The notes under the pieces are model-generated. The model ran no database searches, was not told the DNA's origin, and saw only the letters and a program-made list of their open reading frames with translations. Positions 1-58,917 of a stretch of DNA of 58,917 nt are shown piece by piece. The number at the start of each line of letters is the position of its first letter. Position 1 is the first letter of the stretch. The translations under genes were made by a program, and so were the position numbers. The stretch covers positions 1-58,917 of the forward strand of contig JAIPEW010000018.1 in the NCBI GenBank assembly GCA_021736985.1, in the 5' to 3' direction. The stretch comes from Clostridiales bacterium (GTDB taxonomy: Bacteria; Bacillota; Desulfotomaculia; Desulfotomaculales; VENG01).

Positions 1-205
1 CATAGCCCGTCATTTGCGAAGTGTGATGTGGGAGGTGGGAAGTGTGATAATTTGAGGAAGTCTGCTGCGAAGACTTTTTCTTTTTCCCACCTCTAATTTC
101 CCATTTCTCACCGCTACCATTGTACCGGCCCTCCACCCAACTGTCAGAAGAGTTTTCATCCTCTGTTGTGAGCTTCAAGCTCGTGGGGGTTTAATCAGAA
201 AACTC
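1..205 (+). repeat. dispersed ~260-bp element, copy 1 (5' end outside window)
   Basis: Non-coding. It shares long near-identical stretches with the copy that follows. It contains an imperfect inverted repeat: a purine-rich arm around positions 27-62 is largely complementary to the pyrimidine-rich arm around 70-110, with GCTGCGA in the loop. The end carries the conserved block GTCAGAAGAGTTTTCAT followed by GTTGTGAGC. No transposase is present, so this is a MITE-like or REP-like element by inference. Confidence 0.75.
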
Positions 206-470
206 CCTGAAAACTACGGCCAGGGCCGGGGGATTTCCGGAAGGTAGCGGAGTCTGGGTGCGTTGCATAGCCCGTCATTTGCGAAGTGTGATGTGGGAGG
301 TGGGAAATGTGACAATTTGAGAAGTCTGCTTCGTAGACTTTTTCTTTTTCCCACTTCTAATTTCCCACTTCTCACGCCCTTTGCCCCGGCCCTCCACCCA
401 ACTGTCAGAAGAGTTTTCATTCTCTGTTGTGAGCTTCAAGCTCGTGGGGGGTTAATCAGACTAGCAGCCC
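206..470 (+). repeat. dispersed ~260-bp element, copy 2 (near full length)
   Basis: This is the best full copy in the window and lies directly after copy 1 with a period of about 262-265 bp. Order of parts: GGGCCGG and GATTTCCGGAAGGTAGCGG at the 5' end, CCCGTCATTTGCGAAGTGTG, a long imperfect hairpin, CCGGCCCTCCACCC, GTCAGAAGAGTTTTCAT, then GTTGTGAGC and a terminal TTAATC. Open reading frames across it are incidental. The stretch 1-543 holds only these repeats and the cooT terminator. Confidence 0.8.
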
Positions 471-482
471 GTGGGAATAAAA

Positions 483-527
483 CAAAAAAACAGCTGTTAA
501 CTGAATAACTAACAGCTGTTTTTTTTT
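483..527. terminator. bidirectional intrinsic terminator downstream of cooT
   Basis: A perfect inverted repeat (AACAGCTGTTA and its complement) is flanked by an A-tract on one side and a T-tract on the other. It lies 17 bp beyond the cooT stop on the minus strand and would also terminate plus-strand transcription. Confidence 0.8.
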
Positions 528-543
528 GCAATATATATTTTAG

Positions 544-732
544 TTACTGTTTTTCCAATACGATCTTATGATCTACAAGTGCCAGCTCAGCAATCTTAGC
601 ATTTATAATCTTACGCCGTCCGAATATATCCTCCAGCATTAAACCATCTTCGTGAGGAACTACTCTATCTACCATTTCTAAGAAGAGCTCCTCTTTATCC
701 TCTTGTTTAATATAAGCATTTGCTTCACACAA
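544..732 (-). CDS. cooT: CooT-family nickel-binding protein
   Basis: A 62-residue protein that starts MCEA. The Cys at position 2 and the small all-beta size are hallmarks of CooT (formerly DUF2097/RNA-binding-like), whose dimer binds one nickel through Cys2. In CO-oxidisers it helps deliver nickel to carbon monoxide dehydrogenase. The conserved core continues as DRVVPHEDGLMLEDIFG and then a VDHKIVLE tail. The start codon is TTG (730-732), supported by a GGAGGTGAG ribosome site at 741-749 with 8-nt spacing. No CODH gene is nearby, so this is an orphan copy whose client is unknown. A strong terminator follows, so it is probably monocistronic. Confidence 0.8.
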   Translation of the reverse strand: MCEANAYIKQEDKEELFLEMVDRVVPHEDGLMLEDIFGRRKIINAKIAELALVDHKIVLEKQ

Positions 733-858
733 GGTAAAAACTCACCTCCATAACTTGATGGAGCTAATTATAGGATCTTCCAGGCTCCTTCTAATTAAAT
801 TATAGAACTTTCCTTATTTTTTTGTCAATGTAAATTTAAGGTATATTTTTTACTTATT

Positions 859-2151
859 TTAACTTTTAATCCTCCGAGAAAATTTTCGATACCAGCGCTG
901 CAGCGGGCCCTCTGTATCTGTTTTCATAAAGTTTTTTTCGTATCCTTCAGGGATAAAAAGCAATCCAAAAGGTTGTCCAGGGGAAAGTGGTGAGACTGTT
1001 TCTCTTTTATAATTTTGACCTTTTAACCCCAGGTAACCCAGTTCTAATGCACCGGTCCAATAGTGCACTACATATTCAAAATGGGCCCGGTTTACTACCG
1101 GCGCTCCATTAACGGTAAACAATATATCCCCGGAACGCATTCCCGCATTCCAGGCCGGGGTCCCCGGCATTACATCCAGCACTCGGAGTCCTCCCGGGTG
1201 AGGGCTGTAACGAGGTTTTTGCATAAATTCATATCTTTTACCTATATGAATCACTGCTTCATGTCCCAGGGGGGAAAACAACGCACCTGCCAGGGCAAAT
1301 AACGATGATTTTGTTGCTGCTGCAGCTAAAAGCAGCAATATCACACTGTAAGCTGCAAGCAGTACAAAAGACATTTTACTTTTCTCCCTGGGACTCCTGG
1401 CAATAGCGAGATCTCCATAACCAAGAGCTGCAACTACTGACAGCATCGCATATACAAGATTATCGGGATCACTAACTGCCACGGGTTTAAAAACAGGCCA
1501 CCAATCAGGCATATTTATAGTCTGGCCGGCAATGTCCCCACTGCCCATCACAACCAGAACGGCAAGAGGAATAGGCCAGAATTTCTGCAGTGTAAAACCT
1601 CCAACCAGGTTACCCTTCTTATCTTTAAAATAAGCTGGTACTGCACCTAAATGCCCGCTGAACAATATAAGAAAACTTTCTACCATATGCAGTATAGCCA
1701 CAAGGGCAAGCAGTTGAGGTATCTGTACAGGTGGATAATCAAAAAGCAGTTTTACCAGTGATAATATTCCCCCGGCATAAGCAAAACACAAAAAACGAGC
1801 ATTTATAAACATAAGCAAAATAGCTACCGGCCAAAGGTAAATAAGCCATTCACCGAGGGTAACCCCGGTTACAACCATTAGTATACTGCCTACCATTCCA
1901 CCTGCCAGGCCAAACCCGCCTGCAATCATGACATCCTGCCATACCCGGTTATTCTTTATACCCCAGAAATTTTCTTTTAGCTTGTTTAAGCGCTTGTATT
2001 GAAAAGCCAGCAAAATAATTACCAGCCAGAATATAGGGTGAAGCAGCATAATAAGCATCTTGTACAATATTAGCGGTATTATTTTTAGAAAGGGTATCAA
2101 GATATTCACCCCGTAAAACTCTGATTTAAAATGCAAAAATACAAAGGCCAT
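859..2151 (-). CDS. MinJ-like polytopic membrane protein with C-terminal PDZ domain
   Basis: 430 residues. The first ~300 are very hydrophobic and hold about eight predicted membrane spans. A PDZ domain occupies roughly 315-405, with RVLDVMPGTPAWNAGM and SGDILFTVNG as the ligand-loop and core strands. This topology matches Bacillus MinJ, which bridges DivIVA and the MinCD division inhibitor. The position also matches: in B. subtilis minJ lies near ftsE-ftsX-ctpB, and here the gene follows ftsE-ftsX-M23-ctpA. I infer a MinJ-like or topological PDZ adaptor role. The start is uncertain: no clear ribosome site precedes the ATG at 2149-2151, where a repeat copy begins at once; a GTG at 2107-2109 is an alternative. 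Confidence 0.65.
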   Translation of the reverse strand: MAFVFLHFKSEFYGVNILIPFLKIIPLILYKMLIMLLHPIFWLVIILLAFQYKRLNKLKENFWGIKNNRVWQDVMIAGGFGLAGGMVGSILMVVTGVTLGEWLIYLWPVAILLMFINARFLCFAYAGGILSLVKLLFDYPPVQIPQLLALVAILHMVESFLILFSGHLGAVPAYFKDKKGNLVGGFTLQKFWPIPLAVLVVMGSGDIAGQTINMPDWWPVFKPVAVSDPDNLVYAMLSVVAALGYGDLAIARSPREKSKMSFVLLAAYSVILLLLAAAATKSSLFALAGALFSPLGHEAVIHIGKRYEFMQKPRYSPHPGGLRVLDVMPGTPAWNAGMRSGDILFTVNGAPVVNRAHFEYVVHYWTGALELGYLGLKGQNYKRETVSPLSPGQPFGLLFIPEGYEKNFMKTDTEGPLQRWYRKFSRRIKS

Positions 2152-2152
2152 T

Positions 2153-2370
2153 AGATTTACGGAAGGTAGCGCAACTGCTTAACCCGTCATTTGCGAAGTG
2201 TGTTGTGGGAGGTAAGAAGTGTGACAATTTGAGGAAGTCTGCTGCGTAGGCTTTTTCTTTTTTCCCACCCCTAATTTTCCACTTCTCACCTCTGCCCTTT
2301 ACCCTCGGCCCCTCACCCGGTTGTCAGAAGAGTTTTCATACTCCGTTGTGAGCAAGAATCTTATGGAAAT
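2153..2370 (+). repeat. dispersed ~260-bp element, copy 3
   Basis: Same order of blocks as the copy at 206-470: GGAAGGTAGCG, CCCGTCATTTGCGAAGTGTG, the hairpin with GCTGCGTAGGC in its loop, CCCCTCACCCGG, GTCAGAAGAGTTTTCATACTCC and GTTGTGAGC. It fills the whole gap between ctpA and the PDZ protein, ending at the ctpA stop codon and abutting the annotated start of the PDZ gene. Confidence 0.8.
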
Positions 2371-3513
2371 TTAATTTGAAAGAATTTCCAATGCTTTTTG
2401 CAATTGTGCATCATCCCTGGTTTCTTTATCCAGCTTAACTTTTACATCCGGCTTGATGCCTTTCTTGTGTATATTGTGTTTATCCGGTGTCAAATAACGG
2501 GCAGTAGTTAGTTTTAATGCAGCCCCGTTATCAAGAGGAAACACTGTTTGCACTATTCCTTTTCCAAAAGTAGTAGTTCCTACTAATTCACCGGAATCAG
2601 TATCTTTTATAGCCCCTGCTACTATTTCAGAAGCACTGGCGCTATTTTTATTGACCAGTACAACCACCGGTAAGTCCAGGTATTTATCATCAGCCTTGAA
2701 AGTAATATCTTTGCCGCTGCGGTAATCCACGTAAACTATCGGCCCCCTGGGAATAAACTTATCTGCAATTTTTTTCGCTGCTTTAAGCTCTCCACCCGGG
2801 TTATTGCGAAGGTCCAGTACTATGCTTTTCATATTTTTCTTTTTGAGCTTATCCAGCACTGCGTTTAACTCTTCCGGTGTCTTTTGATTAAATTGGGCAA
2901 CACTGATATGAGCAACACTAGTATCTTTAACCATATGCCCTTCTACCGTGGGAACGCTTATCTCTTCACGTTTTATTGTAACTTCTACGGGCTGCTCCTG
3001 GCTTTCTCTCAACAGAGAAAGGGTTATTTCCGTACCTACGGGCCCGCGCATCATGCTAACTGCAGTTTCCAGGTCCATTCCCTCTGCATCTTTTCCGTCA
3101 ATAGCAGCTATCTTATCACCTGCTTTTATACCACCTTTTGATGCCGGGGTATCTTCAAAAGCACGGACAACGGTAAGATAATTGTCCTTTATTCCAACAA
3201 GTATACCCAGGCCGCCAAAAGTCCCGCGTATCTGCTCGCGAAGGTATGAATATGTTTCAGCATCTAAATAAGAAGAATAGGGGTCATCAAGGGATTCTAC
3301 CATTCCTTTCATTGCCCCATCCATTAATTCTGTAGTAGATGTTGGTTCCAGGTATTTAGAATGTACAGTGGAATACACTTTTAGAAAATTGCCCATGTTC
3401 TTATAATTTCCAACTACTATACCTCCAACAAAAATACCTCCGGCCAATAAAACTACACCTAATATAATAAATAGGCGCTTTGCCCCGCTGCGCCGTTTCC
3501 TCAAACTACTCAT
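2371..3513 (-). CDS. ctpA: S41-family carboxy-terminal processing protease (CtpA/CtpB)
   Basis: 380 residues. A single N-terminal membrane anchor (about 13-36) places the protease outside the membrane. A PDZ domain follows (about 95-180) and then the S41 catalytic core. The Ser/Lys/Gln triad is visible as S293 in NSASASE, K318 in FGKG and Q322, with the same spacing as in Bacillus CtpB. Family members cleave exported proteins from the C-terminus, for example in sporulation signalling or wall-hydrolase turnover. The ATG start at 3511-3513 has a GGGTGGGTG ribosome site about nine bases upstream. It lies downstream of the M23 hydrolase and FtsEX genes, but a hairpin at 3605-3629 separates it from them. 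Confidence 0.93.
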   Translation of the reverse strand: MSSLRKRRSGAKRLFIILGVVLLAGGIFVGGIVVGNYKNMGNFLKVYSTVHSKYLEPTSTTELMDGAMKGMVESLDDPYSSYLDAETYSYLREQIRGTFGGLGILVGIKDNYLTVVRAFEDTPASKGGIKAGDKIAAIDGKDAEGMDLETAVSMMRGPVGTEITLSLLRESQEQPVEVTIKREEISVPTVEGHMVKDTSVAHISVAQFNQKTPEELNAVLDKLKKKNMKSIVLDLRNNPGGELKAAKKIADKFIPRGPIVYVDYRSGKDITFKADDKYLDLPVVVLVNKNSASASEIVAGAIKDTDSGELVGTTTFGKGIVQTVFPLDNGAALKLTTARYLTPDKHNIHKKGIKPDVKVKLDKETRDDAQLQKALEILSN

Positions 3514-3604
3514 TTACTATAACACCCACCCATCATTACTTATCTATACACGGTATTATACTACTATACACAGGTAAAAATTACAATAAAAGAAAAACAC
3601 AGCA

Positions 3605-3629
3605 AAAAATCCCGCTAAGCGGGATTTTT
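3605..3629. terminator. hairpin between M23 hydrolase and ctpA
   Basis: A perfect 11-bp inverted repeat, AAAAATCCCGC and its complement, with a 3-nt loop. A-tract and T-tract arms make it a bidirectional terminator candidate. It lies 65 bp past the hydrolase stop. Confidence 0.75.
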
Positions 3630-3693
3630 ATACAGGCCGCTGTACTCCGGTTGTCTTTTTATTTCCTTGCAACAGCACTTATAACAGGCCAGC

Positions 3694-4827
3694 CTACAGG
3701 TGTTTTTGTGGATTTACAGGAGTGCCGTTTTCTCTTACCTCGAAATGCAGGTGCGGGCCCGTGGACATACCGGTACTGCCAACCCTGGCAACAACTTGTC
3801 CTGAGCTAACCCAGCTTCCTTTGCTGACTAATTGAGAAGAAAGATGAGCATAAAGCGAAGTAACCCCGCCTCCGTGATTGAGAATAACCACGTTTCCGTA
3901 CCCGCTCAGAGTAGTAACACTCATAACCCGGCCGCCCTGGGCAGCTACTACCTTTGCTCCCCACGAAGCACCGATATCCATTCCCGTATGCAGCCTGCGT
4001 GTATTCAAAACCGGGTGCACGCGATAACCAAATGGTGACGTTATGCGGGTATAACCGGGCGTTGGCCATATAAATTTCCCTGATATTTTTTCCATATTCC
4101 CGCTGTTTTTTTCAACTATACTACGAATTAACTTTTCTTCTTTTTCTTCCAGTGCCTTTACCTGGGACTGGTAACTGGACAGGTTATTTCGCGCACTAAC
4201 AAGAAGATTATTCTTGGCCTGGCTCCTTACTGCAAGCTGCCTTTTTGCTTCATCTTGCCGGTTAATCAATGACGCAATATAATCTCTATCATCTTCTAAT
4301 TCTTTCTTTTTATCTTCAATTTTTTCGCGTTGTTTTTCACATTTTTCAAGTAACCTGGAATCTTCCTCAACTATTTCTTTGAGCATTTCATAACGGTTTA
4401 AAAAATCACTGAAATCCCGGGCAGCAAGTAATACTTCCAGGTAACTAACCGGGCCATTTTCATAGATAAACCGTATTCTCTCACGCAGCATTTCATCATT
4501 TTTTTGCACTTCGGCCTGCGCTTCTTTAAGCTCTTCTTCTGCAGTTTTAATGGACTGCAGAAGATTATCCATTTTTGCATTTAGCTGCCTTATTTCCTGT
4601 TTCTTTTGATTTATAACATTGTTTAAATACTGCACCTGTTCTGTATAGGTACTGACTTCTTTCTTTTCCTGCTGGACATGCTGTCTCTTTTGCTGAAGCT
4701 CCTCCTGGGTATCTTCCAGCTCCTTATTCAAATTTTCTCCATAAGCATATCCCAGGCTGCTGCCAATAAAAGCAAGAGCTATGCCTAGAATACACAGTCT
4801 TTTAATTACCCGGGAAAACACTGCCAT
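3694..4827 (-). CDS. EnvC/CwlO-type coiled-coil M23 murein endopeptidase
   Basis: 377 residues. An N-terminal signal segment (about 8-28) precedes a long coiled coil (about 33-240, Glu/Lys/Gln rich with heptads) and a LytM/M23 domain (about 255-375). Zinc ligands H280 and D284 (HTGMD) and H361, plus catalytic histidines H328 and H359 (AHLS, PHLHFE), are all present. It should therefore be an active endopeptidase, unlike E. coli EnvC, whose LytM domain is degenerate. Genes for FtsX and FtsE lie immediately upstream on the same strand. FtsEX is known to activate coiled-coil hydrolases or activators across the membrane, so this is its likely partner. Confidence 0.88.
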   Translation of the reverse strand: MAVFSRVIKRLCILGIALAFIGSSLGYAYGENLNKELEDTQEELQQKRQHVQQEKKEVSTYTEQVQYLNNVINQKKQEIRQLNAKMDNLLQSIKTAEEELKEAQAEVQKNDEMLRERIRFIYENGPVSYLEVLLAARDFSDFLNRYEMLKEIVEEDSRLLEKCEKQREKIEDKKKELEDDRDYIASLINRQDEAKRQLAVRSQAKNNLLVSARNNLSSYQSQVKALEEKEEKLIRSIVEKNSGNMEKISGKFIWPTPGYTRITSPFGYRVHPVLNTRRLHTGMDIGASWGAKVVAAQGGRVMSVTTLSGYGNVVILNHGGGVTSLYAHLSSQLVSKGSWVSSGQVVARVGSTGMSTGPHLHFEVRENGTPVNPQKHL

Positions 4828-4879
4828 CTCTCCCTTTAATTTATTAATTCGAAAACTCTGGTTTAAAATACAGTTACAA

Positions 4880-4925
4880 TTTGCAAACTCAAAGGGCCGG
4901 TAGCTTTCCAGAAAGTATTCAATTC
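4880..4925 (+). repeat. fragment of the dispersed element (left end only)
   Basis: TTTGCAAACTCAAAGGGCCGG followed by TAGCTTTCCAGAAAG matches the left end of the element at 47690-47740 and 206-245. The rest of the element is absent. It lies between ftsX and the M23 gene. Confidence 0.5.
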
Positions 4926-4929
4926 GAAA

Positions 4930-5817
4930 TCAAACTTTCAAAAAACGCTTTACTGGAATACTGCTTCCTACTGCACCTATTATTGCACCGAGTAAAACCA
5001 GCCCAACAAATATATAGTTTATTAACTGCCCGCCTCCGACAAGCTGCAGGAAAGAAAAAGCGGAATTCACCTTATCGACCAGGCCGTGGTATCCTAAAAA
5101 CAACAGGGCCACGCTAACCAGTCCTCCAGCAGTCCCAAGTATCATACCCTCCAGAAAAAAGGGCACACGAATAAAGAAGTTGGTAGCACCTAAATATTTC
5201 ATTATTTCAATTTCGTACTGCCGGGAAAATATAGACATACGTATGGTAGTAGCTATTAAAAAGACCGCTGCAATACTCATAAGTAACACGAGCACTACTC
5301 CCGCCATACGGGCCCAACTAGTCATCTTCATGAGTTTTTCAACTACCCCGTGCCCGTAGCGAACTTTTTCTACACCTTGCATTTGCTCGATATTTTCTGC
5401 TACCCCCGACACCAGGGATGTATCTACTGTTTTTACCTGGTACGAATCAGGCAAAGTATTTCTTTCCTCCAAACCGTCCAGGGCTTCTTTTTTTTCACCA
5501 AAACTTTCTTTCAATTTTTCCAGGGCCTCGCTGGAAGAAACAAATTCAACGCTGTCCACCCCGTTCACAAGTTTTAATTTATCACCAAGCTCGTCCAGCT
5601 CACTCTCAGAAATATCTTCTTCGGCAAATACGCTTATTTCAACGCTCGATTCTATCTGATCTGCAAGGCAGCGTGCATTAATAACTACCAGGGCAGAACT
5701 GCCTAGAATAAGAAGGGAAATAATAATTACACCTATTGAGGCCCAGGAAAGCCAAAAATTGCGGTGCAAAGAACTAAATGCTTCCCGAAAATAATAAGTC
5801 AGATTGTCTAACGACAA
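4930..5817 (-). CDS. ftsX: cell-division ABC transporter permease FtsX
   Basis: 295 residues. One membrane span (about 22-46), an extracytoplasmic domain (about 50-165), then three further spans (about 172-195, 222-250, 265-288). This is the 4-TM FtsX topology. The SRQYEIEIMKYLGATNFFIR stretch after the second span is the usual cytoplasmic signature of the family. FtsX pairs with FtsE and relays ATP hydrolysis to an extracellular wall hydrolase or activator. The coding region overlaps the end of ftsE by 10 bp, indicating translational coupling. Confidence 0.95.
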   Translation of the reverse strand: MSLDNLTYYFREAFSSLHRNFWLSWASIGVIIISLLILGSSALVVINARCLADQIESSVEISVFAEEDISESELDELGDKLKLVNGVDSVEFVSSSEALEKLKESFGEKKEALDGLEERNTLPDSYQVKTVDTSLVSGVAENIEQMQGVEKVRYGHGVVEKLMKMTSWARMAGVVLVLLMSIAAVFLIATTIRMSIFSRQYEIEIMKYLGATNFFIRVPFFLEGMILGTAGGLVSVALLFLGYHGLVDKVNSAFSFLQLVGGGQLINYIFVGLVLLGAIIGAVGSSIPVKRFLKV

Positions 5818-6494
5818 CGATCATACGCTCCCTTCTCTTCATCACGAACCACCTGTCCGGCAGACAGGGCCACTACCCTCTGGCGCATGGAATTAACTAT
5901 ATCCCATGCATGTGTAGCTACTATCACAGTAGTACCCCGGCGATTTATGTCTAATAATAAACTCATTATATCCCGGCTTGTAACCGGGTCGAGATTACCC
6001 GTAGGTTCATCAGCAATAATTAGCGGAGGCCTGTTAACAATAGCACGTGCTATACAGGCCCTCTGCTGTTCTCCTCCTGACAGCTGTTTCGGAAACATTT
6101 CTGATTTATTTTCCAACCCTACCATTTTAAGCACAGCAGGAACGGATTTTTTAATTTCCCGGCGCCCTTTTCCGGTAACCTGCAGGGTAAATCCAACATT
6201 ATCAAACACATTTTTTTTCGGCAGCAGTCGAAAATCTTGAAAGACCATGCCTATATTTCTGCGTAAAAGCGGAACTTCTTTACCTTTATAACGAGCCACG
6301 TTTTTTTTATTAAAGAGTACCTTGCCCCTGGTTGCCAGTTCCTCGCGAAAAATTAACTTGGATAAGGTAGATTTTCCCGCACCGCTGGGACCGACCAGAA
6401 ACAAAAAATCTCCCTTGGGAATGTGCAGCGTAACGTCGTTAACTGCTTTTACTCCATTGTCGAATATCTTAGAAACGTTGTACATTTGAATCAT
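5808..6494 (-). CDS. ftsE: cell-division ATP-binding protein FtsE
   Basis: 228 residues, typical length. Walker A is GPSGAGKST at 35-43, the ABC signature LSGGEQQR begins at 138, and Walker B LIIADEPT at 158-165 is followed by GNLDP. The ATG start has GAGGTGAT about nine bases upstream. It is the first gene of the ftsE-ftsX-M23 set and overlaps ftsX by 10 bp. Confidence 0.96.
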   Translation of the reverse strand: MIQMYNVSKIFDNGVKAVNDVTLHIPKGDFLFLVGPSGAGKSTLSKLIFREELATRGKVLFNKKNVARYKGKEVPLLRRNIGMVFQDFRLLPKKNVFDNVGFTLQVTGKGRREIKKSVPAVLKMVGLENKSEMFPKQLSGGEQQRACIARAIVNRPPLIIADEPTGNLDPVTSRDIMSLLLDINRRGTTVIVATHAWDIVNSMRQRVVALSAGQVVRDEEKGAYDRCR

Positions 6495-6573
6495 TTAAGT
6501 AATATCACCTCTACTCATTCCACTTCATTCATCCATTTCGACATCCTATGTTTAAATCCTTTATAAAAAAAAC

Positions 6574-6600
6574 AAAAGCCCTCTAAAAAGGGGGCTTTTT
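6574..6600 (-). terminator. terminator of the transketolase pair
   Basis: AAAAGCCC and GGGGGCTTTTT form a short GC stem with T/A-tract flanks, 38 bp beyond the transketolase C-subunit stop on the minus strand. Confidence 0.75.
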
Positions 6601-6638
6601 GGCTTAAAACTTATTACATATTTTCAATATTTTTCAAG

Positions 6639-7583
6639 TTACTTTTTTCTCGTTAGAACCTCTTTTACGACTGCATTTATATTAGAAGCACTCATTCCAT
6701 AGTTCTCAATAAGCTCGTCCGGTTTTCCCGATTCACCGAAAAGATCCGGCATTCCCACTCTCATCATGGGGACAGGAAGAGTTTCACCAAGGGTTTCAGC
6801 CACAGCGCTGCCCAACCCACCTATAATACTGTGTTCTTCTGCAGTAACCACTGCCCCGGTTTCCCTGGCAGCTTCTACTATAGACGCGGCATCCAAAGGT
6901 TTAATTGTATGCATATCTAAAACTGCAGCAGATACGCCTTCTTCTTTTTCCAGCTGATCTGCAGCTTCCAGGGCGTAAGATACCATTAAACCGCATGCGA
7001 TAATTGTAACATCTTTTCCCTCGCGTGCTTTTACCGCCTTGCCTGGAATAAATTCAAAATTATCACCGTATAAAACGGGAATTTTGGGACGGCCAAGCCT
7101 TATGTAAACAGGACCGTTTATTTCCACGGCCGCCCGCACTGCAGCTTCTGTCTGGGGCCCGTCAGCAGGAACAAACACAGTCATATTGGGCAAAACACGC
7201 ATAAGCGCTATATCCTCCAGTGCCTGGTGTGAAGCCCCGTCCTCACCCACGGTTATACCAGCATGACTTGCAGCTACAGCAACATTTAAAGCCGGATAGG
7301 CTATGCTGTTGCGTACCTGGTCATATGTCCGGCCCGTAGCAAAAACTGCAAACGTACTGGCAAAAGGTATTTTCCCTGCTGCTGCCAGCCCGGCAGCAGT
7401 ACCCATCATATTTTGCTCTGCTATACCCATGTCAAAAAACCGTTCCGGGAATTCCCTGGAAAAATTAACAGTTTTAGTTGACTTAGAGAGATCAGCATCC
7501 AGCACTACCACATCTTTATTTTCTTTCCCCAGTTCTACAAGCGCTTTTCCATACGCTTCTCTTGTTGAAATTTTATCTGCCAT
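6639..7583 (-). CDS. transketolase, C-terminal subunit
   Basis: 314 residues, corresponding to the pyrimidine-binding and C-terminal domains of a two-chain transketolase. The activating glutamate of thiamine diphosphate enzymes is E56 in MGIAEQNM. The GEDGASHQALED loop follows, as expected in the family. It pairs with the subunit encoded directly upstream (18-bp gap). Together they should interconvert pentose, triose, tetrose and hexose phosphates in the non-oxidative pentose phosphate pathway. Split transketolases are common in Clostridia and archaea. Confidence 0.92.
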   Translation of the reverse strand: MADKISTREAYGKALVELGKENKDVVVLDADLSKSTKTVNFSREFPERFFDMGIAEQNMMGTAAGLAAAGKIPFASTFAVFATGRTYDQVRNSIAYPALNVAVAASHAGITVGEDGASHQALEDIALMRVLPNMTVFVPADGPQTEAAVRAAVEINGPVYIRLGRPKIPVLYGDNFEFIPGKAVKAREGKDVTIIACGLMVSYALEAADQLEKEEGVSAAVLDMHTIKPLDAASIVEAARETGAVVTAEEHSIIGGLGSAVAETLGETLPVPMMRVGMPDLFGESGKPDELIENYGMSASNINAVVKEVLTRKK

Positions 7584-7601
7584 AATTCTTATCCCCTTTC
7601 C

Positions 7602-8420
7602 CTAGGCCAATTCCTGTAAAGCTTTTTCTACCTGGTCAGGCTTGGGGGCGCTGCCGTGCCAGTCAACTTCGCCCTCCATAAAAGAAACTCCCTTGCCCTT
7701 AACAGTTTCAGCTATAATAATATTCGGTTTACCATTGCCTGCATAACTTTGTTTTAAGGCTCTTAGTATTTGCTCAATGTTATGCCCGTCAATTACCTGC
7801 ACGTTCCATCCAAAAGAAGTCCATTTTTCCTCCAGCGGCTCCGGGGACATCACTTTCCTGGTAAAGCCATCTATCTGCAATTTATTGTGGTCCAGAAAAA
7901 CAGTTACATTATCCAATTTATAATGTGATGCCGCCATGGCAGCTTCCCATACCTGTCCTTCTTGTATTTCCCCGTCTCCGAGCAATACATATACGTGATA
8001 ATCCATATTATTTAATTTACCAGCCAGTGCCATCCCGTTAGCAGCAGATAACCCCTGGCCTAAAGAACCAGTAGACATCTCTACTCCCTGCAGCTTCTGC
8101 ATCGCCGGGTGTCCCTGTAAGGGACTACCCATTTTACGCAGCGTCATCAAGTCATCTGCCGGGAAATATCCTCTTTCGGCAAGAGCAGCATATAAAAGTG
8201 GCGCTGCATGCCCCTTGGAAAGCACAAAACGATCTCTTCCCGGCCACTGGGGGAATTGTGGGTCTATCCTCATCTCATTAAAATACAATGCTGTAACTAT
8301 ATCTGCCGAAGACAACGACCCGCCGGGATGCCCGGAACCTGCTTCACCAATCATGCGAACGATATGCCGGCGTATTTTTTTCGCCTTTTCTTCCAAGTTA
8401 GCTATCAATTCCCTGTCCAT
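7602..8420 (-). CDS. transketolase, N-terminal (thiamine diphosphate-binding) subunit
   Basis: 272 residues. GSGHPGGS (about 28-35) and SKGHAAP (68-74) form the substrate and cofactor pocket. GDGE at 148-151 begins the thiamine diphosphate/Mg motif, which closes with LDHNKLQ. Length matches the N-terminal half of split transketolases. A GGGGGT ribosome site precedes the ATG. It lies just upstream of its partner on the same strand. Confidence 0.92.
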   Translation of the reverse strand: MDRELIANLEEKAKKIRRHIVRMIGEAGSGHPGGSLSSADIVTALYFNEMRIDPQFPQWPGRDRFVLSKGHAAPLLYAALAERGYFPADDLMTLRKMGSPLQGHPAMQKLQGVEMSTGSLGQGLSAANGMALAGKLNNMDYHVYVLLGDGEIQEGQVWEAAMAASHYKLDNVTVFLDHNKLQIDGFTRKVMSPEPLEEKWTSFGWNVQVIDGHNIEQILRALKQSYAGNGKPNIIIAETVKGKGVSFMEGEVDWHGSAPKPDQVEKALQELA

Positions 8421-8442
8421 TGTACTACCCCCAATTTATAAG

Positions 8443-9291
8443 TTATTGATTACCATAATATTTAAATCCTTCGCCCAGTACTTCTCTAACATCTGTTAGT
8501 ATTACAAAAGCTGCAGGATCAACATTGTATACAACATTTTTCAATGTACTGACTTCCGAGCGGGTAACTACTATAAAAAGCACTTCGCGATCAGTTTGCG
8601 TATAGAGACCTTTTCCTTTTAAAGCCGTAACACCGCGATCCATATTATTAAATAAAGCATTTACTACTGCTTCCTGTTTATCAGAAATTATAAAAAAAGC
8701 CTTGGCATAACTTATTCCTTCCTGCACCAGATCAATCATCCAGGCACTTATAAATATGGTTATCAACGCGTACATGGCCAGTTCCCAGCTGTGAAAGGTT
8801 AGCCCTGCTGATATTACCACCAGTGCATCTACCATAAAAAGAGCCTGTCCTATGTTTATCCCCTTGTAACTTCGTATAAGGGCGGCTGCAAGATCTGTTC
8901 CGCCCGTTGTTCCCCTGTACCTGAATACCAGGCCCAAACCAAGACCTACCATTACACCCCCGTATAGTGCAGCTAATAAGGAATCTTCAGTAGGTACAGG
9001 CAAAAATCTATTTAATAGATCTATTGCCACAGATAAACTAACAGTACCATACAAAGAACGGAAACCAAAAGTAAGACCAAGGCGAGAGATTCCCATTATA
9101 AAAAGGGGTATATTCATAAAAAGCATTGTGATGCCTACAGGTAGCCCAATGATATAATGTACTACAGTTGCTGCACCACTTACCCCCCCGGCAGCAATCT
9201 TATTGGGAATAAGGAACATATCTAATCCCAGGGCAGTGATAATAACCCCGGCTGTCACCCATGCAAAATCAACCACCGAATTTGTTTTCAA
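8443..9291 (-). CDS. YitT-family membrane protein (DUF161 plus DUF2179)
   Basis: About 282 residues from the preferred start. Five or six hydrophobic spans in the first ~200 residues include the family-typical IPNKIAAGGVSGAA and GGTDLAA stretches, followed by a C-terminal soluble DUF2179 domain (about 210-282). Function in the family is unsettled. I prefer the TTG at 9289-9291 because GGAGAG (9299-9304) lies 7 nt upstream; an ATG at 9328-9330 would add 13 residues but has no good ribosome site. No clear operon partner; the next gene starts 22 bp downstream. Confidence 0.85.
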   Translation of the reverse strand: MKTNSVVDFAWVTAGVIITALGLDMFLIPNKIAAGGVSGAATVVHYIIGLPVGITMLFMNIPLFIMGISRLGLTFGFRSLYGTVSLSVAIDLLNRFLPVPTEDSLLAALYGGVMVGLGLGLVFRYRGTTGGTDLAAALIRSYKGINIGQALFMVDALVVISAGLTFHSWELAMYALITIFISAWMIDLVQEGISYAKAFFIISDKQEAVVNALFNNMDRGVTALKGKGLYTQTDREVLFIVVTRSEVSTLKNVVYNVDPAAFVILTDVREVLGEGFKYYGNQ

Positions 9292-9439
9292 ATTACATCT
9301 CTCCGGTAAAAAAACAATTGGTATTAGCATTTCCCAAAGAGAACAAGGGTATTATAAATACAGCAGGCACTAAATTAGTTGATTTCTGACTTCTAGTAGA
9401 AATAACAATTTCCTTCCAAATTTAAAAAATATTTTCCCA

Positions 9440-9571
9440 CAGCATAGCTAGCGGAGCCTGGGGGAACTGCACAGCCCACCATTTGCGATGTGATGTGGGA
9501 GGTACCCTCCACCTGGCTGTCAGAAGAATTTTCATACTCCGTTGTGAGTAAGAAACTCGTAGAAGTTTCCA
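9440..9571 (+). repeat. dispersed element, copy 4 with internal deletion
   Basis: Carries AGCGGAGCCTGGG, CCATTTGCGATGTGATGTGGGAGGT, then jumps to ACCCTCCACCTGGCTGTCAGAAGA and GTTGTGAG. The internal hairpin arms present in full copies are missing, so this looks like a deletion derivative. It lies between the YitT and HtrA-like genes and reaches the stop of the latter. Confidence 0.7.
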
Positions 9572-10384
9572 CTAAAAGTCATTCAACTTTTTAACCGCCC
9601 CTACAGGTAGAGCAAGCCCGCGAATTTCTTTATTACCATTATCACGCTCATATCTGCCAAAAACCACGCCTGTTACACGACCAGCGCTGTTAAAAACTGG
9701 GCTACCGCTGTTGCCCGGGTAAACATGCGCATCAGTGCTGAATATTTTTACCGGCTTTTCTTTCAGCTTAAAATAATTTTTAACTTCTCCTTCTGCAATT
9801 ATATTGTTCAGCCCCAGCGGGTTGCCAACAATCCTTACCTTGTCACCTGCGGCAGGGGATTTACCGGCAAGCGGAACAGATGGAAAACCATTCCCTTTGA
9901 TATCTATAATTGCTAAATCAAACTCTGGACTAACAGACCAGTTAAGCGCTTTACAAACCTTTCCGTTTGGAAATTTTATAGTCATATTTTTGACCCCTTT
10001 TATAACGTGATAATTAGTCACTATTATTCCAGCAGAATCAATATTAAAACCCGTGCCTGATTTCTGTTTTACTGTGAAAGCAGCATCATCTTCCCGGGCA
10101 AGCACGTTTATTTTCACCACTGCCCGCTGCAATCGCTGCATATCAATATCTTTTTCCAGCTCAAGCGATTGCTTTACTACATTTCCAATATTTGATGTGA
10201 AAGCAGGTAAAAATGAGGCCGTAATAAATCCTACAAAAGTAATTAAAATAAACAAGGCCAGGATACGTAATATTACTGGTTTTTTTCGGGGAAACTCATC
10301 AAATTCTTCTTCAACGGTATCATCATCTACTTGAGATGATGTGTTCTCCAAGCTGTCATCCCACGCATCATTATTTCTATTCAT
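9572..10384 (-). CDS. membrane-anchored HtrA/DegP-like trypsin-type serine protease without PDZ
   Basis: 270 residues. An acidic cytoplasmic N-terminus (1-35) is followed by one membrane span (about 37-62) and an S1C protease domain. The catalytic triad is H126 (TNYHVIKG), D156 (EFDLAI) and S226 (YPGNSGSP). The chain stops after the protease fold, so the usual C-terminal PDZ domain is absent. A quality-control or signalling protease on the outer face of the membrane is likely. It has its own plausible start and follows the truncated flavoprotein gene by 4 bp, so the two may be co-transcribed. Confidence 0.88.
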   Translation of the reverse strand: MNRNNDAWDDSLENTSSQVDDDTVEEEFDEFPRKKPVILRILALFILITFVGFITASFLPAFTSNIGNVVKQSLELEKDIDMQRLQRAVVKINVLAREDDAAFTVKQKSGTGFNIDSAGIIVTNYHVIKGVKNMTIKFPNGKVCKALNWSVSPEFDLAIIDIKGNGFPSVPLAGKSPAAGDKVRIVGNPLGLNNIIAEGEVKNYFKLKEKPVKIFSTDAHVYPGNSGSPVFNSAGRVTGVVFGRYERDNGNKEIRGLALPVGAVKKLNDF

Positions 10385-10388
10385 AAAT

Positions 10389-10754
10389 TCACCTGAACAT
10401 TATAGATTTATAGATTATGTATATTAAACTCGGGGCCGCCGCTGCCCGCCTGGCAAGGTAATAATCAAATTTATCCCTGGTAATGGTATAAGCAAAAGGC
10501 TTCCCGGCATGGTAACCCACCCCTTCCCCGTAATTATATCTAAAAACCAGGTGAGTCATTTTATCTTCTGCATGGTAGTAAAAGTTATCTTCTAAGAACG
10601 GCAATGCCTTTCCTGAAACCGCACCGGCGCATGTTTTATGACGGGGAAGATTCTTTTGCTCAACCAGAATGATCTTGACTCCTTTTTCTGCTAATTTTTG
10701 AGCCGCAATGCAGCCTCCCGGACCTGCACCGATGATTATAACATCGTACTTCAT
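10389..10754 (-). pseudogene. truncated FAD-dependent oxidoreductase, geranylgeranyl reductase type
   Basis: 121 residues. It opens with a clean Rossmann fold, VIIIGAGPGGCIAAQKLAEK, then an E (VEQK) that would bind the FAD ribose and the CAGAVSGKAL stretch typical of the geranylgeranyl-reductase/PHBH-like family. Family members run to about 350-400 residues, so about two thirds is missing. The last ~18 residues (AAAPSLIYIIYKSIMFR) look like out-of-family sequence. The start is intact, with GAGGTGA upstream. I see no continuation in another frame, because the next gene begins four bases later. Probably a decaying remnant. Confidence 0.7.
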
Positions 10755-10843
10755 GCAATTTTCACCTCGAGCTTAAAAATTATCAGTTTTAAATATATTT
10801 TATTATTATTCTCTTTGTTACCGTATTCTTACATCTTATTCGC

Positions 10844-10873
10844 AAAAGGCCCGGGCTTATCCCCGGGCCTTTT
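10844..10873 (-). terminator. prfB terminator
   Basis: AAAAGGCCCGGG and CCCGGGCCTTTT form a 12-bp stem around a short loop, with A/T tracts. The 3' end of prfB runs into the right arm, so the stop codon lies inside the hairpin. Confidence 0.85.
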
Positions 10874-11958
10874 GCTGTAAATATGTTAAAATAAACTTGT
10901 CTAAATTACCGTCCATTACTGATTCTACATTACCGACTTCCACGTTTGTACGGTGATCTTTCACCATTTGATACGGATGAAAAACATAAGAACGTATCTG
11001 GCTGCCCCAGGCAATGTCACGCTGTTCTCCACGTATTTCAGCCAGTTTTTCTTCCTTTTTCTGCAGCTCCAGGTCAACAAGCCGGGCCCGGAGCAATTTC
11101 ATGGCAGCAGATTTATTAGAAGCCTGCGAACGCTCACTCTGACACTGTATTACTATACCAGTCGGTATATGGGTCACGCGCACTGCTGAATCTGTTTTGT
11201 TTACATGCTGGCCGCCTGCTCCCCCGGCACGGTAAGTGTCTATTTTTAAATCTTCCTGGTTTATTTCTATTTCCACATCATCATCAACATCAGGCATCAC
11301 CTCTACCGAGGCAAAAGTAGTATGCCTGCGCCCGGCAGTATCAAAGGGAGATATACGCACCAGGCGGTGAACACCCTTCTCTGTCTTTAAATAACCAAAA
11401 GCATAGGGCCCTTCAATAGACATGGTAACACTTTTTACTCCCACATCGTCTCCCTGTAAAATATCAATAATATTCACTTTATACCCCTGCTCTTCTGCCC
11501 ACCGTGTATACATGCGCAAGAGCATTTCCACCCATTCCTGGGCCTCTGTTCCTCCTGCCCCGGGATGAAGATGCATAATTGCATTATTGTAATCATAAGG
11601 ATTGCCCAGTAAAGCCATTAGTTCTGTTTTATTAAGTTTTTGCTGCAATTTTGCCAGTTCTGTTTCAGCTTCTTCAAAAAGCTCGGAAGAATCCTCCTCT
11701 TCTACCAATTCTACCAGGGCACACAGGTCACCGTACATATCTTTCACTTCATAAAAGGCAGAAACACTTTCTTTTAACTCGGTAACCTTCTGCATAACTT
11801 TTTGTGCCTTTTCCTGGTCATCCCAAAACCCCCGGGCAAGAGTAGACTCTTCTAGTTTTTTTATCTCTTCTTCCTTTGTTTCTATGTCAAAGAGAGACCC
11901 TCAAATCTTCAACACGCTGGCCTAAAGCACCCATTTCTTTTTTTATTTCACTAAACAT
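10857..11958 (-). CDS. prfB: peptide chain release factor 2, with programmed +1 frameshift
   Basis: RF2 reads UGA and UAA stops. The gene is in two frames. A 23-codon leader starts at ATG 11956-11958 (AGGAGG at about 11965-11970) and ends in CTT TGA C, the TGA being 11889-11887. A +1 slip on CTT gives Asp and continues to 10857, making a 366-residue protein. An upstream AGGG stretch can act as the internal Shine-Dalgarno stimulator. This is the classic autoregulatory RF2 frameshift, not a sequencing error. SPF, the RF2 stop-recognition tripeptide, is at about 203-205; GGQ, the hydrolysis motif, is at about 248-250 in GGAGGQHVNK. It lies 18 bp downstream of secA and is probably co-transcribed with it. 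Confidence 0.95.
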
Positions 11959-11976
11959 AACGATTCCTCCTGTAAT

Positions 11977-14607
11977 CTAATTCTTACCGCAACACTTCTT
12001 ATATTTTTTACCACTGCCGCAGGGACAGGGATCATTTCTTCCAACCTTCTGTCCTTTTCGGACAGTCTTAGGTGTATTATCCTGGCCGGAACTGTTTTCT
12101 GTTACTTTCTGGTGCTTTGGAGGATCTTGCACTATATCCACCCGGAAAATATAATATACTACCTCTTCCTGGATCGAAGAAATCATATTTTGAAACATCT
12201 GGTAGCTTTCTATTTTATACTCTATAAGCGGGTCTTTTTGCCCGTAAGCCCTGAGACCTATTCCTTCCCGGAGTTGATCCATGGCATCCAGGTGATCCAT
12301 CCATTTTTCATCTACTACACGCAGCAGCACCATACGTTCCAACTCGCGCATAACTTCTTCGCCTAGTTCCTCTTCCCGGGACTCATAAGCTTCTTTTGTT
12401 TTTTCCATCAATAAATCCAGTATTTCTTCCCGGTCCATATCCTGCAGATCCTGTTCAGATAAATCATGACCGGGGAGGAACACTTGTGCAGCATGTGTCA
12501 GCAAGCCATTTAAATCCCATTCTTCGGGATACACACCCTTCTGAGCATAAATGTCTACTGCTTGCTGGATCATTTCATCCATCATTTGATGAATAATCTC
12601 TTTCGTATTCTCCTGAGTCAACACCTGCCTGCGCTGCCGGTAAATGACCTCACGCTGTTGATCCATCACATCATCGTATTCCAGGACGTTTTTGCGTATA
12701 TCAAAGTTTCTGTTCTCTACCCTTTTTTGAGCACTTTCCAGGGACCGGGAAATAAAACCATGCTCAATAGGTACATCTTCTTCTACTCCCATCTTTTCCA
12801 TAAACCCGGAGATATTATCCGATCCAAAAAGCCTCATCAAGTCATCCTCGAGAGAACTGTAAAACTGAGTACTGCCCGGGTCTCCCTGGCGCCCGCAGCG
12901 CCCGCGGAGCTGGTTATCAATGCGCCTGCTTTCATGGCGCTCTGTCCCTATAATGTGGAGGCCACCCAGCTCTACAACTTTTTCATGCTCTTTTTCGCAT
13001 TCTTTTTCATATTTATCTATTAACTGTCGATATAGCTCAGCTTCTTCCTTATCTTCCAGGTCACCACTATAACCTTTTCGTTTTAAATCTTGAGCACTTA
13101 AAAACTCAGGATTACCACCCAGAAGTATATCAGTACCACGGCCAGCCATGTTAGTAGCAATCGTTACGGCACCCAACCGGCCTGCCTGTGCAACTATTTC
13201 TGCTTCCTTTTCATGATATTTAGCATTAAGCACCTGGTGCGTAACACCACGCCTGCGAAGCATTTTACTTAACACTTCAGATTTTTCAATGGATATAGTG
13301 CCTACCAGCATCGGCTGCCCGGCTTCATGCCTTTGTGCTATATCTTCAACTACGGCCACGAACTTAGCATCCTCTGTTTTATAAACAACATCAGGCTTGT
13401 CTTTTCTTATCATGGGCTTGTTAGTAGGCATAACTACCACATCCACGTTATTATAAATCTTTTTAAATTCGTTTTCTTCTGTTTCAGCAGTACCGGTCAT
13501 CCCAGAAAGTTTGTTATACATACGGAAAAAGTTTTGGAAAGTAATTGTAGCCAGGGTCTGTGACTCTTTCTCTATTTTAACCCCTTCTTTAGCCTCGATA
13601 GCCTGGTGCAGCCCGTCACTGTAACGACGGCCAAACATGAGACGCCCGGTAAACTCATCAACTATTATAACTTCGCCGTCTTTTACTACATAATCCTTAT
13701 CTTTTTTCATTAATGCATTTGCTTTTAACGCATTCTGCAGGTGATGAGTCAATTCTATATTTTCGTCATCATACAGATTTTGCAAATTCAACATTTTTTC
13801 TACCTTATGCGCACCTTCCTCGGTAACAGCCACGGTATTAGCCTTTTCATCTATAGTATAATCTTCCTCGGCAACCAACCGGGGTGCTACCCGGGCGAAA
13901 GTATAATAATGTTCCGTGCTCTTGTCAGCCTGCCCGGAAATTATCAGGGGAGTCCTTGCCTCGTCTATAAGAATACTGTCTACTTCGTCGACTATTGCAT
14001 AATTTAATTCTCTCTGCACTAATTGCTCTGGCTCTACAGCCATATTATCGCGTAGATAATCAAAACCAAACTCGTTATTTGTGCCATACGTAATATCTGC
14101 ACTATAAGCACTTTTTCTCTGGTCCCAGTCCAACCCGTTAACTATAAGACCAACAGAAAGACCTAAAAAATTATAAATCTTTCCCATCCACTGGCTATCC
14201 CTGGAAGCAAGATAATCGTTTACAGTAATTACGTGTACGCCGCATCCTGTCAGGGCATTAAGGTACACAGGCATAGTAGCAACAAGGGTTTTACCTTCAC
14301 CTGTTTTCATTTCTGCAATACGTCCCTGGTGAAGCACTATGCCGCCCATGAGCTGCACGTCAAAATGCCTCATGCCAAGCACGCGCCAGGACACCTCACG
14401 TACCACGGCAAACGCTTCAGGCAGAAGATCGTCTAGCAATTCTCCCTGGTCTAAACGCTGTTTAAAAAGTGCAGTCTGGCCCTGCAATTCATCGTCACTC
14501 TTAGCCTGCATCTCAGGTTCTAATTCATTTATCTTATCAACTGTTTTTTGTAATTTCTTGATTTCTCTTGCATTATCATCCAGCAAGTTGCGCAATGCCT
14601 TGAGCAT
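11977..14607 (-). CDS. secA: preprotein translocase ATPase SecA
   Basis: 876 residues, full length. Walker A TGEGKT is at about 102-107, a [11 protein letters not shown] helicase motif near 207-217, and the C-terminal zinc-binding SEC-C motif is complete ([14 protein letters not shown]). SecA drives export of unfolded proteins through SecYEG, which suits the many exported SLH proteins here. The ATG has AAGGTGAT upstream. A small hairpin at 14628-14651 lies in its leader. It is followed by prfB after 18 bp. Confidence 0.97.
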
Positions 14608-14627
14608 TAAAAATCACCTTTCCACAT

Positions 14628-14651
14628 TAAAAGAACCTTAAAGGTTCTTTT
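14628..14651 (-). terminator. hairpin in the secA leader
   Basis: AAAAGAACCTT and AAGGTTCTTTT form a perfect inverted repeat ending in a T-tract on the minus strand, about 20 bp before the secA start codon. It could be a weak terminator or attenuator. Confidence 0.5.
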
Positions 14652-14725
14652 AATTTTATAGATTATAATTTATTTGTTCACTATATTATTCTAGCATTAT
14701 GCTATACTGCTGGCAAGGATTCCAC

Positions 14726-14760
14726 ACTAAAAAGCGCACCCGCAGAAGGATGCGCCGCTT
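14726..14760 (-). terminator. hpf terminator
   Basis: On the minus strand GCGCATCC pairs with GGGTGCGC around a short loop, followed by TTTTT. It lies 17 bp past the hpf stop. Confidence 0.8.
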
Positions 14761-14776
14761 AAATTCTAAGTCGTCA

Positions 14777-15316
14777 TTATTTATATTCTGGCTCTATCAG
14801 ACCGTAATTACCATCCTTACGCTTGTATATCACGTTAACCTGCTCTGTCTCTGCGTTGGGAAATACAAAAAAATTATGTCCCAGTAAATTCATCTGCAGG
14901 ATAGCTTCATCTACAGGCATGGGTTTTACCTGGAAACGCTTTGTGCGAACCACGGCACCGTCCTCAGTTACCTCATCTTCTTCTACAGCCGGGCCCGCTG
15001 CCGCTTTTTCAGCTTTATCTTGATATGAACGCCGCTTATAAAGCTTGCCTTTATATTTTTCAACCTGCTTCTCTAGCTTTTCTACCACCATGTCCACAGA
15101 ATAATACATATCCCCGGTGCTTTCTTCTCCCCTGAGAATCATCCCATTAACTGGAATAGTTATCTCTACCTTATGTGACTGATTCTCAACATTCATAGCA
15201 ACTTGAGCATCTCCCAAGTTATCAAAAAACTTTTCTAGTTTTCTAACCCGCTTTTCGGCATATTCCTTAAGAGCATTAGTTAATTCAACATTTCTACCAC
15301 GAACTACTACCTGCAT
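14777..15316 (-). CDS. hpf: long-form ribosome hibernation promoting factor
   Basis: 179 residues, the long HPF form of Gram-positives. The N-terminal S30AE/RaiA domain (1-~95) begins MQVVVRGRNVELTNALKEYA. A charged linker connects to a C-terminal dimerisation domain (about 118-179) that starts KRFQVKPMPVDEAILQMNLL. Long HPF pairs 70S ribosomes into inactive 100S dimers in stationary phase. A GAAAGGGGT ribosome site precedes the ATG. It is followed by its own terminator, so it is probably monocistronic. Confidence 0.95.
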   Translation of the reverse strand: MQVVVRGRNVELTNALKEYAEKRVRKLEKFFDNLGDAQVAMNVENQSHKVEITIPVNGMILRGEESTGDMYYSVDMVVEKLEKQVEKYKGKLYKRRSYQDKAEKAAAGPAVEEDEVTEDGAVVRTKRFQVKPMPVDEAILQMNLLGHNFFVFPNAETEQVNVIYKRKDGNYGLIEPEYK

Positions 15317-15430
15317 ACTCTCAACCCCTTTCTAAGCGAGTAATACTCTTACACGGGGAAATACTAATGTAAATATAGTGTAAATGCATTGTAAATCATT
15401 TATTTAAATAACGCAATACCTGTATAAAAA

Positions 15431-15457
15431 TTAAAAGCCCCGGAAACCGGGGCTTAC
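15431..15457 (-). terminator. cold-shock gene terminator
   Basis: AAGCCCCGG and CCGGGGCTT with a four-base loop, followed on the minus strand by TTTTAATTTTTA. It lies 12 bp beyond the csp stop. Confidence 0.85.
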
Positions 15458-15468
15458 TCGCTACTTTT

Positions 15469-15666
15469 TTATTGTTTTGTTACATTTGATGCTTGTGGGC
15501 CACGATCGCCTTCGACAATCTCGAATTCAACCGCTTGACCTTCATTTAAAGTCTTAAACCCTTTTTCCTGGATAGCTGAGAAATGAACAAACACATCTCC
15601 GCCGTCCTCTCTTTCAATAAAACCGTAGCCTTTGTCTGCATTGAACCACTTAACTTTACCTCTCAC
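15469..15666 (-). CDS. cold-shock protein (CspA family)
   Basis: 65 residues, one cold-shock OB-fold domain. RNP1 (KGYGFIER) and RNP2 (VFVHFSAI) are both present, giving a single-strand RNA/DNA-binding surface. The ATG is preceded by CAGGAGGC (AGGAGG at 15676-15681). A good sigma-A promoter lies about 50 bp upstream and a strong terminator downstream, so it is a monocistronic unit. Confidence 0.95.
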
Positions 15667-15718
15667 TTAAACAAGCCTCCTGAAAAAAATATATTCAGTG
15701 ATTTACTCACATGCTATT

Positions 15719-15747
15719 ATAGTATCACCCTGCAATTGTAATGTCAA
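15719..15747 (-). promoter_or_regulatory. sigma-A promoter of the cold-shock gene
   Basis: Minus-strand TTGACA (15747-15742), a 17-bp spacer and TACTAT (15724-15719), giving a leader of about 45 nt. A perfect TATAAT also overlaps the -10 but at a longer spacing. Confidence 0.7.
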
Positions 15748-15938
15748 GTTATTCTCTTTAAATATACTTATTTTTGTCATAATACTCCTTATAAATAAAC
15801 AAGGTATGTGGATTAAAACCTGTGGACAATGTGTATAACTCTGTTGATAACCTATTTTTTAAGGATATGCACCTGTGAACAATATAAAAAATCTAATAAA
15901 ATTTGTCAAAAACAGCCTTGACATGGATTATTATGTAA

Positions 15939-16712
15939 TTAGATGGTAAAAAAACCCCCTGCTGCAGTTAGAACATATATTTCTTTTACCCTTGCTTCTC
16001 GCAATTTTATAGAAATATTTTCCACGGTAGAGCCTGTAGTTATAACATCATCCACTAACAGCACAATTTTGCCCGGTATTTTGTTGGGGATAATTGAAAA
16101 TGAATCCTGTAGGTTTTGGATCCTTTCTACCCTGGAGAGAGAAGTTTGAGGCCTGGTTTCTTTAATTTTAAACACAGTCCCATTATCCACAGGTAGATCT
16201 AAAATCCTGCCCAATTCCACGGCTAAAAGTTCTGCCTGGTTAAAACCACGAGCAGCATACCTTTTAGAAGAAAGCGGCACAGGAATAATCATTTCTACTC
16301 GGCTGTATATACTTTCACGCCGGACAGTTTCTGCCATTAATCTTGCCAGGGCAGAAACAACCTGGCCTGTCCCGCGAGACTTTAACTGCAGCACAGCATC
16401 ATGCAGCACTCCACGATATGGTGCTGGAGCACGGGCTGCATTAAAATAAGGCCTTTTATTTTTACAAAATATACAGGGAGGAAAAGAACCACGCACACCG
16501 CCCTCTGATGCACCTGTCTCTATAAACCTCCCGCAAACAGGACAATAAGGCATTGTCTTATATTTTTCCAGCCATCCCAGGCAATCTTCACATATTACTG
16601 CCCCGGGACTTTTTTCCCCGCACAGGGGGCAAACTTCACGGGGAGGGAACAAAAGATCAAGCAGTCCTTTCCAGAGATAATTTATCCCCACCTGGCACTT
16701 ACTCTTTTCCAA
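15939..16712 (-). CDS. comF: ComF-family phosphoribosyltransferase-like protein
   Basis: 257 residues. The N-terminus has paired zinc-ribbon cysteines (CPLCGEKSPGAVICEDC, then CPVCGRF and CIFCKNK). The C-terminus has the PRPP-loop signature VLLVDDVITTGST near 208-220. ComF is needed for DNA uptake in competent Bacillus, and similar proteins (GntX) occur widely. The start appears to be TTG at 16710-16712, one base after the stop of the GGDEF gene, so the two are translationally adjacent. No other competence genes are in the window. Confidence 0.88.
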   Translation of the reverse strand: MEKSKCQVGINYLWKGLLDLLFPPREVCPLCGEKSPGAVICEDCLGWLEKYKTMPYCPVCGRFIETGASEGGVRGSFPPCIFCKNKRPYFNAARAPAPYRGVLHDAVLQLKSRGTGQVVSALARLMAETVRRESIYSRVEMIIPVPLSSKRYAARGFNQAELLAVELGRILDLPVDNGTVFKIKETRPQTSLSRVERIQNLQDSFSIIPNKIPGKIVLLVDDVITTGSTVENISIKLREARVKEIYVLTAAGGFFTI

Positions 16713-16713
16713 T

Positions 16714-18462
16714 TTATTTTACACCTACATCATTTTTCTTATTAAAAACAGCTACAGGAGGTTCCCTGTCCATCTGAGAAAAAACTCTTATGCAGTTCCC
16801 ACCACATTTCTTTGCCCGTCTAAGAGCATGTTCTCCTTTGCACAACAAGTCATCAAGGTCAACGGCATCCCGTGGATAGCAAGCTAAACCCAGGCTGGCC
16901 TGAAAAGTACACCGGGATCCCCCGGTCTCTACAATCCCATTCTGAATCCCCTTCATTATCTTTTCTGCCAAATTTGACGCTGCAACTTCACCAATACCCG
17001 GCAGCAGAACGACAAATTCATCCCCCCCAGACCGAGCTGCTGTTCCCAGGTTCTTTATTTCTGAAGATATATTGCGTGTAAAGAATGATAATACTGCATC
17101 TCCTGCTTCCCGGCCATAATATTCATTTATTTTATTCATATTATCTACATCCACATTAATAAGAGAAACTACGCCATCTCGAGTATCAATTTCCGAAAGT
17201 TTCTCTTTTGCATAATATAAAAAAGAACGCTGGCTGCTTAAACCAGTCAGGTCATCAGTTTTAGTAATTACATCTACTTGTTCATGTAAATTCATATTAT
17301 CTACTGCCAATGCTGCCTGGCGGGCAACTGCGTACAACATTCGCCGGTGGCTTTCTTTAAAAGCAAAAACACGCCTGCTTCCAAGTACTACCTGGCCCAA
17401 CACTTTTTCCCCGGATAACAGGGGAACAACCAGCAGCGACCTGTGCAGTTGTATAATTCCAGGCTTAGAATTAATCCTTGAATTAATCCTGGAATCATTT
17501 TTGGAATCATATATGATTGCAGAATCCTTACTTTCCAAAAGAAAGCCTAAAAACTCCTGCCCTAAAAAAACACGCGAGTTTTTTAACTGCTGCTTATAAA
17601 CACCTTTAACCACGGCTACCTCACAACACTCTTTTTCAGCAGCCCATATGTAAACCACCCCGGTATGGTATCTTACTATTCTTCCAGCTTCCTTTAAAAT
17701 CAAGTTGAGCACCTGTTCCAGGCTTAAGCCCGCACCCAGGCTACGGGAAATCTCATACAGGGCCTGCAGCTGCCTGTTAGATGAGTCCAACCGGATATAC
17801 AAACGCAGCACAAACTGCATAACCAGTACCGGGACAAAAAGCAACAAAATACCCCATAACCCTATTTTATTGTGCAGTACAGCCATAAACATACCCAGGG
17901 GAACAGTAACAAGGTAAGTAATCGAATCCCATTTTAGAGTATCTCGCAAGTATATAAGGGGATAATTTTTTTGTTCCAGAAAAAGATAAATATACACTAA
18001 AAGCTGGTTAATAAAAAAACAGGTTACTGTAAAACTTATGAGTGGAATTGTATTTTCCCAGGCAAGCCGCTGCGTTATCCATCCTCCCAGGTATATATAT
18101 ATGCAATCGCTGCCTATAATGGCCAGCACATACTGCGAGGCATTAAACAACTTTGTCTGAAATGAACATCTTTTATTGGCTATAACTTGTCCTAATATGC
18201 TCCCCAGGGCTGTTATCCATACAGCCCCGGCTGGGCCAAATAGTAAATACGATGAAAAGATAACTGCAAAAGAAGCAGATATCTGGCCCTGTGGTAAAGT
18301 AACAGTAAAACATTCTGCCAGCACTACTAAAACCAGCATAAAAACCATTTCTCGCACTAAATCCAAATCCAGCAGAGGAAATAAGTAAGTAAGGAACCAG
18401 TAAGCGATAATTATAATTGTCCATGTATATATTATAGAAGGCAGTTTAAACCGAATATTCAT
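16714..18462 (-). CDS. membrane-bound GAF-GGDEF diguanylate cyclase
   Basis: 582 residues. Seven or so hydrophobic spans (about 8-215) resemble an integral membrane sensor module. A GAF domain follows (about 235-390) and then a GGDEF domain with an intact active-site GGDEF at 479-483. It should make cyclic di-GMP. The RxxD inhibitory site normally found just before GGDEF is not visible (KNLG in its place), so product inhibition may be absent. The stop codon is one base from the comF start, suggesting co-transcription. Confidence 0.88.
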   Translation of the reverse strand: MNIRFKLPSIIYTWTIIIIAYWFLTYLFPLLDLDLVREMVFMLVLVVLAECFTVTLPQGQISASFAVIFSSYLLFGPAGAVWITALGSILGQVIANKRCSFQTKLFNASQYVLAIIGSDCIYIYLGGWITQRLAWENTIPLISFTVTCFFINQLLVYIYLFLEQKNYPLIYLRDTLKWDSITYLVTVPLGMFMAVLHNKIGLWGILLLFVPVLVMQFVLRLYIRLDSSNRQLQALYEISRSLGAGLSLEQVLNLILKEAGRIVRYHTGVVYIWAAEKECCEVAVVKGVYKQQLKNSRVFLGQEFLGFLLESKDSAIIYDSKNDSRINSRINSKPGIIQLHRSLLVVPLLSGEKVLGQVVLGSRRVFAFKESHRRMLYAVARQAALAVDNMNLHEQVDVITKTDDLTGLSSQRSFLYYAKEKLSEIDTRDGVVSLINVDVDNMNKINEYYGREAGDAVLSFFTRNISSEIKNLGTAARSGGDEFVVLLPGIGEVAASNLAEKIMKGIQNGIVETGGSRCTFQASLGLACYPRDAVDLDDLLCKGEHALRRAKKCGGNCIRVFSQMDREPPVAVFNKKNDVGVK

Positions 18463-18596
18463 ATAGTCACCCCGTAATAGTCACTGGGTGTTAATTCGAC
18501 AAACATGGACGTATAACCTGCGAAAAAAGATAAATACCGGTATTATTAATTTCTTATTCTACTGTATACCTGCCTACTCACAAAACCAGCCATACT

Positions 18597-18950
18597 TCAG
18601 GAAAAAAAACAGCTTATTTCCCTGCACCATACATGACATCCTTTCAGTTCAATTCGATCATTAGAAATTGTTATACTTTCCCGGCAAAAATTTATTTGAT
18701 ATTTGACAGCTAAGATGCAGAGAATCAACGGCGTATCATCCGTTGAACCGGCATCAATTAATTCCACCTGCGTTTCTGGCTTGTATTGAACAATCTTGCG
18801 CACAACCCCTTCTGCGATAGAGGCAGCATCTTTAAAAACCAGGGTGACATATATTTTTTTTTGTTTTTTATCCATTATTACCTCACGAATCATATTAAAC
18901 AATACATATATAAACCAGCCCAGGGTAAGACTAGAAAAAAAAGTTACCAT
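18597..18950 (-). CDS. small membrane-anchored protein resembling a glycosyltransferase-A N-terminus
   Basis: 117 residues. One N-terminal membrane span (about 3-24) is followed by a soluble part with a GT2-like start: a beta strand (KKIYVTLVFKD), a helix, then ELIDAGSTDDTPLIL, which mimics the DDGSTDDT nucleotide-binding turn of family 2 glycosyltransferases. It is far too short to be an enzyme of that family. The ATG (18948-18950) has AGAGGTGA 7 nt upstream, inside the 3' arm of the metK terminator hairpin. An internal ATG at residue 26 also has a good site (GTGAGGTAATA). Function unknown. Confidence 0.6.
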   Translation of the reverse strand: MVTFFSSLTLGWFIYVLFNMIREVIMDKKQKKIYVTLVFKDAASIAEGVVRKIVQYKPETQVELIDAGSTDDTPLILCILAVKYQINFCRESITISNDRIELKGCHVWCREISCFFS

Positions 18951-18952
18951 AG

Positions 18953-19010
18953 AAAAATCACCTCTCTATTATTAAACAATATGTTTCAACAAATAGAGAG
19001 GTGATTTTTT
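18953..19010 (-). terminator. metK terminator overlapping the next gene's ribosome site
   Basis: An 18-bp inverted repeat (AAAAATCACCTCTCTATT and its complement) surrounds a ~21-nt loop and ends in TTTTTC on the minus strand, 38 bp past the metK stop. The right arm contains the AGAGGTGA ribosome site of the small membrane gene at 18597-18950. Confidence 0.85.
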
Positions 19011-19047
19011 AATTCACAGATTATTTTTACAAAATTTGCATTGTTTA

Positions 19048-20238
19048 TTATAATCCGGCCTGGTTTTTAAGAACACTGGCTTTATCAATACGTTCCCATG
19101 GTAATTCTACATCCTGGCGGCCAAAATGTCCGTAAGCTGCCGTATTGCGATAAATAGGACGTCTTAAGTTAAGTGAGTTTATTATTCCTGCAGGACGCAG
19201 ATCAAAATTTTCACGAACTAATCTATAAATATCTTCATAACTTACCTTGTTGGTACCAAAAGCATCTACCATAATAGAAACAGGCCTGGCCACACCAATA
19301 GCATAAGCCAGCTGTATTTCACACATATCAGCCAGCCCGGCTGCTACAACGTTTTTAGCTACATACCTGGCAGCATAACAGGCAGACCGGTCAACTTTTG
19401 TGGGATCTTTTCCAGAAAAAGCACCCCCGCCATGGCGTGCCATACCCCCGTAAGTATCCACTATAATTTTACGGCCGGTTAATCCTGCATCACCCTGGGG
19501 CCCCCCGATAACAAACCTCCCGGTAGGATTGATAAAATACTTGGTATTTGAATCCAGCAGGTTTGGATCAACTGCCGGTGTAACAATCTGCTCTACAATA
19601 TCTCTTCGAATCTGTTCCAGGGTTATATCCGGATGATGCTGCGTAGAAACTACTATAGTATTAATACGAACGGGTTTTCCATCTTCATATTCCACTGTAA
19701 CCTGCGACTTGCCGTCAGGGCGCAGGTAAGGAATCTCTCCGCTTTTGCGGGCACTGGACAAACTGCGGGTTATCCTGTGTGCCAGGCTTATAGGCAAGGG
19801 CATGTACTCAGGAGTTTCATTAGTTGCATAACCAAACATCATCCCCTGGTCACCTGCCCCGGTAGACTCAATTTCTTCCTCGCTAAACTCACCCGAGCGA
19901 GCTTCAAAAGCATTATCCACTCCCTGGGCAATATCAGGTGACTGCTCGTCTATAGATGTAATAACAGCACAAGTGTCACAATCAAAACCATACTTGGCAC
20001 GTGTATAACCTATCTCCCTGACTGTCTCACGAACTACTCTTGGTATATCTACATAACAAGTAGTAGTTATTTCACCCCCCACACAAACAAGCCCCGTAGT
20101 AACAAATGTTTCACAGGCAACTCTACCTGCCGGATCCTGGGCTAAGATAGAGTCCAATACAGCATCTGAAATTTGATCGGCAATTTTATCCGGGTGTCCC
20201 TCTGTTACTGATTCAGAAGTAAACAGTCGTTTTGCCAA
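19048..20238 (-). CDS. metK: S-adenosylmethionine synthetase
   Basis: 396 residues, usual length. [19 protein letters not shown] opens the ATP-binding domain, [12 protein letters not shown] is the family signature near 117-128, and [17 protein letters not shown] lies near 262-278. It makes SAM from methionine and ATP. I searched its 5' region (20239-20400) for a SAM riboswitch and saw none, only the terminator of the upstream gene. A strong terminator follows. Confidence 0.97.
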
Positions 20239-20290
20239 TATCAGAACCTCCCCTATATATTTTTACTTAAAAAAATTAAAATACAACAAT

Positions 20291-20326
20291 AAAAAACAGC
20301 CCCAAAATTTTGTTTTTTCTGGGGCG
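20291..20326 (-). terminator. terminator of the PRC-barrel gene
   Basis: On the minus strand GCCCCA and TGGGGC flank an A/T-rich loop and are followed by TGTTTTTTATTG. It lies between the PRC-barrel gene and metK. Confidence 0.65.
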
Positions 20327-20406
20327 CTTATCTATCCCGTCATATTTTATCAAAACCAACAAACTGTGTCAATTTAACGAGTTGCCGGTTATTTGGATTA
20401 ACATTC

Positions 20407-20637
20407 TTAAACTTCTACCAGCACGGCATCCTGGCCAATTTTTTTTATTTGCTCCCAGGATACAACCCAATCTTTTTCACTTCCCAAGAGACCAAAGTAT
20501 TTTTTACGCCCGCGAACAATTAATTCTTTAACGTTCCCCGTTTCTATGTCCAGGTGCATATCTTTTACAGGGCCCAGCTTGACACCATCTTTAGTATTAA
20601 TCATATCTTTCTGGCCCAGTTCGGAAACTTTGAACAT
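20407..20637 (-). CDS. YlmC/YmxH-family PRC-barrel sporulation protein
   Basis: About 76 residues from the preferred start MFKVSELGQKDMINT. It is a single PRC-barrel: GVKLGPVKDMHLDIETGNVK and then WVVSWEQIKKIGQDAVLV. YlmC/YmxH proteins are sporulation-associated in Bacillus and Clostridia; the exact role is unknown. I chose the ATG at 20635-20637 because AAGGAGGTGG lies directly upstream; a longer frame begins 11 codons earlier without a better site. Confidence 0.8.
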   Translation of the reverse strand: MFKVSELGQKDMINTKDGVKLGPVKDMHLDIETGNVKELIVRGRKKYFGLLGSEKDWVVSWEQIKKIGQDAVLVEV

Positions 20638-20750
20638 GCTGCCACCTCCTTCTGGACCCATAATATGCACCCGGGTTAAATTAGGTTACAATATGAAAAC
20701 TTTTAATTATGATATTTTAACTCTTAATTTAGAAATAAAAAGAAAGAATA

Positions 20751-22262
20751 TTAAATATTTTGTGCTTCTAATCCTAGTTTCCTGCAAAACTCTTTTTGAA
20801 GTTCTTTTACCCGGCTTTCGTCTTTTGCTTCAGCATATACTCTAAACACTGGTTCTGTACCGGATGGCCTAATTAATACCCAGGAATTATCTTGCAATAC
20901 TAATTTTACACCGTCCACAGAAGTGCGTAAAGTAACCTCTGACCCCGCAAGTTCCCGGGGAGCAAAGTCGCGTATCTCTGCTAATATTTTTTCTTTTTCT
21001 TTTGGCGTTGTTTTAATATCAACTCTTTTACTGTATACCGGACCAAACTCTTCATGCAATTCGCTGGTAAGCTCGTCCAAGTTTTTCTGGTGAACTGCAA
21101 TTATTTCAGCAGCCAGGAGCCCGGCTAAAACGCCGTCTTTTTCCGGAATATGGCCTTTTATAGATAATCCCCCGCTTTCTTCTCCACCCAGGGCACAACC
21201 TTTTTTCCGCAGGTTTTCTCCTATATATTTAAAACCAACCGGGGTTTCAAAAACTTCCTGGCCATACCTCTTGGCCATTCTATCCAAGAGATGCGTGGTA
21301 GCAACAGTACGAGTTACAGGCCCGGTAATCCCCCGGCTTTTTAACAGGTGGTAATAAATAATGGGCAAAAACTGGTTAGCACTTACATAACTGCCGTCCT
21401 GGTCAATTATTCCAAAACGATCAGCATCCCCGTCCATGGCCAGTCCCATATGTGCCTTTTCTTCAGTTACCCATTTCCTGAGATCACCTAAATGTTCTTT
21501 TGAAGGCTCGGGCAGGCTGCCGCCAAATAATGGATCCCGGCAGCATTCAATTTCAATAACATCCACGCCTGCTTCTCTTAATAACCTTTCCAGGTAACCG
21601 GCCCCACAGCCGTACATTGGATCTACTACCAGTTTTAACCCGGCATTCTTAATAGCCTTAACGTCAACTAATTCCCTTATATGTTGACTGTAATCGTCAA
21701 ATAGATTCACTTTTTTCTTTTCAGCTTTTTCTTTATGCATATCATTTATAAAGCTTTTGGTTGCAGCTTCTACCGCTGTTTTTTCAGCTAGAGTCGATGC
21801 AGCTTCATAATTCATGTTGTTAGCTGAAATGGTTTCCGGGCCCCCCTGTTGTTTATTTATATTCTCTTCTATTTCTTTGGTTATCTCAGGCAATGCGGGC
21901 CCCGCGTATTCAGGAATAAACTTTATACCATTGTATTCGGGCGGATTATGGCTGGCAGTAATCATTACCGCCCCGGATGCATTTCTAGATTTCACGCCGT
22001 ATGCAGTTACCGGTGTAGGAGTAGAAGATTCGGTAATATAAACGGGGATAGAATTTTCAACAAGGATATCGCTCACCACGTCGGCAAACTTGTCTGACAT
22101 AAAGCGATTGTCATACCCTACTACAACTCCATGCTCACCCATATCATGCGCATTAATATAATCAGAAATAGCCCCGGAAACCATGCGGACATTATCAAAT
22201 GTAAAGTCATCTGCTATAATCCCCCGCCATCCATCTGTCCCAAATTTTACTTTTTTAGACAT
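20751..22262 (-). CDS. phosphoglucomutase/phosphomannomutase (alpha-D-phosphohexomutase)
   Basis: 503 residues. The phosphoserine loop is TASHNPPEYNG with S104, the Mg-binding loop DGDADR is at 277-282, and the sugar-specificity loop GEESGG is present. It interconverts hexose 1- and 6-phosphates. Which sugar is used cannot be told from sequence alone. With galU 2.6 kb away it could supply glucose 1-phosphate for UDP-glucose. An insertion near 130-195 (Glu/Lys rich) is longer than in many relatives. Confidence 0.9.
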   Translation of the reverse strand: MSKKVKFGTDGWRGIIADDFTFDNVRMVSGAISDYINAHDMGEHGVVVGYDNRFMSDKFADVVSDILVENSIPVYITESSTPTPVTAYGVKSRNASGAVMITASHNPPEYNGIKFIPEYAGPALPEITKEIEENINKQQGGPETISANNMNYEAASTLAEKTAVEAATKSFINDMHKEKAEKKKVNLFDDYSQHIRELVDVKAIKNAGLKLVVDPMYGCGAGYLERLLREAGVDVIEIECCRDPLFGGSLPEPSKEHLGDLRKWVTEEKAHMGLAMDGDADRFGIIDQDGSYVSANQFLPIIYYHLLKSRGITGPVTRTVATTHLLDRMAKRYGQEVFETPVGFKYIGENLRKKGCALGGEESGGLSIKGHIPEKDGVLAGLLAAEIIAVHQKNLDELTSELHEEFGPVYSKRVDIKTTPKEKEKILAEIRDFAPRELAGSEVTLRTSVDGVKLVLQDNSWVLIRPSGTEPVFRVYAEAKDESRVKELQKEFCRKLGLEAQNI

Positions 22263-22286
22263 TCGACTACCTCCATGGCATATAAC

Positions 22287-23018
22287 TTATTTTTTGTTAG
22301 ATATTTTATCCGTTGGATCAGTATGATGATCTAACTTATCATGTTTTACATCTACATATAAACTACCGTCAGTATTAAGTGTGGCATATTTTACATCGGA
22401 GACTTTTTTAATAGATTGTTTTTCCAGTTCACGAAAAAGCCATTCCTTATCAAGATTATTTTGGATTAGATTCTGCTCAATTATTTTCCCGTCCATTATT
22501 AATTCTGAAGCAATCCCCTGGTAATTTGTAGATAAATTTAAATCAGACGGTGTAACCGGGCGTGTGCTGCTCTTGGGCAGCACACTCAGCGAACCATCAG
22601 GTTCCGCTACTGCAAACTCTACTTCCCCAATATCAAAAACTCCCTGTTCTCTGAGCTGCATAGTTAGATTATCCAGGTTATACAGAATTTTTTTCATATT
22701 ATCTTCCAGTATTTTACCATTATGAATAACTATTGCTGGTTCTCCTTCTAATATCTTTCGTGCCGGGCGATATTTTAAACTAATCCACTCAGCAATAATG
22801 GACAGCAGCCCGAAGAATATCATCCCAAATCCAAAATATAGGCTGCTCTGCTTCAAATCTATTACCAGTTCACTGGCTATAGAACCTACTACTACAGCAT
22901 TTATAAAATCAGTTACCGTAAGCTGCTTTACTTGTGACTTGCCCAACATTCTTGTTATTAAGAGTACTATAACAAAAGCACCCAGTGCGCGGAACAAAAT
23001 CTGTATGTATGGACTCAT
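22287..23018 (-). CDS. DUF421 (YetF-family) membrane protein
   Basis: 243 residues. Three N-terminal membrane spans (about 7-24, 33-50, 58-80) precede a soluble domain with RPARKILEGEPAIVIHNGKI, the family signature. Bacillus paralogues are linked to sporulation, but the activity is unknown. A GGTGAGGTAATA ribosome site precedes the ATG. It lies 24 bp from the hexomutase start on the same strand. Confidence 0.88.
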   Translation of the reverse strand: MSPYIQILFRALGAFVIVLLITRMLGKSQVKQLTVTDFINAVVVGSIASELVIDLKQSSLYFGFGMIFFGLLSIIAEWISLKYRPARKILEGEPAIVIHNGKILEDNMKKILYNLDNLTMQLREQGVFDIGEVEFAVAEPDGSLSVLPKSSTRPVTPSDLNLSTNYQGIASELIMDGKIIEQNLIQNNLDKEWLFRELEKQSIKKVSDVKYATLNTDGSLYVDVKHDKLDHHTDPTDKISNKK

Positions 23019-23137
23019 TATTACCTCACCCGGAGAATATAATTTACAAAAATATACTTACCGCGGTGCAAGTTATTTATACTATGGTTATGTCATCACC
23101 ATAATTTGGCAACAATAGTTCCCAGGAGGATGATAAA

Positions 23138-23248
23138 ATGAAAAAAGCTGAGTTTTTAAAATCTCTTGATGAGCGGCAGAAAATGCTGGAACAATATTTA
23201 GAGTTTATATACAACAAGAGAAGAGATACTCACCGGGATAAGAAATAA
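23138..23248 (+). CDS. small basic protein, 36 residues
   Basis: A short frame, MKKAEFLKSLDERQKMLEQY and on to a charged tail NKRRDTHRDKK. It is preceded by CCAGGAGGATGATAAA, a near-ideal ribosome site 8 nt before the ATG. It would be an amphipathic helix. It is divergent from DUF421 and followed by a remnant of the dispersed repeat. I do not recognise a family; support rests on the ribosome site and a clean stop. Confidence 0.5.
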   Translation: MKKAEFLKSLDERQKMLEQYLEFIYNKRRDTHRDKK

Positions 23249-23347
23249 TCAACTTGTACGATCTTTTTGCTCACCACCAGGCTAAACAATGCGCCCCCCC
23301 GGACTCCATTACATTCTGGAAATCCACCGGTCCTTTGAGATTACAGG
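23249..23347 (-). repeat. degenerate copy of the dispersed element, inverted
   Basis: Reads TTTTTGCTCACCACCAGG, then GACTCCATTACATTCTGGAAATCCACCGGTCCTTTGAG; these match the two ends of the inverted copies at 25831-26127 and 32521-32757 with the middle lost. Confidence 0.5.
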
Positions 23348-23379
23348 TTGTTGACTGCATTTTACCCCAGAGTTTGTAT

Positions 23380-23421
23380 AAAAAAAGACTCTGCCGCAGC
23401 ATACAGGCAGGGTCTTTTTTA
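23380..23421 (-). terminator. terminator of the SLH-domain gene at 23426
   Basis: AAAAAAGACTCTGCC and GGCAGGGTCTTTTTT pair across a short loop. It lies just past the gene's stop on the minus strand. Confidence 0.85.
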
Positions 23422-23425
23422 TTAT

Positions 23426-24895
23426 CTATAAATATTCTCTGCTTTTCACCAGTTGGTAAACAGTTTCAGCTGCCTTAGCCCGTGTTAGAGGGGCCCCGGG
23501 ACAAAATTCCCCGCTGTTTTCCACATCTATAAGACCGTGTTGAAGAGCAGACATTATATACGGACATTTCCAGCGTTCTATTTCATTAAAATCTTCTTTA
23601 AAATGCTGCTGTAGGGCTTTTTCTGCTTGCCGGCTGTCAGGCAAAGGCAAATTTGCCGCGCGTACAAAAATTACAGCAGCCTGTTCACGTGTCACTTTAG
23701 CAGCAGGATTAAACTCCATGCCTTTTTCCCCGGGCTGTCCTGAAAAGAAGCCGCTTCGGGATGCAGTTTCTATATTTATCTTTTCCATCATTGATAAGCC
23801 GTTTATATCTGTATAAGTAAGGTGCAGTACTGCCTGTACATCTTTTTTAATATGCAAGCCCTTAACCAACATGCAAGCCAATTCTTTTCTTGTAACAGGA
23901 ACTTCTTTGTTCGTTCCTGGTTTAACCAGGCCAAAATAGTTTTCTGGAACATCTGCACCCCCGGTATAATGCTCAATAGGAGACATAACACCCTTGGCCC
24001 ATAGTGTAAGTACACAGGGCCTGCTCCAGGCTACAGGTGAATGCACATACCCCTGCTTATAAAAATCCTTGAAATCACCATTTTTTTTAACTACCACATA
24101 ATGGCCAAAAGGATTTCCGGTTAAAACAGCAGTTATGGTATTATTCACGGTATTAACTGCACCACCTAAATTTTCAGCCCCGGAAACAAATCCAAGCTGC
24201 GGCGTCAATACAGGCAGTGCGCGCATTATAGTAAGCCTCCCGTGTTCTGTATCACTTATTTGAGAATTATATTTTAAAGTAATTTTTGTTTCCGGACTTA
24301 TATTGTAATTGCTGCTCGCACACTGAAAAGTAAAAATATTACTTACAAAAACCTCCCCGGGCAAAGGCTGAACATTTGGTCTGTTCACTTTAAACTCCAC
24401 TTTTTGATTACGGGCCAGTGTTTCTCCTGACATAACAGCATGCTGCTCGGGCAGTTCCAGTTTTAAACCCCCTCCAAATATTTCCTGCTGCACGGCAGCC
24501 TTGGACAGGTCTTTAATAATATAACGGGAACCAGCAATATTATCCTGTAAATAATTGATTAAAATACTTTTAGTATCATTATCACCCGTGCTTAATTCAT
24601 CAACAGCCTCAATTTTAATTTCATTTTCCCCGGGATCCAGGGGAACATCAGCTGCATACTCCCCGTCATCCCAGTACCCTCTTTCTTCTCCGTTAACCAG
24701 CACTTTTTCAGTATCACTGGATACATCAATAGTAAGAGTAATTACATTGCTTAGTGCAGTATATGTATACTCAGTGTTTGGCACCCCGCATTCATAAGAC
24801 CAGTTGTCAATAGTAGCAGCTTTCGCGGGAACAGGTATTAAAACAAAAAGAAACGCCGCGCATATACTTAACAGAAGATTAAAACGGGCCCTCAT
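23426..24895 (-). CDS. exported SLH-domain surface protein
   Basis: 489 residues. A signal peptide (1-~26, ending PVPAKA) is followed by an Ig-like/cadherin-like module (about 45-115) and a second beta-rich region (115-285). Three SLH repeats close the chain (about 290-350, 360-420, 430-489). SLH repeats bind pyruvylated secondary wall polymer, which CsaB (encoded at 32.8 kb) makes. Probably a minor S-layer-associated protein of unknown specific role. It is 25 bp downstream of galU but on its own terminator. Confidence 0.85.
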   Translation of the reverse strand: MRARFNLLLSICAAFLFVLIPVPAKAATIDNWSYECGVPNTEYTYTALSNVITLTIDVSSDTEKVLVNGEERGYWDDGEYAADVPLDPGENEIKIEAVDELSTGDNDTKSILINYLQDNIAGSRYIIKDLSKAAVQQEIFGGGLKLELPEQHAVMSGETLARNQKVEFKVNRPNVQPLPGEVFVSNIFTFQCASSNYNISPETKITLKYNSQISDTEHGRLTIMRALPVLTPQLGFVSGAENLGGAVNTVNNTITAVLTGNPFGHYVVVKKNGDFKDFYKQGYVHSPVAWSRPCVLTLWAKGVMSPIEHYTGGADVPENYFGLVKPGTNKEVPVTRKELACMLVKGLHIKKDVQAVLHLTYTDINGLSMMEKINIETASRSGFFSGQPGEKGMEFNPAAKVTREQAAVIFVRAANLPLPDSRQAEKALQQHFKEDFNEIERWKCPYIMSALQHGLIDVENSGEFCPGAPLTRAKAAETVYQLVKSREYL

Positions 24896-24920
24896 TGTAA
24901 GAAAAAGACACCTCCAGCCC

Positions 24921-25796
24921 TTATTTAATTTTACTAATTATATTTTTAAGATATGTACTAAATTCTTCACCAATATCAGGGCGCTCCAGGGCTAATTCAA
25001 CCGTAGCCTTTAAATATCCCAGCTTATCACCTACATCATAGCGGTACCCTTCAAATTCATAACCGTACACATAATCTTTCCTGGCAAGCTCTTTTAATGC
25101 ATCAGTAAGCTGGATTTCCCCCCCGGCCCCCGCGCTGGTCCTGGCCAGGATATTAAAAACTTGCGGCTGTATAATATATCTTCCCATAATAGCCAGCCTG
25201 GATGGTGCTTCAGCAGGTGCCGGCTTCTCTACAAGATCATTACAGCGGTAAACTTTGTCCTTTACACATTCTGCATTTAAAATGCCGTACTTATCCACTT
25301 GATCTCCGGGAACTTCTTTTATCCCTATAATACTCCCACCAGTTTCCTCGTATAAATCCAGCATCTGCTTTAAACACGGCTTACTACTGCGCACTACATC
25401 ATCCCCGAGCATTACGGCAAAAGGCTCGTCCCCTATAAACTTCCGGGCTCTATACACTGCGTCGCCCAACCCCCGGGGCTCTTTTTGCCGCACATAGTAG
25501 ATATCCACCAGCTGGCTAATATCCTTGACCTGCTCAAGCAGCTCGTGTTTACCCTTGCTTCTTAATAAATTCTCCAGTGTTGGAGACTTATCGAAATGAT
25601 CTTCTATTGCATTTTTATCTTTACCAGTAATAATTAAAATATCTTTAATACCTGAGTTTACCGCTTCTTCTATTATATACTGTATAGTAGGCGTATCTAT
25701 TACAGGCAGCATTTCCTTGGGCTGTGCCTTGGTAGCAGGAAGAAACCTGGTGCCCAGCCCTGCTGCAGGAATCACCACTTTCTGTACTTTCTTCAT
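24921..25796 (-). CDS. galU: UTP-glucose-1-phosphate uridylyltransferase
   Basis: 291 residues. IPAAGLGTRFLPATKAQPKE at the N-terminus is the nucleotide-binding signature of GalU, and the LVEKPAPAEAPS and GGEIQLTDAL motifs are in place. It makes UDP-glucose for surface polysaccharides. The phosphohexomutase at 20751-22262 could supply its substrate. Confidence 0.95.
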   Translation of the reverse strand: MKKVQKVVIPAAGLGTRFLPATKAQPKEMLPVIDTPTIQYIIEEAVNSGIKDILIITGKDKNAIEDHFDKSPTLENLLRSKGKHELLEQVKDISQLVDIYYVRQKEPRGLGDAVYRARKFIGDEPFAVMLGDDVVRSSKPCLKQMLDLYEETGGSIIGIKEVPGDQVDKYGILNAECVKDKVYRCNDLVEKPAPAEAPSRLAIMGRYIIQPQVFNILARTSAGAGGEIQLTDALKELARKDYVYGYEFEGYRYDVGDKLGYLKATVELALERPDIGEEFSTYLKNIISKIK

Positions 25797-25830
25797 TATA
25801 TTAAACTCCTTTCACTTTGTTTGTATATTA

Positions 25831-26127
25831 ACCACCCACGAGCTTTTTGCTCACAACAAAGAATGAAAACTCTTTTAACAGCTAAATGTGGGGGGGGAAA
25901 GAGCGGTAGTTTCCTCCAGGAGACTCCGTATTCTTACTTTGAGCATAAAGCATGTTTTAGTGTAAACGCTCTTTGACACTGCACGACAAGTTATTTACAC
26001 CCTGAGCAGCCGATCTTTCGGAATTTGACGGGCTGTGCAACGCACTCAGACTCCGCTACATCCCAGAAATCCACCGGCCCTTTTAATTTGCATATCTCAT
26101 AGCTCTTCAAGAAGTTTTCGTATTAAA
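25831..26127 (-). repeat. dispersed element, copy 5 (inverted, with unrelated middle)
   Basis: Both ends match the family in inverse orientation: CCCACGAGCTTTTTGCTCACAAC, GAAAACTCTTTTAACAG at one end and GACGGGCTGTGCAACGCACTCAG, CAGAAATCCACCGGCCC at the other. The middle ~140 bp (about 25905-26030) does not match other copies. The whole gap 25797-26143 between galU and cbiO is this element; I see no gene in it. Confidence 0.7.
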
Positions 26128-26143
26128 TAATAAATTATTTATT

Positions 26144-26890
26144 TTACGAGTTCATTACCCGGGAACTAATTGAATATGGTTGCTCAAGATCATGATCCTC
26201 CATTAACTTCTTATTACTGAAAATATCTACAGGCTTTCCGTCAGCAATAAGATTACCATTATGTAATAAGATAACGCGGTTACAAGCTTCCATAATAAAA
26301 TCAAGGTCATGGCTGGCAATAAGCATGGCCTCCTGGGTTGTAGATTTAAGAAAATTGATCAGGCGGCGGCGATAACGTATATCCAAATTTGATGTGGGCT
26401 CATCGTAAATTACAAGCCTTGGATACATGGCTAATACACCGGCAAGAGTAACCAGGCGTTTTTCTCCCCCCGAAAGGTTATGGGGCGGGCGTTCACTTAA
26501 ACTTTTTATCTCTAAAGAATCTAAAACTTCATTAACTCTTTTATTTATTTCTTCTTTTGAAAGACCCATGTTATTAGGCCCAAAGGCAATATCATCCCAC
26601 ACAGAAGGGCAAAATATCTGGTCATCCTGGTTTTGAAAAACCATTCCAACTTCAGGTCTGAATTTCCCAGGTACAACCGGCTTATCAAATAATTTTATCT
26701 CACCACGGGCAGCTTTTTTTACACCAGAAATAAGCAAGAACATGGTCGTTTTTCCGGTACCATTGGGACCTATAATACCTACTCTTTCCCCTGATTGAAC
26801 AGTTAAGGAAAAATTATTAAATATTTGCCTCCCATCAGGATAAACAAATGATAATCCTGCAATTTTTAGCACCGGTTCCTTCTGCATCAT
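26144..26890 (-). CDS. cbiO: cobalt/ECF transporter ATPase CbiO
   Basis: 248 residues. Walker A GPNGTGKTT at 41-49, signature LSGGEKR at 139-145, Walker B RLVIYDEP at 158-165. Q-loop sequence VFQNQDDQIFCPSVWDDIAFG is typical of ECF ATPases (CbiO/NikO). The other subunits, CbiM and CbiQ, are encoded on the opposite strand 2.2 kb away, beyond a cobalamin riboswitch. This gene therefore lies outside that riboswitch's transcript and needs its own promoter in 26891-27010. Substrate assigned to cobalt from the neighbouring riboswitch. Confidence 0.88.
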   Translation of the reverse strand: MMQKEPVLKIAGLSFVYPDGRQIFNNFSLTVQSGERVGIIGPNGTGKTTMFLLISGVKKAARGEIKLFDKPVVPGKFRPEVGMVFQNQDDQIFCPSVWDDIAFGPNNMGLSKEEINKRVNEVLDSLEIKSLSERPPHNLSGGEKRLVTLAGVLAMYPRLVIYDEPTSNLDIRYRRRLINFLKSTTQEAMLIASHDLDFIMEACNRVILLHNGNLIADGKPVDIFSNKKLMEDHDLEQPYSISSRVMNS

Positions 26891-27011
26891 AAAAATTATC
26901 CCCCATTTTTTCGGTCAAATCTAACTTAACAGTTAAAAACTATAATACTTGATAATATTATATCTTTCATTCCAATTCCCTTCAAGATTATCATATACTG
27001 GAGAAATATTG

Positions 27012-27040
27012 TAGACAAGTTCAACTGAATGTGTTAGAAT
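27012..27040 (+). promoter_or_regulatory. promoter for the cobalamin-riboswitch transcript
   Basis: TAGACA (27012-27017), 17-bp spacer, TAGAAT (27035-27040). Transcription would start near 27047, just before the riboswitch. Confidence 0.6.
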
Positions 27041-27062
27041 TTTTCTTAAATTAACATATATT

Positions 27063-27225
27063 GAAACGGGTGTTTTGCATCTGCAAAACCAAGAGGGAAG
27101 TTCAGTATAAGCTGACGCGGTCCCGCCACTGTATTAGGCAGCGAGCTCACATACGCCACCGGGGTACCCCCCGGGAAGGCGTGAGTAAGCGATAACCTTA
27201 AGCCAGGAAACCTGCCCGGTTCATA
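27063..27225 (+). promoter_or_regulatory. cobalamin (AdoCbl) riboswitch controlling cobalt uptake genes
   Basis: The conserved core is clear: AAGAGGGAAG, the GCGGTCCCGCCACTGT block at about 27117-27132, and the B12 box AAGCCAGGAAACCTGCC at about 27201-27217. A stem CACATACGCC...GGCGTGAG lies between. It precedes the lipoprotein-cbiL-cbiM-cbiQ set on the plus strand. Binding of cobalamin should switch these genes off. Confidence 0.95.
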
Positions 27226-27303
27226 TCTCGCCTGCGACCTACGAGGAATAGCGAGGGAGATAGAGACTAATGTTTATATTATTGTTATAAATATTACTCT
27301 CTG

Positions 27304-27339
27304 TCCCTTGTGTCTACTACAGGCAACAAGGATTTTTTT
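27304..27339 (+). terminator. expression-platform terminator of the first cobalamin riboswitch
   Basis: CCCTTGTGTC... pairs with ...CAACAAGG through CCTTGT/ACAAGG and is followed by seven T. It lies about 80 nt beyond the B12 box, consistent with transcriptional attenuation. Confidence 0.7.
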
Positions 27340-27489
27340 ATTAGGGCTTCTTACAGGCCAAAATATCTAAAATTAAATATTAAAGTAGGTGTCTGCCTCG
27401 AGAAGGTAGACTTAATTTACAGGTCAGATTAAGGTAATAACCTTAAAAATACTTATAAAAAAGTAACTTGAGGTTATAATGACCCAAAA

Positions 27490-27565
27490 ATCCGAAACCA
27501 TGCCTGCTTGCTAACAATAAGCACTCCTGAAGGGAGTAGTTGGTAAGTAGTGTCTTTTTTTTCGG
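27490..27565 (+). ncRNA. possible extra structured leader RNA upstream of the cobalt lipoprotein
   Basis: Three nested helices can be drawn: an outer CCGAAA/TTTCGG (27492-27497 with 27560-27565), a middle CTTGCTAAC/GTTGGTAAG (27507-27515 with 27539-27547, including G-T pairs) and an inner ACTCC/GGAGT (27523-27527 with 27533-27537). A T-tract lies at 27554-27562. It could be a terminator or a second sensor; I recognise no known riboswitch class. Confidence 0.35.
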
Positions 27566-27576
27566 TTGACTATACT

Positions 27577-27610
27577 CCCGGTGCTTAGCAGCACCGGGTT
27601 TTATATTTTT
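27577..27610 (+). terminator. second terminator in the leader of the cobalt lipoprotein
   Basis: CCCGGTGCT and AGCACCGGG form a 9-bp stem, followed by TTTTATATTTTT. It lies ~100 bp before the lipoprotein start, so transcripts must read through it or start after it. The stretch 26891-27713 otherwise holds only the promoter, riboswitch and RNA structures listed here. Confidence 0.8.
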
Positions 27611-27713
27611 AAAAGAAAGGAGGACGGGCTGCTTATTAAAAACATATAAAAATTTCTTTGTTTTAGATTAATTTTTAATATTATTTTACTAAATCGTTAG
27701 GAGGAAATAAAAA

Positions 27714-28538
27714 ATGAAGAAGCGTTTATTCATTCTATTAGCTTTAACTCTTTTGGGAGTACCTGTTTTAGCTGGTTGTTCAGCTAACGAAGATACTTCA
27801 GCAAATAATGAAACAAGTAATAAAACTGGTACACTGGAATTCTATGCCAACGGTCAAGATTTTGCAAGAGAAGGTTTTGTTGCCAAGGACGGGTGGGCTT
27901 TAGATTTTGATCATGTTTACGTAGTCTTATCTGGTATTACTGGTTATCAATCTGATCCCCCCTACAACCCTAAAGAAGGCGGAGAGATACAAGCACAAGA
28001 AAAAGTAGGGTTGGAAAAGACTTATACTGTAGACATTGCAGAAGGCAGCAGCCCTTCATTAGTTGGTAAAGTAGAATCAGCTCCCGCAGGTCACTATAAC
28101 GCCATATCCTGGGAGATGGTAAAAGCTAATAAAGATCCTGTTAAAGGCAATGTCATTGTATTTATTGGCCAGGCAGAAAAAGATGGTAAAACAGTAGACT
28201 TCAACATTAAGTTAGATAAAGAAATAAAATACTCTGCCGGTGAATACGTTGGCGATGAAAGAAAAGGATTTGTCCAGGAAGGGAAAACAGCAAATTTAGA
28301 GATTACTTTCCACCTGGATCACCTTTTTGGAGATGCTGAAGTAGCAGCTGACGATGCTTTAAATAAAAAGGCCCTGGGTTTTGAGCCATTTGCCAGCATT
28401 GCAGAAAATGGTAAGCTGAATGCCAACATGGCTGGTCTTAAAAACAAGCTCTCATCAGAAGAAGCTCACAAACTTAATCATATAATACCTCATCTAGGTC
28501 ACGTGGGTGAAGGACACTGCCACGCAAAAGAACTTTAA
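27714..28538 (+). CDS. cobalamin-regulated lipoprotein with His/Cys-rich C-terminus
   Basis: 274 residues. A lipoprotein signal peptide with lipobox LAGC (Cys22) is followed by a Ser/Asn/Thr linker and a single globular domain (about 40-274). The C-terminus is HLGHVGEGHCHAKEL, with H260, H263, H268, C269 and H270 as a likely metal site; HLDHLFGD lies near 205. AGGAGGAAATAAAA precedes the ATG. A close paralogue lies at 34876-35727 beside cobO. Position under a cobalamin riboswitch and before cbiL/cbiM suggests it binds cobalt at the outer membrane face and hands it to CbiM; that is inference. I do not recognise a named family. Confidence 0.75.
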   Translation: MKKRLFILLALTLLGVPVLAGCSANEDTSANNETSNKTGTLEFYANGQDFAREGFVAKDGWALDFDHVYVVLSGITGYQSDPPYNPKEGGEIQAQEKVGLEKTYTVDIAEGSSPSLVGKVESAPAGHYNAISWEMVKANKDPVKGNVIVFIGQAEKDGKTVDFNIKLDKEIKYSAGEYVGDERKGFVQEGKTANLEITFHLDHLFGDAEVAADDALNKKALGFEPFASIAENGKLNANMAGLKNKLSSEEAHKLNHIIPHLGHVGEGHCHAKEL

Positions 28539-28550
28539 ATCAGGTTCAAA

Positions 28551-28580
28551 CAAGGAAAGAGTTAAAAATCTTTCCTTGTT
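28551..28580 (+). terminator. intercistronic hairpin after the cobalt lipoprotein
   Basis: CAAGGAAAGA and TCTTTCCTTG form a perfect 10-bp stem. No long T-tract follows, so it may be a partial terminator or an RNA-stability element that sets the level of the downstream transporter genes. Confidence 0.55.
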
Positions 28581-28610
28581 CAGTAAGTTAACTATAAAGG
28601 AGACATGGCA

Positions 28611-29051
28611 ATGAATAAAAAACTATTAGTTATTTTATTTACTCTTCTTTTCGTCCTGTGTTTTACCTTTTCAGCATATGCTCACGGAGTAAATATGAGC
28701 TACCAGGGCAATATGTCCTATACTATTAAAGCTGAATTTGATACCGGGAAACCCATGTCCGGGGCACAAATAATTATCTATGCTCCCGATGATCCTGCAA
28801 CTCCCTGGAAAAAAGGTACCTGCGATGAAAACGGGCAGTATGTTTTTGTACCGGATACATCTAAAGAAGGAACCTGGCTTGTACAGGCCAGGAAGGCAGG
28901 ACACGGTGCATCAATTAATATAGAGGTTGGCGAAGACGCTTCTTTATCCGGCGGCACAGGATATTCAGCAATGCAAGTAATAATAATGATCGCTTGTGTT
29001 GTATGGGGTTTTGTTGGTACTGCACTATTCTTTAAGAGGAGGAAAAATTAA
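28611..29051 (+). CDS. CbiL/NikL-like transporter accessory protein
   Basis: About 146 residues from the preferred start (ATG 28611, AAGGAGA 7 nt upstream; an ATG two codons earlier is too close to the site). A signal segment (about 5-24) is followed by an extracytoplasmic carboxypeptidase-regulatory-like beta domain (about 28-105: GKPMSGAQIIIYAPDDP, GTCDENGQYVFVPD) and a C-terminal membrane span (about 117-138) with a KRRKN tail. This is the layout of NikL/CbiL components that replace or supplement CbiN in nickel/cobalt ECF systems. Its stop codon overlaps the cbiM start (TAATG). Confidence 0.75.
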   Translation: MNKKLLVILFTLLFVLCFTFSAYAHGVNMSYQGNMSYTIKAEFDTGKPMSGAQIIIYAPDDPATPWKKGTCDENGQYVFVPDTSKEGTWLVQARKAGHGASINIEVGEDASLSGGTGYSAMQVIIMIACVVWGFVGTALFFKRRKN

Positions 29052-29713
29052 TGCATATTCCTGATGGCGTACTGCCTACCTCTGTATGTGCTGCTGGTTA
29101 TGCAGTTACCGGGATCGCTGTATGGTACTCATTGCGGAAATTAAATAAACAAGAAGATCCCCGAAAAGACATTCCCAAGGCTTCACTGGTTACAGCAGCA
29201 TTTTTTGTAACTTCGTGGATTCATATTCCCATACCACCAACAAGTGTCCACCTCATGCTTACGGGATTACTGGGAGCACTGCTGGGATATTATGCATACC
29301 CGGCCGCCGTAATCGCACTGTTTTTCCAGGCAGTCATGTTTCAACACGGGGGTCTGACAACGATAGGAGTAAACGCAGTTATTTTAGGAATACCGGCAAT
29401 GCTGTGCCACTATATATATAGTTACGGCAAGGGAATTATTAATGACAGCAAAGTAAAAAACAGTATTCTAGGACTAATTATAGGAGTAACAGGTACAGGA
29501 TTATCGGTATTCATCTGGTTCCTTATTCTTATAAACTTTATCTCTGCTAATTTAAATGCTTCTGCAGAAAGGGCCGCTATCATCACAGGAACCCTGGCCC
29601 ATGTTCCCTTAATGGCACTGGAAGGTGTATTCACAGCATTTATACTAGTTTATCTCAAGAGAGTAAAACCAGAATTGTTAGGAGAACAGAGTAATGAAAA
29701 TAGCGCTGGATAG
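29051..29713 (+). CDS. cbiM: cobalt ECF transporter substrate-binding component CbiM
   Basis: 220 residues. It begins MHIPDGVLP, the invariant N-terminus whose amino group and His2 coordinate the metal in CbiM/NikM. About six membrane spans follow, with PPTSVHLML and FQHGGLTTIGVN in the expected places. The start overlaps the previous stop and the end overlaps cbiQ by 20 bp, so cbiL-cbiM-cbiQ is a coupled operon. CbiM and NikM are hard to tell apart; cobalt is preferred because of the cobalamin riboswitch. Confidence 0.92.
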   Translation: MHIPDGVLPTSVCAAGYAVTGIAVWYSLRKLNKQEDPRKDIPKASLVTAAFFVTSWIHIPIPPTSVHLMLTGLLGALLGYYAYPAAVIALFFQAVMFQHGGLTTIGVNAVILGIPAMLCHYIYSYGKGIINDSKVKNSILGLIIGVTGTGLSVFIWFLILINFISANLNASAERAAIITGTLAHVPLMALEGVFTAFILVYLKRVKPELLGEQSNENSAG

Positions 29714-30449
29714 TTATCACGGCATGAATACAATTATACACCGCTGGGAACCAAGGACAAAATTTATCGCGCTTATGCTGTTAATATTTGCATTTTCCTT
29801 TGTAAAAAATATAGAACTAATACCAGTGATGATTATAAGCAGCTTTATTTTATATACATTGTCCAGGCTTCCATTTTCGTTTTTATTAAGCAGATTATGT
29901 TTACCTGGTTTTTTCATTTTTATCATGTTAGTATTGTTATTATTTCTTTCCCAGGGTACCGTTTTATTTAAGATAGGGCCCCTGGCAGTAAAAAAAGAAG
30001 GACTTTCCTTAGCATTTCTTATCGCTGTTAGGTTCATTTGCATTATTACAATTGTTACTATTTTATTTGCAACGAGCTCTTTTGTAAAAATTATTAAAGT
30101 TATGCGATCTCTAGGGCTGCCTCCGCTGCTGGCCGAAATGATGACTTTTACCTATAGATATATATTTGAAATTGGTAAAGATTTAATGACTATGCTGGAT
30201 GCCATGAAAATACGCGGGTTTAAAGCACGCAGCTTAAAGGATGTTAGCACACTTTCTTCCCTGGCAGGCACAATCTTTGTGCGAAGTTACGACCAGTCAG
30301 ACCGGGTATACAGTGCTATGGTACTCAGGGGATACGGTCAACCTGCTTCATTTGAAGAAGATTTTCAAGCTAAAAAATCAGACATTGCGTTAATGATAAT
30401 AGTTATATTAACAGCATGTACATTAACTCTTGCTCAAATATTTTTATAA
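29694..30449 (+). CDS. cbiQ: cobalt ECF transporter transmembrane component CbiQ (EcfT)
   Basis: 251 residues, five or so membrane spans. Two Ala-Arg-Gly-type coupling motifs lie in the cytoplasmic helices (AMKIRGFKARS and AMVLRGYGQP). It overlaps cbiM by 20 bp. The ATPase that must couple to it is presumably CbiO at 26144-26890, encoded divergently. Confidence 0.9.
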   Translation: MKIALDSYHGMNTIIHRWEPRTKFIALMLLIFAFSFVKNIELIPVMIISSFILYTLSRLPFSFLLSRLCLPGFFIFIMLVLLLFLSQGTVLFKIGPLAVKKEGLSLAFLIAVRFICIITIVTILFATSSFVKIIKVMRSLGLPPLLAEMMTFTYRYIFEIGKDLMTMLDAMKIRGFKARSLKDVSTLSSLAGTIFVRSYDQSDRVYSAMVLRGYGQPASFEEDFQAKKSDIALMIIVILTACTLTLAQIFL

Positions 30450-30496
30450 AAAAGCTTAATGCTTTTTAACTCCTCCTCAATTCACCATAAATTTGA

Positions 30497-30517
30497 GGGC
30501 CGGTATATTACCGGCCC
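30497..30517 (+). terminator. hairpin after cbiQ
   Basis: GGGCCGGTA and TACCGGCCC form a perfect stem 48 bp after the cbiQ stop. It lacks its own T-tract and is followed at once by a stronger terminator. Confidence 0.55.
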
Positions 30518-30520
30518 ATT

Positions 30521-30576
30521 ACATATAAAAAAGGGACAACCTTTAGTTTAAAAGGCTTGTCCCTTTTTTATATGTA
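30521..30576. terminator. strong bidirectional terminator of the cbi operon
   Basis: A near-perfect 19-bp inverted repeat (ACATATAAAAAAGGGACAA and its complement) surrounds AAAGGC/CCTTT-like loop sequences and has A- and T-tract arms. Confidence 0.85.
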
Positions 30577-30730
30577 AAAATCCTGTAGAGCTTTTTTAAC
30601 GCAAATCGATACTACAGCAGCAGCAGAAATAATAAGTACTGGTAATTGTTTAACCTGGCTGGCTCAAGTTTTTTTAATGCAACTAAGTAAGCAAGAGTAT
30701 GTTGTACTTTGTTTTTTTGATTCATTCCAA
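30577..30730. other. gene-free stretch between cbiQ and tagO
   Basis: The gap 30450-30814 holds three hairpins and this A/T-rich piece. I see no open reading frame with a ribosome site and no copy of the repeat families. Confidence 0.5.
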
Positions 30731-30775
30731 TAAAAAAAATAGACTACAAAAATATCCAACAGTCTATCTTTTTAT
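30731..30775 (-). terminator. tagO terminator
   Basis: On the minus strand ATAGACT and AGTCTAT form the stem, followed by eight T. It lies 40 bp past the tagO stop. Confidence 0.75.
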
Positions 30776-30814
30776 TTTATAATCAAAAAATAATTTTTTA
30801 TTGTACATATTAAG

Positions 30815-31900
30815 CTACATACCAGCAGACCGGGTATTTTTCTTATTTTCCGTTGGAACAACAGCTTTTTTCTTGCCAAGATACCCTACCTTGTTAGCTG
30901 TTACTATTGCTATTACAGCAAGTATTATTAAGAGTACTGCTGCCTGGTCAGTAGAAACCACGTTTAAGAAAACAGCACTTATACCTAATACTACACTCAA
31001 ACCATAAATAACAAGCACTGCCTGCCTGTGAGAAAAACCTATGGCCATAAGCCTGTGGTGCAAGTGCTCTTTGTCCGGTTGAAATATAGGCTGCTGTTTA
31101 TAATAACGCCTTATGATAGCAAAAAATGTATCCATAAGGGGAAGTCCCAAAATAACCAGGGGAATAATAACAGATATAGCCGTAGCACTCTTGGTAAAAC
31201 TCATTATAGACATTACTGCCAGTGTAAAACCCAGGAACATGGAACCGGAATCACCTAGAAATATACTGGCCGGGTGAAAGTTATGCCTCAAAAAACCTAG
31301 TATCGCTGCTGCAAAGGCAAGTGCTAATAAAATAACTCCTGCCATACCCGGAGTATTAAACATATGTCCTTGAGTCCAGGCTACTGCCGCCAGGGTAAGA
31401 GCAGCAATACATGAAACTCCCCCGGCCAACCCGTCAAGACCGTCAATCAAGTTAATAGCATTTATTACTGACACAATCCAAAAAACAGTCACAGGCACAG
31501 CCAGCCAGCCTAAGAAAAACAGGTCTCCTGACAGCGGATTGGTAATATACTGTACCTTGATTCCAAATGGAATAACAGCTGAAGCAGCTGCTACCTGGCC
31601 AACAAGCTTCACCCTGGCAGGCAGTCCTCTAATATCATCGACTACCCCCAGCGCCATTACCAGTGTCCCACCCAGGAGCATTCCGTACACAGGCATTGTC
31701 AATCCCCCGGATAACAGTACAACCGGGACAAAAGCCATATACACGGCAAGCCCTCCAATGCGGGGCATGGCTGATTTATGTACTTTACGGGCAGCAGGCT
31801 TATCCACTGCTCCCCAGGAAAAAGCTTTCTTTTTAACCCACGGGGTAAATATCCAGCTTAAAATAAATGCTGTAAAGAGGGTGGCCAATACTTTTGCCAC
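30815..31900 (-). CDS. tagO: undecaprenyl-phosphate N-acetylhexosaminyl-1-phosphate transferase (TagO/WecA/MraY family)
   Basis: 361 residues, about ten membrane spans. The active-site loops are present: VDDIRGLPAR, NAINLIDGLDGLAGG, FLGDSGSMFLG and the HLHHRL histidine motif. It attaches a GlcNAc-1-phosphate to undecaprenyl phosphate, the first step in secondary wall polymer or teichoic acid synthesis. With CsaB, the TagA-type glycosyltransferase and LCP protein nearby it probably starts the pyruvylated polymer that holds SLH proteins. Confidence 0.92.
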   Translation of the reverse strand: MAKVLATLFTAFILSWIFTPWVKKKAFSWGAVDKPAARKVHKSAMPRIGGLAVYMAFVPVVLLSGGLTMPVYGMLLGGTLVMALGVVDDIRGLPARVKLVGQVAAASAVIPFGIKVQYITNPLSGDLFFLGWLAVPVTVFWIVSVINAINLIDGLDGLAGGVSCIAALTLAAVAWTQGHMFNTPGMAGVILLALAFAAAILGFLRHNFHPASIFLGDSGSMFLGFTLAVMSIMSFTKSATAISVIIPLVILGLPLMDTFFAIIRRYYKQQPIFQPDKEHLHHRLMAIGFSHRQAVLVIYGLSVVLGISAVFLNVVSTDQAAVLLIILAVIAIVTANKVGYLGKKKAVVPTENKKNTRSAGM

Positions 31901-32028
31901 TTTAGGAAACCTCCATATATGAAATGGTTTAAAACGTACATCATTATTTTATCATTATTTAGATAAATAATGATAGTGGAAAAAAATTTAAAACAGTATT
32001 TTAAGTTTAAAGTTTTTGTGAAGAGGTT

Positions 32029-32460
32029 TTAACCGGAAACAGAAAACATTAATTCTGCTTCTGCAGCAATATTTTCCCCAACACGCGCGACTGCCCTGGC
32101 TTTACCTATATTTCTCTTCATGTTTTGCATTTCTACTTCTATACGAAGAGTATCACCGGGCACTACCTGGCGGCGAAATTTAGCCTTATCAATACCAGCA
32201 AAATAGGCTATTTTGCCCTTGTATTCGGGCACACTGAGAACAGCAACCGCTCCCACCTGCGCCATGGCTTCTACAATGAGTACAGCCGGCATAACAGGAT
32301 ATTCAGGAAAATGTCCCTGAAAAAAAGGTTCGTTGACAGTAACATTTTTTATTCCGACTGCCGTTTGTCCAGCTTCAACATCTTCAATTTTATCAACAAG
32401 TAAAAAAGGATAGCGGTGCGGCAGTATTTCTTTTATCTCGTTTATATCCAAAACATTCAC
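32029..32460 (-). CDS. fabZ: 3-hydroxyacyl-ACP dehydratase FabZ
   Basis: 143 residues, single hot-dog fold. [13 protein letters not shown] and [20 protein letters not shown] carry the catalytic His50 and Glu64. The usual MPGVL is MPAVL here. It dehydrates 3-hydroxyacyl-ACP in fatty acid elongation. It stands apart from other fab genes, between tagO and csaB. Confidence 0.94.
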
Positions 32461-32520
32461 TCCTCGTAACTTTCATTAATTTAGACGCAGAACTTATACA
32501 TATTGTTCCACTTTTACTTG

Positions 32521-32757
32521 CAAATTAAATATCCACGAACTTCTTGCTGAAAACTAGGTAGGGAGCCGGGACATAGGGCAGAGGTAAGAAGTGGGAAATT
32601 AGAGATGGGAAAAAGAAAAAGTCTACACAGCAGACTTCCTCAAATTATCACACTTCCTACGTCACACCTCGCAAATGACGGGCTAAGCAGCGCAACCCAG
32701 AATCCGCTACCTTCAGGAAATCCACCGGCCCTTTGGATTTTTAGAAAGTTTTCGTGT
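32521..32757 (-). repeat. dispersed element, copy 6 (inverted, near full length)
   Basis: Reverse complement of the copy at 206-470: CCACGAACTTCTTGCTGA, the hairpin AGTCTACACAGCAGACTTCC with its purine arm, CGCAAATGACGGGCTAAGCAGCGC, GGAAATCCACCGGCCC. It fills the gap between csaB and fabZ, which has no other feature. Confidence 0.8.
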
Positions 32758-32761
32758 TAAG

Positions 32762-33847
32762 TTATTTAGATGGAATTTCTATATTAAAAGCAGCTTCCGC
32801 TGCCCTGCGTGCTAATTTTTTTAACGGTTCTACTTTTTGCATTAATTCCTGGCGTTCCAATGATAAAGCAGAATCTATTTTATCGCACAACTCTTTCTTG
32901 TTTAAATCACAAGTCGTACCTGCCGGCTCAAGATCCAGGCAAGAAAGAAAATTTTTCACCTTAGGATCATAGGAAATACCTACCGGGGACACACCCAACA
33001 CAGCAGCAAAAATTAAAGAGTGCAGCCGCATACCAACAAGGAGATCAAGATTTTTAAACACCGAAAGTTTTTCCTGGACAGAGCAAGCCCGCTTTAATAC
33101 AAAACTTTCATGTTTCATCATACCGGCTATCTCTTGAGAAACCTGTAAGTCCCCGGGCTGCTGCATAGGAAGAAATACAACCTGCATCCCTTTCTCTACC
33201 AGGTAATCACATGCTGAAGCAAGTTCATGCTTCCAATGCTCCCCTTCCCAGGGGCGCACCGAAATTCCAGCCAGCGATTCACTGGTATCTACACTTTCTG
33301 CCTGTAAAGTTATAAAGCCCCAGCCTGCTGAAATTCCTTCCGGTTCTAAACCAAGCACAGGATCTGCCGCTACTACAATATCTTTGCTTACACCTATGTC
33401 CTGCAATTCTGCCCGGGATTCCTCATCCCGCACGGTAACTGCTGCAGCACGGTTTGCCTCCCTGGCTGCCAGGAAACGTCCCATGCGGCTGTTTAAGGGC
33501 CCGATCCCCTGGGAAAAAAACACCACGGGCTTATTCAACATGCGGGCAATCCACATAATACCGGTATAATAAAAAATATTTTTTACCCCGGTAACATCCT
33601 GCAGCAGGCTTCCTCCACCGCTTAATAATACATCTGCTTTTCGAAGGGCCCCTATTACTTCCATTGTATCCCAGCGGTTCACTGATTTAACATTATACGT
33701 GCGCGCAGTAAAACCAGGGTCGGCAGATAACACTGTTGGCTCGAAGTTTGGATCCTGTTCTTTTAACAGTTTTAACATGCTGAAAAGTACAGCTTCATCA
33801 CCAAGGTTGCCAAAACCGTAATACCCAGAAATCACTGCCCTGGTCAT
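32762..33847 (-). CDS. csaB: polysaccharide pyruvyl transferase CsaB
   Basis: 361 residues, polysaccharide pyruvyl-transferase fold. ISGYYGFGNLGDEAVLFSML is the N-terminal signature, with LLSGGGSLLQD and VGMRLHSLIFAAVLG further on. CsaB adds pyruvate ketals to the secondary wall polymer, which SLH domains recognise. Four or more SLH-type proteins in this window depend on this modification. Its start overlaps the end of the upstream gene by 4 bp. Confidence 0.94.
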   Translation of the reverse strand: MTRAVISGYYGFGNLGDEAVLFSMLKLLKEQDPNFEPTVLSADPGFTARTYNVKSVNRWDTMEVIGALRKADVLLSGGGSLLQDVTGVKNIFYYTGIMWIARMLNKPVVFFSQGIGPLNSRMGRFLAAREANRAAAVTVRDEESRAELQDIGVSKDIVVAADPVLGLEPEGISAGWGFITLQAESVDTSESLAGISVRPWEGEHWKHELASACDYLVEKGMQVVFLPMQQPGDLQVSQEIAGMMKHESFVLKRACSVQEKLSVFKNLDLLVGMRLHSLIFAAVLGVSPVGISYDPKVKNFLSCLDLEPAGTTCDLNKKELCDKIDSALSLERQELMQKVEPLKKLARRAAEAAFNIEIPSK

Positions 33848-34686
33848 AGGCGCCCCCCGTTCTCATCTTTACATAACATTAAAGTCATTGCGCTGTCATA
33901 GGCAGTATCAATAAGATGCACACACCCCTGATCCCTGCCCATGAGCCCGGCTAAATCTTTTTTACTGAGCTTTTCCAGGTAAGCCCCTTCCAATTCTGTT
34001 AAATATTCAATTGATTCCCTGCATATTATATCCGGCACACGCAGCATTTGTGCTTCTGCTGCAAGTACCCGGCCGGCATTAGCTTCTATATTAAGACCTA
34101 AGCTCATTTCATGAAACGTGTCGTTTAAATTACCGGCAATAAAAAAAACACCGGGTTTGAATTCATAAACATGCTGGCTTTTAAAGCGGTTAAACAATAC
34201 TCCATCTCTTTCACTTCTACCCACATATTCACTCCAGCATCCACCGGCCCGGTGTATATTACTGTAATACCGGCAGCTGCCAGCATAAAATTTTTTCCAG
34301 TGCGCTGCGTATTCCTGGAGAGAACCAAAACCTTTTTCCCTGGACAGGAAAGTTCCACTCTGGATAAACCCTCGTACGGCTTCTAAAAAAAGAGATACCG
34401 GTAAGGAGTTTTTTACCTCCATGAGCCCCTCGTGGAGCTCGGGCCCGTTTCCTACACATGCTGCAGTTCCGCGAAGCCCCTGTATTTTCCGCACTTCTTT
34501 TTGTATCCCCCGCGGGGCCCTGTGTTCTTCCAGTACAGCTTCCTTTATAATAGAATCTTTAATATTTACCACAATCTGTGCCGCCAGCTCGTGATCCGTA
34601 TCACAGTAACTAACCCTTACAGTAACCAGGCTGTCACTGGTTCTATCCGCGGCAACATGCCAGTATCTTTGAAAAATACACTTCAT
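33844..34686 (-). CDS. DUF2889-like protein
   Basis: 280 residues, no signal peptide or membrane span. The C-terminal GRDQGCVHLIDTAYDSAMTL resembles the conserved Gly-Cys-x-His-Leu end of DUF2889 proteins, and the N-terminal half has the expected beta-rich stretch. Function unknown. It overlaps csaB by 4 bp and is translationally coupled to it, so it may act in wall-polymer or envelope metabolism. Family assignment is by eye. Confidence 0.6.
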   Translation of the reverse strand: MKCIFQRYWHVAADRTSDSLVTVRVSYCDTDHELAAQIVVNIKDSIIKEAVLEEHRAPRGIQKEVRKIQGLRGTAACVGNGPELHEGLMEVKNSLPVSLFLEAVRGFIQSGTFLSREKGFGSLQEYAAHWKKFYAGSCRYYSNIHRAGGCWSEYVGRSERDGVLFNRFKSQHVYEFKPGVFFIAGNLNDTFHEMSLGLNIEANAGRVLAAEAQMLRVPDIICRESIEYLTELEGAYLEKLSKKDLAGLMGRDQGCVHLIDTAYDSAMTLMLCKDENGGRL

Positions 34687-34781
34687 TTTAAAACCTACCT
34701 ATTGCATTAGAATAAAAATACACATAAAACAAGATTCCTTCATTTATATTACCTTCTCGGAGAACTCAACTTTTCCTGCAG

Positions 34782-34834
34782 CAATTAAATAAGTAAAAAA
34801 TCGTGCCAGGCACATTTTTTTACTTATTTAATTG
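34782..34834. repeat. A/T-arm palindrome, copy a (also terminator)
   Basis: Core AATAAGTAAAAAA-TCGTGCCAGGCACA-TTTTTTACTTATT. GTGCC/GGCAC forms the inner stem and the A/T arms continue it. Here the arms extend outward to CAATTA/TAATTG beyond the core shared by all copies. It can terminate in both directions and closes the lipoprotein gene at 34876. Confidence 0.85.
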
Positions 34835-34866
34835 AACGGGCGGTTCCAAAGCAGAACCACCCGTTA
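34834..34866 (-). terminator. hairpin after the second cobalt-type lipoprotein gene
   Basis: AACGGGCGGTTC and GAACCACCCGTT pair (one G-T) across a 7-nt loop, 10 bp past the stop at 34876. It abuts palindrome copy a. Confidence 0.65.
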
Positions 34867-34875
34867 TATAGCTAA

Positions 34876-35727
34876 CTATAAAACTTCTACATGACAATGC
34901 CCTTCACCGACATGCCCCAGGGTAGGAAGCACATTTTTTAGCATCTTGTAATCTTCAGAACACATTTTATCTTCAAGCTCACTTATGCTAGCATTTAACG
35001 TACCATTTTCAGCTGCTTCTGCAAAAGGATCAAAACCTGGTGCAGCAGCATTAAGTCCACCGTCTGCAGGGGCCCCGGCATCACCGAAAACATGATCAAA
35101 GTGGAAGGTCATTTCCAATTCAGCTTTTTCCCCTTCTTTTACAAATCCCTTGCGCTCATCACCTATATACTCTCCACCGGTATATTTATACTCTGTTCCA
35201 TCTTTTATGGTAAAATTAACTGTTTTTCCATCTTTCACTGCTTCACCTGTAACAGCCAGTGAATATCCTTTGGACGGACCAGTTTCTGCATGAACCATTT
35301 TCCATGAAATAGCATTATAATGACCAACAGGAACATCTTCTACCTGGCCAACTAATATAGGATCGGCATTTTCACTACCTTTTGCAAGATCTACAACATG
35401 CGCCTCGGAAAGAGCAACTTTATTTTTGGGTTGAATTTTACCTCCATCTTCGGCTTTATACGCTGGTTCTGACTGGTATCCAGTAACAGCAGCAAGATTT
35501 ACATATACATGCTCGAAAGCAATGTCCCAACCGTCTTTTGATGTAAAACCTTGTCTTACAAAATCTTCACCGTTAGCCTTAAAATGCAGGGTACCTGTTT
35601 GCTCTTTTTGCTCTACCTGTTTACTGGTTTGTTCTTTATCTTGCTGGCTATTTTCACCGGAGCTGCATCCTGAAACAACAGCTAGAAAAAAAGTTAGAGC
35701 TAACACACTAAGATAAAGTTTTTTCAT
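34876..35727 (-). CDS. lipoprotein with His/Cys-rich C-terminus, paralogue of the one at 27714
   Basis: 283 residues. Lipobox VSGC (Cys21), a Gln/Glu/Lys linker, then the same domain as the protein at 27714-28538: GTLHFKANGEDFVRQGF, KDGWDIAFEHVYVNL, HYNAISWKMV, HFDHVFGDAG. It ends LGHVGEGHCHVEVL, keeping H272, H277, C278 and H279. Roughly half the residues are the same by eye. It lies downstream of cobO, separated by a palindrome and a hairpin. I infer an extracytoplasmic cobalt- or corrinoid-binding role; no named family is recognised. Confidence 0.75.
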   Translation of the reverse strand: MKKLYLSVLALTFFLAVVSGCSSGENSQQDKEQTSKQVEQKEQTGTLHFKANGEDFVRQGFTSKDGWDIAFEHVYVNLAAVTGYQSEPAYKAEDGGKIQPKNKVALSEAHVVDLAKGSENADPILVGQVEDVPVGHYNAISWKMVHAETGPSKGYSLAVTGEAVKDGKTVNFTIKDGTEYKYTGGEYIGDERKGFVKEGEKAELEMTFHFDHVFGDAGAPADGGLNAAAPGFDPFAEAAENGTLNASISELEDKMCSEDYKMLKNVLPTLGHVGEGHCHVEVL

Positions 35728-35821
35728 ATTCTTCCCTCCAAAATTAGAAATTTTAAGTAATACAAAGACTGCCGCCTTAAACTGGTTTTCACCTCCTTTT
35801 TGTTATAAACTCTATAAAAAC

Positions 35822-35872
35822 AAAAAAATACCACGTTAACCTCCTGCTTCTTGCAAGAGATTTCCGTGGTAT
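35822..35872 (-). terminator. hairpin between cobO and the lipoprotein gene
   Basis: On the minus strand ATACCACG pairs with CGTGGTAT across a ~29-nt loop that itself holds CTCTTGCAAGA, followed by seven T. It should reduce read-through from cobO into the lipoprotein gene. Confidence 0.65.
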
Positions 35873-35907
35873 ATTTTGTTATTTGTTAAATTTTGAACTA
35901 TTTTCAC

Positions 35908-35948
35908 AATAAGTAAAAAATCGTGCCTGGCACATTTTTTTACTTATT
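35908..35948. repeat. A/T-arm palindrome, copy b
   Basis: AATAAGTAAAAAA, TCGTGCCTGGCACA and TTTTTTTACTTATT: the same core as copy a. It lies 6 bp past the cobO stop. Confidence 0.85.
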
Positions 35949-35953
35949 TGAGT

Positions 35954-36493
35954 TTAGCGTTCGATTCCTTCTCTTGCCTGCACTCCCTGTTCATAATAAT
36001 GTTTAACTTCTTTCATTTCAGTTACCAGGTCTGCTTTTTCTATTACTTCACCTGGTACGTAGCGACCGGTGAAAATTACTTCTACACCGTCCGGCTTTTC
36101 TTTTATTACGTCTAACATTTCCCCGGTAGATACCAGGTTGAAATAATGCGCGGTATTTATCTCGTCAAATATTATAATATCGTAATCGCCGGAAAACATG
36201 GCGTTTTTCGCTTTTTCCAGGCCGTCCGCGGCCATCTTCACATCCTCTTCATGAGGAGGATTAGTAACATGAATAAAAGTATCCTTTCCATACTGTTCTA
36301 TAGTAATATAATTGCCAACCATTTCTGCTGCTTTTAACTCGCCGTAATACTGGCCTTTCATGAACTGGCCGATATAAGTTTTTAACCCGCGCCCCATGGC
36401 CCGGAAAGCCAGGCCCAGGGCTGAAGTAGATTTCCCCTTGGAGTTCCCTGTATAAACCTGTACATATCCTTTTTCTAATAATTCTTTATTCAT
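35954..36493 (-). CDS. cobO: cob(I)yrinic acid a,c-diamide adenosyltransferase (CobO/BtuR)
   Basis: 179 residues, usual length. The P-loop is GNSKGKST at 16-23, in place of the more common GDGKGKTT, and YDIIIFDEIN provides the second ATP-site motif near 105-114. It transfers adenosyl from ATP to Co(I) corrinoid, making the coenzyme form and trapping imported corrinoid. AGGAGG lies 7-8 nt before the ATG. It is 15 bp downstream of the ECF S-component gene, so import and adenosylation are on one transcript. Confidence 0.93.
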   Translation of the reverse strand: MNKELLEKGYVQVYTGNSKGKSTSALGLAFRAMGRGLKTYIGQFMKGQYYGELKAAEMVGNYITIEQYGKDTFIHVTNPPHEEDVKMAADGLEKAKNAMFSGDYDIIIFDEINTAHYFNLVSTGEMLDVIKEKPDGVEVIFTGRYVPGEVIEKADLVTEMKEVKHYYEQGVQAREGIER

Positions 36494-36508
36494 TTATAAA
36501 CCTCCTGA

Positions 36509-37204
36509 TTAAAGTTGATTCTGGTCTAAGTAACTAACAAACATCTTATTTTTAAAGCGTTTTAAAACTTGATAAAAAGATTTGCCCAGTAAAAAAGAAA
36601 AAATTATATTGCCAAGGGCATGCAGGGTATCAAAAGGGAAACTGGCCATATATGCAGCCGTAAAGGTCTTGAGCGTTAATGGATATACAAACCCGACCCA
36701 GTGCCATAAATTCATAATCCAGCCAAACAAATATCCCCAGCAAAAAGCCAGCACTGTGAATGGAAGTAATTTAAAACCTTTCAACTTACTGCCTAATAAA
36801 GCAGCTGATGCTCCGCATAGCCCCCAGCTGAACATCTGCCACGGCGTCCAGGGCCCCTGGCCTAAAAAGAAATTAGACACTAATGCAGCAGCTGCCCCGA
36901 CCATAAACCCTTCCTGTACCCCGAATACATAGCCGGTTATCATAACGATAAAAGTAGTAGGTTGTATACTCATCACGGCTGCAAAAGGAATCCTGGAAAC
37001 AGCTGCAAAAGAAGCCATAGTAGCAATAAGTGCAATTTCTTTAGATGCTGCACCTTTTTTTTCAAAGCGCCAGAAAAAAGTGAGTACAGCCAGGCCAATG
37101 ATAACAGCAGAAAACAGGGCCCAGTTAACACCTACGGGCAGCACACTCAATACCAGCAGCAGGCCGGTAACAGCAAGAATTAATGTCCAGTATATATTCT
37201 TCAT
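36509..37204 (-). CDS. ECF transporter S component, probable corrinoid specificity
   Basis: 231 residues with seven or so hydrophobic spans. The first two spans (about 5-45) precede the core S-component fold, which starts at KEIALIATMASFAAVSRIPF and includes GYVFGVQEGFMVGAAAALVSN and PWTPWQMFSWGLCGASAALLG. ATG follows directly after the stop of the SLH-toroid gene, so translation is coupled. S components bind the vitamin and dock on EcfT. Placement between CobO and a cobalamin-riboswitch operon points to a corrinoid; CbrT is the known ECF cobalamin S component. Specificity is inferred from context. Confidence 0.82.
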   Translation of the reverse strand: MKNIYWTLILAVTGLLLVLSVLPVGVNWALFSAVIIGLAVLTFFWRFEKKGAASKEIALIATMASFAAVSRIPFAAVMSIQPTTFIVMITGYVFGVQEGFMVGAAAALVSNFFLGQGPWTPWQMFSWGLCGASAALLGSKLKGFKLLPFTVLAFCWGYLFGWIMNLWHWVGFVYPLTLKTFTAAYMASFPFDTLHALGNIIFSFLLGKSFYQVLKRFKNKMFVSYLDQNQL

Positions 37205-38713
37205 TTATTTTATCCCGAGTATATCTCTTAGCTGGACTATACTGTAAGCACACTGGGCCCTGGTAGCATTTGCCTGCGCGTCAAACCCGGGACACAGGAG
37301 GCCATTTTTCTCTGCCCGGCGCACGCTGGCCGAGTACCAGTATGGTCCAGATTTGACTTCATACTGTTTTTCCTCCGGAAGGGCCCTTACCAGCATGGCA
37401 GCCATCTCCCCACCGGTTATTTTCCCCCTGGGAGCAAATACATCTTCCGACCTGCCGTTAACATACCCTTTTTGCGCAGCAATAGAGACTACATTATAAT
37501 ACCATTTATCTTGCGGTACATCTTTAAACTTGCCTGCTGCACTACTATTTATCCCCTGCAAATCAAGCCCGTATGCCATGAACTTGGTAAACTCAGCCCT
37601 GCTAACAGGCTCTCCCGGTTTAAACACGCCCCCGGGATAACCGCTTAATATATTGTTGTTAACAAGCTGCATAACTGGATCATATGCCCAGTGCCCGGGA
37701 GAAAGATCGGAAAACTTGCTTGTATTAGAAGACTTGCTTGTAAATTTATCATAATTCACGTTCACCGGAAATGGTTTTCCGGCAAGAGCCATAACTGTAC
37801 AAGCAGTTACCTTAACAGGAGAAGATTTAACCCCGGGCTTCCAGTTAAAATATCCTTTATTGCTTTGTAAACTCAAGATATGGCTTATTACATCATTATT
37901 ATTTACAGACCACTTTTCACTCACCGGGTTTTCACCTGCAGCCAGCAGTCCCTGCAGCACCCAGGCATCAGTAGAAGCATTGGGATCGCTGCTAAACCAG
38001 CCGCTGCTGAAGCCTCCATTTTCTTGCTGGTAATCTTTTATGTAATCAAGAGCATCCTTTACAGCAGCAGACTCCCGGTCCTGTCCCAGCAGTATTAAAG
38101 CTTGCAAGGCTATGCTCGTATCATCTACATCACTTCTACCCCCGGGGGCCCAGCTAAACCCACTGTTTTCTTGCTGCTGCTCCAGCAGCCAATCCCTGGC
38201 ATTTTCACTGTCCGGTATATCCCGGGAAACAGATGCAAGCGCAAGAATTGACCACATGTGGGAGTTAACCAGCTTACCCAAATGCCCGTTTTCGTGCTGT
38301 ACAGACATTATTTTATCAGCCGGATTTATACCGTTATAAGTTACCCCCTGCCCGGCTGCAGACAAGGCAAGTAATATCCTGGCACAGTCATTAGTAGATT
38401 CTAAAGATTTAGTGCAATCCTGCAGGTAATCTACGGGAGTATTTCCAGCCTTTGACCAGCTGCTACCGTCAGGATCTTCCCCGGCTGCCCTGACAGCCAT
38501 AATAACCCACGCGGTAGTATCACGATTGCTTTCCCGTCCTTCTTTACAGGGAAACCCACCGTCTTTATTTTGAATATCCTGAAAATAATCAAGTGCTTCT
38601 TGAATGCTTTCTTGCGCCTCGTTCTCAGGAAAGGAATTAGAGGCTGCAGCAGTACCTGTAAAAGAAAAGACAAGCAGCAGGGATATTATAAAAGCCATAA
38701 TTTTCTTATTCAT
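37205..38713 (-). CDS. SLH-anchored alpha/alpha-toroid protein (transcobalamin alpha-domain-like)
   Basis: About 502 residues from ATG 38711-38713. A signal peptide is followed by prenyltransferase/squalene-oxidase-type repeats (about 30-330), each with a Gln-x-x-x-Gly-Gly-Phe turn: QNKDGGFP, QQENSGFSW, QQENGGFSSGW. Three SLH repeats close the chain (about 335-390, 395-450, 455-502), so it is held to the wall polymer. The toroid fold is also the alpha domain of intrinsic factor and transcobalamin. It sits between the ECF ATPase (20 bp after) and the S component in a cobalamin-regulated operon. I infer a wall-bound corrinoid-capture protein. Confidence 0.82.
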   Translation of the reverse strand: MNKKIMAFIISLLLVFSFTGTAAASNSFPENEAQESIQEALDYFQDIQNKDGGFPCKEGRESNRDTTAWVIMAVRAAGEDPDGSSWSKAGNTPVDYLQDCTKSLESTNDCARILLALSAAGQGVTYNGINPADKIMSVQHENGHLGKLVNSHMWSILALASVSRDIPDSENARDWLLEQQQENSGFSWAPGGRSDVDDTSIALQALILLGQDRESAAVKDALDYIKDYQQENGGFSSGWFSSDPNASTDAWVLQGLLAAGENPVSEKWSVNNNDVISHILSLQSNKGYFNWKPGVKSSPVKVTACTVMALAGKPFPVNVNYDKFTSKSSNTSKFSDLSPGHWAYDPVMQLVNNNILSGYPGGVFKPGEPVSRAEFTKFMAYGLDLQGINSSAAGKFKDVPQDKWYYNVVSIAAQKGYVNGRSEDVFAPRGKITGGEMAAMLVRALPEEKQYEVKSGPYWYSASVRRAEKNGLLCPGFDAQANATRAQCAYSIVQLRDILGIK

Positions 38714-38745
38714 TACACACACCATCCTTTGTCTGAATATACTTA

Positions 38746-40434
38746 CTATCCTGAAACAGCATTCTCACCTGAATCCATTAATTTAACCAGGGCTTCTTTA
38801 CCCTGCTCCAGGGTTACTACACCATCAATTATATTATTAAATAACTTGCTGAGTTGAGGTGAATAAAAGGTGGACCCCGTAAGCATTTCATGCTTGCTCC
38901 CCTGTGCAATTATACTGCCTTCGGCCATTAACACTATATTTTCTGCATATTCTGCTGCAAACTCCACGTCATGGGTAATTATTATTACGGCAGTACCTTC
39001 TGCCTGCAGCTGCTTCATTATATTGCCCAGTTCTTCTTTTAGCTGGTAATCCAATCCCCTGGTAGGTTCATCCAGCAAAAGCAATTCAGGTTTTGCCACC
39101 AGTATTGACGCCAGGGCTACCCTCTGTCTTTCACCTGCACTCAAGTCCCGGGGATTGGATTCTGCATAAGGAGTAAGCTGCAGCTTGTTCATTACATCAT
39201 CAATTATCCCGTCATCAGGCAAGCCCAGGTTATCCAGTGTATAGCTCAGCTCTTGTTCTACGCTGTCCAAAAACAGGTAATCATTGGGATCCTGCGACAA
39301 GTACCCACAAACAGGGGCCAGTTCTTCCACGGAAACTTTTTTAGTATCCCAGCCAGACACCCTTACCTGTCCCCTGCCGGGCTTCAAAAGGCCGTTAATA
39401 TTCTTTAAAAAAGTACTCTTACCTGCTGCATTCTCTCCCATTATTACAGTAAAATCACCCGGGTTAATCTTAAGATTTATGTTTTTAAGTACTTCTTTAC
39501 CGTTAGAATAAGAAAACCACAGGTTATGTACATCTACCAGGCTCTTACCTTGTATTTTTCTCTGCTTTTTACCGGGAGCTTTTTTTCTCTTAATTTCTGG
39601 GAAATGAGTATAAGGAATTAATATTTGTTTCCCCTGTTTAACAGTAAGAGGAATACTTGAAGCATTTACACCGGCAAACAATTTTGCCAGGGGTGGAATG
39701 AATGAACTTTCATTTCTTACTGCCCACCGGGCTGTCTCTTGAGGGATATCATCACAGGCGATACACCCTTTTTCCATGACCAGTACTCTGTCTGCCAGGT
39801 GAAAACACCTTTCCAGGCGCTGTTCTACCAGTATAACTGTGATTCCGTTTTCCTCGTTCAGCCTTTTTACCAAGGTAAGAATTTCTTCCCCTGCTACAGG
39901 GTCAAGCTGGGAGGTAGGTTCATCCAATATTAAAACCTCCGGCTGCATAACTAAAACAGAAGCAAGGGCAACTTTCTGCTTCTGCCCCCCGGAAAGCTCC
40001 GGAATATAATTATGTAAACAACCGGACAATCCCAGGGCACTGCTTACCTCCATAATACGGCGCTTCATTAGATTGTTCGGTAAACCCATGTTTTCAAGCC
40101 CGAAAGCCAGTTCTTCTTCTACACAGGTCATCACTAGCTGGCTTTCCGGGTCCTGGAATACCATGCCTACATTTTTTACCAGCTCACACCTCTCCATATG
40201 CTTTACTTCATCATGATCTATAATAATGCTGCCGCCGTAAGTACCCCCGTAAAAACCTGGAATTAAACCACAAATTGCCCTTACAAGTGAAGATTTCCCG
40301 CACCCGGAGCTGCCTGCCAGCAAAACAAACTGGCCATCCAGAATTTCCATGTTTATATTATCCAGGGCAGGCTTCTGTATATCCGGGTAATAATAAGTCA
40401 GATTTTTAATTTTAATAACTGCCACCTTTTCCAC
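38746..40434 (-). CDS. fused tandem ECF transporter ATPase (EcfA-EcfA')
   Basis: 562 residues with two complete nucleotide-binding domains. NBD1: Walker A GSSGCGKSS at 41-49, signature LSGGQKQ, Walker B VLILDEPTSQLDP. NBD2: Walker A GENAAGKST at 333-341, signature LSAGERQR, Walker B LLLLDEPTRGLD. The ATPases of ECF transporters are usually two genes, so this is a fusion. The start is probably GTG at 40432-40434 and overlaps ecfT by 37 bp. It powers the S component and EcfT of this operon. Confidence 0.93.
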   Translation of the reverse strand: MEKVAVIKIKNLTYYYPDIQKPALDNINMEILDGQFVLLAGSSGCGKSSLVRAICGLIPGFYGGTYGGSIIIDHDEVKHMERCELVKNVGMVFQDPESQLVMTCVEEELAFGLENMGLPNNLMKRRIMEVSSALGLSGCLHNYIPELSGGQKQKVALASVLVMQPEVLILDEPTSQLDPVAGEEILTLVKRLNEENGITVILVEQRLERCFHLADRVLVMEKGCIACDDIPQETARWAVRNESSFIPPLAKLFAGVNASSIPLTVKQGKQILIPYTHFPEIKRKKAPGKKQRKIQGKSLVDVHNLWFSYSNGKEVLKNINLKINPGDFTVIMGENAAGKSTFLKNINGLLKPGRGQVRVSGWDTKKVSVEELAPVCGYLSQDPNDYLFLDSVEQELSYTLDNLGLPDDGIIDDVMNKLQLTPYAESNPRDLSAGERQRVALASILVAKPELLLLDEPTRGLDYQLKEELGNIMKQLQAEGTAVIIITHDVEFAAEYAENIVLMAEGSIIAQGSKHEMLTGSTFYSPQLSKLFNNIIDGVVTLEQGKEALVKLMDSGENAVSG

Positions 40435-41312
40435 CCCCAGTTCAAAAACGCCGGCAAAGATAAAGCGAGCATCTCAATTAGTGCAGCATTTAACTCTTTA
40501 AAATTCATGTTTTCCAGGCGGGGATAATAAGTAAAAACAGCCCAATCGTGAAAAACAGCAGCCAGCCCGGTCATAACTGAAACTACCAGCGCACCCAGTA
40601 CAAAAAAATCTCTCGGCCTCCATAAATCCCGGGAATAAAAACTCCTCGGCCCACTGCCGTATCCCCTGGCATGCATTGATTCAGCTATTTGCATAGAACG
40701 CTCCAGGGATGATAATAAAACTACTTTTACAACCGGCAGGCGGTTTTTTAAACGCTGCCGCAGGCTGCCCGTGTCGAGTTTTACTCCCCTGCAGCGCTGT
40801 ACTTCGGTTACTCTCCGCACATCCTGTACCATCAGGGGAAACAAGCGGGTAGCAAGCGTCACAACAAGCACAGCCTTTTTACCAAACCTGCTGAACAATT
40901 TTAAAACCTTGTCGGGATGCACTGCATATGTATATAAACAAAAAACACTGATGATTACCACCAGGCGAATTCCCATTGCGGCACTAAAACATACAGCTTC
41001 CAGCGTTACTTTTATTTTTCCCATAACGGGGATCGCGGGCCCGTAAAACAAAACCGTAGACCCGTTCTGGACAAAAACGGAATTTACCAGGATAATCATC
41101 ACTACTATCCCGGATGCCATTAATAAATAATACTTCCACTTATCTGCATTTCCCGAGGCTATAATTACAGCACCTACTGCAAAAAAAAGAACCAGGAGAT
41201 AAACCGGGTGAGAGAAAATCAATGATAACAGCAGCACCACAGCTATATAAGACATGACAGTAACCGGGTGCAGCTTGTATATTAAGTTATCCTTTTCACG
41301 GTAAACAAGCAT
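40398..41312 (-). CDS. ECF transporter transmembrane component EcfT
   Basis: 304 residues, longer than CbiQ, with five to seven membrane spans. Coupling helices with RCRGVKL and ESMHARGYGSGPRS (Ala-Arg-Gly type) are visible. It overlaps the ATPase gene by 37 bp. The family couples ATP hydrolysis to toppling of the S component. Confidence 0.9.
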   Translation of the reverse strand: MLVYREKDNLIYKLHPVTVMSYIAVVLLLSLIFSHPVYLLVLFFAVGAVIIASGNADKWKYYLLMASGIVVMIILVNSVFVQNGSTVLFYGPAIPVMGKIKVTLEAVCFSAAMGIRLVVIISVFCLYTYAVHPDKVLKLFSRFGKKAVLVVTLATRLFPLMVQDVRRVTEVQRCRGVKLDTGSLRQRLKNRLPVVKVVLLSSLERSMQIAESMHARGYGSGPRSFYSRDLWRPRDFFVLGALVVSVMTGLAAVFHDWAVFTYYPRLENMNFKELNAALIEMLALSLPAFLNWGWKRWQLLKLKI

Positions 41313-41329
41313 AGTCCCATCCTCTGCTC

Positions 41330-41370
41330 AATAAGTAAAAAAATGTGCCAGGCACGATTTTTTACTTATT
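41330..41370. repeat. A/T-arm palindrome, copy c, inside the cobalamin operon
   Basis: Core AATAAGTAAAAAAAT-GTGCCAGGCAC-GATTTTTTACTTATT. On the minus strand its first arm supplies the last codons and stop (AAT AAG TAA) of the DUF4430 lipoprotein gene, and it then stands 18 bp before ecfT. It could attenuate transcription between the binding proteins and the transporter. Confidence 0.85.
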
Positions 41371-42498
41371 GTTTTTTATTAAGGGCAGTCTAATTACTTC
41401 GCCGTTCTTGATTGCTGCGCTGTAAAGGCCGGAGATTTTATCAGGTGTATTTACCAGCACGTCTACTGCCTGCTGCAGGCCTTCTCTGTCCGTACCGGAG
41501 ACAATCCAGAGCGGGCTTTCATCCCCGCTGCCTTTACCGGAAGCAATTATTACACCGGCTGTGCCGCTAATTTTTCGCGCCGCTTTAAATTGGGAGTTAA
41601 GCAGCTCGAGCCCTTCACCCGTAAAATGCACAGCTGTACCGCTTTTCCTGTAAGCTTTATTTAAATTAGCTAGATATTTTACCTGGTTTAACTTGCTCCA
41701 CTGTCCTACAGCAATAACCGGGCCTTCACAGTTTTTTAATGACTGGTTATTTAAACTGTGAATATTAACTGCAGACACACCATGGGCCCTCAATGCCTTT
41801 TTGATAGCAGCAGCCTGTTTTTTGCTCTCACCTGTATGTAAAACAGCAGTAGGAGCATTACCCCTGTAACCGTTTATAAATGGCTCCGGGTAACAGCCGA
41901 TAACAGCTGAAAACATGTTTACCTGCTGCCAGGAGTGATAATCCCACCAGACAATACCCCCTGCTTTTAAGGGATAATCCACGGCTCCTACATCTGAAAA
42001 TATGCCGTTAACATAATACATCCAGTCTTCTTTTTTACTGCCAAACCCCCCGTACCGGGATTCAAGCCCGTTAATACTTTTTATAAAAGCACCGCCGTAA
42101 GAAGTTTTTATCTCGGCAACTGCATCAAGTGCATCATACACTGTCCAGTCTTTTTCCATGGGGATTTTTTTGTTTATGAGTACTTCTCTGCCGAAACTTT
42201 TAGTTATCCGCAGCTTTACACTATCACTTTTTTCTTTTACGCCTTCCTCTTGTTTTTGCTTATTGTCAAAATTGGATTCTTTATCTACATCCTTTGTATT
42301 GTTATTAGTTTTTTTACTGGTTTCCACAGGTTCTTTTTGGTTATTTTGAGTACCACTTGTTACCTGCTGCTCTTCTTCTGTTTTTATTTTTTCTTGATTG
42401 TTAGCTGTATTATTGACTTTTTCATTACTGCAGGCAGCGAAGAAAAATACTATAGTTACAATAGATAATAATAAAATAAACAAACGGTAATTTTTCAT
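41362..42498 (-). CDS. DUF4430-containing lipoprotein (transcobalamin beta-domain-like)
   Basis: 378 residues. Lipobox FAAC (Cys23), a 70-residue Asn/Lys/Glu/Gln linker (24-93), a DUF4430 domain (about 94-190) and a further alpha/beta domain (about 195-375). DUF4430 signatures are clear: TVYDALDAVAE, DWMYYVNGIFSDVGAVDYPLK and GIVWWDYHSW. This domain corresponds to the small beta domain that caps the ligand in transcobalamin-type proteins. An AAGGGGTT ribosome site precedes the ATG. I infer a membrane-tethered corrinoid-binding or hand-off protein for the ECF transporter. The C-terminal domain is not recognised. Confidence 0.8.
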   Translation of the reverse strand: MKNYRLFILLLSIVTIVFFFAACSNEKVNNTANNQEKIKTEEEQQVTSGTQNNQKEPVETSKKTNNNTKDVDKESNFDNKQKQEEGVKEKSDSVKLRITKSFGREVLINKKIPMEKDWTVYDALDAVAEIKTSYGGAFIKSINGLESRYGGFGSKKEDWMYYVNGIFSDVGAVDYPLKAGGIVWWDYHSWQQVNMFSAVIGCYPEPFINGYRGNAPTAVLHTGESKKQAAAIKKALRAHGVSAVNIHSLNNQSLKNCEGPVIAVGQWSKLNQVKYLANLNKAYRKSGTAVHFTGEGLELLNSQFKAARKISGTAGVIIASGKGSGDESPLWIVSGTDREGLQQAVDVLVNTPDKISGLYSAAIKNGEVIRLPLIKNNK

Positions 42499-42530
42499 AA
42501 TTAACCCCTTTTAAATTAAAAAATTACAAT

Positions 42531-42561
42531 CTGCTTGCCGGCTTATGCAGCCGGCAAGCAG
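42531..42561 (-). terminator. strong intercistronic hairpin in the cobalamin operon
   Basis: CTGCTTGCCGGC and GCCGGCAAGCAG form a perfect 12-bp stem around a 7-nt loop between the first two genes. On the minus strand it is followed by ATTGTAATTTTTTAA, so partial termination or transcript stabilisation is likely. Confidence 0.75.
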
Positions 42562-42566
42562 GTAAC

Positions 42567-45176
42567 CTAGTATTTCACTATTTTTACTTCTTTAGTGTCA
42601 GGCAGCCATGTTACCTCAGCTCCCAATGATTCAGACACATAGCGTATCGGCACAAAACTGCGCCCGTTTATTATACTTGGAGGCACATCAAATCCCGGCA
42701 TATTTTCACCTACAACCAGTGACAATTGTTTATCATCTATAGAAATATTTACTGTTTTTGTTTTGCTGTTCCAACCAACATCAGCACCTGTACACTCGCT
42801 TATAAAACGCAGCGGAACCATGGTACGGCTGTTTATTATAGTAGGAGCAGCAGCAAGATTTATAACTTCACCATCAACCGTGGGTTTTAAATTATCAATT
42901 TGCAATTTAATTACAGTTGGTTTTTTAGCCTTTAATATTCCGTAGTAACTAAAACTATCAGTAGTAAAAGTATAGGTCTCTTCTTCCGGGTTATAAGAAC
43001 CATCAAGTTGTACAAGTTCGTAATTACCTTCGTCATCTTTTTCATATCTTACAGCAATCAACCTGTCTGCTTCTGTATCGCTGAGATTTAAATCTGACAG
43101 GTTAATTGTTACTTTTACAGGCTCATTAAATTGAGTTATTTTTTCAGTAGAAACTATTTCATCATCTTCGTTACTGCATGTTACTGCAGTATTCAAATCA
43201 AATAATTTGCTTTCTATATTTAAATATTTCTCACTTTCTTTTATAGAATTTTCTATATTTTGGTTTTCTGATAGATCAACTGCCCGGGCACTAATTTCTA
43301 AAGAAGCATTATCATCTTCACTTATATTATCGAGTTCCTGCATTTTTAATGATTCAACCGAAAATTCCAGGCTAATATTATTATTCTCTACAATGAGCGG
43401 TTTACTCTCATTACTCAATTCAGATATTGTATCCGGGGATAAAGCTGCCTTATTATTACCTTTACTGCTTATATCAAGCTTTGCTTCTCCTGTTTTTTCA
43501 AGGTTATCTAAAACCATATCGTCATCACTTACATAAGAAATAGAAGATGAATCTCCTGGTATATCGTTCGGGTCTGTACTGTACCACCACGTTACCTGGT
43601 CCCCGTCTGAAAGATGAATTTCCGGAGCCCCAACACCTGGTGCATCATTATTTACATTAAACATCCACCCGTTCATACCTTCGTTTGCTTGTCCTTCTAT
43701 TTCCGTAACTAAATCATCAAAAACAAAATCTAAGCCGGCAGCTTCTAATGCACCCAGGGCAGTTGCTTCCCATTCCAGGTTATCTTCTTCTAAACTCACT
43801 TCACCTGAATACAAACTTTCTTCATCTTGTCCTATTACTTCTACAGAAACTTCAGGACCATCTGAAGTGCCTGTATCATTATTACCATCATTATTGCCGC
43901 CACTTTCTTTAATACTTATATTGGCATTGCCAGTTAAATCCTGGTAAGTAGCAGTAACAACAGTATCTCCCGCACTTAAACCTTTAACTTGGCCTTTATA
44001 AACCACTGAGGCAACACTTTCATCATCTACAGTCCATTCAGCAAATTGACTTACATCTATCTCACTTCCTGCAAAATCATATAATTCAGCAGCAAATTCT
44101 TGCTCTTCGTCTTCGGAAATTGTTGTATTATAGGGAGTTACAATTAATACGTCATCTACACTAGCTCCTACCATAAGATAAGCATCCAGGGCAAATGTAT
44201 TATCTGTTATGTTTTTTGACATTCCAAAAGTACCATCATCATTTAATGCACCTGTTTTCATATAATCCACAGGACTATAACCTGCTTCGTTTTCCCATGT
44301 TCCAGGGTTTATTTCTAGGATGTTTAGTGTATATATTACCTCTGCTGTATCTATAACCTTATCATCCCAGTATGTTATACCATCCCATACTGTGGAAACA
44401 GTAAAACTTCCATCTTCTTGCTGTTGATTACTAATCCAGCTAATTGCCTTGTCTATTGCACTTTGAATATTGTCTTTCATATCCTGGTTATTAGCATGCG
44501 GTTTTAAATACTTTAATACCCGTACAGCCTGGGCAGTAACCTGGAAATTAGAATATGCCCAGGTTCCCGTTTCAGTATCTTGTTTATTTAAGATATAATT
44601 TATTGCACTACCTGTATCTATTTTATCTATCGCCCCTGCTCTTCCTAAAGCTTCAAAAGCAGGCATATTATTGTAAATACTATAATCTCCTTGATCAAAA
44701 CCATCTGCCGCTTGTGTTTCAGTTTGTCTTTCTTGAAGTTTATTTAATAAATCGTTTTTAGCAACATCATCCCAGCTTTTAGCAGCCAGATATTTATAGG
44801 CTATACTTCTTGCAGAATCTTCCTCACCTGTATTATTAATTAAACTGATTACTTTCTCCTTAAGACTTTCACCATCATATACCCATGTAGATACATCAAT
44901 GTTTGCCTTGCTTAAAATATAAGCATCATAAGAACCGAGGTTACCCTGTTCGCCATTAACTGGTGCACCATTACAAAAAGCTTCATAATTATTGTATACT
45001 GCTTTTTGAGCCAGATTGTCTACATCATCCCCATAAACCTCGTCTGCAAGAGCAATGTTGTTGTCAGCACCTTGTGATACAAGCGTAAATACAGGTAACA
45101 TTATAGCTGTCACAAACACTATTAATACAATTTTAGAAGTTAAAGATAAATAATTTCTTTTATTTAATTTATTCAC
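42567..45176 (-). CDS. large exported transcobalamin/intrinsic-factor-like protein (toroid, Ig-like, DUF4430, stalk)
   Basis: 869 residues from GTG 45174-45176; an in-frame ATG five codons earlier contains the AGGAGGG ribosome site itself, so the GTG is preferred. Order: signal peptide (1-~37); alpha/alpha toroid (about 50-340: NKQDTETGTWAYSNFQVTA, SNQQQEDGSFTVSTVWDG, TGALNDDGTFGMSKN); BIG2-like Ig domain (about 341-423); Gly/Asn linker; DUF4430 (about 443-535: ATALGALEAAG, GWMFNVNNDAPGVGAP, DGDQVTWWYS); beta-rich region (550-750); copper-amine-oxidase-N-like stalk (about 760-869: NSRTMVPLRFISE, INGRSFVPIRYVSE). Toroid plus DUF4430 in one chain is the layout of animal B12 carriers. It is the first gene after a cobalamin riboswitch. 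Confidence 0.82.
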   Translation of the reverse strand: MNKLNKRNYLSLTSKIVLIVFVTAIMLPVFTLVSQGADNNIALADEVYGDDVDNLAQKAVYNNYEAFCNGAPVNGEQGNLGSYDAYILSKANIDVSTWVYDGESLKEKVISLINNTGEEDSARSIAYKYLAAKSWDDVAKNDLLNKLQERQTETQAADGFDQGDYSIYNNMPAFEALGRAGAIDKIDTGSAINYILNKQDTETGTWAYSNFQVTAQAVRVLKYLKPHANNQDMKDNIQSAIDKAISWISNQQQEDGSFTVSTVWDGITYWDDKVIDTAEVIYTLNILEINPGTWENEAGYSPVDYMKTGALNDDGTFGMSKNITDNTFALDAYLMVGASVDDVLIVTPYNTTISEDEEQEFAAELYDFAGSEIDVSQFAEWTVDDESVASVVYKGQVKGLSAGDTVVTATYQDLTGNANISIKESGGNNDGNNDTGTSDGPEVSVEVIGQDEESLYSGEVSLEEDNLEWEATALGALEAAGLDFVFDDLVTEIEGQANEGMNGWMFNVNNDAPGVGAPEIHLSDGDQVTWWYSTDPNDIPGDSSSISYVSDDDMVLDNLEKTGEAKLDISSKGNNKAALSPDTISELSNESKPLIVENNNISLEFSVESLKMQELDNISEDDNASLEISARAVDLSENQNIENSIKESEKYLNIESKLFDLNTAVTCSNEDDEIVSTEKITQFNEPVKVTINLSDLNLSDTEADRLIAVRYEKDDEGNYELVQLDGSYNPEEETYTFTTDSFSYYGILKAKKPTVIKLQIDNLKPTVDGEVINLAAAPTIINSRTMVPLRFISECTGADVGWNSKTKTVNISIDDKQLSLVVGENMPGFDVPPSIINGRSFVPIRYVSESLGAEVTWLPDTKEVKIVKY

Positions 45177-45206
45177 TTTTTCCCTCCTCATTATGAAATA
45201 GAACTC

Positions 45207-45247
45207 AATAAGTAAAAAAATGTACCCGGCACGATTTTTTACTTATT
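45207..45247. repeat. A/T-arm palindrome, copy d, in the operon leader
   Basis: Core AATAAGTAAAAAAAT-GTACCCGGCAC-GATTTTTTACTTATT. It lies between the riboswitch terminator and the ribosome site of the first gene, so it is transcribed whenever the switch is on. Confidence 0.8.
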
Positions 45248-45248
45248 A

Positions 45249-45276
45249 AAAACCCCCGGCCTACACCGGGGGGTTA
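45249..45276 (-). terminator. expression-platform terminator of the second cobalamin riboswitch
   Basis: On the minus strand AACCCCCCGGTG...GCCGGGGG is followed by TTTTTA. The GTAGGC at 45264-45259 inside it can instead pair with GCCTAC at 45325-45320, just after the aptamer, giving an antiterminator. This is a classic transcriptional attenuator. Confidence 0.8.
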
Positions 45277-45332
45277 TGTGCTGTCATACAGCATAAAAAT
45301 ATACACCTCCCCATCAACCGTAGGCTGGCGTG

Positions 45333-45588
45333 CGGCAGTACAGGCAGGTATCCTGGCTCGGTTCATCGAGGTACTCATGTCTTCCCATCCAGCACTCAAG
45401 GTGTTCAGGTTATTTAAAAGCAATTAATCTTTCATGGATAACCTATACTATACAATAATTAAATACAGTTGAGTGCTGGATAGTGACTTGTTATGAGACC
45501 TCTCCCCATTACAGTGGCGGGACCGCGCCGGACTTGCACCGGCTTCCCTTTTAAGCTTTACCTCGCGGGTAAAGCACCTGTACTGTCT
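45333..45588 (-). promoter_or_regulatory. cobalamin (AdoCbl) riboswitch controlling the corrinoid-uptake operon
   Basis: Read on the minus strand: GACAGTACAGGTGC starts P1, then AAAGGGAAGCCGGTGCAAGTC and CGCGGTCCCGCCACTGTAAT, and the B12 box AGCCAGGATACCTGCC (45358-45343), closed by TGTACTGCC. A very long peripheral hairpin (ATCCAGCACTCAA pairing with TTGAGTGCTGGAT, about 45392-45486) lies between the core and the B12 box. Confidence 0.96.
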
Positions 45589-45621
45589 TTGTTATTAAAT
45601 TTTACATACAATTAATTATTA

Positions 45622-45650
45622 AATCTAGCATAATTTCCCCTTAATGTCAA
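45622..45650 (-). promoter_or_regulatory. sigma-A promoter of the corrinoid-uptake operon
   Basis: Minus-strand TTGACA (45650-45645), 17-bp spacer, TAGATT (45627-45622). Transcription would start about 30 nt before the riboswitch. Confidence 0.75.
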
Positions 45651-45672
45651 ATGATCATCAACAAACCGGGAG

Positions 45673-47643
45673 TTATTCAATCTCCCGGTATATACGCTTC
45701 CAGATATATTTTTCAAATATATACCACAGGGCAATCAATACCAGGCCGCCTAATATGCCCAGCCATAAACCATTGAATGTACGCAAAAGTGATATTACCA
45801 GCGGCGTGTGAATGTGTGCAAATGTGTTCACCATGGAGACCTGTCCAATAGCTGCCAGTATTACAAGGGGTAAAAACCGTATATTCCGGCAGCCCGTATA
45901 TAATAAAAGTAAAAGCAGCGGGTAGCCAAGCATAAACTCCTTGGTACGCGGCCTGGCTTTTAGTGTCTCCTCCAGAAAACTGCGAAAAGCACTTTCAAAG
46001 GGAAGAACAATCCCTGCATTGCCGGTACGCATCATATAGAGTCCCAGCAGTACAGCCAATACAGCTGCTACCCCTGCTGTACCTATAGTAACTGGTTTTC
46101 TTGCAATACTGGCCAGCTTTTGCATCAAGTTCTCCCGGGGTGAGGATGTTGAGAAGAAGTATACAGCTGCAATAACCAGGGGCATACCCATAGCTGCCTT
46201 AACACCTGAAAACTGGTCTAATTTAAGCATAAACCCGGGCCCGGTAAGAAGCGCAGCCATTAATACAGCACCAATCATGGATATTGTAACAACCCCTGAA
46301 AAACGCAGAAGCGCACTTCTTACAGAACTACCTTGCTGGCGCACTCCCCATGTAACTGCCAGGGTAGGAAAAATTATCGCCGCGCCCAGGGCAGCAAGCT
46401 TGCGGGGCATCATCAAGAATTCCGGGTTATATGCTGCCGCTCCTGCCAGGAGAATCCATCCTGCAAAACCCAGGGCCCCGAGCACCAGCGCCCACCGCCG
46501 CGGAAATAACTGCAGGAGTAAAAATACTCCTCCTGCTGCTGCACCAAGACCTAATATTAAAATACTCCACAAGGAAATGTTTAAAGAACCAAAAGTAGAG
46601 GCTCTACCCAGTTCAAAACCTTTCTGCTGCATATTATTTTGCAATTTTTCCAGCAGCCCCAGGTTCTTTCCAATAAGATCAGGGTATTCAGTGCCTGTAA
46701 AAAAGCGCACCAGCATTACTCTTATATTCCTGTCAGTAGCAGCCAGCTCATAGCGGTCAACAGCACCGGCTGCATTATAGTTTCTCATTTCATCCCGGGG
46801 TATAGTATGCAGCCTTACTACTTGCTTGTCCAGAACCCGGGCTACGCTGCTAAAACCCTTTTGATCTTCAAATTCTATATCTACCAGCGGAACATCCAGC
46901 TTTTTAATCTCGTTTCCCAGGGCCCGCAAGTATACCTTCCTGTTTTTATCTTTAACATACCCGGGCAGAGTATTATCATTGAACAATACCCCGGTCAGGC
47001 GGGGAACGTCTTGAAAATTCTCCATAACAGCCTCAATTTGATCTTGCGCTGCACCATGCCATGTACGGGGCTGTACCATAATATTAAACCCGTATGCAGA
47101 AGCCTGCCGTATTAAATGGAAGGGAAAACCAAGTCCCTGTTCAGCCAGGGAAGCCTGCGACAAAGAAGTATTAATTATGTACTTGTCTCCCGAAATTTCA
47201 CAGGAATTAAAAGATATCCCCTTATCTTCCATGTTTTCAGTTACTCTTTCCCACGCCTTTTTATCTTCTGTAATTAAATACGTACTGCCGGGCTTAAACT
47301 CGCTTTCCGGGACTTGCTCCTTTAAATCATACAAGTCATTCATCTCAAGCCCCGTACCAATAATAAACTCACCCCGGTCTTCCAGCATTCCCGGCGTATC
47401 TTCTTTAAACAACAGCGTAGTAACCCCGCGCTCTTTAAAATCCTGCAGCAAATTATTAGCATCCCTGCTGGCCAGGGAAGAAAGATGTTCAACTTCGTTA
47501 TACACCGCGGCAATTTCCATACCCCGGTGTTCCTGCTCAAGGTTATAACGATTGTACAAATTTAACCCTGCTGCAATAAGGGCGAGGAGTATTATTGCAG
47601 CAAGCCCCCTGGTTAACCACTTTTGCATATATTTAGCCTCCAT
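45673..47643 (-). CDS. DUF5693-family membrane protein
   Basis: 656 residues. One N-terminal span (about 12-30), a long extracytoplasmic domain (about 35-345), then about nine membrane spans to the C-terminus. DUF5693 proteins usually sit beside csaB in Clostridia; here csaB is 12 kb away, with the corrinoid operon in between. Likely linked to secondary wall polymer handling, but the activity is unknown. Confidence 0.75.
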   Translation of the reverse strand: MEAKYMQKWLTRGLAAIILLALIAAGLNLYNRYNLEQEHRGMEIAAVYNEVEHLSSLASRDANNLLQDFKERGVTTLLFKEDTPGMLEDRGEFIIGTGLEMNDLYDLKEQVPESEFKPGSTYLITEDKKAWERVTENMEDKGISFNSCEISGDKYIINTSLSQASLAEQGLGFPFHLIRQASAYGFNIMVQPRTWHGAAQDQIEAVMENFQDVPRLTGVLFNDNTLPGYVKDKNRKVYLRALGNEIKKLDVPLVDIEFEDQKGFSSVARVLDKQVVRLHTIPRDEMRNYNAAGAVDRYELAATDRNIRVMLVRFFTGTEYPDLIGKNLGLLEKLQNNMQQKGFELGRASTFGSLNISLWSILILGLGAAAGGVFLLLQLFPRRWALVLGALGFAGWILLAGAAAYNPEFLMMPRKLAALGAAIIFPTLAVTWGVRQQGSSVRSALLRFSGVVTISMIGAVLMAALLTGPGFMLKLDQFSGVKAAMGMPLVIAAVYFFSTSSPRENLMQKLASIARKPVTIGTAGVAAVLAVLLGLYMMRTGNAGIVLPFESAFRSFLEETLKARPRTKEFMLGYPLLLLLLYTGCRNIRFLPLVILAAIGQVSMVNTFAHIHTPLVISLLRTFNGLWLGILGGLVLIALWYIFEKYIWKRIYREIE

Positions 47644-47689
47644 GTTAAATAAAAAATATGAGCAAAAAAACGTTTAATTTCGAAAATTC

Positions 47690-47836
47690 CCGTCCGATAA
47701 CAATCTGCAAACTAAAAGGGCCGGTAGATTTCCGGAAGGTAGCTTAGCCTCATGAAGGAAACCACCGACCCCTCACCCAGCTGGAAGAGTTTTTATACTC
47801 TGTTGTAAGCCATGGCCCGTGGAGGGTTTAACACAA
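47690..47836 (+). repeat. dispersed element, copy 7 with internal deletion
   Basis: Left end CAAACTAAAAGGGCCGG, GATTTCCGGAAGGTAGC, then a jump to CGACCCCTCACCCAGCTGGAAGAGTTTTTATACTC and GTTGTAAGCC. The hairpin middle is missing. It lies between DUF5693 and the FAD oxidoreductase gene. Confidence 0.7.
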
Positions 47837-47916
47837 AAACTTTGTTTTTACCAGGTTAATACGATAATAGCAAAGCTATATTTTCATCATTGGTTGTACC
47901 TGGCTGGCATGAAGAG

Positions 47917-49791
47917 TTAATCATCTACATGCGGGTTGGTATAACCTGTATACTGCATAAAATCGTGAATGAGCATATATCCTGCGCCGTTAGTTATTAC
48001 ATTATCATTTTGACGAATCCTGGCAAGCAGCTCTTTATTCCAGAAACCTTTTTCGGATAAATAGTTGAATGCTTTATGCTTGTCCATATCAATATCTGAA
48101 TACCGGCAAAAAACATAAGACACGTCATAAATTGTCAGTGCATTGCCTTCCCGGTACAGGTCAGGAGAAGTATTATCAACACGGGCATTAAGCTGCTTTA
48201 CTGCATTTGAAAGTAATTTCATAAATCGCTGCTCGCTCATTTCACTGTCCAGCTTATAATCATTATTATATCCCCCGCTAGCCAGTCCCAGGCGGCGCAT
48301 AAACTTGAGGCCGGGATAAGCCCAGTGCCCGGTAACTTTCGGAGGCTCTATGTCAGCAGGCTTAAGTTCCATTCCCTGGTTGTTTAACCTCTCCTGCAAT
48401 TGCTGCATTTGACTGCACGACTCTGCAAGCTCCCGGAAAGATTTGTCTTTTTCCATTGCCAGGGCTGCTGCCGCACCAGCAAATTGTCCCGCCGCCATAC
48501 CCACGGGGATAGTACGTGCACTCCCGGCTGCCAGGGCGCTGTAACTTGCTGACCGCCCTACAACCAGCAAGTTATTAACTTTTTCAGGAATTAATGAACG
48601 AAAAGGCACTGCATACTGTGTAGGATCCCCTAGAACGTAACCTTTACTGCTGGGCCCGGCGGCCTGGATATCAACCGGGTAAGATCCAAAAGCAGCCCGG
48701 TCATAAAAATCCCTGTTTTCAAGCACATCGTTTATAGTAAGCCTGTACTCACCTGCTATATGCCGTGATTCCCTTATGTACAACTCCGGTGCTTTACCCG
48801 CTAATTTTGCCCCTTTAAGCCCGGGAACTTCCCGCGATATAAAATCAACTATGTGAGGCAGTTCTCTGGCAGCCAGGGCTTTTGCTTTTTCGCGGGAATC
48901 TTCTTCTAGAGGATCAACATCAAATATTTGCAGGGCATTTATCAATAAAGTAAAATCATCTTGCCTTCCTATATTTAGCCCTCTCAAGGAAATGCGCTCG
49001 GATTTCGGCTCATACTTGGAAGTCTTTTCATAAAAACCCCATGCACTGCGCCACGCAGCACCTGTATTGAAATCATTGTCAAATCTCAAATTATAATATA
49101 TTTTTAGCCAGTCTAATAAATTAATGCCTTCTAATTTAAACACCAGCGTTGCAGCCATTTTATCTTGAGGCCTGCCTATATCCTGGTGTCCCACGGTATA
49201 CTGGGCCCCGGCTGCTGCTGCAATATCAGCATCCTGGGTCGCATCAATGACTGCCGTGCTGTAAATCCCTTTTATCTTTCCACTGGAATCTTTTACTTTT
49301 ACACCATTTACAATGCTTGTTTTTTCTTTTTTGTTCATTATAGGGGATATTTTTTTCGCACGCATTAATACATCTAAATTATCCTCTTTATTCACCATGC
49401 GGTGAAATACGTTTACAGCGCGCTGAATGTCAAAAGAATCTCCCCGGAGCTGGTGATAAAACTCATTTAAAATGCCCCGGTTTAAAATTTCATCTCCGGG
49501 GCCGTAATTCATATCTATACTGTTCAGCCATCCCCGCGTCATAAGCCCGCCCAGCACCGGCCGGGTATCTACCAGCAGCACGGAAAGACCGTTCCGGGCC
49601 CCGGAAAGAGCAGCAGCAACCCCTTCTGGCTCCCCTCCGGCTACAATCAAATCGTACCGGGAATTTATATTGCTTTTAACAAGAGGTACCGGCTCCGGGC
49701 CCGAGAAAACCCAACCCGGCCGCAGCATAATTACTGCACCCAGTAAAAAAAGAAAGGCGGCCGGGAAAACAAGCCACTTTTTTATACGCAT
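47917..49791 (-). CDS. exported FAD-dependent oxidoreductase with C-terminal SLH-like domain
   Basis: 624 residues. A signal peptide or anchor (about 5-30) is followed by an FAD_oxidored (PF12831-type) Rossmann start, DLIVAGGEPEGVAAALSGAR, with VDTRPVLGG after it, and later NNLLVVGRSASYSA and a GMAAGQFAGAAAAL motif. At about 490-550 there is an SLH-like stretch: VTGHWAYPGLKFMRRLGLASGGYNN. Substrate unknown; relatives include xanthan-lyase-associated and sugar or tricarballylate-like dehydrogenases. Nine bases separate it from the LCP gene upstream, so the two are co-transcribed. Confidence 0.8.
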   Translation of the reverse strand: MRIKKWLVFPAAFLFLLGAVIMLRPGWVFSGPEPVPLVKSNINSRYDLIVAGGEPEGVAAALSGARNGLSVLLVDTRPVLGGLMTRGWLNSIDMNYGPGDEILNRGILNEFYHQLRGDSFDIQRAVNVFHRMVNKEDNLDVLMRAKKISPIMNKKEKTSIVNGVKVKDSSGKIKGIYSTAVIDATQDADIAAAAGAQYTVGHQDIGRPQDKMAATLVFKLEGINLLDWLKIYYNLRFDNDFNTGAAWRSAWGFYEKTSKYEPKSERISLRGLNIGRQDDFTLLINALQIFDVDPLEEDSREKAKALAARELPHIVDFISREVPGLKGAKLAGKAPELYIRESRHIAGEYRLTINDVLENRDFYDRAAFGSYPVDIQAAGPSSKGYVLGDPTQYAVPFRSLIPEKVNNLLVVGRSASYSALAAGSARTIPVGMAAGQFAGAAAALAMEKDKSFRELAESCSQMQQLQERLNNQGMELKPADIEPPKVTGHWAYPGLKFMRRLGLASGGYNNDYKLDSEMSEQRFMKLLSNAVKQLNARVDNTSPDLYREGNALTIYDVSYVFCRYSDIDMDKHKAFNYLSEKGFWNKELLARIRQNDNVITNGAGYMLIHDFMQYTGYTNPHVDD

Positions 49792-49800
49792 ATTATTCTC

Positions 49801-51171
49801 CTACGCAGAAGTATTGTCACCTGTCTCTATAATAATCTCTACACTATCACCGCTGCCCTCACTACCAGATTGCTGCTCCTCGTCTTCGAGCGGCAGCCCG
49901 CCGGGCGGTGTCGACTCGCTTTCTTTGTCCGCACTGCTGCCTTCTGTATTTTCTTGAGACTCCGGTTGTGAAGAGCTGTCATTGTTTTCCTGCTCATCCT
50001 GCGTAGGAGTATCATTCTTTTCCCCCGGTGTTTCACCAGCAGCATTATCGTGATCAGCAGAATCTCCTGCAGCAGCAGTATTGCTGCTTTCCTTGGAATT
50101 GCTGCTGCCCGCATTTTCCTGGGAGAGTTTAACATTTTCTTCTTGTGTATCTTTTTCCTCTTCCCTGGGCCTCAGATCTTCAGTTGCTCCCTGAACAACA
50201 TTTTTCAGAACTTTTCCATCTTCAAAAAGGGCTGACGCTACCTGCCGGGCATCTTCAGGATCTACAGACCAGTAATTTCTCCCGTCTTTAGCAACTAAAA
50301 AATGGCCGGGCAGGGTCTGGGTCTTAATAGTAACTGAATCCAGGTTTTTGCCTGCCCTGGCAAGCTTTAACAACTCGGCGACACCCAGGTTGGTCTGTAC
50401 ATTCTGATTTATTTCAGATATTAACTCGGGCAGCTTCATTATGGTACCTGCCTGCATAGTTTTACTGGCAAGTGCCTTTAAAAACTTCAGCTGGCGCTCG
50501 GTACGTCCAATATCACCATTTGAATAACCGCGGTAGCGAACATATTCCAGGGCCTTATCACCATTTAGTACCTGCTCACCCTTTTCCAGGTTTATAGCAA
50601 ACTTACCACCGTAAGCCTCTTCACCTGGCCGGTACATGTCCTGCCCCACATTTATTTTTACGCCGCCCAGGGCATCTACAATATCTTTAAACCCGTAAAA
50701 ATTTGTTAAGATATAGTTATCAATAGGCATATCAAGAAAATTAGATACAGTTTTTACAGCCAGTTCCGGGCCCCCGTAAACATTGGCAGCATTTATCTTG
50801 TCCGTCCAATGCCCGGGCAGTTCAACCCGCGTATCCCTGGGTATAGAAAGCAGGGAAATCTGATCTTCCTGGTCATTATAATTCATAAGCATCATAGTAT
50901 CTGTACGGGTACTCATGGTATTGTTTTCCCTGTCGTCAGTACCCATTAGAAGAACACTAAAACCTTCTATATCAGAATTCTTTTGTGCAGCATTATTCTT
51001 GTCATCACTATTTTCGCTGTCGGAATTGCCAACATTGACAGACATGTTGGGAAAAAACCAATCTGAAGCAAAACCATATGCAGTTGTAAACACTGCCAGG
51101 CACAATAACACGAACAACATCTTGGGTAATATACTTTTCTTTTTCTTGTGCCGTCTGCTCCTTGTAGTCAC
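49801..51171 (-). CDS. LCP (LytR-CpsA-Psr) family wall-polymer transferase
   Basis: 456 residues. A membrane span near 15-35 is followed by the LCP domain (about 72-235) with DDRENNTMSTRTDTMMLM, LLSIPRDTRVELPG and EYVRYRGYSNGDIGRTERQ, which carry the Arg and Asp residues used for pyrophosphate lipid binding. The last ~115 residues form an unusual acidic, Ser/Asn/Glu/Gln-rich low-complexity tail. LCP enzymes transfer undecaprenyl-linked polymers to peptidoglycan, so this probably attaches the pyruvylated polymer to the wall. Confidence 0.92.
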   Translation of the reverse strand: MTTRSRRHKKKKSILPKMLFVLLCLAVFTTAYGFASDWFFPNMSVNVGNSDSENSDDKNNAAQKNSDIEGFSVLLMGTDDRENNTMSTRTDTMMLMNYNDQEDQISLLSIPRDTRVELPGHWTDKINAANVYGGPELAVKTVSNFLDMPIDNYILTNFYGFKDIVDALGGVKINVGQDMYRPGEEAYGGKFAINLEKGEQVLNGDKALEYVRYRGYSNGDIGRTERQLKFLKALASKTMQAGTIMKLPELISEINQNVQTNLGVAELLKLARAGKNLDSVTIKTQTLPGHFLVAKDGRNYWSVDPEDARQVASALFEDGKVLKNVVQGATEDLRPREEEKDTQEENVKLSQENAGSSNSKESSNTAAAGDSADHDNAAGETPGEKNDTPTQDEQENNDSSSQPESQENTEGSSADKESESTPPGGLPLEDEEQQSGSEGSGDSVEIIIETGDNTSA

Positions 51172-51332
51172 GGTATAATCACTCCTTGAGGGGCAATTAA
51201 TTATTTGCCTCTGTTCATTATTATAGCTCTACTTGCAGCTTTATGCCCCGCTTATCGATGGAACTTGCTTTCTACAATTATAACATTAAATCTACACCTG
51301 TAGAACATTTACTCCATAAATAGTTATAAGAT

Positions 51333-52058
51333 TTAAGTTTTTAGCCTATAATTTTTAAGTACAAGCCATGCAAACCTGGGAAGCACCGCCACCCGTTTAC
51401 ACCGGGAAGGTTCCTGTACCATGCGGTACAGCCATTCTACTTTTACTCGCTGTATCCAGAAGGGGGCCCGGGGTACTTTCCCTGCTAAAACATCAAAACT
51501 ACCGCCCACCCCCATGGCCAGGCAGTTTAACTGCTCCAGGTACCTGTTTATCCAGTTTTCCTGGCGGGGAGCGCCAAGAGCTGCAAATATTATATGAGGG
51601 CAAGCTTTTTTTATTGTCTCTAAAACTTCTTCTTCTTCATCATCCTTAAAATAACCATGGTATGTTCCTGCTACCTGCAAGCCGGGAAACCTTTGCTCTA
51701 ATCCCCTGGCTGCATCTTCTGCTACACCGGGAGACGCTCCCAGTAAAAATACCCGCCATCCTTCTTCAGAAGCCCGGCGAGACAGGCGCAGCATAATATC
51801 TATACCTGTAACCCTCTCCGGGACAGGGCGCAAAGCAACCCGGCAGGCCCAGACTATACCTTCCCCGTCTGGAGTTACCAGGTCTGCAGAATTAACTAAA
51901 TCCAGCAGCCCGGGTTCAAATTGGGCCCGGTATAAATACTCCGGGTTAAGGGTAACCACATGGTGTCCGCCGCCGCGCTCAATCAATTCTGCAATTTTAT
52001 TTTCAGTTTCTTGCATACTTAAAGCATCTATAAATGAACCTAAAAGTTCTACTTTCAT
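51333..52058 (-). CDS. WecG/TagA/CpsF-family glycosyltransferase
   Basis: About 241 residues from ATG 52056-52058, chosen because GGGGAGGAAG lies 10 nt upstream; a longer frame starts at 52172. Motifs of the family are TLNPEYLYRAQ, DLVTPDGEGIVWACR, ERVTGIDIMLRLS and VFLLGASPGVAEDAARGLEQ. It adds ManNAc or a similar sugar to a lipid-linked GlcNAc, the second step after TagO, in wall polymer synthesis. Confidence 0.9.
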   Translation of the reverse strand: MKVELLGSFIDALSMQETENKIAELIERGGGHHVVTLNPEYLYRAQFEPGLLDLVNSADLVTPDGEGIVWACRVALRPVPERVTGIDIMLRLSRRASEEGWRVFLLGASPGVAEDAARGLEQRFPGLQVAGTYHGYFKDDEEEEVLETIKKACPHIIFAALGAPRQENWINRYLEQLNCLAMGVGGSFDVLAGKVPRAPFWIQRVKVEWLYRMVQEPSRCKRVAVLPRFAWLVLKNYRLKT

Positions 52059-52283
52059 TATTTTAGACTTCCTCCCCCGGAATTGTGTTCCACTAAAAAA
52101 TAAATTTTTTCGACTTGATTTTAACACGGTTTTATATATTAACCAACAAATTAATTTTAACAACATTGACAAGATTAGTGAGCATTAAATACAATCAAGA
52201 ATAATTTATAAATTTTTGCACCAAGTATAGTATAATGTTAAAACTAGCGCATTTATTAAGCAGCGCAGGAAGAGGTATAGATT

Positions 52284-52598
52284 ATGGCCTGGATATATTT
52301 ATTAATTGCATCGCTGTTTGAGGTTGTCTGGGCAATTGCTTTAAAGTTTACTAACGGCTTTACCAGAATAATTCCTTGTATTGTAACAATCGCAGGTATG
52401 TTAATAAGCATTTATTTTCTGGCACGAGCAGTTAAAACTTTGCCCATGGGGACAGCCTACGCAGTTTGGACCGGGATGGGTGCAGCCGGTGTTGTTATTC
52501 TAGGAATAATATTTTTAGGTGAGCCGGTTAATATATACCGGATCATTTTTTTAACATTAATAATAACTGGAGTTATAGGTTTAAGGTTTGTAGGCTAA
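52284..52598 (+). CDS. gdx: SMR-family exporter, guanidinium (Gdx/SugE) type
   Basis: 104 residues and four membrane spans. The conserved Glu is in ASLFEVVWAIALK, and LPMGTAYAVWTGMGAAGVVILG is typical of SugE/Gdx rather than drug-exporting EmrE. Gdx removes guanidinium by proton antiport. AGGAAGAGG lies upstream of the ATG. I looked for a guanidine riboswitch in 52173-52283 and saw none. Confidence 0.85.
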   Translation: MAWIYLLIASLFEVVWAIALKFTNGFTRIIPCIVTIAGMLISIYFLARAVKTLPMGTAYAVWTGMGAAGVVILGIIFLGEPVNIYRIIFLTLIITGVIGLRFVG

Positions 52599-52660
52599 TA
52601 AATAAACAATATAATCAAGAGATTACTTTTATTATAAAAAATATCCAAAGTAAAATATAA

Positions 52661-52687
52661 CTGCCGCAAGAACCGTCCCCGCGGCAG
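52661..52687 (+). repeat. GGGGACGGTT-family hairpin
   Basis: CTGCCGC and GCGGCAG enclose AAGAACCGTCCCC, the reverse of the GGGGACGGTTCTT seen in the arrays at 55926-56059 and 58781-58917. Confidence 0.6.
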
Positions 52688-52691
52688 GTGA

Positions 52692-53081
52692 ATGCTGGGA
52701 TTTTTATCAATGGGAGTATGCGGCCTCGGGCTTTTGCTAGGCACTTTTGGCGCCAAGTACAATCCTGAAAAACCGCAGGAAAAATTAAAAACCGGCACCT
52801 CTTTTGCACTGTTATTTTTAACTTTAATATACGCAGCTCTGGCAGCTTTACCTGCTGCACTCGTTGTATTACCACTCGAGTTAACCCCGCACTTAATAGA
52901 TATAGGGCCCCGGTTAACTGGTTTTGAAGGTATTATATCTAGTCTAATTGCATTTTTAAAATATGCCGGAATAGCAGGTTTATTTGTGATAGTCACCGGA
53001 ACGACAGGACTCACACTGTATTTGACCGGCAAGCGACTTGATCATGGTGTTCAAATACAAATCATCACTGAAAATAAGTAA
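52692..53081 (+). CDS. hypothetical membrane protein
   Basis: 129 residues with three hydrophobic segments (about 1-20, 36-62, 84-112). The last residues ENK and the stop lie inside palindrome copy e, so the end of the gene was shaped by that repeat. The ribosome site is weak (AGGTGA just before the ATG). No family recognised. An opposite-strand frame covers the same bases but lacks membrane-protein character and a ribosome site. Confidence 0.55.
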   Translation: MLGFLSMGVCGLGLLLGTFGAKYNPEKPQEKLKTGTSFALLFLTLIYAALAALPAALVVLPLELTPHLIDIGPRLTGFEGIISSLIAFLKYAGIAGLFVIVTGTTGLTLYLTGKRLDHGVQIQIITENK

Positions 53082-53113
53082 AAAAACGTGCCGGGTACAT
53101 ATTTTTACTTATT
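53073..53113. repeat. A/T-arm palindrome, copy e
   Basis: Core AATAAGTAAAAAAAC-GTGCCGGGTAC-ATATTTTTACTTATT. Its left arm supplies AAT AAG TAA as the end of the membrane-protein gene at 52692. Confidence 0.8.
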
Positions 53114-53209
53114 GCAAAAATATTCAACTAATGCTAGTATGTTTATATGCTATCTAGGTGCATGTTGCACATAGGTAAAACATACAACTATGCCATGAGG
53201 AGGATTGAA

Positions 53210-53422
53210 TTGAAGAAATTAATTATAGCAATAAACTGTAAAGACACTGAATCTATACTCCATTATCTCCAGGAACATTTAGCAGGTATAATCAATGTCA
53301 CCCACCAGTATCCTGAATTTTGTAAAATTTCATTTAACCCTCATGTTGTTGATTCTGACCAGATAATAGCTGCGCTGCTTGAAAGGGGATTTACTATTAA
53401 CTATTTTTGCGAGATCGCATAA
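53210..53422 (+). CDS. small HMA-like (ferredoxin-fold) protein without CxxC
   Basis: About 70 residues from a TTG start (53210-53212) with GAGGAGG 6 nt upstream; a longer frame with no better site begins at 53147. The pattern (beta LKKLIIAINC, helix TESILHYLQEHL, IINVTHQYPEFCKISFNPHVVDSDQIIAALLERGF) matches the beta-alpha-beta HMA/MerP fold. The metal-binding CxxC is missing; only single cysteines are present. First gene of a coupled plus-strand set with the PadR regulator 15 bp away. Confidence 0.6.
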   Translation: MKKLIIAINCKDTESILHYLQEHLAGIINVTHQYPEFCKISFNPHVVDSDQIIAALLERGFTINYFCEIA

Positions 53423-53437
53423 TGGGAGAGATTTAAA

Positions 53438-53812
53438 ATGAGTGCTAAAAACAGTGATGAAATATCTCTGGATAAACTAATCGAACCCAGCTTACTTTTA
53501 CTGGTGCAAAAAAAACCTTCCCACGGCTATGAATTAATTCAAAATTTTAACTGCCTTAATCCAGAGGAAGAAGTAGAACCGGGAACTATATACAGGCATT
53601 TAAGAAAGATGGAAAAAAAGGGGTTCCTAGAATCCAGCTGGAAAACTTCAGAATCCGGGCCCGCCCGGAGGCTCTATAATATTACGGGTGAAGGGATGAA
53701 AGCACTGGACAATGCTGTTGTAAAAATTGAGCAGCAAAAACAGGAACTCGAACATTTTCTTGCCGTATACCGGGAACAAGATAAACAGGGGGGCAATTTA
53801 GATGAAGCATAA
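53438..53812 (+). CDS. PadR-family transcriptional regulator
   Basis: 124 residues. Winged helix-turn-helix (about 12-90) with LLLLVQKKPSHGYELIQNF, EPGTIYRHLRKMEKKGFLES and RRLYNITGEG, then a short coiled-coil tail for dimerisation. It overlaps the following binding-protein gene by 11 bp, so the two are translated together. It may repress this cluster. Confidence 0.9.
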   Translation: MSAKNSDEISLDKLIEPSLLLLVQKKPSHGYELIQNFNCLNPEEEVEPGTIYRHLRKMEKKGFLESSWKTSESGPARRLYNITGEGMKALDNAVVKIEQQKQELEHFLAVYREQDKQGGNLDEA

Positions 53813-54623
53813 TCCCGACTCTTTTAAAATCATTCATGCTGGAGCCTTAAGAAAACCAGTGAAAGAGTGTATTCACCTGATGATGAAAAGATACCCGGAA
53901 CTACAAGTAGAATTGGAATACGCAGGCTCCAGGGCATGTGCCCGGGCTGTGGCCGGGGGAAAAGTAGTGGATATCATAGCCCTGGCTGATTATAAAGTAT
54001 TTAACGAAATCTTAATTCCCCGTTTTGTGGATACTTCCTTTGTGTTTGCTACAGATCAAGTGGTTTTAGCCTTTGATGAGTTTTCCGTGAACAGTGATAA
54101 AATCAACAGGCATAACTGGATGGATGTGCTGCTGGATAGTAACTGGCTGAAATACGGCCGTTCCGATCAGCACCAGGACCCCTGCGGTTACCGTACACTG
54201 ATACTATGGAAGCTGGCAGAAAAGTATTATAACCGGCCAGGTTTATATGATGCTTTGGAAGAAAAGTGCACTGACATTTTTCCTAAATCAATAGATTTAG
54301 CCGGGGCCTTGATGCAGGGGAAAGTAGATTACGGCTTCGAATATCTTTCCGTTGCCAGGCAAATGGGATTAAATTATATTCAGTTCCCACGGGAAATTAA
54401 CCTCAGCGATCCCCGCTTAGCAGAATATTATGCCGGGGCCCAGATTAAAATTGAAGGTTGCTATCCTGACATGGACACAGTAATAACAGGCGCGCCCATT
54501 GAATTTGCCGTGGCAATTCCCCGCAATTCCAACAGAAAAGAATTGGCCCGGGAGTTTATTGAATTATTGACGGGCCCCGAAGGCGAAGAAATACTTGAAC
54601 AAAACGGTTTAATTCCATGCTAG
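53802..54623 (+). CDS. WtpA-like molybdate/tungstate-binding protein lacking a signal peptide
   Basis: 273 residues, one periplasmic-binding-protein fold. It matches WtpA: KIIHAGALRKPV, ELEYAGSRACARAVAGGKVVDIIALADY, FATDQVVLAFDEFS, QHQDPCGYRTLILWKLAEKYY. WtpA proteins are normally exported lipoproteins, but this one begins MKHNPDSFKIIHAG, with no signal peptide, and its start overlaps padR by 11 bp. It may act as a cytoplasmic oxyanion sensor with the PadR regulator. A missed upstream leader is unlikely because padR occupies that DNA. No permease of the ModB/WtpB type is nearby. Confidence 0.8.
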   Translation: MKHNPDSFKIIHAGALRKPVKECIHLMMKRYPELQVELEYAGSRACARAVAGGKVVDIIALADYKVFNEILIPRFVDTSFVFATDQVVLAFDEFSVNSDKINRHNWMDVLLDSNWLKYGRSDQHQDPCGYRTLILWKLAEKYYNRPGLYDALEEKCTDIFPKSIDLAGALMQGKVDYGFEYLSVARQMGLNYIQFPREINLSDPRLAEYYAGAQIKIEGCYPDMDTVITGAPIEFAVAIPRNSNRKELAREFIELLTGPEGEEILEQNGLIPC

Positions 54624-54631
54624 TGATTGTT

Positions 54632-54684
54632 CCTGAAAATAAGTAAAAAAACGTGCCGGGTACATTTTTTTACTTATTTTCAGG
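54632..54684. repeat. A/T-arm palindrome, copy f
   Basis: Core as in other copies (AATAAGTAAAAAAAC-GTGCCGGGTAC-ATTTTTTTACTTATT). The arms extend outward as CCTGAA/TTCAGG, different from the extension in copy a. It lies between the binding protein and the transporter. Confidence 0.85.
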
Positions 54685-54700
54685 AAATGAGAGGATTTAA

Positions 54701-55927
54701 ATGACAGAAAAAGCAAGAGCAAAGTTTGAAAAAGTTCCTTTGCATGAAATTGGCTTTACTTTCTTGAGAATCGGCATAGTTTCTTTTAGCCTGGCTGCCC
54801 TTGGGGAGGCCAGGAACTGGCTGGTAAAAGAAAAAAATTGGTTTACTGATGAAGAATATCTCCAGGGAGTTGGGTTTTCACAGGTTCTTCCCGGGGCCCC
54901 GGCAGTAAGCCTGATGATTTACCTGGGACACCGCCTGCGCGGTTTCTGGGGATCTGTTTTTTCCTGCGCAGGATATTTACTTCCCGCATTTGTATTTATG
55001 CTGCTAACTACATATCTGTACATGGAATACCAGGAGCTGGCAATTATATCTAACCTGTTCCGCGGGCTGGAAGCACTGGTGACCGGGCTAGTAATTAACA
55101 CAGTAATCAACCTGTGGCAGTCCGGGGTAAAAGTAAAGCAAAACTGGATACTGGGTATCAGCGGGTTTATACTAATATACTTCTTACAATTAAGCATATA
55201 CTGGATTCTCCTGGCAGGCATTGTAACCAGTACTTTCTTTATGCTGCTCAGCAAGCATTCCTCCTGGTGGGCCCGAAATATGGCCGAGGTTTCCAATAAT
55301 GACTTTCAGCAAGAAAATAATACCACACCTGTTAATTGGAAAAAAATCGGTATTACTGCCGGGCTTGTTGCTGCTGTTCTCGCAGGAAACATTATTCTAA
55401 TCAATATGTCAGATGTCTTTACCCGCCTGGGTACTACATTCATGGAACTGGGCGGGCTTGTCTTTGGAAGCGGCTATGCCATGCTCCCTTTTATACAGGA
55501 AGAAGCCATAGACACCTACCACTGGATAACTACCAACCAGTTTACCGCAGCCCTTGCCCTGAGCCTTATCACACCGGGCCCGCTCACTAAAATAGCTGCA
55601 TTTATCGGCTTCAAAGCAGCAGGCCTGGCCGGTGCTGTAGTTGCTACAATTAATATATATATTCCCACTTTTTGCATCATAAACCTGTTAGCAGATTTTT
55701 ACCGCCGTGCCGGTGAAATAATGAGCATGCGCATTATAGTGCGGGGTGTTTTAGCTGCGTTTATAGGAACATTGTGGGCAGTAGTAATAAGGTTAAGCAC
55801 GGATATCCTGGTAGACATACCTACCATGTTAATGGCCCTCGGAGCCGTGGCAGTCCAGCGCTTTACTAATATAGATACTCTCTGGGTAGTTTTAATAGGC
55901 GCAGCAGTATCCGTTCTGCTGTTCTAA
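54701..55927 (+). CDS. chromate-transporter (CHR) family protein, two-domain type
   Basis: 408 residues with two homologous halves, about twelve membrane spans. Half 1: GEARNWLVKEKNWFTDEEYLQ and FSQVLPGAPAVSL. Half 2: ELGGLVFGSGYAMLPFIQEE and ALSLITPGPLTKIAAFIGF. The paired G-x-G-Y/F and PGP motifs are typical. CHR proteins export chromate or related oxyanions. It follows a WtpA-like oxyanion-binding protein and a PadR regulator on the same strand, across palindrome copy f, so tungstate or molybdate is a reasonable alternative substrate. Confidence 0.88.
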   Translation: MTEKARAKFEKVPLHEIGFTFLRIGIVSFSLAALGEARNWLVKEKNWFTDEEYLQGVGFSQVLPGAPAVSLMIYLGHRLRGFWGSVFSCAGYLLPAFVFMLLTTYLYMEYQELAIISNLFRGLEALVTGLVINTVINLWQSGVKVKQNWILGISGFILIYFLQLSIYWILLAGIVTSTFFMLLSKHSSWWARNMAEVSNNDFQQENNTTPVNWKKIGITAGLVAAVLAGNIILINMSDVFTRLGTTFMELGGLVFGSGYAMLPFIQEEAIDTYHWITTNQFTAALALSLITPGPLTKIAAFIGFKAAGLAGAVVATINIYIPTFCIINLLADFYRRAGEIMSMRIIVRGVLAAFIGTLWAVVIRLSTDILVDIPTMLMALGAVAVQRFTNIDTLWVVLIGAAVSVLLF

Positions 55928-56018
55928 CAACCACGGGCAACCACGGGGACGGTTCTAACAACCACGGGCAACCACGGGGACGGTTCTAACAACCACGGGC
56001 AACCACGGGGACGGTTCT
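55926..56018 (+). repeat. three tandem 31-bp repeats of the GGGGACGGTT family
   Basis: Unit AACAACCACGGGCAACCACGGGGACGGTTCT, seen three times without change, at 55926-55956, 55957-55987 and 55988-56018. Confidence 0.9.
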
Positions 56019-56059
56019 TCTGGCAGGGAATTCCCCTGCCAGAAGAACCGTCCCCGTGG
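56003..56059. terminator. long perfect hairpin between the convergent transporter and SLH genes
   Basis: A 26-bp arm (CCACGGGGACGGTTC then TTCTGGCAGGG) is repeated inverted at 56034-56059 across a 5-nt loop. It is part of the GGGGACGGTT repeat family and lies between two convergent genes, so it can act as a bidirectional barrier. Confidence 0.75.
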
Positions 56060-56091
56060 CAATCCACCGGCATAAAAAGTGCTTCGCTAAA

Positions 56092-58671
56092 TTAGCGCAA
56101 TTTTATTATAAAAACCTTGTCATTCAGCATATACATCCTTACCGAGTCACCTTTATTTAAATCACCCAGGGAAACGCTTCCACTGGAATACTGTACATAC
56201 ACATTTTTGTACAGGTCATAGTCTGCCCAGCCATTGTACCCGTCTTTCAGGTATATCTCATCATCAGAGGGAGGATAAGCCAGGATCCCGGACATTTCTT
56301 CCATTACTTTAAAATCATATCCGCCTTCTGTATTCTCCATTACCTCCACCCGGTCGCCGGGTGAGATCCTGCTCAGGCTGTCGTAATCTTCTTCGTCTAT
56401 TATAATATTACAATCGCTGTTGAAATCCAGCACGGCATTCTCACCGCTATAGCAGTCAATAGCTATTGTTTCGCTGGACCTGTTCACTGAAGTCACTTCG
56501 CCCCGTTTTGGCTGTACCACTACTACTTTTTCCAGATCGTACCCCATGTATATAACCCGCACCATGTCCTCTTCTTCTACATCATCGAGATCAGGGTAAT
56601 CAATACCGGGCACTTCCAACTCCACGCTGCTGTTCATGCGCAGGCGTTCTCTATCCCCGTCTTCATCTTCTACATATAACCTGTCCAATTCCTCTTTTAC
56701 ATCGTCTACCTGCATAATAAATATAGTGCGCAGGTCTATATCCGTTACAATATCATCTTCAAGAGTTATTTCTGCATAATCTCCCCTGTTTATATCGTCA
56801 AGGTCATTGCGACTATCTTCACTGTCTACATCTACGTTATCATCCAGCAAATAACTTTCTGTACTGCCGTTATCATCTTTTAACACCAGCAGCAGGCTTT
56901 CTTCATCTATTTCCTCTACTTCTCCACTGGTAGAATTATCTGCTTCCAAATAGACAACTTCTTCTTCTACCAGGCGCACATTTACTTCCATGTCTTTTTC
57001 TATATCATGGAGCTTTGCTTCTTCACCGTCAATTAATATGCGGGCATCATCTTTTATATCATAGAGCTGTAGTTCATCATCACTGTTCTGAAGGGTCAAA
57101 ATGTCGTTGCCCGTGTCCACTGCCTTTACCTCGGCAGTAAAGTTATTTTCACTTTTATTCCCCTCTACTTCCAGCGTTGTAATTTTTCCACTGTCCACTT
57201 TAACCTTTGCCTGATCACCGGCAATCACATCACCGAGTGCCGGTTCACTTCGGTTACCTATAATAATGTTTGCACTACTTGCTACTTTAAATGCTTTGGG
57301 CCCTTCCCCGGTTTCTAACGTGATCACCCTGTCTTCCGGAGAATTACTTACTACCCTGCCGGTAAGCTCTAATTTAGAATAAACTTCTAAAACTTCTATT
57401 TCTTCAACTGCTTTATCTTTAATGCCCAAGCGCACTTTATCCCCCGGGTATATATCTTCCAGGTTCGGAAAGCGCTGGTTTTCAACCAGGACATTTACCT
57501 GATCTCCCAGCAAGTAAGAAAGCAGCTTACTATTTTCAGCCTGAATAGTTATCAAGTCTTCTTCAGGAAGCAATTCATAAACAACACCTTCATTTTCCCT
57601 GGTCATAGTTTTAGATTTTACTATTATATTAGAAATGATATTAGTACTGCTCAGGGTTACTTGTACTTCATCCCCCTGCTGCAGTGCGCTCAATCCCTGC
57701 ATGTCAGACCCGCTAACAGATATTGAAGCACTGTCAGGGAGATATAATGTGCGCAGGTTTCCACTGGAAGTTTCCACCACCAAGGTTCCCTGTTCTGCGT
57801 AGACTTTCTTTACTTTACCGTTTATTACAGAAGAAACCGGCTCAGACTCTAATTTTTCCAGGTACTGCACATTATCTTCTTTGATAATCATGGAAACCCT
57901 GTCCAGGCGCTGCAAGTCAGTTATAGAAATACGGCCGTTTTTATCATATGCTGGAACATCACTGTTTACAAGGTAATTCCCGTCACTGGTGCTTACTGAC
58001 ACCCGCATGGAACTGGCTTCCATAACAGTGCCGTCCACCTTGTTTCCAGGCTTATTTTCTACGTAATCAAGGGCCCGATCCAGTAAAACCGCCATTTCTT
58101 TCCTGGTTACGCCTTTTAAGGGACGGAAAGTATCATCGTTATACCCGCCTACCAGGTTGTTTTCCTGGGCTACCTTAACATAGCCGCTGGCCCATTCGGG
58201 AATCTTATAGCTATCAGCAAAATTGGGCTCTACACTTACCCGGCGGGCCTCTGCATCCATACTTGCCATGCGCACAAGCAGCCTGGTAACCCAGGCCCGG
58301 CTGGCATCCTTATCATGGACAAAATCTTCACTGGTTTTAATTAAGCCCGTTTGCAGGGCCCTGGCAACATCCTGCTCACCCCAGGGTACAGAAAAAGGCA
58401 CATCAACACTGGCAGAACCACTGTTCCCCGTACAGCGCACTGCCATAACAACAGCCTCCAGATGGCTCACGTTATCATCCGGCCTGAATGTCCCGTCGTC
58501 ATAACCACCGATAACTCCCACGGCACTCATCTTGTCGATATATTTTACTGCCCAGTGGTCATCTGGAACATCAGAAAAACCTGCAGACGCAAAGGCAGGT
58601 GAGCAAACCAGCAGTGTTAATACAAGTAAAATCAAAGGCAAAAATACACGTAACAAAGATCGCTCTTTCAT
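56092..58671 (-). CDS. large SLH-domain surface (S-layer) protein
   Basis: 859 residues. A signal peptide (1-~29) is followed by three SLH repeats (about 30-85, 88-145, 148-208: SDVPDDHWAVKYIDKM, GYDDGTFRPDDNVSHLEA, GGYNDDTFRPLKGVTRKEM), then a ~650-residue run of short beta-sheet modules rich in Asp and Glu. Repeated phrases such as GDxVxVxL/xGDxAxVxV recur every 60-80 residues. It should coat the cell as an S-layer or S-layer-associated protein, with the acidic modules perhaps binding calcium. GGGGGAGAG precedes the ATG. Confidence 0.88.
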   Translation of the reverse strand: MKERSLLRVFLPLILLVLTLLVCSPAFASAGFSDVPDDHWAVKYIDKMSAVGVIGGYDDGTFRPDDNVSHLEAVVMAVRCTGNSGSASVDVPFSVPWGEQDVARALQTGLIKTSEDFVHDKDASRAWVTRLLVRMASMDAEARRVSVEPNFADSYKIPEWASGYVKVAQENNLVGGYNDDTFRPLKGVTRKEMAVLLDRALDYVENKPGNKVDGTVMEASSMRVSVSTSDGNYLVNSDVPAYDKNGRISITDLQRLDRVSMIIKEDNVQYLEKLESEPVSSVINGKVKKVYAEQGTLVVETSSGNLRTLYLPDSASISVSGSDMQGLSALQQGDEVQVTLSSTNIISNIIVKSKTMTRENEGVVYELLPEEDLITIQAENSKLLSYLLGDQVNVLVENQRFPNLEDIYPGDKVRLGIKDKAVEEIEVLEVYSKLELTGRVVSNSPEDRVITLETGEGPKAFKVASSANIIIGNRSEPALGDVIAGDQAKVKVDSGKITTLEVEGNKSENNFTAEVKAVDTGNDILTLQNSDDELQLYDIKDDARILIDGEEAKLHDIEKDMEVNVRLVEEEVVYLEADNSTSGEVEEIDEESLLLVLKDDNGSTESYLLDDNVDVDSEDSRNDLDDINRGDYAEITLEDDIVTDIDLRTIFIMQVDDVKEELDRLYVEDEDGDRERLRMNSSVELEVPGIDYPDLDDVEEEDMVRVIYMGYDLEKVVVVQPKRGEVTSVNRSSETIAIDCYSGENAVLDFNSDCNIIIDEEDYDSLSRISPGDRVEVMENTEGGYDFKVMEEMSGILAYPPSDDEIYLKDGYNGWADYDLYKNVYVQYSSGSVSLGDLNKGDSVRMYMLNDKVFIIKLR

Positions 58672-58780
58672 AATCAGAAAGCACTCTCCCCCTGGTGAAT
58701 TATTCTAGTAGTTAAGTATTTCTATAATGTACTAACAAATCCTGCTAAAAGAATACAAAAAGGACCAAAACTTACCTACC

Positions 58781-58917
58781 ACGGGGACGGTTTCCACGGG
58801 GACGGTTTCCACGGGGACGGTTTCCACGGGGACGGTTTCCACGGGGACGGTTTCCACGGGGACGGTTTCCACGGGGACGGTTTCCACGGGGACGGTTTCC
58901 ACGGGGACGGTTTCCAC
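58781..58917 (+). repeat. tandem 15-bp repeat array of the GGGGACGGTT family, continues beyond window
   Basis: Unit ACGGGGACGGTTTCC, nine identical copies before the window ends. An open frame on the minus strand reads ETVPV repeats, but I treat it as non-coding. Confidence 0.9.

Follow-up and report, generated by a model that had tools for sequence, protein, structure and literature searches.

Does this locus encode a corrinoid uptake system in which secreted relatives of the animal vitamin B12 carriers work with an ECF transporter? It lies in a 58,917-nucleotide window (the whole stretch of DNA analysed) from a Clostridiales bacterium, contig JAIPEW010000018.1. We read it as an operon for corrinoid salvage under cobalamin repression, in a Gram-positive member of the Clostridia, with transcobalamin-like carriers and an ECF importer, at a probability of about 0.8. 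The ORF, domain, RF00174 and promoter searches bore out the arrangement given in a preliminary description, namely one promoter and one cobalamin riboswitch ahead of a seven-gene set. All seven ORFs lie on the minus strand, and the features are as follows, in the order of transcription.

45622..45650, minus strand: sigma-70-type promoter TTGACA-17-TAGATT with extended TG, proposed from a consensus match alone (10/12 positions)
45326..45596, minus strand: cobalamin riboswitch aptamer (RF00174, 113.7 bits, E 9.3e-28)
45253..45272, minus strand: intrinsic terminator CCCCCGGTGTAGGCCGGGGG-TTTTT between aptamer and gene 1 (8-pair stem with 7 G-C pairs, then TTTTT)
42567..45191, minus strand: gene 1, secreted alpha/alpha toroid + Big_2 (Ig-like) + DUF4430/SLBB + two copper-amine-oxidase-N repeats (domain searches, predicted structure)
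44166..45044, minus strand: toroid domain of gene 1, approximate limits (AlphaFold2 model; top PDB matches 4kki, 2bb6, 4zrp, 7qbe)
43551..43877, minus strand: SLBB/DUF4430 domain of gene 1 (PF14478)
42531..42561, minus strand: strong hairpin of 13 pairs with a weak U tract ATTGTAATTT, in the gap between genes 1 and 2
41362..42498, minus strand: gene 2, DUF4430/SLBB lipoprotein (PF14478 E 3.6e-17, above cut-off)
40398..41312, minus strand: gene 3, EcfT (CbrV-type) transmembrane component (PF02361, CbiQ, E 2.1e-16)
38746..40434, minus strand: gene 4, fused EcfA-EcfA' (CbrU-type) ATPases (two ABC_tran; TIGR04520 E 1.2e-121)
37205..38725, minus strand: gene 5, secreted protein with an alpha/alpha toroid (Prenyltrans E 4.8e-14, PDB sequence matches) and an SLH anchor at its C-terminus (E 1.6e-26)
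36509..37204, minus strand: gene 6, CbrT-family S component (PDB match 6fnp, ECF-CbrT)
35954..36493, minus strand: gene 7, CobO/BtuR corrinoid adenosyltransferase, a lineage-specific addition (PF02572, CobA_CobO_BtuR, E 1.7e-61)
34876..35727, minus strand: possible eighth gene, for a lipoprotein of 283 aa that fits no known family (paralogue of 27714-28538)

The genes are closely packed, with 68, 49, -37 (overlap), 20, 0 and 15 bp between successive members from gene 1 to gene 7. For gene 1, the GTG start at 45176 proposed earlier is preferred over the ATG at 45191 and is the probable start, with AGGAGG just upstream of it. Whether the 283-aa lipoprotein belongs to the operon is uncertain, as a gap of 227 bp precedes it; its paralogue sits behind the second cobalamin riboswitch of the window.

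The promoter lies 26 bp before the aptamer. The RF00174 match covers the full model (1-189) and exceeds the gathering threshold of 31.5 bits, which places the element in this family. Together with the terminator that follows it, the aptamer agrees with the cobalamin control claimed for the operon; the terminator is probably the expression platform, turning the operon off with B12 bound. The hairpin between genes 1 and 2 may act as a partial terminator or as an RNA-processing/stability element.

The prediction of CbrT is reportedly owed to Rodionov et al. 2009. For gene 6, the Lactobacillus delbrueckii ECF-CbrT structure 6fnp was the sole PDB match (E 6.9e-11 with the single sequence, 8.5e-23 with a profile), and the best NCBIfam match of gene 4 was ECF_ATPase_1. 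A CbrT-family S component, an EcfT and two ECF ATPases are thus all present, as in CbrUVT/ECF-CbrT, and the ECF importer belongs to a B12 family. ECF-CbrT of L. delbrueckii is a demonstrated importer of cobalamin and cobinamide (PMC5997447), and cbrUVT already serves as the B12 importer in genome reconstructions, where it is listed as cobyrinate diamide uptake (PMC8123684). The operon shares its subunits and the cobalamin link with these systems (PMC5997447; PMC8123684), but it has fused ATPases and an EcfT of its own, whereas the L. delbrueckii transporter uses a shared general ECF module and carriers are unreported there. A cobalt (or nickel) importer with metal-binding DUF4430 proteins might be suspected from the Pfam assignment of EcfT to 'CbiQ', and from the fold match 3u7z, which is titled 'putative metal binding protein' in the PDB. 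However, the S component is CbrT and not CbiM, and a distinct cobalt system of CbiM/CbiQ type, equipped with a cobalamin riboswitch of its own, is found at 26144-30449 of the window. Import of cobalt was rejected on these grounds and is very improbable.

The surface proteins were compared with animal carriers by sequence and by predicted structure. In gene 1, DUF4430 (PF14478) was detected at E 1.2e-10, above cut-off, while the toroid was marginal by sequence (Prenyltrans E 0.008); the predicted structure (pLDDT mostly above 90) and the fold search show it clearly. With the toroid+DUF4430 model, haptocorrin, transcobalamin and intrinsic factor took ranks 1-11 of 350,542 PDB chains, and the alignments span both domains. 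The model of gene 2 matches the transcobalamin beta domain (5np4/5no0) with rmsd 2.3-2.7 A and TM 0.68-0.70 of the target. The structure check therefore favours the toroid and DUF4430 beta domain that had been proposed, with predicted folds closest to animal intrinsic factor, haptocorrin and transcobalamin (PDB 2pmv, 4kki, 2bb5).

By sequence the picture is different. The closest PDB relatives of the toroid profile are squalene-hopene cyclases, gene 5 is assigned to Prenyltrans/SQHop, and transcobalamin is absent from the PDB matches of both the SLBB-domain and the toroid profiles; the link to transcobalamin therefore rests on predicted folds. PF01122 (eukaryotic cobalamin-binding protein) had no match in the window protein, and in 60 related genomes it gave only two signals, both below cut-off, which fall inside the gene set (gene 1 of G007 and a toroid of G045). 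Thus the toroid + beta domain fold of the animal family is present on the predicted model, without a significant PF01122 sequence match. Unlike the animal carriers, the gene 1 protein has an Ig domain between toroid and SLBB, and the operon encodes wall anchors and additional separate SLBB and toroid proteins. In the model, toroid and SLBB stand open, unlike the closed pair of holo-transcobalamin (rmsd above 20 A across the two domains), which counts against the reading, although closure of the two domains in animal carriers is Cbl-dependent (PMC11107200). The C-terminus of gene 1 consists of copper-amine-oxidase-N repeats, not SLH, which are presumed to be a surface module.

To see how far the gene set is conserved, loci were collected in targeted searches by CbrT alone, using a CbrT alignment, which gave 79 CbrT loci, 51 of them with adequate flanks. 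Used as a single query against the genome collection, the SLBB lipoprotein returned no relatives, whereas the CbrT alignment did find loci. A toroid gene is present at all 51 loci with adequate flanks and a DUF4430/SLBB gene at 50 of them. About 41 of 45 testable loci carry a cobalamin riboswitch. Within the order, 31 of 40 loci have it no more than 1 kb upstream of their first toroid/SLBB gene. Cobalamin riboswitches are consistently ahead of homologous operons, as the preliminary description would lead one to expect; of the outcomes that it named as refuting, neither missing folds nor non-cobalamin control was observed. Chance is excluded because the gene set is conserved in many genera within the order, and in other Clostridia too. 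Moorella thermoacetica is among the relatives that have the operon.

Some loci are split. In G007, G026 and G044, the large toroid+SLBB gene is found away from the rest, and both halves retain their own cobalamin riboswitch, which supports the main reading; the small SLBB protein stays in the ECF operon. The existence of split loci counts in favour of another explanation, that the toroid/SLBB proteins serve surface sequestration, or S-layer-type structure, and share B12 control but do not feed the importer. They could, for example, keep corrinoids from competitors or take up again cobamides that have leaked out. SLH (in 21 of 25 large SLBB proteins) and further wall modules would suit this explanation, as would the release of B12 from animal carriers only after proteolysis (PMC11107200). 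However, linkage to CbrT is nearly universal (50 of 51), and the small SLBB protein is membrane-tethered, with an N-terminal lipobox or hydrophobic anchor in nearly all relatives, and is kept in the ECF operon even in the split loci. The different anchors of small and large SLBB proteins also count for the main reading. We regard pure sequestration as improbable.

The host genome encodes most of the anaerobic B12 pathway (most cbi genes, cobT, cobQ), so that the host very probably makes B12 itself. It also has BtuFCD; this type of importer (Peripla_BP_2 binding protein + BtuC permease) is not in the operon, and the only Peripla_BP_2 gene of the genome lies on contig C4 with BtuC- and BtuD-like neighbours. 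Since the host has both most of the pathway and BtuFCD, the operon would be for salvage and not the sole supply. A likely B12 maker is also what one would expect if the main natural ligand of the same importer were not cobalamin but a corrinoid that is incomplete or comes from elsewhere, such as cobinamide, cobyrinate or other cobamides, which the host salvages and remodels. ECF-CbrT accepts cobinamide (PMC5997447), cbrUVT is annotated for cobyrinate diamide (PMC8123684), and the transcobalamin beta domain binds cobinamide even on its own (PMC5599065). Against this, the riboswitch senses the finished coenzyme. Sequence does not separate this possibility from the main reading, and we hold it to be somewhat unlikely.

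For the corrinoid-salvage operon, the following course is proposed. When coenzyme B12 is scarce, the riboswitch would let transcription pass the terminator at 45253-45272. The wall-held transcobalamin-like proteins, toroid+SLBB in a single chain (gene 1) and the toroid on an SLH anchor (gene 5), would be made alongside the membrane-tethered SLBB protein (gene 2) and the dedicated importer EcfT/EcfAA'/CbrT. By analogy with animal carriers, toroid and SLBB may close on the corrinoid and concentrate it at the wall, then release it to CbrT for ATP-driven import, after which CobO would adenosylate it. That the corrinoid passes in this order, first the wall and then the S component, is what we infer. 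More tentatively, and with the odds somewhat against it, this could be a two-step relay, in which wall-held toroid+SLBB comes first, and the membrane SLBB and the toroid-SLH protein then act as a two-chain transcobalamin handing the corrinoid to CbrT. To our knowledge, no ECF transporter characterised so far requires an extracellular binding protein. By analogy alone, the surface proteins may be likened to Bacteroides BtuG, which captures corrinoid for an importer at the surface (PMC6143338), in unrelated organisms with a different cell envelope.

Two earlier claims did not hold. Trapping by CobO had been described as a part of the system, but CobO was found at none of the 79 CbrT loci and near the operon in merely 3 of 40 loci of the order, and a second CobO is encoded elsewhere in the genome; CobO was rejected as a defining part. 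The pairing and its meaning had also been considered novel, but they were already published by Burroughs et al. 2007 (PMC1796856), who predicted B12 scavenging for toroid+SLBB surface proteins with CbiO/CbiQ-type transporters and proposed such bacterial proteins as the source of animal transcobalamin. As in that system, of which Desulfotomaculum is a named example, one operon here holds a secreted toroid+SLBB fusion, a second SLBB paralogue, a CbiO-like ATPase and a CbiQ-like membrane protein, and the SLBB/DUF4430 beta-grasp domain falls in the SLBB transcobalamin-like clade of that study. The 2007 text does not mention a riboswitch, S component or CobO (PMC1796856). Its hosts usually lack key B12 biosynthesis enzymes, a tendency and not a definition (PMC1796856), unlike the present host, which has most of B12 synthesis. 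In the openly accessible literature, no corrinoid-binding reports for bacterial DUF4430 proteins were found.

The idea is thus not new: the operon is a well-supported case of a system that had been predicted, and its carrier role is itself predicted. Because the pairing with CbrT is conserved and under riboswitch control, the 2007 prediction gains detail, with an identified S component, a likely mode of regulation and a division of the proteins between wall and membrane. The system is also kept by a likely B12 maker and is therefore more than an auxotroph's tool. If the relay were true, this would be an ECF importer with extracellular carriers, unlike those characterised, and the ancestor of animal B12 carriers would survive here in bacterial form; with such operons one could ask by experiment what an ECF transporter gains from binding proteins outside the cell.

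The contig under study (C62) belongs to a genome of 2.84 Mb. On its minus strand from 45650 to 35954, a full-length cobalamin riboswitch is preceded by a promoter-like site and followed by an intrinsic terminator and seven tightly spaced genes, as listed here.

Gene 1, minus strand, 874 aa from ATG 45191: hydrophobic N terminus, toroid, Big_2 Ig domain, DUF4430 (SLBB) and two copper-amine-oxidase-N repeats
Gene 2, minus strand: DUF4430 lipoprotein
Gene 3, minus strand: EcfT
Gene 4, minus strand: fused EcfA-EcfA'
Gene 5, minus strand: toroid with SLH repeats
Gene 6, minus strand: ECF S component
Gene 7, minus strand: CobO

Aptamer, terminator and start codon are laid out as in an off switch that acts by transcription termination, and the leader presumably works in this way. 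The best start of gene 1 is GTG at 45176 with AGGAGG immediately upstream, as the preliminary description had proposed. A 35-bp palindromic element, AAGTAAAAAATCGTGCCNGGNACATTTTTTTACTT, is repeated in gaps between genes of the window (34791, 35911, 41333, 45210, 53076 and 54641), and four copies lie around the operon. Its core has 20 matches across the genome at no more than one mismatch, while the reversed control has 0.

Searched against PDB as a single sequence, gene 6 has chain A of 6fnp as its sole match (E 6.9e-11), and a profile from 11 relatives again retrieves only this chain (E 8.5e-23). It is the S component of ECF-CbrT from Lactobacillus delbrueckii, for which import of cobalamin and cobinamide has been demonstrated (PMC5997447). 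By sequence, the S component of the operon is CbrT.

Residues 36-600 of gene 1 were modelled using AlphaFold2 with 25 family members (mean pLDDT 83.6). Against 350,542 PDB chains, ranks 1-11 are haptocorrin, transcobalamins and intrinsic factor (best E 3.3e-9), in alignments of about 515 columns spanning both domains. The global rmsd exceeds 20 A because toroid and SLBB stand apart in the model; in the animal carriers the two domains join only on ligand (PMC11107200). The gene 2 model (mean pLDDT 82.8) matches the isolated transcobalamin beta domain (5no0, 5np4) at 2.3-2.7 A; the likeness to animal carriers suggested earlier is seen in the predicted folds of both products. Parts of the gene 2 protein also resemble BcsB in the fold search, with poor superposition. 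By sequence comparison alone, the toroid resembles squalene-hopene cyclases and other toroids. Across 60 related whole genomes, only two signals of the animal family PF01122 appear, both under the cut-off and both inside this gene set: one in gene 1 of genome G007, the other in the toroid gene of G045.

DUF4430 is present in 35 of these 60 genomes, including the window's own, and the usual order in forty loci is toroid+SLBB, small SLBB, with or without toroid-SLH, EcfT, EcfAA' and CbrT. By our own tally, 31 of the 40 loci have a cobalamin riboswitch on the same strand no more than 1 kb upstream of the first toroid or SLBB gene; for a random gene, the estimated chance of this is about 1/1000, given about six riboswitches in a 3 Mb genome. 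In the remaining nine, the riboswitch is 1.3-7 kb away (five), contig ends cut the locus (three), or none is seen at a lone SLBB gene (one). The large toroid+SLBB gene has a separate location in G007, G026 and G044, and there a riboswitch is kept at both loci. Unusual growth of B12-controlled loci is seen in G025 and G036 (21 and 19 cobalamin riboswitches, 8 and 7 DUF4430 matches), and large toroid proteins with two or three tandem DUF4430 domains occur at five loci (L054, L058, L060, L061 and L078).

The CbrT alignment was also searched against 84,980 species genomes, and the best 80 of at least 566 confirmed stretches were taken. These come from Desulfallas, Desulfoscipio, Moorella, Syntrophomonas, Pelotomaculum, Thermosyntropha, many Clostridium (including C. 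drakei and C. luticellarii) and scattered MAGs labelled Armatimonadetes, Dehalococcoidales and Deltaproteobacteria. Among the 51 of these loci with enough flank, SLBB is found in 50, and toroid and fused ATPases in all 51. Riboswitches were found at 35 by a nucleotide profile and at six more by Infernal (one, at L144, weak and partial at 34.1 bits); six loci are truncated by a contig end and four show none. Therefore about 41 of 45 testable loci from these best 80 matches have a cobalamin riboswitch, and the expectation of the same gene set behind such riboswitches elsewhere in Clostridia holds. Several Clostridium have EcfT-EcfAA'-CbrT-toroid/SLBB-SLBB, so the gene order is variable and the set is retained. 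CobO, which the preliminary description counted as part of the operon, is found at 0 of 79 CbrT loci from these matches.

Among 70 small SLBB proteins with a judgeable N terminus, a simple rule finds a lipobox or hydrophobic N-terminal segment in 69. In the set of 25 large toroid+SLBB proteins, SLH occurs in 21 and copper-amine-oxidase-N repeats in two; gene 1 of the window, which has such repeats, was trimmed in this count. This suggests one wall-held and one membrane-held capture protein, and the former may relay its ligand to the membrane-held SLBB protein.

The host genome has seven cobalamin riboswitches. Behind or near them are cbiA, D, E, T, L, F, G, H, J and C of the anaerobic pathway, cobT, a second CbiJ-like gene, and, within the window, a CbiM/CbiQ cobalt system with a CbiO-type ATPase. 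Elsewhere are cobQ, a BtuF/BtuC/BtuD-like set (contig C4) and a second CobO (C57). Judged from the pathway genes found, in a check that covered part of the late genes (cbiB, cobU, cobS, cobD, chelatase), the host can very probably make B12 itself; the operon would add salvage. The cobalt system (27051-30449) has a second cobalamin riboswitch (104.9 bits), followed by genes for a lipoprotein, for a small membrane protein that takes the position of CbiN, and for CbiM and CbiQ; its ATPase (26144-26890) is on the opposite strand. The lipoprotein directly behind this riboswitch (27714-28538) and one after CobO (34876-35727) are paralogues, each about 280 aa long and bearing a GEGHCH motif close to its C terminus. 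Pfam has 0 matches for both and PDB 0 for 34876-35727; they are candidate binders of cobalt or corrinoid. On C4 (69034-69215; L080:10035-10216), a terminator-like hairpin comes directly after a strong cobalamin riboswitch (120.8 bits), and the next large ORF is on the opposite strand; this is possibly an orphan riboswitch.

The operon is real and conserved. It very likely serves corrinoid uptake by way of transcobalamin-like carriers, with binding and hand-over as predicted steps. It adds a member to a kind of operon that was already predicted in 2007 (PMC1796856). In that paper, Burroughs et al. established the SLBB superfamily and reported toroid+SLBB fusions in bacteria, naming Desulfotomaculum; they also noted wall-type accessory domains, another SLBB paralogue in the same operon and neighbours resembling CbiO and CbiQ. 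They inferred scavenging of B12 and a transfer to animals; riboswitches are not mentioned in the text of that paper. In genome reconstructions, CbrUVT serves as corrinoid importer (PMC8123684). The present analysis brings the two lines together and contributes counts, the assignment to CbrT, the fold comparison, the anchoring pattern and a likely prototrophic host.
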